Shown here: positions 1-48,919 of the stretch, one piece after another | How positions within the stretch are numbered: the first letter of the stretch is position 1 | How the letters are laid out: each line of letters opens with the position of its first letter | Assembly (NCBI GenBank): GCA_945871005.1 | Contig: CAMBUJ010000004.1 | Span: 1 to 48,919 of the forward strand | Origin: Opitutus sp. GAS368 | GTDB lineage: Bacteria > Verrucomicrobiota > Verrucomicrobiia > Opitutales > Opitutaceae | Length of the DNA: 48,919 nucleotides | Direction of reading: 5' to 3' | Notes under the pieces: generated by a model | Told to the model about the DNA's origin: nothing | The model's database searches: none | Seen by the model: only the letters and a program-made list of their open reading frames with translations | Position numbers and translations under genes: made by a program

Positions 1-93
1 TTGCCCAACCAAGTCATCCTCCACCTTGGTCACTTCCCACGGTTCCGGCAGCAACAGCAACCGCCGGTAATGTTCATGCACGCTTATACTCAT
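1..93 (-). CDS. N-terminal fragment of an ISL3-like transposase, cut by the window edge
   Basis: Reverse translation from the ATG at 93 gives MSISVHEHYRRLLLLPEPWEVTKVEDDLVGQ, which resembles ISL3-family N-termini (LLxLPxPWEV). Only 31 codons are visible. Confidence 0.5.
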   Translation of the reverse strand, partial: MSISVHEHYRRLLLLPEPWEVTKVEDDLVGQ

Positions 94-554
94 CTTTACT
101 TTTTAGCTGCTTTTTAGTCCCTCACCCACAGCAAAACGGGAAGAACCCAGTCCTACCCCACCCTAAAAATGAAATCTTTAAGAAACCTCCTTATCGCTGG
201 TTTAATTTTATCCGGCAACTCGCATGCGGCGACTATCACCATTCCGATAGAGATTCTATGCCCTGATGCCGACATCCACACCTCGACAATCACTCTGGAT
301 ACCGGAACGTCGGGAGCGTCGGCGACCCAGCTTTTTTTGGAAGTTCATAATCTGCGATACCAGGGACAACTTTCGGTTCGTTTAAACAACACAGTTTGGG
401 TCGATCTATCCAATACGAATCCTAGAGTTACTTTTGTCGGCAATGACGGGAAACTGGGCGGCATCGGTGGCATCCAAGGAACCGTTGGACTCACCATCGC
501 ACTGGAACCGACTTGGATAAACTCGGGAACGCAAACACTGGATTTTCGGTTTAA

Positions 555-2086
555 CCCGAACGCCGAAGTTGGCGTGGGATTTAGTGGTGGGAAGAGGCGG
601 TAGTCGCTAAGTGCAGGCACTCATAACGCAGGGCGATAGCGGGTCGGAATCCAACTTCGGCGGAGTTGGCGGTCGCCACTGCAAGGCGGCATCAATGAGG
701 GGCTTGTGTTTTGAAAGGCCGCCCCAGGCTTGCGACAGTTTGATTGCGATTTGTTTGCCGACGAGGCCGAGGATCGCACCGGCGACGAAGACCTGACTGC
801 GCAGGGTGGCGGGTTGGCGGTAGGGCTTTTCGGGCGTGACTTGACGCTGGTAAAGACTGAGCAGGTTGAAGGCGAAGAGTACGCCGAGGAAGGCGGATTC
901 GGTGCCGAAAAACTCGCGCACACAAAAGCCGCCGGCCGCCAATCGTTTTTGAGTTCCTCGATGCGCTGCTCGATACAGGCCCGCCCGTTGTAGTCGCGCC
1001 AGATGATCTCGGCGGATTCGGGGCGATTGGTGACGAAGATGCGGAAGGTGTAGCCGGGTACCTCGATGAGCCTGCGGCCAACCGCCGATTTGTCCTCCCG
1101 CTCGCGTTCGCGCAGCACCACGAAGCGTCGCTCCACGGTCCATCCGTGCAGTTTTAACCTAATCTCGCTGACCGCATAGTTGTCGTCGAGTGCGGTCCAT
1201 TCGGTCAGCCCTGTGCAACGTGCCCTGATCGAGGAAGTCATGCGGGCGACCACGATGTAGGGCAGCTTTTTTTCCTCCAAAAACGAGAGAAGCCCATTCT
1301 CGCAAAAACCACTGTCAGCGCGAACGCAGGCGATTTTTAATCCCGCCGGTGCCAGCGCCAACGCTTCCTGCAAAAACGCGACGACTCCGCGCGCCGAGCC
1401 GCAATTGCCGCTGCGCAACCAGCCGTGTAGAATGAACTGAGCCTCGGCCAACACCGCTAGCAGCGGGTGGTGACTGGCGCGCCCCCTGCGCTTTGGATTG
1501 TAGCCCTTGCGCGCTCCCTCCTGCTTGCCCTCTCGGCAGAACACCGTCGAGTCCAAGTCCAAGTGGAAGCCTGCGAGTGGCACTACCACCAAGGTGAGTA
1601 ACCACGACCATAGCGGCCGCCAAAACTCCTCTATATGTCGCTGGGTAAACCGACGGAAAAAGTCACGCACCGTGTCGTCGCCCGGGAATCGCCCGATGCC
1701 GAGCAGCGCATGCAAGGCCCGGTCCCCGCGCAACCAATCGACATGCGCAAAGCGACTGGCCCCGGTCACCACTGCGAACAGAAACGCAGTCAAGGTGTGT
1801 GCCAAAGGAATGCCGTTGGGCGAAGTCAGCGCCGGAAACGGCATGGCCTGCGCCACGCGGGCCCCGAAGCCGATCTGCTGCAAATAAACGATGAAGCTAC
1901 ACAACCCTCCGAAAGGCGTCACCGCCTTGGAGGTTTCGTCCACGACCACTTTAGCGCCCCCAAACAATGGGGTGACTGGCGTGGCGTCGGTTTTATGGGC
2001 ATCTGCGGTTGTGGTTTTTGTCATTCAACCACCTTACATTGATACGCTTTCGCGATTCCACTCCTGACTCAACTTAGGAGTTCAGG
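555..2086 (-). mobile_element. IS1380-like insertion sequence, about 1532 bp
   Basis: Imperfect terminal inverted repeats: left CCCGAACGCCGAAGTTG (from 555); right end reverse complement CCTGAACTCCTAAGTTG (ending 2086). 5-bp direct repeats TTTAA at 550-554 and 2087-2091. Contains a DDE transposase. Confidence 0.8.
607..2024 (-). pseudogene. IS1380-family DDE transposase with a frameshift near 940-950
   Basis: The N-terminal frame (621-2024) carries LDLDSTVFCREGKQEGARKGYNPKRRGRASHHPLLAVLAE and IACVRADSGF. The plausible C-terminus (LAAGGFCVREFFGTESAFLGVLFAFNLLSLYQRQ) lies in the -1 frame (ORF 607-1143). The junction is aaaaacgattggcg. Confidence 0.75.
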
Positions 2087-2465
2087 TTTAACGGAACAGA
2101 TGGACATGTTACAGCCGTTCGCGTTTTAACTATTCAACTGTTAACCCCACCGGACGCAGAAAATCCAACTGGGAGGAATGTTTTACCGACACCTTTACAG
2201 ACGACGATCCGACTCAATTGGACGCGCCTTCCAATTACCAGACTCCAGCCACCGTGGCCCAAGGAAAAGCACTATGGAGCCAAACGGGTAAATTGCTGAA
2301 TAACCCGATTGAGCGCCAGAGGATCAACGCATCCTGCGCGAGCTGCCACTTTGAAGATGGCGGAGATTTACGCTATTTCGCCTACTCCAATGCAACGATT
2401 TTAGCCCGCGCAAAATTTCATGGCCTAACCGCAGAAGAAGGAAATCAAATCGCCGCCTTTAACTG

Positions 2466-2631
2466 ACGGTGTATGCGTGACCGGATTACCCAAACAGGCG
2501 TAGTCGCCGTAACCTAGGTCGTCTGGCATGACGAGAATGATGTTGGGTTTGGCTGCCGGAGCGTCAGCAGCTTCGAGGACGACGAGCGGCGCCAGCAGCA
2601 GGGCGGTGAGGAGGGTGAGGGTGGTTTTCAT
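2466..2631 (-). pseudogene. Truncated sulfatase (N-terminal fragment only)
   Basis: MKTTLTLLTALLLAPLVVLEAADAPAAKPNIILVMPDDLGYGDYACLGNPVTHTPSV matches a sulfatase signal peptide plus N-terminus. The frame then runs into antisense of the cytochrome pseudogene. No CxPSR motif is present. Confidence 0.8.
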
Positions 2632-4016
2632 TTGGTTTCCAGAGGTTCCTTTTTCTTTCCGTCCTTCCAGATTTCGTCGAGCTTCGCAGACATTTCGGCC
2701 ACGATCTCAGGATGAGCGGCGGCAATGTCCTTGGTTTCGCTCAGGTCGTCCGTGAGGTTGTAGAGTTCGTAAGAGTCCTCCTGCGCGAGGTCGTTCTTAA
2801 CGACCTTCCATGGATGCTGAAGCAGTGCGCGGCCTTGGTATTCCCAGTAGAGGGATTCGTGGGTTGGTTGGGTTCCGGTGCCAGTGAGCACGGGGGCGTA
2901 GGAGAGGCCTTGCAGACCGCTGGGGGCATCAATACCAGCCAGGTCACAGGCGGTGGGGAGAAAATCCCAGAACGCGGAGACATGTGGTGATAGCTGGTTT
3001 GGCGAAATGCCGAGCGGCCAGCGAACGATGAAGGGAACGCGGATACCGCCTTCGTAGAGCGCGCGCTTACCGCCTCGAAGCGGGGCGTTGGATGCGAGAA
3101 ACCGGAGGTCGTAGCCACCTTCGGAGTGCGAGCCGTTGTCACTCGTGAGAATCACAACCGTGTTTTGATCGAGGTCTTTTTCCTTCAGCTTGGCAAGGAT
3201 GGAGCCGGTGGCTTCGTCGAGGCGGATGACCATCGCCGCGTATTGGATGGCCGCTTCGCGGTTGGCTGGAGTTTTCACGAAAGGCAGAACGGCGTCGCCG
3301 ATTTCCTGCCGGGCGCGTTCCACGGAATCCGCCGGGGCGCTGACCTGCGTATGAGGAACCGGGCAGGACATCAGCAAAAAGAATGGCTTCGCGGGCGATT
3401 GCCTATCCAGAAAATCCAATGCCTCACGAGTGTAGAGGTCGAGATCGTAGGTGTCGCCGGTTTTCCCGTGGTTTTCGGGGAGCGGGATGGTCTTCCCATT
3501 TTTGTAAACGAAGGGGGGAAAGCGCTTGTGGGCGTCCCTGTGGTCAGTTGTGCCGAGAAAGTGATCGAAGCCCTTTTGATTTGGGACGGCGGCATTCTGT
3601 GTGTTGCCGTTCACACAGGATTTGCCGATCATCGCTGTGGCATATCCCGCGTTCCGCAGCAGCGTGGCGATCGTGATGTCTTCGGGGTCTGGCTTGAGAT
3701 TATGCGGGCCGTTTCCACGAATGGACGAGTGTCCGGTATCACGGCCTGTCATCAGGCTACAGCGCGAGGGGGCACACACGGCGGAACCGCTGTAGTGCTG
3801 GGTAAACCGCACTCCCTCGGTCGCCATGCGGTCGATATTCGGCGTTTTGAAAAATCGCTGCCCTTGGCAGGAGAGATCGCCGTAGCCGAGATCGTCGGCC
3901 AGGATGAAGATGATGTTTGGTTTAGTTGCAGGCCTCGGCGCATCGGCGGCATACAGCGCAGCCAGCGGCACCAGCAGCAGGGTGGTGAGGAAAGTGAGGG
4001 TGTATTTCATGATCAA
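2628..4016 (-). CDS. Secreted S1-type sulfatase
   Basis: Signal peptide, KPNIIFILADDLGYGD, formylglycine motif CAPSRCSLMTGR, and VVILTSDNGSH. Confidence 0.93.
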   Translation of the reverse strand: MIMKYTLTFLTTLLLVPLAALYAADAPRPATKPNIIFILADDLGYGDLSCQGQRFFKTPNIDRMATEGVRFTQHYSGSAVCAPSRCSLMTGRDTGHSSIRGNGPHNLKPDPEDITIATLLRNAGYATAMIGKSCVNGNTQNAAVPNQKGFDHFLGTTDHRDAHKRFPPFVYKNGKTIPLPENHGKTGDTYDLDLYTREALDFLDRQSPAKPFFLLMSCPVPHTQVSAPADSVERARQEIGDAVLPFVKTPANREAAIQYAAMVIRLDEATGSILAKLKEKDLDQNTVVILTSDNGSHSEGGYDLRFLASNAPLRGGKRALYEGGIRVPFIVRWPLGISPNQLSPHVSAFWDFLPTACDLAGIDAPSGLQGLSYAPVLTGTGTQPTHESLYWEYQGRALLQHPWKVVKNDLAQEDSYELYNLTDDLSETKDIAAAHPEIVAEMSAKLDEIWKDGKKKEPLETK

Positions 4017-4066
4017 CTTCTGTGGTTGTTGTTATTCTGATAGTGGTTTCTTCGTTTCGTCGGCGG

Positions 4067-5410
4067 CTATTTCCCGATGGCCTCCTTCTTTCCTGTTTGA
4101 TCCTTCTTTCCTGGTTGATCCTTCCGTGTGCTCTGTCTTCTCAACTGTTCCTCTTCGCCGCCTGACGTATTTCCATCGGCTGGATTGAGTTCGGCGAGAA
4201 CCTTGGTGAGACGCTGGCGAGCGGACTTGCTCTCGGCAGTGTCGTTCTCAACCGCTACCGGCTTCTCAACGAATGGCGCGTCGCTCATGTCGAAAAGCTC
4301 GCCGCTTTCGTTCATCTTCCAACCCTGCTCGCGCACGAACCATTTGGGACCGAATTGCACAAACGCCCATTCACGCGGCGTGCCCTTTTCGCCGCGCAGT
4401 TGCGGCGCCAGGCTGATCCCGTCGAATTTAATCCCTGTCGGCGGCGTCACGCCCGCCAGTTCGAGAAATGTCGCGTGGGGGTCCGCGAAGCTTACGATGT
4501 CCGGCGACACTTTCCCAGCGGGCGTGGTTCCGGGCCAGCTTGCAATAAACGGCACGCGAGAGCCGCCTTCGAGCATGGAGAGCTTGCACCCGTTGACGAT
4601 TCGGCCGCCGATGGGCGAGGCACCGATCTTCCCACTGCCATTATCCCCGGAGAAAACAATGAGGGTCTTCTCCCGCAGACCCAGTTTTTCCAGCTCGGCG
4701 ACGAGCGCACCGACCTGTTTATCCATATATTCAATGTTGTCTTCATAACGGTCCGCCCCATCCTTCGCGCCCTGGGGCGAATCGGGCGTGTTCATGATGG
4801 GCGTATGGACAAAGTGCATCGCGTAGTAGAAAAAGAACGGCTGGTCTTTGTGCCGCTTGATGAAATCAATGGTGAACGCTTGGATGATGTCCGGGTTGTA
4901 GGCATCCTTTCCTGCGTTGATCGTCTGGCCATTTTTAATGTAGGTATCCTGCCAATACCAACCGCCCGCCGTGTTGTCGGAGCAGTATTCATCAAAGCCC
5001 CAATCGTCCGGCATTCCCCCGGTTTGCCGCCACTTCCCAGCCTGACCGGTCACATAGCCAGCCTGCTTCAGCAGATTCGCGATGGGTTGCTCGATACCAA
5101 CCTGATTCAGGCCGCCGGTGCGGAAAGGGTAGCGACCGCTAATCAAAGTAGTTCGCGACGGGGCACACATCGGCATGGCATAACACGTCTGAAAACGCAT
5201 ACCCGTCGCGGCAAGCTTGTCGATCTGCGGAGTTTTGCGCGATTCCGCGCCGTAGCAGCCGACCCCATCCATACCGAGATCGTCGGCAAGGATGAAGATG
5301 ATGTTGGGTTTAGTTGCAGGCTTCGGCGCATCGGCGGCGTGGAGCGAGGCCAGCGGAGCGAGCAGCAGGGCGGTGAGGAGGGTGAGGATCGTTTGCATGT
5401 TTGTTTTCAT
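4067..5410 (-). CDS. Secreted S1-type sulfatase
   Basis: KPNIIFILADDLGMDGVG, CAPSRTTLISGR, LIVFSGDNGS. Confidence 0.93.
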   Translation of the reverse strand: MKTNMQTILTLLTALLLAPLASLHAADAPKPATKPNIIFILADDLGMDGVGCYGAESRKTPQIDKLAATGMRFQTCYAMPMCAPSRTTLISGRYPFRTGGLNQVGIEQPIANLLKQAGYVTGQAGKWRQTGGMPDDWGFDEYCSDNTAGGWYWQDTYIKNGQTINAGKDAYNPDIIQAFTIDFIKRHKDQPFFFYYAMHFVHTPIMNTPDSPQGAKDGADRYEDNIEYMDKQVGALVAELEKLGLREKTLIVFSGDNGSGKIGASPIGGRIVNGCKLSMLEGGSRVPFIASWPGTTPAGKVSPDIVSFADPHATFLELAGVTPPTGIKFDGISLAPQLRGEKGTPREWAFVQFGPKWFVREQGWKMNESGELFDMSDAPFVEKPVAVENDTAESKSARQRLTKVLAELNPADGNTSGGEEEQLRRQSTRKDQPGKKDQTGKKEAIGK

Positions 5411-8400
5411 TGTTGGCCCAAATTTTCGAGTGAAAGCCTTGCGAGACCTTGGTGGTCGGGCGCGGGGCGGATATTGGCGGAGTAGTTGCCCCAGCGGAGG
5501 TGGTAGTCGAGCGTGTCGAGCAGGTAGAGGTAGTAGTTCTTATCCTTGAACTGGCCGTAGCGGGCGGTGGTGGCTTCGCCGTCGCCGTGGATGGTGAGGG
5601 CGAGCTTCGCCTCGCGGTCGTCCAAAGTGTAGGTGCGGATGGCCTGTTTGGCGGCGCTGGCTTCGTAGGTGAGGAGTTTGCCCTCGGGCACCGGCCAGCC
5701 CATCAGGTAAAAATCCCAGACATCCTTGCTCCAGGGTTGCGCGGGCTTTTGTGCCCAAACCGGCTTGTCGGTGCTGAAAAGCTCGATGCTGCCTTTGCCG
5801 CTGCCGAGGTGGCCTTCCGGATACGAGGACCAGTAGGTTTTTTTGTCCCAGTGGAGGCGGTCGAACTGGCCGCCAGTCTGGAATTTGATGCCGACTTCGA
5901 GATTCAACGGCTCGCCGGAACCCGGGATTTTACCCGTCGTGTCGAGGGGTGGGAGGTTTTTGAATTGATAGCCGATGTCCATGCGGCCGTTGGCGGCGAT
6001 CATGTAGGTGTAATCGACATCGAACGAGTCGAACTGCCCGGTGACATGGACCGCGATAGCGTTAGCTTTTTTCTCGATGCGGAGGTCTTTCAATTTCCAC
6101 GCTTCGAGCAAGGGGCTGTCGTAGATGGCGGTTTTGATGGCAACCGAGGATGCCTTGCCGATCGCAGAGTTGGTGCCTTTTTGACGGAATTCCTCGAGCT
6201 TGAAAACGTGCGGCAGCGGACCTACCAGAGGCACGCTTGCCGTGCCATGCTGGATGCTCTGGATGAGACCGGTGGCACGGTCGATCACGATGCTGAATTC
6301 CTTGCCTTGGATGGTGATCCGGCCATCGGCTTCGACCACTTGTGGCACTCCGGCCAGCGCGGGGGCTTCGGGTTTTGCGGGGGCGCCGAGCGTGATGCGT
6401 TCGTCGTCGATGAGTTTCTTCGAACGGTCGAGGAATGACAGGGCGATTTCCGTGCCGGCTTTCCAATCCGCAGCGGGAAGTTCAATGGCACCTTGCTGGT
6501 GAGGCGCGATCGGCGGGCCCTGCATATCCTGCGTCTTGCCATTGTAGCTGATGCGGATCGTAACCTGGTCGAGCGAGGTGTGGTCGAACCGGTTTTGAAC
6601 CGGCAGGGAAATCGGTTTGCCGGGTGAGAACTGCGCCACTTGCGTTTCCATCAAACGGACCGGGCTGTAGGCTTTTTTCACATTCCAGAATTCGGGCTTC
6701 GGACGGCGCCATTCGTCGACGATGCCCCAGCGGGCGGTGCCGTAAATATTGGGAAGCGTTTCGGAAACCGGGCGTTTCGCCGCGTCTTTCTCGAAGCGCC
6801 GCATGGCTCCGCGTGAGGATTTGGCAGTGGGGTCGGGACAGATTGTCATGTCATCCACATAGTTCCAGATCGCGGCACCGGTGCTTCCGTTGGAGGAGAA
6901 TAGTGCGGTCCACGCCTTATCCAGGCTGCGCCCCCAGTAGTCCCGGGCGTTAGGGTCATGGAACCATGTTTCGGCGGAATGCCCGAGCACATGCATCCAC
7001 TCGTCGTAGATGACGGGCTGTTTTGTCACCTCATAACTCTGGTCCCACATCGGGTAGTGCGAGCTTTTCACATCGTAGGTTTTGTGATCCGGGTCGTCCT
7101 TGACCTGATAGCTGGCGATGAGCGGGCGCGAGGCATCGAGGGTGCGGGCGACGTGGGCGGCGGCCGTGAAATTGCGGCCGAAGACGCTTTCGTTGCAGAG
7201 CGACCACAGAATGATGGAAGGGTGGCTGCCGTAGTTGAGAATCACCTCCCGCTGTTGATTGACAAAGAGGGGCTCAAACTGCGGATCGTCGTTCATGCCG
7301 ACCGACGGGCGGTTGGCTTTGCCTACATCCAACACCGCCGACTCGAGGGTCACATAGAGGCCTTGCTCGTCGCATTGATCGACGAATCCGGTGCCCGGAG
7401 GGTAGTGCGAGGTGCGGACGAAGTTCATATTCGCCTCTTTGAAAAGCTCCACATCAAGGGCGTCCACCGCAGGCTCGGGGACGATGCCCTTGAGCGGGTT
7501 GATGATGTGGCGGTTGGCGCCGCGGAGTTTCACCACCTTGCCATTGATGAGCATGTTTTTTTGATCATCGAAGCGGATGTCGCGAAACCCGATGTGCTTT
7601 GAATAAACCGCCGTAGCCTGTCCCGGCGCCTTGCTCGTGACCTCCAGGCGATACAAGCGCGGGTGCTCGGCATCCCAAGTTTGCGGGGAGGCGACCTCCG
7701 CCTTCCAAGTGACCTGCGGCTGGTCGAGCTTGCAATCGGGCGAGGCGAGCGGGACTTCCTTGCCCTCGGGATCGAAAAGCCGGAACGAAGCAGTCGCCTG
7801 CGGGTCAGGCGCTTCCACAATGCCCGTGACGGTAAGGGCAGCGGTTTTGCGGTCCTGAGAGAAAGGCGACGAAACGACGGGGAATTCGAAAAACGCCTTC
7901 GGTCGCGCCTGCAGCCAGACGCTTCGCACGAGTCCACCGATCGCGCGGACGCGTTTCCCGTTGAAGGCGATGTCTTTTTTGAGATCGGTAATTTCCAGCG
8001 CGATCCAGGCGTCCTGCCCGGGCTTCACCACCGAGGTGATGTCGCACTCCCAGGGGGTCCATCCGCCCTGGTGCTCGGTGATGAATTTTCCATTCACCCA
8101 AACGCGTGTGAACTCATGTGCAGCCTCGAAGCGGAGGCGGATTATTTGGCCCGCGAAATCCGCCGGGATGGCGACCTTGCGCTTGTAGGCCATCGGCTCG
8201 TCCTCCTTGATCGGATGCCCCTCGCGGAATACATCCCCCGGCACCGGCATCGTTTTCCATCCCGTCGGCTCCGCCAGTTTGTTCCAGAAGCCTTTCGGTG
8301 CGGGGATCTGGAAGTGCCAGGTGCCATCCAGCGAAACATCCGCGTCCCCCACCCCACTGAGCTTGTCGAGCGTCGTGGCCTGGCAGGGAATGGCAAAAGC

Positions 8401-8511
8401 CAAAAGTTGGAAAAGCAGCAGGGTCGAGAGGAGTTTAAGGTTCGTTTTCATTGTTGGTCCTGGAGTTTGACTATAATTGATTAAGCTAAAATTGGTTCCG
8501 TTGCGGTTCAC
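5407..8511 (-). CDS. GH2-family glycoside hydrolase (beta-galactosidase-like), secreted
   Basis: GH2 sugar-binding domain (WVNGKFITEHQGGWTPWECDIT), NFVRTSHYPP, acid/base region ILWSLCNES, nucleophile region PVIYDEWMHV, and a C-terminal LacZ-like small-chain domain. Confidence 0.9.
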   Translation of the reverse strand: MNRNGTNFSLINYSQTPGPTMKTNLKLLSTLLLFQLLAFAIPCQATTLDKLSGVGDADVSLDGTWHFQIPAPKGFWNKLAEPTGWKTMPVPGDVFREGHPIKEDEPMAYKRKVAIPADFAGQIIRLRFEAAHEFTRVWVNGKFITEHQGGWTPWECDITSVVKPGQDAWIALEITDLKKDIAFNGKRVRAIGGLVRSVWLQARPKAFFEFPVVSSPFSQDRKTAALTVTGIVEAPDPQATASFRLFDPEGKEVPLASPDCKLDQPQVTWKAEVASPQTWDAEHPRLYRLEVTSKAPGQATAVYSKHIGFRDIRFDDQKNMLINGKVVKLRGANRHIINPLKGIVPEPAVDALDVELFKEANMNFVRTSHYPPGTGFVDQCDEQGLYVTLESAVLDVGKANRPSVGMNDDPQFEPLFVNQQREVILNYGSHPSIILWSLCNESVFGRNFTAAAHVARTLDASRPLIASYQVKDDPDHKTYDVKSSHYPMWDQSYEVTKQPVIYDEWMHVLGHSAETWFHDPNARDYWGRSLDKAWTALFSSNGSTGAAIWNYVDDMTICPDPTAKSSRGAMRRFEKDAAKRPVSETLPNIYGTARWGIVDEWRRPKPEFWNVKKAYSPVRLMETQVAQFSPGKPISLPVQNRFDHTSLDQVTIRISYNGKTQDMQGPPIAPHQQGAIELPAADWKAGTEIALSFLDRSKKLIDDERITLGAPAKPEAPALAGVPQVVEADGRITIQGKEFSIVIDRATGLIQSIQHGTASVPLVGPLPHVFKLEEFRQKGTNSAIGKASSVAIKTAIYDSPLLEAWKLKDLRIEKKANAIAVHVTGQFDSFDVDYTYMIAANGRMDIGYQFKNLPPLDTTGKIPGSGEPLNLEVGIKFQTGGQFDRLHWDKKTYWSSYPEGHLGSGKGSIELFSTDKPVWAQKPAQPWSKDVWDFYLMGWPVPEGKLLTYEASAAKQAIRTYTLDDREAKLALTIHGDGEATTARYGQFKDKNYYLYLLDTLDYHLRWGNYSANIRPAPDHQGLARLSLENLGQQ

Positions 8512-8539
8512 CTCTTGATCATGAGGGTAAACCTTTTGT

Positions 8540-10168
8540 TCATTGGTTCATTTTCTTACGCTCTTTCACGGGAATCGTTTCCTCGAAATCGCCGTCCTGG
8601 GAGTCGTGTCGCGCTGATTTGGGTTTGATGCTCAACCACGCGTTCCATCGGGCACTCATCTGCTCCACGCGTTCCGGAAACTTTGCCGCGAAATTTTTGG
8701 CTTCAATCGGATCTGCATGGATTTGATACAACTCCCAGGGACCGCCGCTCGGATACACCAGTTTCCAGTCACCTTGGCGCACCGCCCGTTTTCCTGAAAG
8801 CTCCCAGAAGAGGAAGTTGTGCTTCTGCGGGGTTGCCCCTGTGAAGAGCGGCCGCAGGCTTTTGCCATCGGGCGGTAGCACTTCGCGGCTCTGGAAGGTC
8901 TTGGGATACTCCAGACCGGCCGCGTCCAACACGGTTGGGAGTAGATCAATCACGTGGCCCACATCATGCACGATCGCCCCAGGCTTCGAAATCTTCCCTG
9001 GCCAGCAGGCAATCAGTGGAACCCGGTTGCCACCTTCGTATTCTTCCCCTTTGAAGCTGCGCAATGGGGTGTTGCTCAGCGCGGCCCACGCCCGTCCATA
9101 GCTTTGCCAGGTATTTTCGGGACCAGGCATGACATGGGGAAGATTTCCCACCCGCAGCGGACGGCCGTCGCGGGTCTTTTCGTTGAGATATTTGCCCGGT
9201 CTGTTTGGCGAATATTCCTCCGCACACGCGCCGTTGTCGCTGGTGACGAGGATCAGCGTGTTGTCACGGCGACCGGTTTTTTCCAGAGCCTGCAGGATGC
9301 GTCCGACGCCCCGGTCCATACATTCAATCTGCGCGGCATAGACCTCCATGAGCCGCTGCTTCCATTCCGGATTCTTTTCATCCGTCCAAGCCGACACGTT
9401 CTTCTCCGGAGGAGAAAGGGTCACCTCGGCACCGACCAGTCCCATCTTTTTCATGCGGGCCAATCGTTCTTCGCGGAGCTGGTCCCATCCGGCCTTAAAG
9501 CGACCTTTATATTTGGCAATGTCCTCCTCGCGTGCATGCAGCGGCCAATGCGGAGCCGTATATGCGGCATATAAAAATAGAGGCTTATCGCGCGGGGTGT
9601 TGTTGATATAGCGCACCGCGTTGTCGGTGATCGCATCTGTATAATAGAAGCCAGGAGCCAGCGACTCCTTCTCGGCGGGCTCGCCATCGCGCGTCAGTTT
9701 GATCGGCGCAAAATAACTGCCGCAGCCCATCGGCGTACCGAAAAAATGCTCGAACCCGCGCGCCTGCGGTGTCTTCCGGGAGTCCCCGCCAATGTCCGCC
9801 ACCATGTCCCATTTACCCGCCATGTAGCGCGAGTAGCCCCCCGGGGCAAGACACTCCGCGATCGTTGCATCACGGCCGTTGTAAGCGCGGAGGGCATACT
9901 TACCGGTGAGCAACTGCTGGCGGCTCGGATTGCATTTAGCTTCGCTGTAATAGCTGGAAAAGCGCAGCCCGTTTGCCGCCAGCCGGTCAATGTTCGGCGT
10001 GTCAATCTCACCCCCGTAACAGCCGAAATCCGAATAACCCAAATCGTCGGCAAGGATGATAACTATATTAGGCTTTGAGTTGCCGTTGGGTTTCGGCGCA
10101 GCGGCGGCATGCAGCGCGGCCAGCGGCGCCAGCAGCAGGGCGGTCAGACGTGTGAGGGTGTGCTTCAT
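8540..10168 (-). CDS. Secreted S1-type sulfatase
   Basis: KPNIVIILADDLGYSDFGCYGGEIDTPNIDRLA, CNPSRQQLLTGK, LILVTSDNGAC. Confidence 0.93.
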   Translation of the reverse strand: MKHTLTRLTALLLAPLAALHAAAAPKPNGNSKPNIVIILADDLGYSDFGCYGGEIDTPNIDRLAANGLRFSSYYSEAKCNPSRQQLLTGKYALRAYNGRDATIAECLAPGGYSRYMAGKWDMVADIGGDSRKTPQARGFEHFFGTPMGCGSYFAPIKLTRDGEPAEKESLAPGFYYTDAITDNAVRYINNTPRDKPLFLYAAYTAPHWPLHAREEDIAKYKGRFKAGWDQLREERLARMKKMGLVGAEVTLSPPEKNVSAWTDEKNPEWKQRLMEVYAAQIECMDRGVGRILQALEKTGRRDNTLILVTSDNGACAEEYSPNRPGKYLNEKTRDGRPLRVGNLPHVMPGPENTWQSYGRAWAALSNTPLRSFKGEEYEGGNRVPLIACWPGKISKPGAIVHDVGHVIDLLPTVLDAAGLEYPKTFQSREVLPPDGKSLRPLFTGATPQKHNFLFWELSGKRAVRQGDWKLVYPSGGPWELYQIHADPIEAKNFAAKFPERVEQMSARWNAWLSIKPKSARHDSQDGDFEETIPVKERKKMNQ

Positions 10169-11769
10169 TCAGCATCCCCCTTTGGAGCTTCTTTTTCCTT
10201 GGCGGTTTTGGCTTTTTTGCCTTTTGCAGGCATCGCGTCTTCTGTGTCGCCGTATTGGGTGCGGAGGCGGGTGAGTTCGGTTTTCAGGTCGGTGATCGTG
10301 GCGGCATATTCCGGGTTGGCATACTCGCTATGCATTTGCTGCGGATCCTTTTCCAAGTCGAAGAGTTCCCATTCATCGGTGGCGGGAAAATAGGCCAGCG
10401 TGTGACGCGAGGTGCGCACGCCGTAGTGAATCGGGACCATGTGGCCGCCGGTCGAGAACCAGTGGTAATACACACTCTGCCTCCAATCGGCTGGCGTTTC
10501 GGCCTTCAGCACAGGCACGATCGAGCGGCCATGCACGCTCGCCGGGGCTTGGCCTCCAGCCATCTCCATGAAGGTCGGCGCATAGTCGATGTTTTGGATC
10601 ATCTCGGTGAAGCGGGTGCCCGGCTTCACCTCGCCGGGCCAGCGGATGACGAAGGGCATGTGTAGCGACTCTTCATAGATCCAGCGCTTATCGAACCAAC
10701 CGTGCTCCCCGGTGTAGAAGCCTTGGTCAGATGAATAGATGATGATGGTGTTCTCCGCCAGACCGGCAGCCGCCAGCGCCTCGGTGATGCGCCCGACGCT
10801 GTCATCCACAGCCTTCACGCAGCGGAGGTAGTCCTTGAGATAAAGCTGATATTTCCAGCGGACGAGATCGCGGCCTTGGGGCTTGAGTTTGGCGTAGTCG
10901 GCATTGCGTTTGGCGAAGCGCGGATCCTTGGCATAGCGTCCGCCGACCTTCAGGTCGGTATCCATGGCCATGTCGCGGTCGATCTCCATTTTCTGATTAC
11001 TCGCGGGTGAGGCGCGGTTGGCATAGTCGTCGAAAAGGTTGGCCGGCTCGGGGATTTCCACGTCCTCCAGCCAGGTCGCATAACGAGTGGGCGGAATCCA
11101 GTTCCGGTGCGGTGCCTTGTGCTGCACGGCCAAGAAGAAAGGCTTGGACGTGTCGCGCTTCCGCAGCCAGTCGAGCGAAAGATCGGTGATGACATCGGTG
11201 GTGTAGCCGGGGATTTTTTCCTTGCCCGTGGCGCTCTCCAATTCGGGATTTTCATAGGAACCATGGCCGAACGAGATGCGCCAATCCGTGTAGTCCGGTT
11301 TCGACGTGAGATGCCATTTGCCAAAAACAGCGGTCTGATAGCCAAGATCCTTCAAGCCAATGGGAAAAGTCCACAGCCCCGGCGTGATGGGTTTTTCGAG
11401 ATGCATCACCCCGTTCGCATGGCTGAGCAGCCCGGTGAGCACCGAAGCGCGGCTCGGCGAGCAAAGCGAGTTGCCGCAGAAGCTGTTGACGAAAAACCCG
11501 CCCTGGTCGGCCAGTTTGTCGATGTTCGGGGTGACGCCTTGCTGCTTGCAGAATTCCGACAGGCGTGCGCCATAGGCGCCGATGGCCTGGACGGCATGGT
11601 CATCCGAGAAGATGAAGACGATATTGGGCTTCGTTCTTTCGTTAGGCTTCGGTGTTTCGGCAGCATGGAGCGCGGCCAGCGGCGCGAGCTGCAGGACAGC
11701 GAGGAATATAAGGGTATGTTTCATGTTGTTGCCCGGGTTTACTTCAAGTGAGTGATTTGCCTCATTCAT
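10165..11769 (-). CDS. Secreted S1-type sulfatase
   Basis: KPNIVFIFSDDHAVQAIGAYG, CSPSRASVLTGL, IIYSSDQGFYTGEHGWFDKR. Confidence 0.93.
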   Translation of the reverse strand: MNEANHSLEVNPGNNMKHTLIFLAVLQLAPLAALHAAETPKPNERTKPNIVFIFSDDHAVQAIGAYGARLSEFCKQQGVTPNIDKLADQGGFFVNSFCGNSLCSPSRASVLTGLLSHANGVMHLEKPITPGLWTFPIGLKDLGYQTAVFGKWHLTSKPDYTDWRISFGHGSYENPELESATGKEKIPGYTTDVITDLSLDWLRKRDTSKPFFLAVQHKAPHRNWIPPTRYATWLEDVEIPEPANLFDDYANRASPASNQKMEIDRDMAMDTDLKVGGRYAKDPRFAKRNADYAKLKPQGRDLVRWKYQLYLKDYLRCVKAVDDSVGRITEALAAAGLAENTIIIYSSDQGFYTGEHGWFDKRWIYEESLHMPFVIRWPGEVKPGTRFTEMIQNIDYAPTFMEMAGGQAPASVHGRSIVPVLKAETPADWRQSVYYHWFSTGGHMVPIHYGVRTSRHTLAYFPATDEWELFDLEKDPQQMHSEYANPEYAATITDLKTELTRLRTQYGDTEDAMPAKGKKAKTAKEKEAPKGDAE

Positions 11770-13237
11770 GAGAGCTGCCGCGTTCGATATTGGCTTTTAG
11801 CAATTCGAACAGAGCCTTTGTCTTCGCAGGATTTAGCGCGGCCAGGTTCTTGGATTCGGCGGGGTCTTTCTTCATGTTATACAACTCAAAGCCCTCAATT
11901 CCGGTCACCGCTGGGGGCGTGATCGTTTTATTAACCACCTTGAACACCCCTTTGGGCAGCAAGAGCTTCCAATCACCCTGCCGATAAGCCAGGGCAAGCT
12001 TATCGCCATACTGCTCGTGAATGCTATCCGTGCGCACGGGGCCAGTAGGCGGTCTGGAAAGAAGTGCAGGCAGGATACTAAAACTGTCGACGCCTGCCCC
12101 TCGGGGGAGCGCCACGCCGGAGAGTTCGGCGAAAGTGGCCATCATATCGGTGAAATTCACCATCTGCTCGCTGGTGGAGCCCGCTTTCACATGACCTGGC
12201 CACCTCACGATGAATGGCTCGCGATGCCCGCCCTCATAATAATCAAGTTTGTGGCCGCGATAAATGCCTGAGGAGTTGTGACCATACAGGGCCGTATCCT
12301 GCTCGAACCAGAGCGGCCCGTTGTCCGAGGTAAAGATGACGAGCGTATCTTCCGCCAGCCCCTGTTTATCCAAGGTCTTGAGGACTTGGCCGATACAGGC
12401 ATCGACCATCATCATGAAATCGCCATATTCGCCGACCTGACTTTTCCCTTGGAATTCTCCGGCCGGAAGCCACGGCGCGTGAGGTCCGGCAAATGCCAGA
12501 TACAGAAAAAAGGGATTCGTAGTACCGGAGCGACTTTTAAGGTAGTCGTTCGCTTTGCTGGTGAATAAAGGCAGGCATTCCTGATGAACAAAGCCCGGGG
12601 CGATTGCCCCTTCCCGCCACATGGGTCCTTGGATTTCCGGCTTGGAGACTTTTTTGGGATCTCCCTTTTGCCCCTTCGTCTGTTCGGTCAGCGCGGCCAC
12701 CATACGTTCACCCTCCACATAGAAATACGGGGCGGTGTCGAGCGATTGGTTGATACCGAAAAAGGTGTCGAAACCGAATTTAACCGGGCTGTTCTTCACC
12801 TTGAGGTCGGTGGGATCCTTGCGATTGTTTTCAATGCCCAGATGCCATTTTCCCACCATCGCGGTGTCATAACCGGCTGATTTCAACAATGAGGCGATGG
12901 TCACTTTCTTCGGGTCGTTGAGTTTGTTCCCCTTTGGCGGCCAACTATCCCAGGTGCGCGACGAATATTCGCCGGTCATCAAGCTGTAACGGCTTGGTAC
13001 ACAGATAGGCCCCCCTGCGTGGGCATCGGTGAATAGCATCCCCTGTTGTGCCAGTCGGTCGATATTCGGCGTCCGAATTTTGGACTTCGGATTGTAAGCT
13101 GAGCAGTCGCCAATCCCCATATCGTCCACAAGAATAAAGACGATGTTGGGTTTTTGGGCAATGGCCGGAGTGGCGGCATGCAGTGCAGCCAGCGGTGCTA
13201 GCAGCAAGGCAGTTAAGACTGGGCGAATGGGTATCAT
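11762..13237 (-). CDS. Secreted S1-type sulfatase
   Basis: KPNIVFILVDDMGIGDCSAYNP, CVPSRYSLMTGEYSSR, LVIFTSDNGPLW. Confidence 0.93.
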   Translation of the reverse strand: MIPIRPVLTALLLAPLAALHAATPAIAQKPNIVFILVDDMGIGDCSAYNPKSKIRTPNIDRLAQQGMLFTDAHAGGPICVPSRYSLMTGEYSSRTWDSWPPKGNKLNDPKKVTIASLLKSAGYDTAMVGKWHLGIENNRKDPTDLKVKNSPVKFGFDTFFGINQSLDTAPYFYVEGERMVAALTEQTKGQKGDPKKVSKPEIQGPMWREGAIAPGFVHQECLPLFTSKANDYLKSRSGTTNPFFLYLAFAGPHAPWLPAGEFQGKSQVGEYGDFMMMVDACIGQVLKTLDKQGLAEDTLVIFTSDNGPLWFEQDTALYGHNSSGIYRGHKLDYYEGGHREPFIVRWPGHVKAGSTSEQMVNFTDMMATFAELSGVALPRGAGVDSFSILPALLSRPPTGPVRTDSIHEQYGDKLALAYRQGDWKLLLPKGVFKVVNKTITPPAVTGIEGFELYNMKKDPAESKNLAALNPAKTKALFELLKANIERGSSHE

Positions 13238-13265
13238 TTTTAATATTCCCTTGATGGAACTTTCT

Positions 13266-15527
13266 CTATTTCTGCCGGGCGGTCATGGAATACGGGCGCG
13301 CCTCCGGTGCGGTCCCCCATGAGGAAGGGCTTGGCCCCATTTCAAATTCCATCGTGCCCCCCTTCACGAGCGCGGAGTGAGGCAGAAAGGTTTTGTCCCA
13401 CGGCTTCCCGTTTAAGGTGACGCTCTGGACATACTTATTTTCCGCCGAGTTGTTCTTGGCCTTGATCACAAAATCGCCGCCGCGCATATGCAGGGTTGCC
13501 TGATCGAAGAGCGGACTGCCAATCGCATACTCGGGGACGGCATGCACATAAGGATAAAAGCCCAGCGCACTGAAAATATACCAGGCTGACATTTGCCCGG
13601 CATCCTCATTGCCGGACATGCCCCAGGAATCGTTGCGGTATTCTGAGGCCAGGCATTGACGAAGTTTCTCGGCGGCCTTGGCTGGCGCACCCACATAATT
13701 ATACGCATAGATCGCATGCTGGTCGGGCTCGTTGCCGTGCCAATACTGGCCGTGCCCGGGCGAGGTATGATTCTTGTCTCCCTCGAGGTTAAAAAAGGTG
13801 TCCAGTTTTTTCTCAAAGGCCGCATCTCCACCCATCAAGTTAATCAAGCCTTGGGTATCCTGCATCACATGCCACGTCCACTGCCAGGCGTTGCCCTCGC
13901 AATAGTCATTATTGCCATTGCCCGTGTAGGTCAAGGGACTGAAAGCATGGGGATAGCTCCAGTTACCTTCCTTGTCTTTGCCGCGGAAAAATTGGGTCTC
14001 GGAATCCCAAAGCTTTTTATAATTCATGCCTCTAGCGAAGTACTCGGTCGCGTCCTGCTTTTGACCAAGGGCCTCGGCATATTTCCCAATCGTGAAATCA
14101 CAGTAGGCATTCTCCAGCGTCCTTGATGCGTTGATATAGGCGGGGCTGGGAACATAGCCCAGCGCCAAATAGTCTTTAATATCGTTGCGTCGCCCGGGCT
14201 CGGTGGCGTTTTTCTTCACCAATTTCCATGCGGTGTCCGTATCAAAGCTGGTGATTCCCTTCACATAGCTATCGCTGATGATCACATCTGCCCAAGTGCC
14301 GGGCATGATCGAGGTTTCCTTGTTTGCCAGTTTCCAAAGCGGTCCCCACCCGCTATCCCTATAATCATCGAGCATGGTCTTGATCACATCCAGCTGCAGA
14401 TCCGGCGCGATCAACGTGTAAAGCGGATGCGCTGCGCGGAAAGTATCCCACATGGAAAGGACACTGTAGTGGTTGTGCCCTTGCGCTTGGTGCACCTTGC
14501 CATCCATGCCGAGGTAGTCGCCGTTCACATCATTGAAGAGCTGCGGATGGAACATCAGATGATACATCGAGGAGTAAAAAATAGCCTGCTGATCCTTGGT
14601 GCCCCCTTGGACGTCGATCTTGGCAAGCTCCTGCTCCCATTCATCACGTGCACCCTTGCGCACGGTGTCGAAATCCCACCCAGGAATTTCACTCGTCAAG
14701 TTCAGCTTGGCGTTTTCGGCGCTGACATAGGAAATACCGAGTTTAACCAGAACAGCCTCGCCGCCGGTTGTAGTAAAATTCACGTAGCCGCCCGCTTCTC
14801 CTTTACCCGTGAAGGTCACAGGCTTGCTGAACTCCATATAAAAATACGTCGTGTGCTCACGCCAAGCCGTCGACTTAACGCTGCCACGGAATGTCGTGGG
14901 GCTTACCTCACTGAGGGTACCCTTGATTTCCCCCGGCTTTTTGTCTGCCCAGAAAATACCCTTACTGAGATCGATCAACACCCGCGCCGAGTCCGACTTT
15001 GGAAATGTATAGCGATGAATGGCGGAACGCTTCGTGGCCGTCATTTCCGCAGTGATTTTCATCGCCGCAATGTCGGCCTTAAAGTAGCCGGGCTCTGCGG
15101 ATTGTTTGCTGCTGGGCACCTCAACGGTGGTTCCCAGCTCCTTGTTGCCGGTTGTCGGCAGGAGCACAAGAACCCCGTAGGAGCCGCATCCCGTGCCCTG
15201 TAAATGAGTATGGTTAAAGCCGATAAGCTTATTAACCCGCATCGCATAACCACTCGGTGCCTTGGGCTGGTTGAGAGGCCCTGGTGAAATCATCCCGAAC
15301 GGCCGAATCGCAGCTGGGCTGCACTGGGCACTCGAGTTGGTGCCTAGGAAAAGATTCACCCGATCGGTGTATCTGCCGCCGGTGGGCTCAGCCGCAAACG
15401 TGCTGATGCAAGTTACGCCGGCCATCACGGCCAACGTCGCTAGCGTGCTGAGTCTCTCAAGCCAGAAGGGGCATTTATTGTAATTCGATTTCATGGTTAA
15501 ACTGTTTTTAATACGCGGAGTGTTCAT
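13266..15527 (-). CDS. GH92-family alpha-mannosidase-like glycoside hydrolase
   Basis: GH92 signatures: VNLFLGTNSSAQCSPAAIRPFGMISPGP, IGFNHTHLQGTGC, SMWDTFRAAHPLYTL, GMSGNEDAGQMSAWYIFSALGFYP. Confidence 0.93.
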   Translation of the reverse strand: MNTPRIKNSLTMKSNYNKCPFWLERLSTLATLAVMAGVTCISTFAAEPTGGRYTDRVNLFLGTNSSAQCSPAAIRPFGMISPGPLNQPKAPSGYAMRVNKLIGFNHTHLQGTGCGSYGVLVLLPTTGNKELGTTVEVPSSKQSAEPGYFKADIAAMKITAEMTATKRSAIHRYTFPKSDSARVLIDLSKGIFWADKKPGEIKGTLSEVSPTTFRGSVKSTAWREHTTYFYMEFSKPVTFTGKGEAGGYVNFTTTGGEAVLVKLGISYVSAENAKLNLTSEIPGWDFDTVRKGARDEWEQELAKIDVQGGTKDQQAIFYSSMYHLMFHPQLFNDVNGDYLGMDGKVHQAQGHNHYSVLSMWDTFRAAHPLYTLIAPDLQLDVIKTMLDDYRDSGWGPLWKLANKETSIMPGTWADVIISDSYVKGITSFDTDTAWKLVKKNATEPGRRNDIKDYLALGYVPSPAYINASRTLENAYCDFTIGKYAEALGQKQDATEYFARGMNYKKLWDSETQFFRGKDKEGNWSYPHAFSPLTYTGNGNNDYCEGNAWQWTWHVMQDTQGLINLMGGDAAFEKKLDTFFNLEGDKNHTSPGHGQYWHGNEPDQHAIYAYNYVGAPAKAAEKLRQCLASEYRNDSWGMSGNEDAGQMSAWYIFSALGFYPYVHAVPEYAIGSPLFDQATLHMRGGDFVIKAKNNSAENKYVQSVTLNGKPWDKTFLPHSALVKGGTMEFEMGPSPSSWGTAPEARPYSMTARQK

Positions 15528-15712
15528 ATTCGCGCAAAAAAGGGGGTATTATTACACAATTAATCATCCAACTTCGGACAATCCGAAACAAAGACTGAAA
15601 TCCTACACAGAATCATTTTCGTGCACCATCCGCATTTGTTAGGATGCAATCGGCTTTACTTACCCGAAACGCGTTTTAGGCGGGTGCGGGTTTCAGTGGG
15701 CGGGTGGGCGTA
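15517..15712 (+). repeat. Promoter-region repeat copy A (direct repeat with 17319-17524)
   Basis: Both copies share gcggagtgttcatattcgcgcaaaaaa..., ...caccatccgcattt.ttagga..., and ...acccgaaacgc.tttt...gggtgggcg. Confidence 0.75.
15600..15644 (-). promoter_or_regulatory. Shared palindrome + -10 element, upstream of the GH92 operon (site 6)
   Basis: Gene orientation: TCCTAACAAATGCGGATGGT-N19-TAGGAT. Same 45-bp layout as five other promoters in the window. Confidence 0.75.
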
Positions 15713-15799
15713 CACGGTAATAGTGATGAGCTTATCCCTGCGGGGAGGCAATAAAACCCAAGGCGGTCGGAGCGGGGATGTTTTGATATAGTTCTACAC

Positions 15800-17155
15800 T
15801 CATAACTTGGCAACACCCCCCCGCGGAGCCCGGTTAAACCAACCGTAGAACGCTATGACCACAAAACAAATCAACGGCAGGAAAAACGAAAAGCGAGTGC
15901 TTGAAAGTGTGAAAAAACCGAAGTTGAAGGCACTAAGGTCCATAATCGCACCTTGCAGCGGAGTCATAATACAACCGCCGCCGATTGCGAGAATCAGGCC
16001 GGCAGAGCCAAGTTTGGCGTCCTCACCCGTGCCTTCGAGCGCTATGCCGTAAATAGTGGGGAACATGAGCGACATACAGGCCGACACGCCGACCAGGCAA
16101 TAGAGCCCGGGAAGACCGTGCAGAAAGATGGTTCCGGCCGTGAGAACTCCAGCGCCCACCGCCAAACCCGCGAGCAAACGCCCTGGGCTAAAATATTTAA
16201 GCAGGTAGGTGCAAATAAACCGGCACGAAACAAAGATCGCCATCGCGATGATATTGTAGGTTTGCGCGTCGGCTGCGGACATTCCAAGTTCGTTAACCGC
16301 ATACTGGATTATAAAAGTCCACAACATGATCTGGGCACCAACATAAAAAGCCTGAGTTACTACGCCCCAGATAAAATGCGGTTGTGACAACAGGCGCTTT
16401 ACTGTCGGCCCGGCGCGCAAGTTAACTTCACTGCGCTTAGCGGCGACAGGTAACTTTATAAAGGCAAACACGCCCATCATCACCAAAACGACTAAGCCGA
16501 GCGCCACATAAGGCCCGACTATCACGTCGAAATCAGCGGACTGGATTTTGGCGAAGGCGGCCGGATCGCTCACCGCCAGCGCACGACGTGCATCCTCGGG
16601 GGTCGTGTCGAGTTTGGCGAGGATAAGATTGCGCGCGACCAGCATGCCGGTGATCGAGCCGAGTGGGTTAAAGGCTTGAGCAAAATTTAGCCGCCGCGTC
16701 GCGGTTTCGGGCGCGCCCATAGACAAAATGTAGGGGTTGGCGCTCGTCTCCAAAAACGCAAGGCCGCAGGTCATGATAAAATAAGCTGCTAGGAAGGCCC
16801 CAAACAGCATGGCGTTACCCGCCGGAACAAAGAGCAGGCAGCCAATCGCGTAAAGCGCGAGCCCGACCAACAATCCTGCGCGGTAGCTGAACCGTTGGAT
16901 GAAGAGCGCCGCGGGCACAGCCATTACGCAATATCCTCCATAAAAGGCGAACTGCACAAGAGAGCTCTCGAAATTGGAAATCAGTAGGATATTCTTAAAT
17001 GCCGCCACCATCGGGTTGGTGATGTCATTGGCAAAGCCCCACAACGCGAACAGTGAAGTAACAAGTATAAAAGCAAATAAGTAATTCCCCGGGATGACAG
17101 GGGCAGACTTGGCGGGTGGTTTTAATACGGTAGGAGTCAGGGTTTCGTTTAGCAT
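15800..17155 (-). CDS. fucP: FucP-like L-fucose:H+ symporter family MFS permease
   Basis: MFS protein with LFALWGFANDITNPMVAAFKNI and QFAFYGGYCVMAVPAALFIQRFSYRAGLLVGL, typical of FucP. Adjacent to a GH29 fucosidase operon. Confidence 0.85.
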   Translation of the reverse strand: MLNETLTPTVLKPPAKSAPVIPGNYLFAFILVTSLFALWGFANDITNPMVAAFKNILLISNFESSLVQFAFYGGYCVMAVPAALFIQRFSYRAGLLVGLALYAIGCLLFVPAGNAMLFGAFLAAYFIMTCGLAFLETSANPYILSMGAPETATRRLNFAQAFNPLGSITGMLVARNLILAKLDTTPEDARRALAVSDPAAFAKIQSADFDVIVGPYVALGLVVLVMMGVFAFIKLPVAAKRSEVNLRAGPTVKRLLSQPHFIWGVVTQAFYVGAQIMLWTFIIQYAVNELGMSAADAQTYNIIAMAIFVSCRFICTYLLKYFSPGRLLAGLAVGAGVLTAGTIFLHGLPGLYCLVGVSACMSLMFPTIYGIALEGTGEDAKLGSAGLILAIGGGCIMTPLQGAIMDLSAFNFGFFTLSSTRFSFFLPLICFVVIAFYGWFNRAPRGGVAKL

Positions 17156-17318
17156 GTTTTCAAGCGATGGGCCGGTTTGGCCCGTGATTTAGCAACAGTC
17201 GAGACAGTGGAAGTGAAAAAATTAAGGCTTAAAAGGTCTTTAAAGAATCATTTTTGTTCTTTTTAAGTGGCGCTGCAAACCAGCCGCAAACGTGCTGATA
17301 CCAGTTTCAGTTTTTCAT

Positions 17319-17524
17319 GCGGGGAGTGTTCATATTCGCGCAAAAAAAAGGCGTTATTATACAATTAACTATCCACCCTAGAACAATCCATAACACAATG
17401 ACTGAAGATCAATCATACGTTAAATTACGTTCGTCCACCATCCGCATTTCTTAGGAGGCCAGCCCGATTACTAACCCGAAACGCTTTTTTTTTAGCCAGG
17501 TGCCGGTTTGGGTGGGCGCTTGGT
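17319..17524 (+). repeat. Promoter-region repeat copy B (direct repeat with 15517-15712)
   Basis: See copy A. It lies upstream of the fucP-like gene. Confidence 0.75.
17412..17456 (-). promoter_or_regulatory. Shared palindrome + -10 element, upstream of the fucP-like gene (site 7)
   Basis: Gene orientation: TCCTAAGAAATGCGGATGGT-N19-TATGAT. Confidence 0.75.
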
Positions 17525-17663
17525 CGAACATCGCAAATGGCATAAGCTCAGCCAGACGGGACTGGTGACATAATAAAGCCATCGCCCCTGCACTGATCGA
17601 CATGCGGGACACTGGTGCATGCCGATCAGTGCCCATTTGACTAATTGAGTACTAAAAAGCATC

Positions 17664-20171
17664 CTAATCGCTAATCAGTTGGAACCGGAACTCGCGCCTC
17701 AGTGGTGAGGAAATGAGCGCTTCGACGTTTTTATATACTCCCGGGGTCAAGAGGTTAAACGTAATCTCCCAAGTGCCGGTTTCAGCATTGAAGTCACATT
17801 GCCAAAAGTCGTTTCCAATAACCGACTGGTCAATTTTCACCCAAGTCTCCCCACGTTTCTCTTCCACTACAGGGCGGCGGTAATCGTGCAGGCCGACGAA
17901 GGTGACTGGAACGGGTCCCACGCCACCTGTTAAATGGAACGCCGCACGGTTGTCCTTGGCTCTAATCCGGAGGGGGTAAAGCTGTTCGACCTCACCTACT
18001 ATGGCGTTGGCAGCGATGCGATTGCCAGCGGCTTCTCGTAAAATCATGCGGGAATCGTTGTCGTACTCGGTCAGCGCTTGGCGGAACAGGGCGTTAGGGC
18101 CGCCGTAGTTGTCCACAGAACGGGGTATATAAATACGCTCGAGGTCTATTTCCACGTAGTCGCCTGATTTTAGACAGGTGACCTCAGGTGGAGGCACCAG
18201 TTCGAGAATCGAGACCTTGTTGGTTGCACGCCGCTCTTGAAGGTAAGGGACTGCAACCGGGTTGCCGTTCAGGACTGCTTTCCATGAACGAACGATGAAC
18301 CCATGATTGGCCGGCTTATAGTCGGTATCGGCAGGGCCGTTGGTGACCGCCGCCCATGGCATAAGGCCGTTAAGTGGCAACGGGGTGCCTACTATGCCTC
18401 GCTGCCCCGACGCTTGCCATTGGAGCACAGGTTTCGGTTGGTCCGCATAGCCGTAGGCGAGCCTATCGCCTTGGCTATAACCGTAACTATCACCGGCCTG
18501 TTGATAAAAAACCAATCGGCTAAATGCGGTATCCTTTTTAACGTCGATACGAATGTGGTGCAGACCTCGGGTGCAGTCGTCAGCGCGGGGTAATCCGGCG
18601 CTATAGGAGAATGCAATGGCCCCGTCGTCGGTGAGGCCGGCGAAGGTCGCTTCGGTAAGATTCGGGCCGTAGCGGGTGTAGCGCACCCGCATCCGGCTGT
18701 GGGTGTGGTTGATCGCATTATTATCTAAGTAGCGTAACACGGAGCCTCCGCCGACGTTAATGGCCCAATCGCGTTCGCCCTTGGCGTTGAGTGCCCACAG
18801 CGGTCGAGCATCGGTGAAGTCATTCTTCGTTAAGGCATTTTCCATGTCATAGCACAGAGCCTCGCCCCGATTACCAAGCGCGGCTTCGTCCCATTGCTGC
18901 CCCCCTATTGTTCCATAGCCGATGACGGAGAGTTGTGAGTGGCTGGCCGCCGGCATGCCGCCCCAGTTTTCCCCAACCATCATCAGTTCGCACTCATAGG
19001 TGCTCTTGGCTGGCACGGTGAGCATCGTCAGACCGTGAAACCAGGGGCCAATAAACGCCCCTGGGGTGTCTCTATGCCAATTCTTGGAAAGCTGCACCGG
19101 GATACCCAGTGGATTGCCATCCAAGTCGCGTAATACCGCGGAGATGCCGGGCAGCGAGAAGGGTGTGCCATCGAAGTTGAGCCGAACGACCTGGGCTTCG
19201 GCGGTGGGGTTTTCTAACCGTAGGCGAGCGCGCATGCGACCATCGTCACCACGTGTACCTTTTGGAATGGCGACACGGTAAAAGCCCGGGTCCTTCTCGT
19301 AACTTACTGGCAAGCTGGGTAATGCCGGTTCCAGCCCGGTGGCCGTAACGACCACCGGGCTTGCCCCGAAGGAGGCAAGCTCGCGCATCTGGGCAAGTAC
19401 GTTATTGGCCAGCGGATAAATAATCAGCCCCACGGAGACGCTGTCGCCTTGCTTCCACTTGGCCACAGCGGTGCGTGCGGACAAGGTTGCTGTTTCCGGG
19501 TTAAGCGTGAGCGCAGCGGTGGCCGCGCTGGGCTGGACGATGAACCCCGAACCATCGACCGCAACAAGGGCCTGGACCGAGCCATGGGAGACGAGCCGAG
19601 CATACGCGGCCGGTAGCTTAAGGGTCATTTCCAAAAAACCCGCCGTGACCGCCTCGGTCGGAGAGACGCGCAAGACCAACGAGAGGCGATCGGGCCAGGC
19701 AGCGGTCTCCAGGCCGGTTATTGTAGAGTCCGTGGTGATGCCTCCGGGGATGACACCTTTTTGCCAACGACGTTGGAAAAACTTGCCGCTTTCCACGACT
19801 TGAGTGCCGAAGAGTTTATTGCTCTCCGGCGCGACGGCATGCACGGAGCCGTTTCCACCTACGTTGCAAGTTAGCATCACAGGCAAGTTGGGTTCCACAC
19901 CCACTTGGAGGGCAATGGCCTCGGTGGGGGCCACGGCCAGCAGCCCCAGAGCCGTGGGCCCAAAGGCGGAGTGGTTGTAATTGAGCACATAACGGGACGT
20001 CTGGATGCGGAAATCAGGCGACTGCAATCCGTTGACCCACCCCATGTAACCATAGTCTTTGACGTTGGCGAACGGTGCTGCGGGTGGTGGACTTTTGGCG
20101 TTAGCCGTTAGGGCCAGCGCCGCGAGGACGAATCCGGAGATTCGCCAATTCTGAAGGAAATGATAGCACAT
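17664..20171 (-). CDS. Large secreted protein of unknown function (835 aa)
   Basis: Long ORF with a signal peptide-like N-terminus, 30 bp downstream of the GH29 gene on the same strand. I recognise no catalytic motif or family. Confidence 0.85.
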   Translation of the reverse strand: MCYHFLQNWRISGFVLAALALTANAKSPPPAAPFANVKDYGYMGWVNGLQSPDFRIQTSRYVLNYNHSAFGPTALGLLAVAPTEAIALQVGVEPNLPVMLTCNVGGNGSVHAVAPESNKLFGTQVVESGKFFQRRWQKGVIPGGITTDSTITGLETAAWPDRLSLVLRVSPTEAVTAGFLEMTLKLPAAYARLVSHGSVQALVAVDGSGFIVQPSAATAALTLNPETATLSARTAVAKWKQGDSVSVGLIIYPLANNVLAQMRELASFGASPVVVTATGLEPALPSLPVSYEKDPGFYRVAIPKGTRGDDGRMRARLRLENPTAEAQVVRLNFDGTPFSLPGISAVLRDLDGNPLGIPVQLSKNWHRDTPGAFIGPWFHGLTMLTVPAKSTYECELMMVGENWGGMPAASHSQLSVIGYGTIGGQQWDEAALGNRGEALCYDMENALTKNDFTDARPLWALNAKGERDWAINVGGGSVLRYLDNNAINHTHSRMRVRYTRYGPNLTEATFAGLTDDGAIAFSYSAGLPRADDCTRGLHHIRIDVKKDTAFSRLVFYQQAGDSYGYSQGDRLAYGYADQPKPVLQWQASGQRGIVGTPLPLNGLMPWAAVTNGPADTDYKPANHGFIVRSWKAVLNGNPVAVPYLQERRATNKVSILELVPPPEVTCLKSGDYVEIDLERIYIPRSVDNYGGPNALFRQALTEYDNDSRMILREAAGNRIAANAIVGEVEQLYPLRIRAKDNRAAFHLTGGVGPVPVTFVGLHDYRRPVVEEKRGETWVKIDQSVIGNDFWQCDFNAETGTWEITFNLLTPGVYKNVEALISSPLRREFRFQLISD

Positions 20172-20201
20172 GGGGCGGGTGCGGGTTAGACCATTCTGGG
20201 G

Positions 20202-21992
20202 TTAACGAACGGGGTTGAAGCGTATAGCCTGAAGGCTTGATTTTTCGGCGTCACCAGCAACCAGTGAGACACCGATTTTGTACTTACCTGGCTGAGCGAA
20301 ACTCAAAATCCCAGACGGATAGGCTTTATAAACCGGGGTGGCAGCCTGTTCGTTCTGGATTTTCGCACCCGCAGACGTGCTCACCGCCCAAATCGGCCGA
20401 CCTTCACCCTTATAAATGAGTTCCACGAAATAATCACCGGCTTGCGCAACATCGACGCTCCATTCAGCGACACCGTCGGCCTTCCACTTGGTGATTTGCT
20501 GGGCGGACTTCCATTCGCCGAATTTCTCCATCCACCTGATGGTACTCGACTCGGCATTGTGCGCCACGGCAAACTCGGCGTAATGGGTGGTCGGGATATT
20601 CGGCTGAATGGCTAGAGTGGCGTCCACCTTGACCGTATCGGCGAGTTTGACCTCGATGAGGGCGGCGATTGCCGAGGTGGTAGCCACTGAGGCGGACTCT
20701 CCGTCGATTACCGTCCAAGTGCCCAGTTTGGCCACGGGTAGTTCCACTTTTTGGCCGTTCGCTTGATGAAGCGTGACCGATTTGATGTTACCCTCAAGGC
20801 CGGAGAGGTAAATTTTACGGTCGGAGGGCCAATCGAAGACAACAAGATTGAGCGTGTTGCCTGTACGAGTGATATCCCCCCAAGACTGAGCACCGCCCCA
20901 CGGGGAAGCTTTCGCACCATATATAACAGAAGGATGCTGTTTTACCCATTGACCCGCTTCGAGTAGATACTGCTTGGCCTTCGACGGAATGAGACCGTTG
21001 CTGTCCGGACCGACGTTGAGCAAATAAGCGCCACCTCGGCCCACCGTGGAAACGAGGCGATGTAGAATCTCGCGCGGAGTCTTCCAATTCTGGTCATACC
21101 ACGCATAAGCCCACGAGTCATTAGTGGTATCAGGGGCTTCCCATAACCCACTGTGATTCTGGCGTGGCACCTCCATATCGCCTAGGCTCTCGAAGTCACC
21201 CATCCCTTGGCCGATCCGAGAGTTAAGAAGTGCATTCGGCTGTTTTTTCAACACGAGCTCAGCGAGCTCCTTTATTGCTGCCTTTGGCATGTTGCCAGGC
21301 GTGTCGAACCAAATAAATGACAGAGGTCCATAATTGGAGCATAATTCATCGACCTGGGGATAGCATTTCTCGCGAAAATACTGTTCAAACGTTGCGGGCG
21401 TTCCGTCGGGGCGGGTCTTTGAACCACCCTGGGCACCGGCAGAGGTCCAATCCTGAAAATGAGAATAGTAAAAACCAAAGCCCAGACCGGCTTCGCGGCA
21501 AGCGTCGGCAAATTCCTTCATCGGGTCACGATGAAACGGCGAGGCATCGACTATATTGAAAGGATGTTTTGACTTAAACATTGCGAAACCCTCGTGATGC
21601 TTCGCGGTGATTACGATGTACTTCATGCCCGCTTCTTTCGCGGTGCGAACGATCTCTTTGGCGTCGAAACCCTTGGGGTTAAAATCTTTGGCAAGCGCCA
21701 TATAGTCAGCGTCGGAGATATTCATCTGGCGCTTAATCCACTCGCTTATGCCGTAAAGGGTCTTGCCCTGCCACTTGCCCTCGAGGCCGGAAAACAGGCC
21801 CCAGTGAATAAACATACCGTATTTACCATCGCGCATGAGTGCAGCGCGTGGGCTGTTTTCAACACCATCTTTTGTGCTGGTATCACCCCACATCTTGTCC
21901 ATCGATTCATCGGCGTGGACAGAGGCAAGGGGAGCGGCGATAGTCACCGCGAGGAAGGTCAATAACGGACGTATATATTGGATGCTTTTCAT
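20202..21992 (-). CDS. GH29-family alpha-L-fucosidase
   Basis: RDGKYGMFIHWGLFSGLEG, YIVITAKHHEGFAMFKSKHPFNIVD, FADACREAGLGFGFYYSHFQDW, LLNVGPDSNG. Has a C-terminal accessory domain. Confidence 0.93.
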   Translation of the reverse strand: MKSIQYIRPLLTFLAVTIAAPLASVHADESMDKMWGDTSTKDGVENSPRAALMRDGKYGMFIHWGLFSGLEGKWQGKTLYGISEWIKRQMNISDADYMALAKDFNPKGFDAKEIVRTAKEAGMKYIVITAKHHEGFAMFKSKHPFNIVDASPFHRDPMKEFADACREAGLGFGFYYSHFQDWTSAGAQGGSKTRPDGTPATFEQYFREKCYPQVDELCSNYGPLSFIWFDTPGNMPKAAIKELAELVLKKQPNALLNSRIGQGMGDFESLGDMEVPRQNHSGLWEAPDTTNDSWAYAWYDQNWKTPREILHRLVSTVGRGGAYLLNVGPDSNGLIPSKAKQYLLEAGQWVKQHPSVIYGAKASPWGGAQSWGDITRTGNTLNLVVFDWPSDRKIYLSGLEGNIKSVTLHQANGQKVELPVAKLGTWTVIDGESASVATTSAIAALIEVKLADTVKVDATLAIQPNIPTTHYAEFAVAHNAESSTIRWMEKFGEWKSAQQITKWKADGVAEWSVDVAQAGDYFVELIYKGEGRPIWAVSTSAGAKIQNEQAATPVYKAYPSGILSFAQPGKYKIGVSLVAGDAEKSSLQAIRFNPVR

Positions 21993-22047
21993 GTGTGAGA
22001 AAAAATAAATGTGGGGTTATTTAAGGCGTTAAGTTTAGATTTGAGGG

Positions 22048-22092
22048 AAAGTAGAGGAGCGCGGTGGTAGTACTTAATACCATTTCGCAATA
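22048..22092 (-). promoter_or_regulatory. Degenerate candidate copy of the shared promoter element, upstream of GH29
   Basis: Gene orientation: ...TATTGCGAAATGG... with TACTTT at the expected distance. The right half-site is poorly conserved. Confidence 0.25.
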
Positions 22093-22513
22093 AAAGAAAT
22101 ACAAACGAACCGGTTTAAACGCTAATGAACGCTAATAGCCGCCAATAAAAAACCAAGGATTCGCAACTTTTGGATTAGGGTATCTTAGCGTTATTTAGTG
22201 GTTAAAAACCCGTCGTTTGATATTGAGCTGGGAAGTGACCTCAAGGGCTGATCATTTGTTTTTTAATGCAACCGCAGCCACGTCGTCACCGGGCCAATTG
22301 GGGCCGATGACACCCACCGTCAGGGCGCACGCTGCAATTGCCTCGGACAAGGCGCCAAGGTCATTGACTGACGGCATGACCCGTAAATCTGCAGGCAAAG
22401 AAAGCGGTTTTAATAGTTGCGAACTAAAACCGAGTGGAATCACAAGTCGGGCTAGCGGGACCATAAAAAGTAGAATTACCTAAAAGGACCGAAGAGGGCC
22501 GTTGTCACACATC

Positions 22514-24019
22514 TTATTTATCAAAATTTGCCGCACCTTTGAGAGGTAAAGGCACCCCCTTATCGCCACCGTGCTTTATCATCGTAGGGAAAACCCCATC
22601 CCACCATTTATCGTAGGCCGATGCCAATTTGGAAGTTAACTCGACATGCCTGGACGCGATATCTTTTTGGCAGGTCATATCCTCCTTCAAATTAAATAAT
22701 GCCCAATGACCATGCGGTGTCACTCCCCAGTGCAACTGCGCGTTGTCTTTTGTATATGTCGCGCGCGTCGCGCCCTTTTCAACGGATCGAAGCGTGGTGC
22801 ACTGGCTTGAATAAAGATTACAAGCGGGATCGTCGCACGGCTGGCTTCGCACCAAGAGATAGTCGCCGGTTTGCACAGCAGCCATGGCATACTTGTGGGC
22901 GGCAGCCATGCCACTGGGCCAACGACCAACGTGATGAAACAGTATTCGATCGTCATGCCATGATTGTTTGGCGGGTGATTCGAGCAATGGCCTCAGGCTA
23001 AACCCCTCCAGCTTGGGCCCAAGTTCAGCCGGCAACTTGACTCCCGCTATATCGCAGAGCGTTGGCAACACATCAAGATGTGCCGTCAAATTGTTGACTG
23101 CATGGGGCTGCCATTTTCCAGCCCATTGCCAAAAAGACATAGCGCGACCCCCACCCTGCCAAATCGTGCACTTAGATCCCCTCATCCCGGCATTATAGAC
23201 GTCCAACCCGTGCGTTTGACCATTATCGTTCATGTAGATAATAATGGTATTCTCCTCGAGTTGTTTTTCGTGTAAATACTTCATCAACCTACCGAGGTTA
23301 TAATCGAGATTGGCAACCATACCTAGGAACTTAGCCTCATCTGGATCCACCTTGCCCCGAAACGGTGCAACGAATTCGTCGGGCGCTGCCAGGGGTGCAT
23401 GCGGCGAGTAGGTGGCGAGATAACAAAAAAACGGTGAGCCCTTACTCTCGTCTATAAAGGTCATCGCTTCGTCAAAGAAAATGTCCTCCCGGTACCCCTT
23501 ACGTTTATCACGCTCACGCTTACCGTTGCGAATAAATATAGGATCAAAATGAACATTCGGTCCCCCGACGTTGGTGGAGCACCAATCAAACCCGCGCTTA
23601 TCCGGCGCATACGCGCCATCATTGCCGAGATGCCATTTACCAATGAACCCGGTATTATAACCGGCCGACTTGAGTAATTGCGGTAAAATCACCGCGTCTT
23701 TGTTCATGTGCTCACGCGGGTCGGTGGTATGCGTCACCCCACTTGCAAATTCATGCATTCCCGTCATTAACACGGCTCGAGTGGGTGAACAGGATGGACT
23801 GACATAGAACTTTTCAAAGCGCACGCTACTATCATGCAGCTTATCCAAGTTGGGCGTCTTCAGTAAAGGGTGTCCGTGCCTAGCCACATCACCATAACCT
23901 TGATCATCAGACAGGATAAAAATAATATTAGGTTTTTTGGCAGCAGGAGATTCATCTGCGAACAACGCAGCCAGCGGGCACAGCATAAATGCAAAAAAAT
24001 AAGCGCAGGGGGATTTCAT
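22514..24019 (-). CDS. Secreted S1-type sulfatase
   Basis: KPNIIFILSDDQGYGDVARHGHP, CSPTRAVLMTGMHEFASGVTHT, IIYMNDNGQTHG. Confidence 0.92.
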   Translation of the reverse strand: MKSPCAYFFAFMLCPLAALFADESPAAKKPNIIFILSDDQGYGDVARHGHPLLKTPNLDKLHDSSVRFEKFYVSPSCSPTRAVLMTGMHEFASGVTHTTDPREHMNKDAVILPQLLKSAGYNTGFIGKWHLGNDGAYAPDKRGFDWCSTNVGGPNVHFDPIFIRNGKRERDKRKGYREDIFFDEAMTFIDESKGSPFFCYLATYSPHAPLAAPDEFVAPFRGKVDPDEAKFLGMVANLDYNLGRLMKYLHEKQLEENTIIIYMNDNGQTHGLDVYNAGMRGSKCTIWQGGGRAMSFWQWAGKWQPHAVNNLTAHLDVLPTLCDIAGVKLPAELGPKLEGFSLRPLLESPAKQSWHDDRILFHHVGRWPSGMAAAHKYAMAAVQTGDYLLVRSQPCDDPACNLYSSQCTTLRSVEKGATRATYTKDNAQLHWGVTPHGHWALFNLKEDMTCQKDIASRHVELTSKLASAYDKWWDGVFPTMIKHGGDKGVPLPLKGAANFDK

Positions 24020-24179
24020 GGTTAAAAATGCCTAACTTAGGTGAATAATTTATATCAGCAAAAAAGGTGTTCCCTAAGTGCAACTCAATCAGTATATTTA
24101 CATCCAAAATTAGACTGCTATTTCATCAATTAAAGGGGCACTCCAAATGCAGTTAACACGCACCTCAGGTACTCATCTC

Positions 24180-24224
24180 ACAATAACATATTTTCAATTT
24201 CGTGCATACCCTCATTTATCAGGA
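24180..24224 (-). promoter_or_regulatory. Shared palindrome + -10 element, upstream of sulfatase 22514-24019 (site 1)
   Basis: Gene orientation: TCCTGATAAATGAGGGTATG-N19-TATTGT. Confidence 0.7.
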
Positions 24225-24250
24225 TAAAAGTAATGGTACTCCGTTGCGTG

Positions 24251-27037
24251 CTACTCGGCGGTGGCCCAGCCGGCGCTTAGCCGTTCGCCTTCGGGCTCGC
24301 TGAGCGCGGCTTGCGCTGCGGCCAAGCGCGCCACCGGCACGCGATACGGTGAACACGACACGTACGTTAACCCAATCTGGTGACAGTAGCGCACCGAGTT
24401 CGGGTCGCCGCCGTGCTCGCCACACAATCCGAGTTTGATCCCAGGTCGCGTGCTGCGACCTTTGGCAATCGCGATTTCAATCAATTGACCAACACCACTT
24501 TGGTCGAGTGTGGCGAAGGGGTTGGACTTCAAGATTTCCGCCTCCTGATAAGGAATTAAAAAACCGCCTATATCGTCGCGCGACATGCCTAAACAGGTCT
24601 GGGTGAGGTCGTTGGTGCCGAAGCTAAAGAACTCGGCGGTGTGCGCGATTTCGTCGGCGGTGAGCGCACCACGTGGCACCTCGATCATTGTGCCGACCGT
24701 GTACTTGAGGGTCACACCGCGCTCGGCCATGACGGCACGGGCGGTGTCGTGGATCAACCCGACTTGCAAATCCAACTCCTTCTTGAAACCCACCAGCGGC
24801 ACCATGATTTCGGGTTGGGCGTTGGGCACGCTGGCGGCGGCCTCAAAAATCGCCCGCGCCTGCATCACGGTGATCTCGGGGTATTTGATACCCAAGCGGC
24901 AACCACGGAAGCCGAGCATGGGATTAAACTCGGCGAGCGACTGCACGCGTTGCACGATTTTTTCCAGCGGCAAGTCGAGCTTGCGCGCGAGGTCGAGCTG
25001 TTGCTTGTGCGTGTGGGGCAAAAACTCGTGGAGCGGAGGGTCGAGCAGGCGGATGGTCGCCGGCAGGCCGTCGAGCGCGGTAAAAATCCCGATAAAATCA
25101 TCGCGTTGAAAGGGAAGGAGTTTGGCCAGTGCGGCTTCGCGGGCGTGGGCAGTATCGGCCAGAATCATCTCGCGCATGGCGTCGATGCGGTCGCCGGCGA
25201 AAAACATGTGTTCGCTGCGGATCAGGCCGATTCCGCTCGCGCCAAAAGCCAGCGCCTGACGGGTCTGCTCGGGGGTGTCGGAGTTGGTGCGCACGTGCAG
25301 GCGCGTCGCCTCGGCGCACCAGGTCATGAGCTGGTCGTAGTCCTTAAACTTTTCACTCGCGCGAGCGAGCGGGTCGGCGTGCAGCAAACCGGCGATGATC
25401 TCGGAGGGCGCGGTTTTGACCAGACCGGCGTAAACGTGGCCCAAGGTGCCGTCGAGGGAGAGCGCGTCGCCTTCGTTGAAATCGCTCGTGCCGATGCGCA
25501 AGCGTTTGTGGTCGTAATCGATGTGCAAAGCCGTGAGGCCGCACACGCAGACTTTCCCCATCTGGCGGGCGACGAGCGCGGCGTGCGAGGACACCCCGCC
25601 GCGAGCGGTTAAAATACCCTCGGCGGCAATCATGCCGCGCAGGTCTTCGGGCGAGGTTTCGAGGCGCACCAGGATGACTTTTTCGCCCTGGGCAGCGGCA
25701 TGGACCGCGCGCTCGGCGTTGAAATAAATCCTCCCGGAAGCGGCACCGGGACCAGCGGGTAAGCCGGTGGCGAGCGGCGTGAGTTTGGCGAGCTCCCGCG
25801 GATCAAAAACAGGTGCAAGAAGTTGCTCCAGCTGCTCGGCGGGGTTGCGAAGCACGGCGGTGCGCCAATCGATGACGCCGGCGCGGTAAAGATCGAGGGC
25901 GATTTTAAGCGCGGCGGTGGCGGTGCGCTTGCCGTTACGGGTCTGCAACATAAACAGCTTACCCTCTTGAATCGTGAACTCGATGTCCTGCATGTCGCGG
26001 AAATGCGTTTCGAGGATCGTGCGCACGCGCAGCAATTCGGCGTAACAGGCGGGCATTTTATGCGCGAGATCGGCGACAGGCAACGGGGTGCGCACTCCAG
26101 CGACGACGTCTTCACCCTGCGCGTTGAGTAAAAATTCGCCGTAGAACTCGTTGATGCCGTTAGCCGGATTGCGAGTAAACGCCACGCCCGAGCCGGAGGT
26201 TTCACCGGTGTTACCGTAGGCCATAGCCTGAACATTGACCGCCGTGCCCCACTCACTGGGAATATGATACTTGGCACGGTAAACCATCGCGCGGTCGTTC
26301 ATCCACGACCCAAACACAGCACCGGCCGCACCGCGTAACTGTTCCCACGGATCGGACGGAAACGCTTGGCCGGTACGTTCCAAGACGATGGCCTTGAAGC
26401 GGTGAACGAGCTCCTGTTGGTCGGCGGCGGTGAGGAGCGCGTCGTCGATTTCGGCTTGGTAGCGCTCGTGTTTGAGCGAAGCGATGGCGACCTCGAAGGG
26501 TTCGTGGTCTTCATGCGGCCCCTTTTGTACGCCCAGCACGACATCGCCGTACATCTGAATAAAACGGCGATAACAGTCCCAGGCGAAGCGGTCATTCTGG
26601 GTGGCGCGGGCCAAAGCAAGGACGGTCTGATCGTTGAGGCCGAGGTTGAGAATGGTGTCCATCATGCCGGGCATGGACTCGCGCGCCCCCGAACGTACCG
26701 CCACCAGCAGGGGGAAATTTTCCGGGTCGCCGAAGCGGTAACCCATGATTTCCTCCATATTGCGGATACCCGACACGATGTTGGCCTGCAATGAAGCGGG
26801 GTAATTGCGGGCGTTATTGTAATAGTAAGTACACACCTCAGTGGTGAGGGTGAAACCGGGGGGCACAGGAAGCCCGATACGCGTCATCTCGGCGAGGTTG
26901 GCGCCCTTACCGCCGAGCAAATTTTTCATACCTCCGTTGCCCTCGGCTCGGCCGGCCCCCCAAGTGTAGAGGTATTTTGGCATGCCCGGGGTGGCTGGCT
27001 GGTTGCTGCCCGGAGTGAAGGTGGAATTAAACAACAT
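24251..27037 (-). CDS. ppdK: Pyruvate, phosphate dikinase
   Basis: [47 protein letters not shown], catalytic-His region [22 protein letters not shown]-terminal [16 protein letters not shown] and [10 protein letters not shown]. Confidence 0.97.
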
Positions 27038-27091
27038 TTTAAATAAAAGGGATTACGAAAATAAAAAATAAAAAATATAATGAATATATGG

Positions 27092-28306
27092 TTATTTTCC
27101 TTGGTAGTCAGAACTTGTCGTGAGTTCGCCGCTGCTGACGTTTATAAACCAAGCAGTGGCTCCGGCGGGAAGCGCAGCGGAGACACGCCAGTCCTTTTCA
27201 TTTTTAATCACGTCAGCAGGTGACTCGGTCCATTTGCGGTCCCCGGAAAAACCCGTATCCTTGGTGCTGATTAACACGGCTTTTTTGAGTCGTTTTGTAG
27301 AGGCAAACTTGATAACAACAGTGCGGCCTTCAAGTTTCGCGCTTGTTTGAACGCACCACGGTTTTCCTTCGCGCACGACACTTTCGGCAAAAGCATAGCT
27401 GTATGGAGGATTGTAGGCGGCCTGATGCGAATGACCCATGCCAGGGATGAGCGTAACCATGTGAGCGCCTGGAGCGCTGTGGTAACACGCGGCTTGGGCA
27501 TCGAGGGGGAAATGGCCATCCTGCGGCCACGAGTACCACAGCACGGGCATGCTCACCCGATCCATGCGCACCATCGGATCCCAGACCTTGCGGTAGAGAC
27601 TATTGGCAGACAAGGCACGGCCGTACTGATTATCACTGTCGAAAAGATGCCCGCAGCCATAGGTCGGAATCGCAAAGGCAAAACGCGAATCAATGCCGAT
27701 AACCGTGCTCGTGATCACCCCACCCCATGAAACCCCCATGACGCCGACTTTATTTGCGTCTACTTCGGGGAGCGAACGCAGCAATGAGTTGGCTAATATC
27801 GTGTCCGCCACCGCGTGGTACATCCACTGCTCATTGAGTGGTTTTTCCGAGTCGAAATAGATCCCAGAGCGCTTCGGACCCGGCCAGGCATGCTGTTGCC
27901 AATCCTCTGAACTGCTGGAATCTCGCCTATCGGTTTGTCCCTCCACGGCGATACTAATGGCCGCATAGCCCTGGTCATTCCACTTTTTCACCCATTCCTT
28001 GAATGCCGTACCGCCTCCCCCATGTACCAGCACCACACCCGGCACTTTGCCCTTGCTCTTCTTTGGCAAACCCAACCATGCAAAGACCTTGGTCGACTTA
28101 CGCTTGAACGGCAGGGCATCAAAGTAGATTGCCTTCAACCCACCCTCGCCCTCAAACCCCTCCGCTGGTTGGCTTGCGGGTGGCTCGGTGAGTTGGCCGA
28201 GTGCAACCACCTTTTGGCGCTCCTGGTCGAATTCGTCTGCTTGCAGATTAACCAGCGGCGCGAACAACAGAACGAGAAGAGATCTGAATATATATGTAGT
28301 CTTCAT
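27092..28306 (-). CDS. Secreted alpha/beta-hydrolase (acetyl-xylan-esterase or dienelactone-hydrolase-like)
   Basis: GVVLVHGGGGTAFKEWVKKWNDQGYAAISIAVEGQTD, nucleophile elbow GVSWGG, signal peptide. Confidence 0.8.
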   Translation of the reverse strand: MKTTYIFRSLLVLLFAPLVNLQADEFDQERQKVVALGQLTEPPASQPAEGFEGEGGLKAIYFDALPFKRKSTKVFAWLGLPKKSKGKVPGVVLVHGGGGTAFKEWVKKWNDQGYAAISIAVEGQTDRRDSSSSEDWQQHAWPGPKRSGIYFDSEKPLNEQWMYHAVADTILANSLLRSLPEVDANKVGVMGVSWGGVITSTVIGIDSRFAFAIPTYGCGHLFDSDNQYGRALSANSLYRKVWDPMVRMDRVSMPVLWYSWPQDGHFPLDAQAACYHSAPGAHMVTLIPGMGHSHQAAYNPPYSYAFAESVVREGKPWCVQTSAKLEGRTVVIKFASTKRLKKAVLISTKDTGFSGDRKWTESPADVIKNEKDWRVSAALPAGATAWFINVSSGELTTSSDYQGK

Positions 28307-28379
28307 TTCAAAAAGGGGGGAGTGACGATTCGGACCGTGAGTTAATGGACAATTCGTTTTAGGGGAAGGAACACGAGAG

Positions 28380-28425
28380 ATCCTAGCATTTTATCGGGGG
28401 GCGTGAACGCCCTCATTTTTGAGGG
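28380..28425 (-). promoter_or_regulatory. Shared palindrome + -10 element, upstream of the hydrolase-ppdK unit (site 4)
   Basis: Gene orientation: CCCTCAAAAATGAGGGCGTT-N20-TAGGAT. One base longer than the other sites. Confidence 0.65.
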
Positions 28426-28544
28426 TATTACGGCACAATTGTGAATGGACTTTAGCGTTTTAGTAAAAAAACCCTAAAACTTAACCCGGCTCTACAACGC
28501 GTTATGTAATTCACGAGTCAAATTCCAGGTGTTCAGCAGCAAGC

Positions 28545-28604
28545 AAGTAGCGCAGACTTCCAGTCTGCTTTTTACCCTGAGCAGACTGGAAGTCTGCGCT
28601 ACTT
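28545..28604. repeat. REP-like perfect 24-bp inverted repeat with a 12-nt loop
   Basis: AAGTAGCGCAGACTTCCAGTCTGC / loop tttttaccctga / GCAGACTGGAAGTCTGCGCTACTT. A degenerate half copy with shared flank lies at 33541-33600. Confidence 0.9.
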
Positions 28605-28769
28605 TTCGAAACGTTACCTACGTGCTGTGCCCCAGCTCGTCCGCAAAGTGCCGCTAAAACAGCTTAGGCCATGATATTTACTGATTCCCCTAAATGGCAT
28701 TGTTCCCTGATTAGTAGGTGAGCTTGCTAAAAATGTTGGACCGGCGTTTTTCAACCGATATTGGCCAAG

Positions 28770-28814
28770 TCCTCATAAATAAGGATGCCGCACGGCGCGC
28801 AGGAGTGCTAATAT
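28770..28814 (+). promoter_or_regulatory. Shared palindrome + -10 element, upstream of the second sugar permease (site 2)
   Basis: TCCTCATAAATAAGGATGCC-N19-TAATAT. Confidence 0.72.
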
Positions 28815-28836
28815 GAGAACAGCACCGAAATCCACT

Positions 28837-30282
28837 ATGAAACCCATGAATCCAGAATCCACACAAACCAAATGGGGGCAATTTATCCCGTTGGTCATCG
28901 TCTTCTTTTTCTGGGGCTTCGTCGCCGCAAGCAACGACATCCTGATCCCCGTCTTCAAGAAGGCGTTTGATTTGACGCAAGGTCAAAGCCAGATGGTTTC
29001 GCTCGCGTTCTATATTGCCTATACTGTGGGTTCGATCATCTATATGATCACTTCCTACTTACTAAAGGCGGACTTGGTTAATAAAATTGGCTATAAAAAC
29101 AGCCTGTGCATTGGTCTCGGCATCTCGGCACTGGGCACCCTATTGTTTTATCCGGCCGCCAACACCCACTCTTTCCCGTTGATGTTGTCCGGGTTGTTCA
29201 TAGTGGCACTGGGCTTCTCGCTTCAGCAAACCGTTGCCAACCCCCTTGCTATTGCGTTGGGGCCCATTTCCAATGGCTCGCAACGCTTAACTTTGGCGGG
29301 CGGCATCAATAATTTGGGCACAACGATAGGCCCATTGATTGTCAGTTTTGCCATTTTTGGCGGGAATGCCGGTGTTGATACCAATATCAGCATCGAAAGT
29401 GTTAAAATCCCCTACCTCTGGCTGGGGCTGGCCTTTGTTGCGGTTGCCATTTTTCTTAAATTTTCATCCCTTCCCGATCGACCCCAGTTGATCGAGGAAA
29501 TCGAAGTCTCTGGTCACCCCGTGCGCAGTTCCGCCTTAAAGTATCCGCAGCTCGTGTTGGGAATGATAGCTATTTTCCTCTATGTCGGCGTTGAGGTGTC
29601 CACCGCCAGTAACTTACCCGATTATATGGAGAAAAAACTGGGCTTCGAGCTTAAGGATATCGCTCCTTACATCTCCTTATATTGGGCTAGCTTGATGATC
29701 GGTCGTTGGACCGGCGCAGTCGAGGCGTTCACCCGTGACATGAGCCTGCAGAAGATCCTACGCTTTGTGGCGCCGTATTTGGCTTTCGCTACATTCTTGG
29801 CGGTTAATGCCATCGCTAAGCATGACCTGACTCCGTTCTATGTTTACGGTCTCGTTGTGCTCGTGCTCGTTGCCGCCGATATCGCCAGCAAGGGTAATCC
29901 CGCTCGCATGTTGTTCATATTTTCGATATTGGGTGCCTTGGCATTGATTATCGGCATGTTAAGCACCGGAATGGTAAGTGTGTATGCGCTAACCAGTGTA
30001 GGGTTGTTCTGCAGTACCCTGTGGCCGTGTATTTTCACACTCGCGGTGAGCGGTTTGGGCAAACACACCAGCCAAGGCAGCAGTTTTTTAATCATGATGA
30101 TCATGGGCGGCGGCTTAGTTAGCTGGGCACAAGGTGAAGTGTCTGGCATAACCGGCATCCAATATAGTTACGTGGTGGGCGTTGCCTGCTTTGCTTATTT
30201 GATTTTCTACGCCTGGAAAGTGAGTGGCATCTTGAAGAGCCACGGTATTGATTTTGATCGAAAAATCGCCGGCGGTCATTAA
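28837..30282 (+). CDS. FucP/GluP-type sugar MFS permease
   Basis: WGQFIPLVIVFFFWGFVAASNDILIPVFKKAFDLTQGQSQMVSLAFYIAYTVGSIIYMI. I prefer the start at 28837 over 28813 because the latter overlaps the predicted -10 box. Confidence 0.85.
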   Translation: MKPMNPESTQTKWGQFIPLVIVFFFWGFVAASNDILIPVFKKAFDLTQGQSQMVSLAFYIAYTVGSIIYMITSYLLKADLVNKIGYKNSLCIGLGISALGTLLFYPAANTHSFPLMLSGLFIVALGFSLQQTVANPLAIALGPISNGSQRLTLAGGINNLGTTIGPLIVSFAIFGGNAGVDTNISIESVKIPYLWLGLAFVAVAIFLKFSSLPDRPQLIEEIEVSGHPVRSSALKYPQLVLGMIAIFLYVGVEVSTASNLPDYMEKKLGFELKDIAPYISLYWASLMIGRWTGAVEAFTRDMSLQKILRFVAPYLAFATFLAVNAIAKHDLTPFYVYGLVVLVLVAADIASKGNPARMLFIFSILGALALIIGMLSTGMVSVYALTSVGLFCSTLWPCIFTLAVSGLGKHTSQGSSFLIMMIMGGGLVSWAQGEVSGITGIQYSYVVGVACFAYLIFYAWKVSGILKSHGIDFDRKIAGGH

Positions 30283-30415
30283 TTGATACGCCGATTTTCT
30301 GAAACCAGCGCGGCGAATGACGCGATTACATCAGTACCGATAGGGTGAAATAGTAGGGCAATCACTTTCAAAGAATCAGATTAACACTCCAAGCCAGTTT
30401 GATCGGTCTCGGACT

Positions 30416-30657
30416 CGAACCGTTAACCACTGATTAGCACTAATGGGCACTGATAAAGCTACGGAATGGACGATCGTTTAAGTTCATCAGCGCCGGTCTA
30501 TGATTGCTCGTATCAAGCTGAATTCGTTGCATCTAGGTAATCCATGAAGGCGGCAAACCTTAGAAGGCGGGGCAAAGCAAGGGCACCTGCTTTGCGGTTG
30601 GAGTGGTTTGCTTTTTTATCAGTGGCGATCAGTGCTCATCAGTGGTTAACCGGTTCG
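30416..30657. repeat. Intergenic composite element with about 42-bp imperfect terminal inverted repeats
   Basis: Left: cgaaccgttaaccactgattagcactaatgggcactgataaa. Reverse complement of right end: cgaaccggttaaccactgatgagcactgatcgccactgataaaaa. A related single copy lies at about 43619-43657. Confidence 0.7.
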
Positions 30658-30841
30658 TTGCCTTGTTCGACTGAGGCGACCCACTGAAACTGTCGAGGAA
30701 CCATAAATAGCCAGGTAAAATATTAGGCGCAAAGAACATGCGTAATCTCCAATCGACTTAAAAAGTCTGCGGTTCGGTGTTATAGCTGAGGGAAAGCCCA
30801 CCAATGTATCGCTATTTGTTTCCTTCGCCTATCCCTAGATT

Positions 30842-31037
30842 TTTAAACTAGAGCGTGTCTTTGAACTAAACCAGCCCAACGCTGAGGCTCTAAGAGTTAA
30901 GCGAGAAAGAGCACTGAGCCAGCGTTGCCCTCGGCAGCACGGTCCGCTGGCCAGCCTCTGCCTTGGTCGCCTTGGCCGCGCACTCTTTCTCGCTCACGCT
31001 GGGACGAGATCATTCCCAGACACGCCCTAAGTTTAAA
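30842..31037. repeat. MITE-like element with imperfect terminal inverted repeats and an internal hairpin
   Basis: Left tttaaactagagcgtgtct; right agacacgccctaagtttaaa. Internal arms agcgagaaagagcactg and cgcactctttctcgct. Confidence 0.6.
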
Positions 31038-31067
31038 CCCAGATACGCCGGGGCATCACAGTCGCAC

Positions 31068-32876
31068 TTAAGAGCGGCGACGGCGATGGACGGCGAAACC
31101 CAAGATGCCCAACCCGGCTAAAGCAGCGTAGGTGGCCGGCTCGGGGACGGCAGAGGCGGTAACCGACAAAACGCCATTACCTTGATCGAAGGAGTAGGTG
31201 TTCAAGCCATCGATGCCGGTCCAGATATCACCGGAGCGGGTCATAGCGGTGGCAGCAACCGAAACGTTGGCAAAGTCACCCGAGCTGCTGCCAAAGTCGA
31301 ACAGGTCGTAGGATTCCGTCTGGTTAATGTTGTAGCTGGTGAAGCTGACGATTTTCAGCGTGCCATTGAAGGTTATCTTACCACCTACGGTGATCTTGTC
31401 AAAGTCGGTGCCGGCCACCCCGTCATTGCCCGCCAACTCCATCGTGGTGGTGCTGGTGGCGTTGAGGGTCAGGTCGCTGGTGAAGGACAACACCCCGGGG
31501 CTATTGCCGGCGGCGAGGAACGCGCCGTTGGCGATGGTGGTGGCGCCACCGACCGTGCCCGAGCCGCTGAGGGTTGCGCCCGAGGCGACGGAAACTGCGC
31601 CAGTGGAGGCCGACTGATCGCCATTAATCAAAAGCATACCTCCACTCACGGTTGTCAGTCCCTTGTAGGTGTTGTCGCCGGCGAGAACCCAGGTGCCGGT
31701 ACCGCTCTTGGTAAGGGAGAGAACATTGTCGCTGTCGCCCACTCCACCGGTGTTGGAAATCACCCCGGCCATGGTGTTGGCCCCCGCGTTACTGCCCTCC
31801 AGCGTCAGCTTCTTGGCCACCCCAGCTGTCGTGGCGGTCTGGGAGGCAAACGCGCCGCCGAGCGTCAACGTGCCGGTGCCGGAGCTGACCACGATCGCTC
31901 CGCCGCCAGTCACGGCTCCGTTAATATCAATACTGCGATCGTCAGCATCGGCAGTGGCACTGCCGTTGTAAGTCAGGGTAGCGGTAAGGGCAACATTGCC
32001 CATCGCAATGTTGCCGGTGCCGTTGGAACCGATGCCGCTGTTGCCCAAACTCGCTACAGTCAGCCCACCGTTGAGGATACTAACTATACCCGTATAGGCG
32101 TTGGTTGTACTGCCGAAAGTTTGGGTGCCACCAGCGCTTTTATTGATATTAATTTTCCCCTTGGTTTCCAGGATGGCGCCTGAAAAACTGCCGCTAATAT
32201 TGCCAACAGACAGCGTAACAGCTGTGCCGGAGGTGTTCGCGACACTGCCTGCGCCATTCAAGCTCGTTTGGTTAGTATTGAACCCATTCATGTCCCACGT
32301 GGCTCCAGATCCAATTGTAACACTAGTTCCGTGTTGGCCCAGCGCCGTAGTACTGCCTGACTTAACCGTGCCTGCGTTGATACTGAATTTGTTAAACGTA
32401 TTGGCCCCGCTGAGCGTCAACGTGCCGCTGCCCGTCTTGGTGATCTGCGTACCCGCGGCTGCCGTGATGACGGAGCTAATGGTCGCGTCGGCGTTCGCCG
32501 CGATGTTACCGGCGGCACCAAAGGTCAGGGTACTTGCGCCCGATACGGTGTAACCCGCGGTATCAAACTGCAACCCACCCACGGTGATGCCCGTACCAAG
32601 CGTCACGGTGCCTGCCGTCCCGCCGAAGACAGCGGTGTCGTTATTGGCGTTAGTCCAAGCGGTGGCGCTGCCAGCCGTTGCCGCAGTGCTCCAGTTGGTT
32701 GTCGAGCTGTCCCACGTGCCGAGGCCGCCATCAGCTTCGGCGGTGCTATCCGTGCCGTCCCAGAATAAATTCGCAGCATGCGCGGGGATGATCGGGTTCA
32801 AGGTGAGTGCAAGGAGCGATGCGGCCAGCAGGTTAGGACTGGTGCGTGGAATCTTAATTGGCGATTTGGATTTCAT
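31068..32876 (-). CDS. Autotransporter-associated beta-strand-repeat protein with a PEP-CTERM anchor
   Basis: Signal peptide, Gly/Thr/Ser-rich repeats (GTLTLSGANTF, GTWVLAGDNTYKGLTTVSGG), C-terminus VPEPATYAALAGLGILGFAVHRRRRS. Confidence 0.92.
   Translation of the reverse strand: MKSKSPIKIPRTSPNLLAASLLALTLNPIIPAHAANLFWDGTDSTAEADGGLGTWDSSTTNWSTAATAGSATAWTNANNDTAVFGGTAGTVTLGTGITVGGLQFDTAGYTVSGASTLTFGAAGNIAANADATISSVITAAAGTQITKTGSGTLTLSGANTFNKFSINAGTVKSGSTTALGQHGTSVTIGSGATWDMNGFNTNQTSLNGAGSVANTSGTAVTLSVGNISGSFSGAILETKGKININKSAGGTQTFGSTTNAYTGIVSILNGGLTVASLGNSGIGSNGTGNIAMGNVALTATLTYNGSATADADDRSIDINGAVTGGGAIVVSSGTGTLTLGGAFASQTATTAGVAKKLTLEGSNAGANTMAGVISNTGGVGDSDNVLSLTKSGTGTWVLAGDNTYKGLTTVSGGMLLINGDQSASTGAVSVASGATLSGSGTVGGATTIANGAFLAAGNSPGVLSFTSDLTLNATSTTTMELAGNDGVAGTDFDKITVGGKITFNGTLKIVSFTSYNINQTESYDLFDFGSSSGDFANVSVAATAMTRSGDIWTGIDGLNTYSFDQGNGVLSVTASAVPEPATYAALAGLGILGFAVHRRRRS
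31639..32771 (-). repeat. About 1.1-kb passenger-coding segment, inverted relative to 46212-47355
   Basis: Long stretches of near-identical DNA on opposite strands, e.g. ...GGCACGTGGGACAGCTCGACGACCAACTGGAGCACTGCGGCAACGGCTGGCAGCGCCACCGC... Confidence 0.85.
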
Positions 32877-32931
32877 TGGTGTTATTTGCTGAAGTTAAGG
32901 AGCAGCCATGGCGACATTGCTGATCCAGTCT

Positions 32932-32976
32932 ATTAAACCCTATTTCACCAAACTGCGGCATCCTCATTTCTTAGGA
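32932..32976 (-). promoter_or_regulatory. Shared palindrome + -10 element, upstream of the PEP-CTERM protein (site 5)
   Basis: Gene orientation: TCCTAAGAAATGAGGATGCC-N19-TTTAAT. Confidence 0.72.
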
Positions 32977-33257
32977 GTGCATCGAAATGGGGTCACCCAT
33001 TTTGGCCGATATTGAATGAGGGGACATCGGTTATTGCTTGAAGCAGAACACCAAACCTTATCAGGACGATCAGGTTTAAACATACGAGAAATCACCGTTT
33101 TTTCTTTCGTTCTGGTTTTGCCCCCGCCACCGAGTGTGCACCTCCGCAAGACTGGCTTCCCACCCTGTTAATCACCTAAAACATTAACAGACATCAGAAT
33201 TTAAAATCAAACACCCCGGTACCACCTTAAAACAAGGACCAACATCGATCTTGATAA

Positions 33258-33327
33258 CCGCGAAAAAACGCAGGGAACAAATATCAATACAGGTTTTTTT
33301 CTTTGCGCTCCCTGCGTTCTCTCGCGG
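33258..33327. repeat. Intergenic imperfect inverted repeat (19-bp arms)
   Basis: ccgcgaaaaaacgcaggga ... tccctgcgttctctcgcgg. Confidence 0.75.
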
Positions 33328-33437
33328 CAAAACTGCCTTGGTTTTATTCAACACGTTAAATGCTACTGCCCAATCGTTTTGAGTGTGATCGGCAGTTTAT
33401 GTGGATAGGTTATTCCGAAACTAGGACACCGGATTTT

Positions 33438-33600
33438 TAACCGCGAAGTCGAACCAGAGTCTCGCGAAGCGAACCAACCGCAAAAGGCGCGAAAACACGC
33501 AAAACTCGCCGGCGTATCAGGCAATCTCGCCCCGACAACCCTGAGCAGAGTGGAAGTCTGCGCTATTTTTCGAACCGTTACTTACCTGCTTTGCCCGCGC
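33438..33600. repeat. Intergenic 'aaccgcgaagtcg...' repeat plus a degenerate half REP
   Basis: Shares aaccgcgaagtcga.c..gag.ctcgc.aag..gacca with 45343-45410. 33541-33600 repeats the right arm and flank of the 28545-28604 hairpin. Confidence 0.65.
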
Positions 33601-33861
33601 ACCGCCGCATTGTGTCACCACCATCGCTGCGGAACTTCGAAGTTTCAGCTTAGAGCCGTCGTAGAAAGAAAACGACGTTGGCGCTTAATTTTAAACGGGA
33701 TTGTGCCGTAATAGGTTAAAACCGTTATGCCCATTCTTATCTTAATCAGAAGACTGTTCGCTCCTGAAAACCCTGCCTGTAAAAAACCCTTTCACCTTAA
33801 TATTAAACATTTTTGGCACAAATGAACTCATTACCTCGAGCCTACCCGCGAACGGCAGGCA

Positions 33862-33906
33862 TCCCCATAAATGAGGATGCCACTTAGGCAGGGTTAAGTG
33901 TAGTAT
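33862..33906 (+). promoter_or_regulatory. Shared palindrome + -10 element, upstream of sulfatase 33933-35411 (site 3)
   Basis: TCCCCATAAATGAGGATGCC-N19-TAGTAT, within the longer palindrome ggcatccccataaatgaggatgcc. Confidence 0.75.
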
Positions 33907-33932
33907 CTTGGCCCCCCACCGCACCCCAATCC

Positions 33933-35411
33933 ATGAAAACCCTAATTTTAGCAGGCTCGCTCGTGCTTTCATCGTTGGTACCGGCAACCGCTGGCTATGC
34001 TGCGCAGGCTAAGCCAAACATCATCATCGTCATGCCCGATGACGCCGGCTATGGCGACTATGCCTGCCTCGGCAACCCGATCATTCGCACACCCGCTGTG
34101 GATGCATTTAAGCAGCAGGGTCTATTGCTTAAACAGTTTCACGTGAGTGCAAGCTGTGCGCCCACTCGTGCCAGTTTACTGAGTGGAAAACATGAGTTTA
34201 AGAATGGAGTTACCCACACCATTTTTGAGCGCGAGCGGATGAGTCTGGAAACGGTTACCCTCCCCCAAGTACTTAAAACTGCTGGTTACACCACGGGTAT
34301 TTTCGGGAAATGGCACCTCGGGGACGAAGAGGCCTATCGCCCAGAAAATCGCGGCTTCGACGAAGTTTACGGCCACGGGGGCGGCGGCATCGGCCAGACT
34401 TATCCCGGCTCCTGCGGAGATGCGCCGGGCAATAACAACATCGACCCCACTTTTTGGCACAACGGAAGCTTTGTGAAAACCAAGGGGTACTGCACCGATT
34501 TACTTTTCACCCAGGCCTTACAGTGGATTAGTCATAAACGCTCCGCAGATCAGCCCTTCTTCGCTTTCATCGCGCTTAATGCAGCGCATACACCGCTCGT
34601 CGTACCTAAAAACTACTATCAGCACTACCTCGGCAAACCGGGGGTGACGGAGGACGTCGCCAAGTTTTACGGGATGATCGAGAACATCGACACCAACTTC
34701 GGGGTGCTGCTCGCAAAACTCACGGAATGGCAAATAGCAGACAATACCGTGGTCATCTATCTGGGTTCAGATAACGGAGGTTTTGCTCCCGCGACTAAGG
34801 TCTTCAACGCAGGAATGCGAGGCAGCAAGATGACACCCTATCAAGGCGGTACACGGGTGCCGTGCTTCCTGCGTTGGCCCGCAGGCGGCGTTCCGGCAGG
34901 CATGGAGAGCGATGCCTTGACCACCACTTACGATTTATTCCCTACACTCGCAACGGTTGCGGGCGCAGCTTTCCCCGATCGGGTGAAACAACAAGTTGAG
35001 GGTCGTGATCTAGGGCCCCTGCTCAAAAATCCTAAGGCCGAGTGGCCCGAACGCACATTGATCCGTCATATCGGCCGTTGGGCCAAAGGTAAGGCCGCAA
35101 GCGCCAAATACAATGGCTGCGCGGTACAGAACTCCCGCTTCACCCTCGTCAACAACACGGAACTCTACGACCTAAGCCAGGACCCCGGCGAGAAGAACAA
35201 TGTTATCGGCGAATATCCCGAAGTTGCCGCCGACCTGCGCCGAAGTTACGACCACTGGTGGAACGAGATTCAGCCGGATCTCATCAATGAAAATGCTATA
35301 GGCCCAAAAATAAATCCGTTTAAGGAACTTTACTGGAAACAATTCGGTGGTGGTCCCACCGAGGCTGAATTAAAAGCAATGGACCCCTACTCCACCACGC
35401 TCCCCCACTAA
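33933..35411 (+). CDS. Secreted S1-type sulfatase
   Basis: KPNIIIVMPDDAGYGDYACLGNP, CAPTRASLLSGKHEFKNGVTHT, VVIYLGSDNGGF. Confidence 0.93.
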   Translation: MKTLILAGSLVLSSLVPATAGYAAQAKPNIIIVMPDDAGYGDYACLGNPIIRTPAVDAFKQQGLLLKQFHVSASCAPTRASLLSGKHEFKNGVTHTIFERERMSLETVTLPQVLKTAGYTTGIFGKWHLGDEEAYRPENRGFDEVYGHGGGGIGQTYPGSCGDAPGNNNIDPTFWHNGSFVKTKGYCTDLLFTQALQWISHKRSADQPFFAFIALNAAHTPLVVPKNYYQHYLGKPGVTEDVAKFYGMIENIDTNFGVLLAKLTEWQIADNTVVIYLGSDNGGFAPATKVFNAGMRGSKMTPYQGGTRVPCFLRWPAGGVPAGMESDALTTTYDLFPTLATVAGAAFPDRVKQQVEGRDLGPLLKNPKAEWPERTLIRHIGRWAKGKAASAKYNGCAVQNSRFTLVNNTELYDLSQDPGEKNNVIGEYPEVAADLRRSYDHWWNEIQPDLINENAIGPKINPFKELYWKQFGGGPTEAELKAMDPYSTTLPH

Positions 35412-35657
35412 TAAACCACGCCCTATGACATCGATACAAGATGATTATTGAAGGCAAAACGGTCCTGTTAATCGGCAGATAATCAACGGCAAGAAGCGGG
35501 TGATGAGAACCGCGAACGCGCCTTGTACACTTGCCAAAAACGGCCCCATCAACCTCATCAAGCAGCCTACAACCTATTGCCAGTGAGCACAGCAAACACA
35601 ATATTCCGATGCCCTTGGTGGGTAAAAGTGAAGCGCCGCAACCGCCGATCACGCACG

Positions 35658-37667
35658 ATGTATAAAAAAATGACACCGTTCTGCATGTTTGCGGTAGCAT
35701 TTCTGCTTTTCGGAGTTCTCCACTGCCAAGCCACTCCTGAGGTGCCTGTTGCGGCAATCAGCGAACTGCCCACATCGGTGCTTGAACAAAAATTAACAAG
35801 TATCAACCAGGAGCTCAATCAACTCGCCACCTTCAGCTTCCGCAGTGGAGTCGGCGGGGTGGGCTACCGTTCGCGAGCCTATACGACTCCCGCCCACCAG
35901 GAATGGGTTCAAATTGAGCTCAACGATGAACAACACATAGACCAAATCGTGCTGGTTCCCTGCATTTGGAGGGATGCCAAGGCGGGGTTCCGCGCCGACG
36001 GTTTCCCGCGTGCGTTTAAAGTTTATATTGGATCGAAGCAAAATCCGCAGGGAACGCTGGTTGCGGAGTTTGGAGAAGCCGCCAAGTTACTACCGAGACT
36101 TGCCCCGCTCATCATTAACTGCCCCGGGACTGTCGCCACTTGGGTACGCGTTGAGACCACCGCGCTTTCACACCGTGCCTGGGACGGTCAATACATCTTT
36201 CAATTGTCCGAAATCCTCGTTTTTAGCGGCAAGGAAAACGTCGCCTTGCATCAAAGGGTCAACTCCTCGTCTGGCGAGGCAGGCAGTACCTCCGCATGGA
36301 ACATCCACAATTTAGTGGATGGATTCATGCCTTATTTGATGGATGCAGGTACCGGAGAAAAAAGTATAGCATTCCTCAGTAACTTTAGCACCCGTGAAGC
36401 CGATGAACCCAAGCAACTGACCATCGACCTCGGGGCAAATTATCCGTTGAGTCGGATTCATTATCACGCCACTGACGTGAGCGACACAGCGCCGCAATCA
36501 GAGTCGGATGATTTCGGTATTCCACGCCACATGGTCATAGAAGGAGCAAGCCAGCCCGACTTTTCGGATGCAGTTCAGTTAGCTGAATTTCACATAAAAT
36601 CTATTTATGATGCGGGACCTATCCTTATGGAACGCTTCCCTGACACCGTTTGCCGCTATGTGCGCATAAGGGTAATCGAACCGTTTATAAATACCCGGGG
36701 CACTAACCTCGGCGCACAGTTTGGAGCGGCAGAGATCGAACTCTTTTCCGGCGGACGAAATGTAGCGTTAGGGCGATTGTTCCAGGGTAATTTAAAAGTG
36801 ACAGGCCCTGACCGATCTTACTCCGCGTTGACAAATGGGCGCAATCTTTATGGCAAAATCCTGCCGCTCAAGGAGTGGATGTCAGAGCTGGGGCGGCGCC
36901 ATGATCTGGAAATCCAGCGGCCGCATATCCAAAACGAGTTGAGTGTTCGACGTGCCAGCCAGAAAACCATGCTGACTTGGTTAAGCTGGCTGACCGCAGG
37001 TCTCGCAGGCAGTATTGTGATTATCATTTTAGTCAATCGTACCATAATGATAACGCAAATCGCCACGATTCGAGAGCGGCTTGCGGCCGACTTGCATGAT
37101 GAACTGGGGGCCAACCTGCACACCATCGGCTTATTAAGCGACCTGGCTTTGGGTGCACGCGAATCGGAGGAGGAATCTGCCCGACTCTACGGGCGGATTC
37201 GGGCGGAAACCGAGCGCTCTGGAATCGCTGTAAGGCATTGCAGTAATATGCTGAGCGCAAATGGCCTTTATACTGATCTCTTGGCCGACATGCAACGAGC
37301 ATCCATCCGGATTATGGCGCGACTCGAACACGAGATCACTATCGAAGGCGATGAACATCTTAAGGCACTAAAACCCCGTACTCGCGCCGACTTGTTTTTA
37401 TTTTACAAGGAATGTCTAGTCAACATTAGCCGCCACTCCGGAGCCACCAAATACACGACATGGCTCCAAGCCACGGCAAATAATATACAACTAAAAATAT
37501 GCGATAATGGTCGGGGCATCGACCCTGAAGGAAGCGGTAGCCCACCCGCATCACTTCAGCGTCGAGCGGGACTACTCGGTGCGACCGTAAGCATCGAAAC
37601 ACCTCAAGGTGGTGGAACCTGCATCGTACTCAAACTGAGGACCCGGCGATGGGGATTTCGTAAATAA
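35658..37667 (+). CDS. Membrane sensor histidine kinase (HisKA_3 type) with a discoidin-like extracytoplasmic region
   Basis: Signal peptide at MYKKMTPFCMFAVAFLLFGVLHCQA. Two F5/8-type-C-like segments ending VWFSGKENVALHQ-like and GAAEIELFSGGRNVALG. TM helix, H-box ERLAADLHDELGANLHTIGLLSDLAL, and ATP-binding CDNGRGIDP...GGGTCIVLKL. Confidence 0.85.
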   Translation: MYKKMTPFCMFAVAFLLFGVLHCQATPEVPVAAISELPTSVLEQKLTSINQELNQLATFSFRSGVGGVGYRSRAYTTPAHQEWVQIELNDEQHIDQIVLVPCIWRDAKAGFRADGFPRAFKVYIGSKQNPQGTLVAEFGEAAKLLPRLAPLIINCPGTVATWVRVETTALSHRAWDGQYIFQLSEILVFSGKENVALHQRVNSSSGEAGSTSAWNIHNLVDGFMPYLMDAGTGEKSIAFLSNFSTREADEPKQLTIDLGANYPLSRIHYHATDVSDTAPQSESDDFGIPRHMVIEGASQPDFSDAVQLAEFHIKSIYDAGPILMERFPDTVCRYVRIRVIEPFINTRGTNLGAQFGAAEIELFSGGRNVALGRLFQGNLKVTGPDRSYSALTNGRNLYGKILPLKEWMSELGRRHDLEIQRPHIQNELSVRRASQKTMLTWLSWLTAGLAGSIVIIILVNRTIMITQIATIRERLAADLHDELGANLHTIGLLSDLALGARESEEESARLYGRIRAETERSGIAVRHCSNMLSANGLYTDLLADMQRASIRIMARLEHEITIEGDEHLKALKPRTRADLFLFYKECLVNISRHSGATKYTTWLQATANNIQLKICDNGRGIDPEGSGSPPASLQRRAGLLGATVSIETPQGGGTCIVLKLRTRRWGFRK

Positions 37668-37676
37668 ATTTAAAAA

Positions 37677-38348
37677 ATGAATCAAATAATACGAATCATG
37701 ATGGTTGAGGACCACCCCGAATATCGCGAAATTGTGGCCTTATCTCTGGGTAAAGAAAAAGACATGGAAGTGGTTAGCCAGTTCGGCACCGCAGAACGGG
37801 CGCTGCGAAGCGCCAGCGATCCCGACTGTGGAGGCAGGCCGGATATTATCCTTCTCGATCTGCATCTGCCTGGCATGAGCGGACTAGAATCAATTTCTAA
37901 CTTTCGCACTGGGTTTCCCAGCGCAAAGATTATCGTACTCACCCAGTCGGATCGGGAAGAAGACGTGCTCAAGGCCATCCGGCTTGGCGCTGCCGGTTAC
38001 TTACTCAAATCCTCCACCGTAAAGCAGCTTACCGAGGGTATTCACACCGTCAGGGAAGGCGGTGCCTTACTGGATTCAAAATTGGCGAGGTTCGTGCTCG
38101 AAACGCTCAAAACAAACCTACCCGTCGGCGAAATCGCGCAAGCGCTATCCAAACGCGAGATGGAGATTCTCGCGCTTCTAGCAGAAGGACGAGTGAAAAA
38201 AGAAATTGCCGCCCAACTGAATATCAGCCCGACCACGGTGATCAGTCACGTCGAGCATATTTATGGAAAGCTTAATGCACCGAATGCCCCTGCTGCAATC
38301 GCCAAGGCCTTCCATTTCGGCATCCTCCCGATCAAGAAACCGGTTTGA
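37677..38348 (+). CDS. NarL/FixJ-family response regulator
   Basis: MMVEDHPEYREIVALSL, DIILLDLHLPGMSGLE, LLKSSTVKQL receiver. C-terminal LSKREMEILALLAEGRVKKEIAAQLNISPTTVISHVEHIYGKL LuxR HTH. Confidence 0.95.
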   Translation: MNQIIRIMMVEDHPEYREIVALSLGKEKDMEVVSQFGTAERALRSASDPDCGGRPDIILLDLHLPGMSGLESISNFRTGFPSAKIIVLTQSDREEDVLKAIRLGAAGYLLKSSTVKQLTEGIHTVREGGALLDSKLARFVLETLKTNLPVGEIAQALSKREMEILALLAEGRVKKEIAAQLNISPTTVISHVEHIYGKLNAPNAPAAIAKAFHFGILPIKKPV

Positions 38349-41300
38349 GCCGACTGGAAAAAAAAAGCCGACGAAATCCTAGCTCCCTGTTAATTATAAC
38401 CGTGCATCTCCTTCCGCCACCTCCCCGACGCTGCACTGCCCGCCTACGCCAACCGGGCTTTGTGCTGATCGCTGTACTGCTCATGGTCACCCTTTTGGTG
38501 GGCATGGTCTTAATTATGTCTACCATGGTGAACACCGGTCTCCGTTCGGCTGGCACCCAGATGACCGCAGACTCCTCCCGGCAATCCGCCCTTTACGCCC
38601 TCGATCTCGCGCTCGGGGAACTCCAGGTTGCCGCTGGACCCGACCAGCGTGTGACCGCCACCGCAGATATCCTCTCGGAGGGCACAACGACTACCCCCGC
38701 CACCGGCCACGCCAAGTGGGCCGGAGTGTGGGATACCGCCGGCTATGATCCCTTAGCCCCCACGACGAAAAAATTCGTGGCGTGGCTGGTTTCGGGCAAA
38801 AACGTCGCCGGTCAATTTGCTCTGCCGAGCGGCACCACCAACTCGACCCTCAGTGCAGCCAAGGCAGCTGCAAGCGATGAGGTTACGCTCTTTAATGGAA
38901 AAAACGCGGACGGCACCCCCAACGCCACAAGCACGGTCAAGGTGCCCAAAGTACTCATCGACAGAGACGCCATCACGGGGGCTGAACGCCATTTTGCCTT
39001 TTGGGTAGAAGACGAAGGCGTCAAAGCCGACCTGCGCTGGAATGAAGGTGGATTCACCACTGCCGCAGCCAAACAACAGTCACGGCTCGCCAGTTCCCCT
39101 GGCCCCGATTTCGGGCAATTTGGGGCGCCCTTTACCCCCACTTACCCCCTCGATACCACCACCAATGGCTGGCTCGCCACGGCAGCCAAAGCCGGTGACG
39201 CAGCGGACTTGAATCCCCTCCTCTCGGCCACCTCTACTTGGCTGCAGGCCAACCGCCACGACATGACCATAGGCTCCCAAGGCGTGTTGGCCGATGTCAA
39301 ACGAGGGGGCCTACGGCGCGATCTTTCCCTCGCCTTTGAAATGGATGGCACCGCCGACACGACCCCTGCCATGACCCGTTTTAATAACCAAACCAAAGAG
39401 TTTACCGGCACAGGGGATTTAACAACCGATCCACTTTCAGCAGCAGATCCGACTTACAAGGTGGACAATATCATCCAGCGCCACCTCTATTCTTACGTAC
39501 CCAGAGCTGGGCACCGGGTTCGAGGACCTACCTGGCACGTGTTGCGCGATTATTATAATCTCTATAAAAGGACCCAAACATCGGGGAGTGGCTATACCAT
39601 GACCGCCCGGTCGATTAACGACGTCACCCCTGCGCCCCTCGGTGCGGGATGTGCTGATTTACACGGGATTAACACAGGCATGGTGGAAACCCAAGAAACA
39701 TTAAAAGCTGCACCTAGTAATCCACTTACATTAGGTGCATATCGCTATATGCCGTTGCGGGGAAATTATAGTCCGGTACTGCTCAGTACGCGTTTTATTT
39801 TAAGTGCGGTGGCGGTAGATAAAGGCGTCGCACCCAACACAGCCAACCAGGCCACCCTTGCACTAGGGTTGGAGCCGATTTTTTATTTATGGAATCCTTA
39901 TAATGTTACATTAAAGATGGACAATGTTTCGGTGCGACTGAGCGACGGCAACTCCGCACCCTTTATGTTGACCATTACCGTGGTTGACGGTGGTACGTCC
40001 ACAGAACACCCAGTCATTCCCAACATGGCCTGGCTTTTTTCGTCCAATGGTGGAAATGGTCGGACGGTTTATTCCCTTACCGACAATGGCAGTAGCTTAA
40101 CTATTGCCCCAGGTGAAGTCGTCGTTTTCTCCCCAACCGCAACAGTATCCGCAACCAGCTTCCAAAGCCCAACGGGGAACATCATACCAGCCAGTCCAGG
40201 TTACAACATCAGCTCCAATGGCGGGATTGTATTTAGAAAAATAAAAATTACCGGGGGGAGCAATTTCGGTACCGCAACCACAAACGCCCTACCCATTACG
40301 GTGAGTAACGCAACGACGATAAAAATCCAAGTCGATCTTAGCACTACAGCCGCAGTCTTGCCCTACACTTACCTGAATTTTACTCCAGCCAATATCACCT
40401 CTCCGACGACAACGAACGCTTACCCGATTCAGCAAACCTATCTCAATTTAATGGCAGCGAAAGATGGCGAAGCCCCTAGTCCCGGAACGATCAGTGGCAT
40501 CCTTGCCACCGATATTGATAATAGAAAAGAATACCTGGCCCAGATGACCTACAACCTCAAGCCGACGAGCGCAGTTGTCTACACTAAGTCTACCGGAGGA
40601 ACGGCGACCTCGCCACCGGTTGAACTTTTTGCGCGCACCAACCCCCTGGCTGTCTCCGCGCGTAACACGCCCTGGCGTTTCAGTCCATTCGATCACTTTT
40701 TATCCATGAGTACCGGAACGAGCATTAACACCCTGCTCAACGCAGGAGGGCAATCCGTTACGGCACTCAATGCAGGTCGCAATGGGTTTTATGGCAAAGA
40801 TTACGATACCAGCGGGAAATCATTTATCCCGATGGTCTCGATACCAACAGGGCCGATACTATCCCTCGCTGCGTTTCGCCATGCAGCGCTCAGCCTCAAT
40901 GCGACCGACCCACTCCACCAAGTTGGCAATTCGCTCTCCAACCCCTACATTCCAGGTACCGACCTCGCCGGGTTGGTCGACGACGGCCAATTTAAAACAC
41001 GTAAAGATGATCTTACAGACTCGATAGCTTGGACCTATGACAGTTCGTGGCTCATCAACGATGCGCTCTGGGATCGCTATTTCCTGTCTGGCATCGCGCC
41101 GCCCTTTAGTACTGATGCTTCAGGATATAGTGCCACCGCTACAACCGCGTCTACTCTGACGCAGTTTTTCTCTGCCACACCGGCTGCAGCCAACGCCAAC
41201 CCGGCCCTGCGACCGATAAACTCCACCAGTAAGACCATCAGTTCGATTATCAGCGATCTAAGCGGTAACAACGGATACAAACACATGGCGGCTTATAGTA

Positions 41301-42091
41301 TGATCAACGGCGCCTTTAATATTAACTCAACCTCCATCCCCGCTTGGACCGCTCTGCTCTCGGCCAATCGTGATCTTAAAGTTGCCTATACCGAACCGAG
41401 CACGAGCGCAACCGCCACCGACTCCACCACCGGCACCCCCTTCCCTAAGACAGCTCAACCGAGCGGCCCATCAACGGACGCATGGACTGGCTTCCGTCGG
41501 CTGACAACACCGGAGATCACGGGCCTGGCGACCGCGATCGTAGCCCAAATCAAACTACGCGGCCCCTTTCAAAGTATATCCGACTTCATCAATCGTCGAC
41601 TGTCGACTGATGCGTATGGATATTGGGGCGCGGTCCAAGCCGCTATTCAAGCGACGGGGATAAACTCAGGAATCTCAGGTATCGACGATCAAGGGACAAC
41701 CCCCAGCTACACCTTGACCGGAGAATCTGTGACGTGTTTTTTAAATGAATCGCCCGGGACCGGGTCCACGGCCACAGGAATAAATGGCTCCATAATGCAG
41801 GCCGACATTATCGAGCCGATTTCATCCCGGCTCAGTGCCCGCTCCGATACCTTTAAGATTCGCGCCTATGGCGAAACCCGCGGCCGTGATGGCAAACGCA
41901 CCTCCAAAGCGTGTATAGAAGCGGTGGTGCAGCGCGTACCTGAGTATTTTGACCCGACCAACAACCCCTGGGATGACGACACCGTGCAAAGTTCCGCCGC
42001 GTTGACCGCTGATAACAAAAAATTCGGCCGACGTTTTAAGATTATTCAACAACGCTGGCTCAACCCAGATGAATTCGCCCCCAACTCCTAA
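38345..42091 (+). CDS. Verru_Chthon cassette protein A-like
   Basis: Very large protein with a pseudopilin-like N-terminus (PGFVLIAVLLMVTLLVGMVLIMSTMVNTGLRSAGTQ) and LALGELQVAAGPDQRVTATADI. It starts a cassette of prepilin-like genes. The start codon (TTG 38345) is uncertain. Confidence 0.82.
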   Translation: MSRLEKKSRRNPSSLLIITVHLLPPPPRRCTARLRQPGFVLIAVLLMVTLLVGMVLIMSTMVNTGLRSAGTQMTADSSRQSALYALDLALGELQVAAGPDQRVTATADILSEGTTTTPATGHAKWAGVWDTAGYDPLAPTTKKFVAWLVSGKNVAGQFALPSGTTNSTLSAAKAAASDEVTLFNGKNADGTPNATSTVKVPKVLIDRDAITGAERHFAFWVEDEGVKADLRWNEGGFTTAAAKQQSRLASSPGPDFGQFGAPFTPTYPLDTTTNGWLATAAKAGDAADLNPLLSATSTWLQANRHDMTIGSQGVLADVKRGGLRRDLSLAFEMDGTADTTPAMTRFNNQTKEFTGTGDLTTDPLSAADPTYKVDNIIQRHLYSYVPRAGHRVRGPTWHVLRDYYNLYKRTQTSGSGYTMTARSINDVTPAPLGAGCADLHGINTGMVETQETLKAAPSNPLTLGAYRYMPLRGNYSPVLLSTRFILSAVAVDKGVAPNTANQATLALGLEPIFYLWNPYNVTLKMDNVSVRLSDGNSAPFMLTITVVDGGTSTEHPVIPNMAWLFSSNGGNGRTVYSLTDNGSSLTIAPGEVVVFSPTATVSATSFQSPTGNIIPASPGYNISSNGGIVFRKIKITGGSNFGTATTNALPITVSNATTIKIQVDLSTTAAVLPYTYLNFTPANITSPTTTNAYPIQQTYLNLMAAKDGEAPSPGTISGILATDIDNRKEYLAQMTYNLKPTSAVVYTKSTGGTATSPPVELFARTNPLAVSARNTPWRFSPFDHFLSMSTGTSINTLLNAGGQSVTALNAGRNGFYGKDYDTSGKSFIPMVSIPTGPILSLAAFRHAALSLNATDPLHQVGNSLSNPYIPGTDLAGLVDDGQFKTRKDDLTDSIAWTYDSSWLINDALWDRYFLSGIAPPFSTDASGYSATATTASTLTQFFSATPAAANANPALRPINSTSKTISSIISDLSGNNGYKHMAAYSMINGAFNINSTSIPAWTALLSANRDLKVAYTEPSTSATATDSTTGTPFPKTAQPSGPSTDAWTGFRRLTTPEITGLATAIVAQIKLRGPFQSISDFINRRLSTDAYGYWGAVQAAIQATGINSGISGIDDQGTTPSYTLTGESVTCFLNESPGTGSTATGINGSIMQADIIEPISSRLSARSDTFKIRAYGETRGRDGKRTSKACIEAVVQRVPEYFDPTNNPWDDDTVQSSAALTADNKKFGRRFKIIQQRWLNPDEFAPNS

Positions 42092-42096
42092 CTGAA

Positions 42097-42843
42097 ATGC
42101 GCTCTCTATATAAACCGTTTTTATTAGTTGTGCTCGGCCTGGTGAGCTGGGGTATGCCCCTCGGATTACCTGCACAGGACACGACCCGAGCCAAGCCGAA
42201 TACTACCCTGATTGAATTTACCTGTGTGGCCTGGGAGATGCCTCGATATGAGGCCCTACTTTATCGTCATGGGAAAACCTATCTGCCCTTGGTTCTGCGC
42301 AACGGCCGTCGCACGCTTCCACTCAAGATCGAGTCAACACCGTCATTTGAAATATATATCCCCGGCATCGGTAAAGAGGGTAAACCCCAGTACAAAAAAA
42401 TCGGCGCAGCAGCGCTCCCTGCCGGAGCCAGTAAGGTCATGTTGATGATCGATCAACGTCCAACCCTTGCACCAGATGAGTTGCCCCTCTCGATCGTGGC
42501 GGTGGAAGACTCATTTGAAAATTTCCCGCTGGGGAGCTATCGCTTCATCAACGCCACGGAAGTGACCCTGAATGTAGGCTTCTCCACCACAACCCGGTTA
42601 ATCCAGCCAGGAAAAACAGAAGTGATTAAACACTCATCCCCTAAAGAAGCGGAGTACGTTCCGGTGGCAATAGCCTTGGCCAGCAACGACCAATTGGTGT
42701 TCCAAACCAGCCTTTACTGGGAAGCGCGTGGCCGGGAAGTGATGGTCATGCTTCCGCCAAATGAGGGAATGGGTAGCAACAAACTCCGCCTGCGCTTCGT
42801 ATCGGATTACGTGCCCCCGCCTAGCCTAGAAAAAAAGCCTTAA
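42097..42843 (+). CDS. Secreted accessory protein of the Verru_Chthon-type cassette, function unknown
   Basis: Signal peptide, 5-bp gap from protein A, conserved gene order with D, B and C downstream. Confidence 0.75.
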   Translation: MRSLYKPFLLVVLGLVSWGMPLGLPAQDTTRAKPNTTLIEFTCVAWEMPRYEALLYRHGKTYLPLVLRNGRRTLPLKIESTPSFEIYIPGIGKEGKPQYKKIGAAALPAGASKVMLMIDQRPTLAPDELPLSIVAVEDSFENFPLGSYRFINATEVTLNVGFSTTTRLIQPGKTEVIKHSSPKEAEYVPVAIALASNDQLVFQTSLYWEARGREVMVMLPPNEGMGSNKLRLRFVSDYVPPPSLEKKP

Positions 42844-42855
42844 TCATCCCAATCA

Positions 42856-43500
42856 ATGACTTTTTTTGCAGCAAAGTCGCCTGTGCGCCGTGGCCGTTTT
42901 TTGAGTGGTACCGGATTTACGCTTATCGAGTTGCTGGTGGTGATGGCAATCATCGGAAGCCTAGCGATGCTGATGAGATTTAACACACCCAAGAACGGCC
43001 CCTCGGAAGCAGCAGGACAATTGCAGGCCTATGTAAGCCACGCCCGCACCCTCGCCCGTGCGACGAATTCGGTCGTCCGTATTGTATTACCCTGCGATCC
43101 AGCGGCGGGTGAAAACAACCTCCGGTCGATGCTTTTGGTTTCGTACGCAGACACTGCTCCGAAAGGATGGGTTATCACTACGCCCGTGCAGTCCCTGGCT
43201 CCCGGATCGCTTTTATCGACCACCTACAGCACCACGACGTCCAAGATGAAACTTAATTTAACTTCGGGGATGACACCGCAAGATGGAACGAGCGGAGTCG
43301 ATTGCATCTATATTGAAGTCAATAATGTTGGTGAAATCACCGCGCAAAGCGGCCAGCAATTTGTCATGGTCGAAGGTCGGCTCGATCCAACGACCTACGC
43401 GGCCATTGTACAAAATAGCGATAATCGGGCCGGATTTATCGTTCGTAACGCGGGAGGGCAAGTTGCCTTTCGCAGTCCCAGTGAAATCATCGCACCCTAG
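42856..43500 (+). CDS. Verru_Chthon cassette protein D-like, prepilin-type N-terminus
   Basis: GFTLIELLVVMAIIGSLAMLMRF prepilin cleavage/methylation motif. Confidence 0.8.
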   Translation: MTFFAAKSPVRRGRFLSGTGFTLIELLVVMAIIGSLAMLMRFNTPKNGPSEAAGQLQAYVSHARTLARATNSVVRIVLPCDPAAGENNLRSMLLVSYADTAPKGWVITTPVQSLAPGSLLSTTYSTTTSKMKLNLTSGMTPQDGTSGVDCIYIEVNNVGEITAQSGQQFVMVEGRLDPTTYAAIVQNSDNRAGFIVRNAGGQVAFRSPSEIIAP

Positions 43501-43734
43501 TAGGCAACAACATCAAACTTGTCGGATAACCGCGTGGTCGATTGCCGAAGGTTACCACTCTTGTATCAGTGCACTGAAGGGGTTAACTTGGATCGGGTTG
43601 TTCGATCGGAAACGGAGTTTTTAACCACTTATGGGCACTGATTAACACTGATAAACCAATCCAAGAAGTCTGAACCCAAATGCACCGACACTTTAAATGT
43701 TACTACCTACTAGTAGGCCTAAACGACCCCACGC

Positions 43735-44319
43735 ATGAATTATATACGTTATTACCGCAGGATTAACTACACCCGCAAACCGCTCAGCGCCTTTTCACTT
43801 ATAGAAGTTATCATCGCAGTGGGAATTTTGGGACTGGCGATCCCTGCCATACTGGGAATGCTCACGATCTCGGGGCAGAATAGCACCGTTGTGGTCGACC
43901 ACCAAGAGGCGGCGGGTGTACTCGAATCGACCTCGCTTTATTTGCGCGGACAACTACCCGATGCCAACGCCAGCACGACCTATGCAACAGTCGCCAACGT
44001 GCTTTCGTGGCGCAACAATTCGACGCCTTTATACGCCTATCGGCAATCGAGTTCGCAAGACATAAAGATCTCTACGACCCGCCCAACCGACTTCACGGTG
44101 ATTGATCGGCGGCTTTATATAGTTATTTTATCGCAGGCGCCCGGCGACACGTCGCGATTTCCCGACGCGTCATCGTATATCACATTCCAAACTACAGCGG
44201 CGGTAACGGATGCGTACCTGCCGATGACCCTCACGCTCTATGCAGCCGCACCGAACGCTGCCAGCGCTAATCTGACCAGCCAAGAAATAGCTAAATGCCC
44301 CTTTATTTTAAGGCGATGA
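43735..44319 (+). CDS. Verru_Chthon cassette protein B-like, prepilin-type N-terminus
   Basis: AFSLIEVIIAVGILGLAIPAILGMLTISGQ. Confidence 0.78.
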   Translation: MNYIRYYRRINYTRKPLSAFSLIEVIIAVGILGLAIPAILGMLTISGQNSTVVVDHQEAAGVLESTSLYLRGQLPDANASTTYATVANVLSWRNNSTPLYAYRQSSSQDIKISTTRPTDFTVIDRRLYIVILSQAPGDTSRFPDASSYITFQTTAAVTDAYLPMTLTLYAAAPNAASANLTSQEIAKCPFILRR

Positions 44320-45215
44320 CACAAAGTAATTATTACTCAAAGAGTCGCTCATCGCAGCGTGCGTTCACGTTGATTGAGCTGCTGGTTGCTATGACTGTTT
44401 CGGTCCTAGTTGTAGCCGTGATTGTGATGATCGCTCGACAATCGACCCTAGTGGTTAAAAACACGACAGGTCGCTTGAGTACCCAACAGGAAGCCGCCTT
44501 GGCACTCGACTATATTGCCGCCGATTTTGCCGAACTGGTGGCACCCCGACGCGGCCAAAGCACCTTGGCGTTACTGCCTGAAACACTCACCGGAACAGCG
44601 GACAGCACGGCCAGCTCGTTCTGGATTATGATGCTCACACGTCCTAAGGCCCAGACCGAACGCGGTGCGCTAGGGGCCGTGAGTTACCGACTACTTTACA
44701 CCGACCCGGTGGTTGCGGCGGGTCCCACTCCCAGCTTCGGTCTTTATCGAAGCGTACTGACCGCTGCCGTAACGACGCAGAGCCTTCTTAATCTAAATGA
44801 TTTATATAGTGGTTATTGGCAAACAAACTGGGTGGCCTACCAAAGCGCCGACTCAGGGAAAACCCTTTTGGGTGATTTTCTAATCAGCAATGTGGTGGAT
44901 ATTAAAGTGGCTTTGCGGTATCGCAACAAAGCTGGGGTGTTGACGACCACCTCGGCACCTTCCGCCCAAATCAATTGGAGTTACCTGGGATTCGTAGCAG
45001 GAACTGCGGCGGGGGCCAGCCCTTCTGGTGCGCTAGCGACGGATGCGGAAACACAACGCCCCGAAAGTCTTGAAATCACTCTCACGCTCCTGCGGCCGGA
45101 AGGAGCGATGCTCTATCAATCCGACCGGGCTGATAAAATCAGTTTAACCACTGCGATTGCAACCTACGGCGTAACGGTTTCACGCATCATCCCTCTAGCG
45201 CCCACCGCCCTCTAA
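44295..45215 (+). CDS. Verru_Chthon cassette protein C-like, prepilin-type N-terminus
   Basis: AFTLIELLVAMTVSVLVVAVIVMIARQS. Overlaps the upstream B-like gene. Confidence 0.78.
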   Translation: MPLYFKAMTQSNYYSKSRSSQRAFTLIELLVAMTVSVLVVAVIVMIARQSTLVVKNTTGRLSTQQEAALALDYIAADFAELVAPRRGQSTLALLPETLTGTADSTASSFWIMMLTRPKAQTERGALGAVSYRLLYTDPVVAAGPTPSFGLYRSVLTAAVTTQSLLNLNDLYSGYWQTNWVAYQSADSGKTLLGDFLISNVVDIKVALRYRNKAGVLTTTSAPSAQINWSYLGFVAGTAAGASPSGALATDAETQRPESLEITLTLLRPEGAMLYQSDRADKISLTTAIATYGVTVSRIIPLAPTAL

Positions 45216-45342
45216 CCCTGAGGACCGTTCAGAGGTAGCGTTGGTTTTAGACTGAAACCCAAAGTTAAAACCCACCACAGATTGCAGGTAGCACAGATAC
45301 AATCCCTCAGGCGGTAATCGTGAAACCCAGAGGGGGATTTTT

Positions 45343-45560
45343 AACCGCGAAGTCGATCCCGAGACTCGCTAAGGGGACCAAGCCGGTTAACCGCAAAAAG
45401 CGCTAATACCAACGATTGAATTGTTTAGGACTTTTCCCCGACATGGGCGAGACGCCCAAGCCACGCTCGGAACCGCCCGACGTGGCACGGGCGTCTCGCC
45501 CGTGGGATTTGAGTCTACACGCATTCAGCTGCTGGTATAAATCGCAAAGTTCACCGGACG
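45343..45560. repeat. Intergenic repeat interrupted by a 133-bp palindromic element (45406-45538)
   Basis: Outer ends ataccaacgattgaat / attcagctgctggtat. Inner arms catgggcgagacgcccaagccacg (45442-45465) / cgtggcacgggcgtctcgcccgtg (45481-45504). Confidence 0.65.
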
Positions 45561-46122
45561 ATTACATTACCGGATTAGAGTAAAACTTCGGCGTTCGGGT
45601 TTAGCCGTCATTTTAGAGGGGTGGTGGGCAGCTCCGGCCAGACGTTTTGATTCGGTTGATTCAGTAGCCGAATCAAAACAGGATTTCCTTGCGGCAAAAA
45701 TTGCCCCACAGGTTAATCCGAGCCGACTTAGTGCGTTTTCCGTTTAAAGACACCCCACTCCGGATCCATTTTTATTTAGTTTAACTTATTTTCAAATAAC
45801 CAGTTAGGAGATTATAATTTATTGTGGCCCATGACATGCTATTCGAGTGGCATGACTACCCCTTTTCGTTCGTTTCTCGGCGTCTATACACACGCGTTTC
45901 TTGATTAACGGAGTGTTTCTGAGATTGAATGATCACCGTCACTCGCACGTATAAGACGCTGCATAACTTAAAAGAGACTTGATGGTCAACCGCATGCGTG
46001 GCTAACCATGCCCCCTTTTTTTAGGTCGATCATCGCGTCCGTTGGATTCCGCTCAGTTTGAAGCTAACATGAGTCAAGGCCCCACCATTAATTTTAACCG
46101 AGTAGAACAGCGAAATCATTGG

Positions 46123-48919
46123 ATGCTGAGTTTCTTACCCCATTTTCGCCTTTCGCTTTTGGCTGCGTACATTGCTGCACTCGTCGCACCATTCAACTCC
46201 GCTTGCGCGGCAAGTTTATTCTGGGACGGCACTACTACCACCGTCGACGCGGATGGCGGTAGCGGCACGTGGGACAGCTCGACGACCAACTGGAGCACTG
46301 CGGCAACGGCTGGCAGCGCCACCGCTTGGACTAACGCCAATAACGACACCGCTGTCTTCGGTGGAACGGCCGGCACCGTAACGCTTGGCACGGGCGTTAC
46401 AGTCGGCGGGTTGCAGTTTGATACAGCGGGTTACACTGTATCGGGCGCAAGTACCCTGACCTTTGGTGCCGCCGGTAACATCGCGGCGAACGCCGACGCG
46501 ACCATTAGCTCCGTCATCACGGCAGCCGCGGGTACGCAGATCACCAAGACGGGCAGCGGCACGCTGACTCTCGGAGGAGCCAACACGTTTACCTCATTCA
46601 GTATCAGCCAAGGTACGGTCAAGTCAGGCAGTACTACGGCGCTGGGCCAAAACGGAAGTAGTGTTACAATTGGATCTGGAGCCACGTGGGACATGGCCGG
46701 GAAAAACCACAATGTCCAAACGAGCTTGAATGGTAGTGCGGGGGGCTTGATCGTAAACACCTCCAGCACAGCTGTTACGCTGACTGTTGGCAATACTAGC
46801 GGCAGTTTTTCAGGCGACATCCAGGAAACCAGCGGGAAAATTAGTGTCAATAAAGCCGCTGGTGGCACCCAAACTTTCGGCAGTACAACCAACGCCTATA
46901 CGGGTACAGTTAATATCGCCAACGGTGGGCTGACTGTAGCGAGTTTGGGCAACAGCGGCACCGGTTCCAACGGCACCGGCAACATTACGATGGGGAATTC
47001 GGGCGTTACCGCTACCCTGACTTACAACGGCAGTGCCACTGCCGATGCTGACGAACGCAGTATTGATATTAACGGAGCCGTGACTGGCGGCGGAGCGATC
47101 GTGGACAGCTCCGGCACCGGCACGTTGACGCTCGGCGGCGCGTTTGCCTCCCAGACCAGCTTAGTGACCGGGGTGGCCAAGACGCTGACACTGCAGGGCA
47201 GTAACACGGGTGCCAATACCATGGCCGGGGTGATTTCCAACACCGGTGGAGTGGGCGACAGTGACAATGTTCTCTCCCTCACCAAGAGCGGTACCGGCAC
47301 CTGGGTTCTCTCAGCGGCCAACACCTATACAGGCCTGACCACTGTGAGCGGAGGGACATTGGCAATCGGTAGCGCAGGGAGTCTGGCGAATAGCAACGCG
47401 CTCACGCTCGGTGCGAGCGGTGCGGCCGATTTCGCCAACGTGGGCCAAACTCTTGGTGCGGTTACCAACGACAACACTGCGACCAACGGGCTTAACTTTA
47501 GCGCTGCGACGGGCACAGTGACCTTAGCGAGTTTGAGTGGCGCGGGCAACACGCGCTTCGGCAGCGACGGCGTGGTCACGGGCGGGATTTCGGCAGGGAC
47601 GGTGAACGCAACGGGGCTGCTCACGGCGAACATTTCGGGTGGCACGGTGGGCGCAGGTTCCTTGAGCGCGACGACCGTTAGTGGCGGCACCAACACGGTG
47701 ACGGGTGCTGCGGGCATCACCACGCTTTCCAGCGGTACGACGACAGTCGGTGGCGTGGCTACGATCGGAACGCTTTCCGGCGGCACCGCCAACTTGAACG
47801 GAGCGACCAGTGCGGTCACGACGCTCAACGGCGGCACGGTTAACTTGGCCTCTGGAACGACGCTCACGGTGAGTGACGGCACCACCTCCGGCGCGATCAC
47901 CGGCACGGGTGGTAGCCTCACCAAAACCAGCTCTGGCACGCTCACGCTTTCGGGCACCAACACCTACACTGGCGCAACCACGGTGAGTGCTGGGGTGCTG
48001 AACCTTCAGAATTCGTCCGCGCTCGGCAGCACGGCCAGCGGCACCACGGTGGCTTCGGGTGCCGCTCTTCAGCTACAAAACGGCATTTCAATCGGCGCGG
48101 AGGCACTCACCCTCTCCGGCACAGGCGTGGCCAACGACGGTGCGCTGCGCAATATTTCCAGCAATAATACGTTCGCTGGCAGTGTTACTCTCTCTAGCGA
48201 CACACGGATCAATTCAGACGCCGGTCTGCTCACCCTGTCCAACACGGGTACACTCACCGGCTCCGGCTTTAATCTTACCTTCGGCGGATCCGGCGACACC
48301 ACGGTTAACCGCATCATCTCTACCAGTGGCGTAGTGACCAAAGACGGCAGCGGCACGCTGACGCTCGGCAGTGCCAACACGTTTACCTCCTTCAGTATCA
48401 GCGCGGGTACGGTCAAGTCCGGCAGTACTTCGGCACTGGGCCAAAACGGTAGTAGTGTTACCGTTGGATCGGGAGCCACATGGGACATGGCCGGGAAAAA
48501 CAACAATGTCCAAACGAGCTTGAATGGCGCGGGCAGCGTCGCGAATACCTCCGGCACGGCTATTACGCTGACTGTTGGCGGTACTAACGGCAGTTTTTCC
48601 GGCGACATCCTGCAAACCAGCGGAGTCATTGGCCTAGCTAAATCAGGCGGTGGCACCCAAACGCTGACCAGCACGCTTAACACCTATACCGGGACCTTAT
48701 CGATTGCCAACGGCGGGGTGAGCGTAGCGAGTTTGGGCAACAGCGGCACCGGTTCCAACGGCACCGGCAACATTACGATGGGGAATTCGAGCGTTACCGC
48801 TACCCTGACTTACAACGGCAGTGCCACTGCCGATGCTGACGAACGCAGTATTGATATTAACGGAGCCGTGACTGGCGGCGGAGCGATCGTGGACAGCTCC
48901 GGCACCGGCACGTTGACGC
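46123..48919 (+). CDS. Autotransporter-associated beta-strand-repeat protein, 3' end beyond the window
   Basis: Open frame from ATG 46123 (or 46069) to the window end, so it is absent from the ORF track. Signal peptide then SLFWDGTTTTVDADGGSGTWDSSTTNWSTAATAGSATAWTNANNDTAVFGG and repeated GTLTLSGTNTYTGATTVSAG motifs. Frame spot-checked at many points. Confidence 0.9.
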   Translation, partial: MLSFLPHFRLSLLAAYIAALVAPFNSACAASLFWDGTTTTVDADGGSGTWDSSTTNWSTAATAGSATAWTNANNDTAVFGGTAGTVTLGTGVTVGGLQFDTAGYTVSGASTLTFGAAGNIAANADATISSVITAAAGTQITKTGSGTLTLGGANTFTSFSISQGTVKSGSTTALGQNGSSVTIGSGATWDMAGKNHNVQTSLNGSAGGLIVNTSSTAVTLTVGNTSGSFSGDIQETSGKISVNKAAGGTQTFGSTTNAYTGTVNIANGGLTVASLGNSGTGSNGTGNITMGNSGVTATLTYNGSATADADERSIDINGAVTGGGAIVDSSGTGTLTLGGAFASQTSLVTGVAKTLTLQGSNTGANTMAGVISNTGGVGDSDNVLSLTKSGTGTWVLSAANTYTGLTTVSGGTLAIGSAGSLANSNALTLGASGAADFANVGQTLGAVTNDNTATNGLNFSAATGTVTLASLSGAGNTRFGSDGVVTGGISAGTVNATGLLTANISGGTVGAGSLSATTVSGGTNTVTGAAGITTLSSGTTTVGGVATIGTLSGGTANLNGATSAVTTLNGGTVNLASGTTLTVSDGTTSGAITGTGGSLTKTSSGTLTLSGTNTYTGATTVSAGVLNLQNSSALGSTASGTTVASGAALQLQNGISIGAEALTLSGTGVANDGALRNISSNNTFAGSVTLSSDTRINSDAGLLTLSNTGTLTGSGFNLTFGGSGDTTVNRIISTSGVVTKDGSGTLTLGSANTFTSFSISAGTVKSGSTSALGQNGSSVTVGSGATWDMAGKNNNVQTSLNGAGSVANTSGTAITLTVGGTNGSFSGDILQTSGVIGLAKSGGGTQTLTSTLNTYTGTLSIANGGVSVASLGNSGTGSNGTGNITMGNSSVTATLTYNGSATADADERSIDINGAVTGGGAIVDSSGTGTLT
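46541..48919 (+). repeat. Internal tandem duplication within the passenger gene, offset about 1.79 kb
   Basis: 46556-46740 matches 48350-48534, and 46933-47119 matches 48721-48919 with long near-identical runs (e.g. gagtttgggcaacagcggcaccggttccaacggcaccggcaacattacgatggggaattc). Confidence 0.85.

Follow-up and report, generated by a model that had tools for sequence, protein, structure and literature searches.

A candidate NarL-type kinase-regulator pair and its proposed cluster-specific operator set in a sulfatase and glycosidase gene cluster of Opitutus (Verrucomicrobiota)

The hybrid two-component systems (HTCS) of Bacteroidota polysaccharide utilisation loci link sensor to regulator, serve one glycan cluster each, and are present as many paralogues per genome. 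The candidate regulatory pair described here, from Opitutus sp. GAS368, differs from them in that two ORFs (35658-37667 and 37677-38348) encode the kinase and the regulator separately, and in that the DNA-binding domain is of the LuxR/NarL GerE type, not an AraC-type domain in one polypeptide with the sensor. Coordinates throughout are those of the window, by which we mean the whole 48,919-nt stretch of DNA that was analysed.

NarL-family output domains bind, as dimers, inverted heptamers 2 bp apart (7-2-7); the sites used by NarL at napF and yeaR have their centres near -44.5 and -42.5 (PMC4549865). The window pair is like NarL/NarP, and the NarL/FixJ class as a whole, in its receiver plus LuxR/GerE-type domain, in its HisKA_3 partner and in the 7-2-7 layout of its presumed sites near -43, and by domain content the window regulator belongs to this class. 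It is, however, not an orthologue of NarL (133 bits against NF007935, for which the cut-off is 250). The proposed window operators are spelled differently, around an AAA core and lengthened by outer TA/CA bases; the window kinase has a CBM32-like sensor; and the family has many paralogues with differing operators, whose presumed targets are sulfatase/glycosidase clusters. DesK-DesR, VraS-VraR and DosS-DevR are alike in the fold of the kinase core (DesK, DosS) or in regulator sequence (VraR), but differ in sensors, signals, operators and targets. Nearer by taxonomy, in Pontiella agarivorans of the same superphylum, a histidine kinase (PF07730) and a response regulator (PF00072) have been noted near sulfatase/GH genes, a report of neighbourhood only, which gives no operator, geometry or regulator-operator match (PMC10880615). 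The open-access papers searched yielded no operator or regulon for Verrucomicrobiota sulfatase/glycosidase clusters. We therefore regard the regulon as undescribed, and the family-wide arrangement of private operators as its more surprising part.

Seven operator-promoter modules in one gene cluster

A first-pass annotation of the window had proposed seven copies of a 7-2-7 palindrome, each at a fixed distance from a -10 box and all pointing towards a gene. When checked in the window sequence, all seven were found in place and in the orientations given, as follows.

Module 1, 24180-24224, minus strand: TCCTGATAAATGAGGG-(4)-N19-TATTGT, upstream of sulfatase 22514-24019; alpha-L-fucosidase 20202-21992 and then an unknown protein (17664-20171) lie further downstream
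Module 2, 28770-28814, plus strand: TCCTCATAAATAAGGA-(4)-N19-TAATAT, upstream of a GluP/FucP-like permease
Module 3, 33862-33906, plus strand: TCCCCATAAATGAGGA-(4)-N19-TAGTAT, upstream of sulfatase 33933-35411 and then the kinase and regulator genes
Module 4, 28380-28425, minus strand: CCCTCAAAAATGAGGG-(4)-N20-TAGGAT, upstream of an esterase-like hydrolase (27092-28306) and a PEP-utilising dikinase (24251-27037)
Module 5, 32932-32976, minus strand: TCCTAAGAAATGAGGA-(4)-N19-TTTAAT, upstream of a PATR/PEP-CTERM protein (31068-32876)
Module 6, 15600-15644, minus strand: TCCTAACAAATGCGGA-(4)-N19-TAGGAT, upstream of the GH92/five sulfatases/GH2 run that extends from 15527 down to 2628
Module 7, 17412-17456, minus strand: TCCTAAGAAATGCGGA-(4)-N19-TATGAT, upstream of an MFS permease (15800-17155); its flanks are duplicated with module 6
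Module 6 target transcription unit, 2628-15527, minus strand: GH92, five sulfatases and GH2

The gap to the proposed -10 box is indeed N19 in six sites and N20 in one; some corrections apply. The 7-2-7 layout stands but full symmetry does not, the arms being complementary at four to six of the seven pairs when read from the sequence. All seven copies are present, but sites 6 and 7 are 57% identical upstream and 58% identical in the spacer (about 12-42% for other pairs), which identifies them as a duplicated promoter and leaves about six independent sites. The spacing to the -10 boxes is real; the -10 box of site 5, TTTAAT, is poor and not a TANNNT. The flanks of the remaining sites are unrelated, so that the palindrome and the spacing are the only conserved parts. 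At site 2 the -10 box overlaps the listed ATG at 28813, and the permease gene therefore probably starts at 28837.

Such an accumulation of sites is not expected by chance: TCCTNANAAATGNGGATG with up to three mismatches has 9 matches in the window, against a mean of 1.09 and a largest value of 5 in 100 shuffles. A weight matrix built from the seven sites and scanned over the window recovered all of them at 21.7-27.0 bits; the next-best scores were 17.5 (site 3 read in reverse) and then 12.6 and below, so much lower that no other promoter in the window bears the site. With its centre near -43.5 and no good -35, the position would by sequence fit that of a class II-type activator site (-41.5 to -44.5, weak -35). 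The proposal of a regulon with a putative activator-type site at this centre is well supported, the same geometry recurring at many promoters of the related loci described below.

Our genome-wide statements are based on pattern searches and the stretches examined, in a 3.48-Mb draft assembly that is 92% complete. Five of the six matches with no or one mismatch fall in the window, which makes up 1.4% of the assembly (binomial p=3e-9), while each of the five assembly matches outside it, with one or two mismatches, falls within a gene or is followed by none in the next 400 nt. The regulon that had been suggested is upheld as one local to this cluster, and we reject a regulon spread over the genome, as in these searches good sites were confined to the window. 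Its presumed targets comprise the GH92/five sulfatases/GH2 unit; a pair of MFS permeases, of which one is GluP/FucP-like; and a sulfatase upstream of an alpha-L-fucosidase. The others are an esterase-like hydrolase with a PEP-utilising dikinase, the PATR/PEP-CTERM protein, and the sulfatase that precedes the kinase and regulator genes.

Three further features of the cluster were observed. The pyruvate-phosphate-dikinase-like protein (24251-27037, minus strand), which shares a glycan-cluster transcription unit with the esterase, matches PPDK_N in three stretches. The protein adjoining the alpha-L-fucosidase (17664-20171, minus strand; 835 aa) has no Pfam or NCBIfam match. Near the contig start, a DDE transposase of IS type (621-2024, minus strand) adjoins the sulfatase operon.

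A probable cognate kinase and regulator

No regulator had been named in the first-pass annotation, but a probable one is encoded in the window itself, at 35658-38348. Of the window proteins that were scanned, this pair alone was recognised as a DNA-binding regulator.

35658-37667, plus strand: probable cognate sensor histidine kinase, 669 aa from ATG (the listed ORF begins at TTG 35523)
37677-38348, plus strand: probable cognate NarL-type response regulator, 223 aa, with recognition helix TVISHVEHIYGKL (T187-L199)

The kinase is laid out as a signal helix, two CBM32/F5-8C-like sandwich domains, a membrane helix, HisKA_3 and HATPase. Its predicted structure (mean pLDDT 81.8) places two beta-sandwich domains ahead of a long membrane helix, and Foldseek matched it to the tandem CBM32 structure 7jnf and its kinase core to DesK. 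The core domains PF07730 and PF02518 are weak but present and DesK-like in fold, the nearest solved folds including DesK and DosS; NarX and NarQ are among the kinase's weak matches. Within the family N589 is invariant and H480 nearly so. The two CBM-like domains are predicted to lie outside the membrane, and with this structure the signal is likely to be a carbohydrate.

The regulator has a receiver (PF00072, 4e-21) and a LuxR/GerE DNA-binding domain (PF00196, 1e-18). Its nearest solved relatives, over nearly the full length, are VraR and NarL, VraR being nearest by sequence, and the phosphorylation-site residues E11, D12, D61 and K111 are invariant in the family alignment. There is no site directly in front of the window kinase gene, which follows the sulfatase gene after a gap of 247 nt. 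Autoregulation of the pair via module 3 is possible, as judged from this arrangement, and would need read-through across those 247 nt. On the other side, the regulator gene overlaps a 1248-aa GspK-like ORF by 4 bp, with more pseudopilin-like genes (N_methyl, XpsI-like) after it (38345-45215, plus strand). This overlap suggests that the kinase-regulator pair may share an operon with a set of minor pseudopilins of a type II secretion-like kind.

Related pairs, their palindromes and the recognition helix

Close relatives of the regulator (E<=1e-45) are limited to a small fraction of the phylum, 15 of 388 genomes, with at least 16 copies in genome G090, 13 of them on its 884,666-bp second replicon, and 12-15 in each of three other genomes. 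As judged by sequence comparison, these pairs form a family in Verrucomicrobiota, Pontiellaceae included, whose members have palindromes of their own, often just before the kinase gene. The geometry seen in the window recurs with them: palindromes with a TANNNT 22-24 nt past the 16-mer numbered 44 against 6.5 expected at the training loci and 8 against 1.1 at new loci, compared with 3 against 1.8 in control chromosome tiles. Outward-shifted arms score better than the strict 7-2-7 (64-65 vs 46), and this stronger geometry indicates a dyad of about 20 bp with outer TA/CA bases, which replaces the perfect 7-2-7 as a description of the whole site.

To find sites before kinase genes we used a rule that was fixed on the first set before its use on the independent set. 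A site at shuffle p<=0.02 was found in 21 of 49 training upstream regions and in 10 of 23 independent ones, where chance would give about one and about one half, respectively (about 1.4 overall). Under half of the related kinase genes thus have a site passing the strict rule; these counts are lower bounds, as a rule requiring a TTT/AAA core misses or mis-registers visible operators (L106, L116 and G090 C2, the second replicon, at 517 kb). L081 and L082, the loci closest by sequence, have just one plausible site each, and L083 has none.

The letters of these operators vary with the locus. We found TATAGGTAAAAATACCTATA at three promoters and on the kinase side in L067, CATCCTCAAAATTGAGGATA at L110, TATCCTGTAAACACAGGATA-like operators at L111, L123, L211 and L212, TGTCCC..GGGACA at L119 and at 520 kb on C2, and TATCAT..ATGATA at L085 and L092. 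Often a target gene diverges from the kinase-regulator operon, with the palindrome in the gap between them. At L106, in genome G089, the operator TATCCTAAGAAATGAGGATA contains a 16-mer identical to that of module 5, TCCTAAGAAATGAGGA, and this 16-mer is the sole exact pattern match in the 3.4 Mb of G089, next to that genome's regulator. Similarly, TATAGGTANNNNTACCTATA is found exactly at three places only in the 4.9-Mb G090, all within 5 kb of its own regulator. PATR and/or PEP-CTERM surface-type proteins recur as operator targets (L067, 4334-7442; L110, 1610-4930; window, 31068-32876), and in two of these cases the gene diverges from that of the kinase-regulator pair.

The second replicon of G090, a complete relative, holds loci L124 to L168 and at least 13 close regulator paralogues, and is similar in size to the Lentimonas fucoidan megaplasmid. 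Palindromes of matching geometry number 45 on it, a density of 5.1 per 100 kb where chromosome tiles have 0.75, and similar palindromes cluster within 20 kb of each other (12 pairs vs 2.2 expected). Proximity of these palindromes to core regulators is only weakly raised (55% vs 43% of upstream regions within 20 kb), regulators being dense on this replicon, and we do not use it as evidence. Same-geometry palindromes also lie on C2 at 4424, 11608, 845968 and 856061, near more distant NarL-type regulators (11850-12485 and 856464-857102), suggesting that the arrangement may extend past the core subfamily.

Operator spelling follows the recognition helix of the adjacent regulator. Operators were taken solely from kinase upstream regions, blind to the regulator. 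Of the 22 non-redundant pairs, 21 came from the fixed score rule; the other is L097, which lay one point lower (shuffle p=0.000). Across these, operator distance correlated with distance in the recognition region, alpha8-9 (Mantel r=0.625, p<2e-4), also when made partial on receiver-domain distance (r=0.569, p<4e-4); shared descent supplies part of this correlation. Among 172 variable regulator positions, correlation with the operator was strongest at 190, 194 and 191, all in recognition helix alpha9, and position 190 aligns with V189 of NarL. The closer a regulator's helix is to that of the window regulator, the more its operator tends to resemble the window sites (Spearman -0.74, p=7e-5): the window helix reads TVISHVEHIY, and regulators with TVVTHV[AG]HIY tend to have the operators most like the window sites.

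On these comparisons, then, the window sites are most probably operators specific to this cluster, and belong with a NarL-type two-component family that has diversified and is undescribed. It also seems quite likely that Verrucomicrobiota, including Pontiellaceae, hold an expanded family of CBM32-like-sensor kinases with NarL-type regulators, of which a single replicon of 885 kb has at least 13 close paralogues. Each pair would read a private 20-bp palindrome at a fixed promoter position and a few helix residues would set specificity, giving an insulated set with a readable recognition code.

A proposed private switch for a glycan cluster, and its alternatives

Computation shows the sites and their geometry, that they are confined to the cluster, that their like recurs next to related regulators, and that helix and operator are associated. 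The reading that we favour, at a probability of about 0.86, is that the seven palindromes are operators of the regulator at 37677-38348, that the kinase at 35658-37667 senses a saccharide and that the regulator activates the cluster, as one of a family of private switches. We infer binding, activation, phosphotransfer and ligand. The kinase would probably sense the saccharide, sulfated and perhaps fucose-containing, outside the cytoplasmic membrane and would then phosphorylate the regulator. A dimer of the regulator would bind the palindrome centred near -43.5, in the 7-2-7 dyad manner of its class, and would recruit RNA polymerase to promoters that have no good -35. Sites of that layout adjoin the family and co-vary with the helix. 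Sulfatases, glycosidases, permeases and the surface protein would be switched on in this way, and so, through module 3, would the pair's own operon. Joint divergence of recognition helix and operator among the paralogues would have given each glycan cluster its own switch. Counting against this reading are the imperfect arms of the window sites, the lack of a site directly before the window kinase gene, the share of related kinase genes, over half, that fail the strict rule, the few sites at L081-L083, and the part of shared descent in the co-variation; in addition, one-mismatch matches are present in G050, a genome without this regulator.

It is improbable that another transcription factor, of LacI, GntR or AraC type for example and encoded elsewhere, uses these sites to control the cluster. 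Such factors use short palindromes too, unlinked control is common for carbohydrate clusters, and an unlinked factor could be absent from an assembly that is 92% complete. However, no further DNA-binding regulator was recognised in the window, the same architecture is found beside regulators of exactly this family, often before the kinase gene, and operator spelling follows the recognition helix of this regulator. Somewhat less probable again is that this regulator does bind the sites but turns the cluster off; NarL both represses and activates (PMC4549865), whereas from a site centred near -43.5, ahead of a -10 box that has no -35, such regulators would be expected to activate and not to block polymerase.

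The constant distance to the -10 box and the lack of a good -35 would also suit an element that is no operator at all but serves an alternative sigma factor as its promoter motif, or acts generally in the manner of a -35. We consider this very unlikely, as such an element would not be expected to be confined to one cluster, nor to vary its letters by locus and yet keep dyad symmetry. The least probable explanation that we considered is that the copies are dispersed short repeats or recent promoter duplicates without regulatory meaning: this accounts for the alike, clearly duplicated flanks of sites 6 and 7, but the flanks of the other sites are unrelated (12-42% identity), the palindrome and spacing alone being conserved, and unrelated palindromes of the same geometry are found at other loci.

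Verrucomicrobiota are important degraders of sulfated algal polysaccharides, and an operator that can be read would allow regulons, and hence candidate substrates, to be assigned to many of their clusters from sequence. The parallel divergence of helix and operator offers natural material for asking how response regulators change DNA specificity while remaining insulated from one another. If the wider, family-level reading is true, Verrucomicrobiota would possess a natural, insulated set of regulators and operators, with its own switch for each polysaccharide cluster and a recognition code that can be read.
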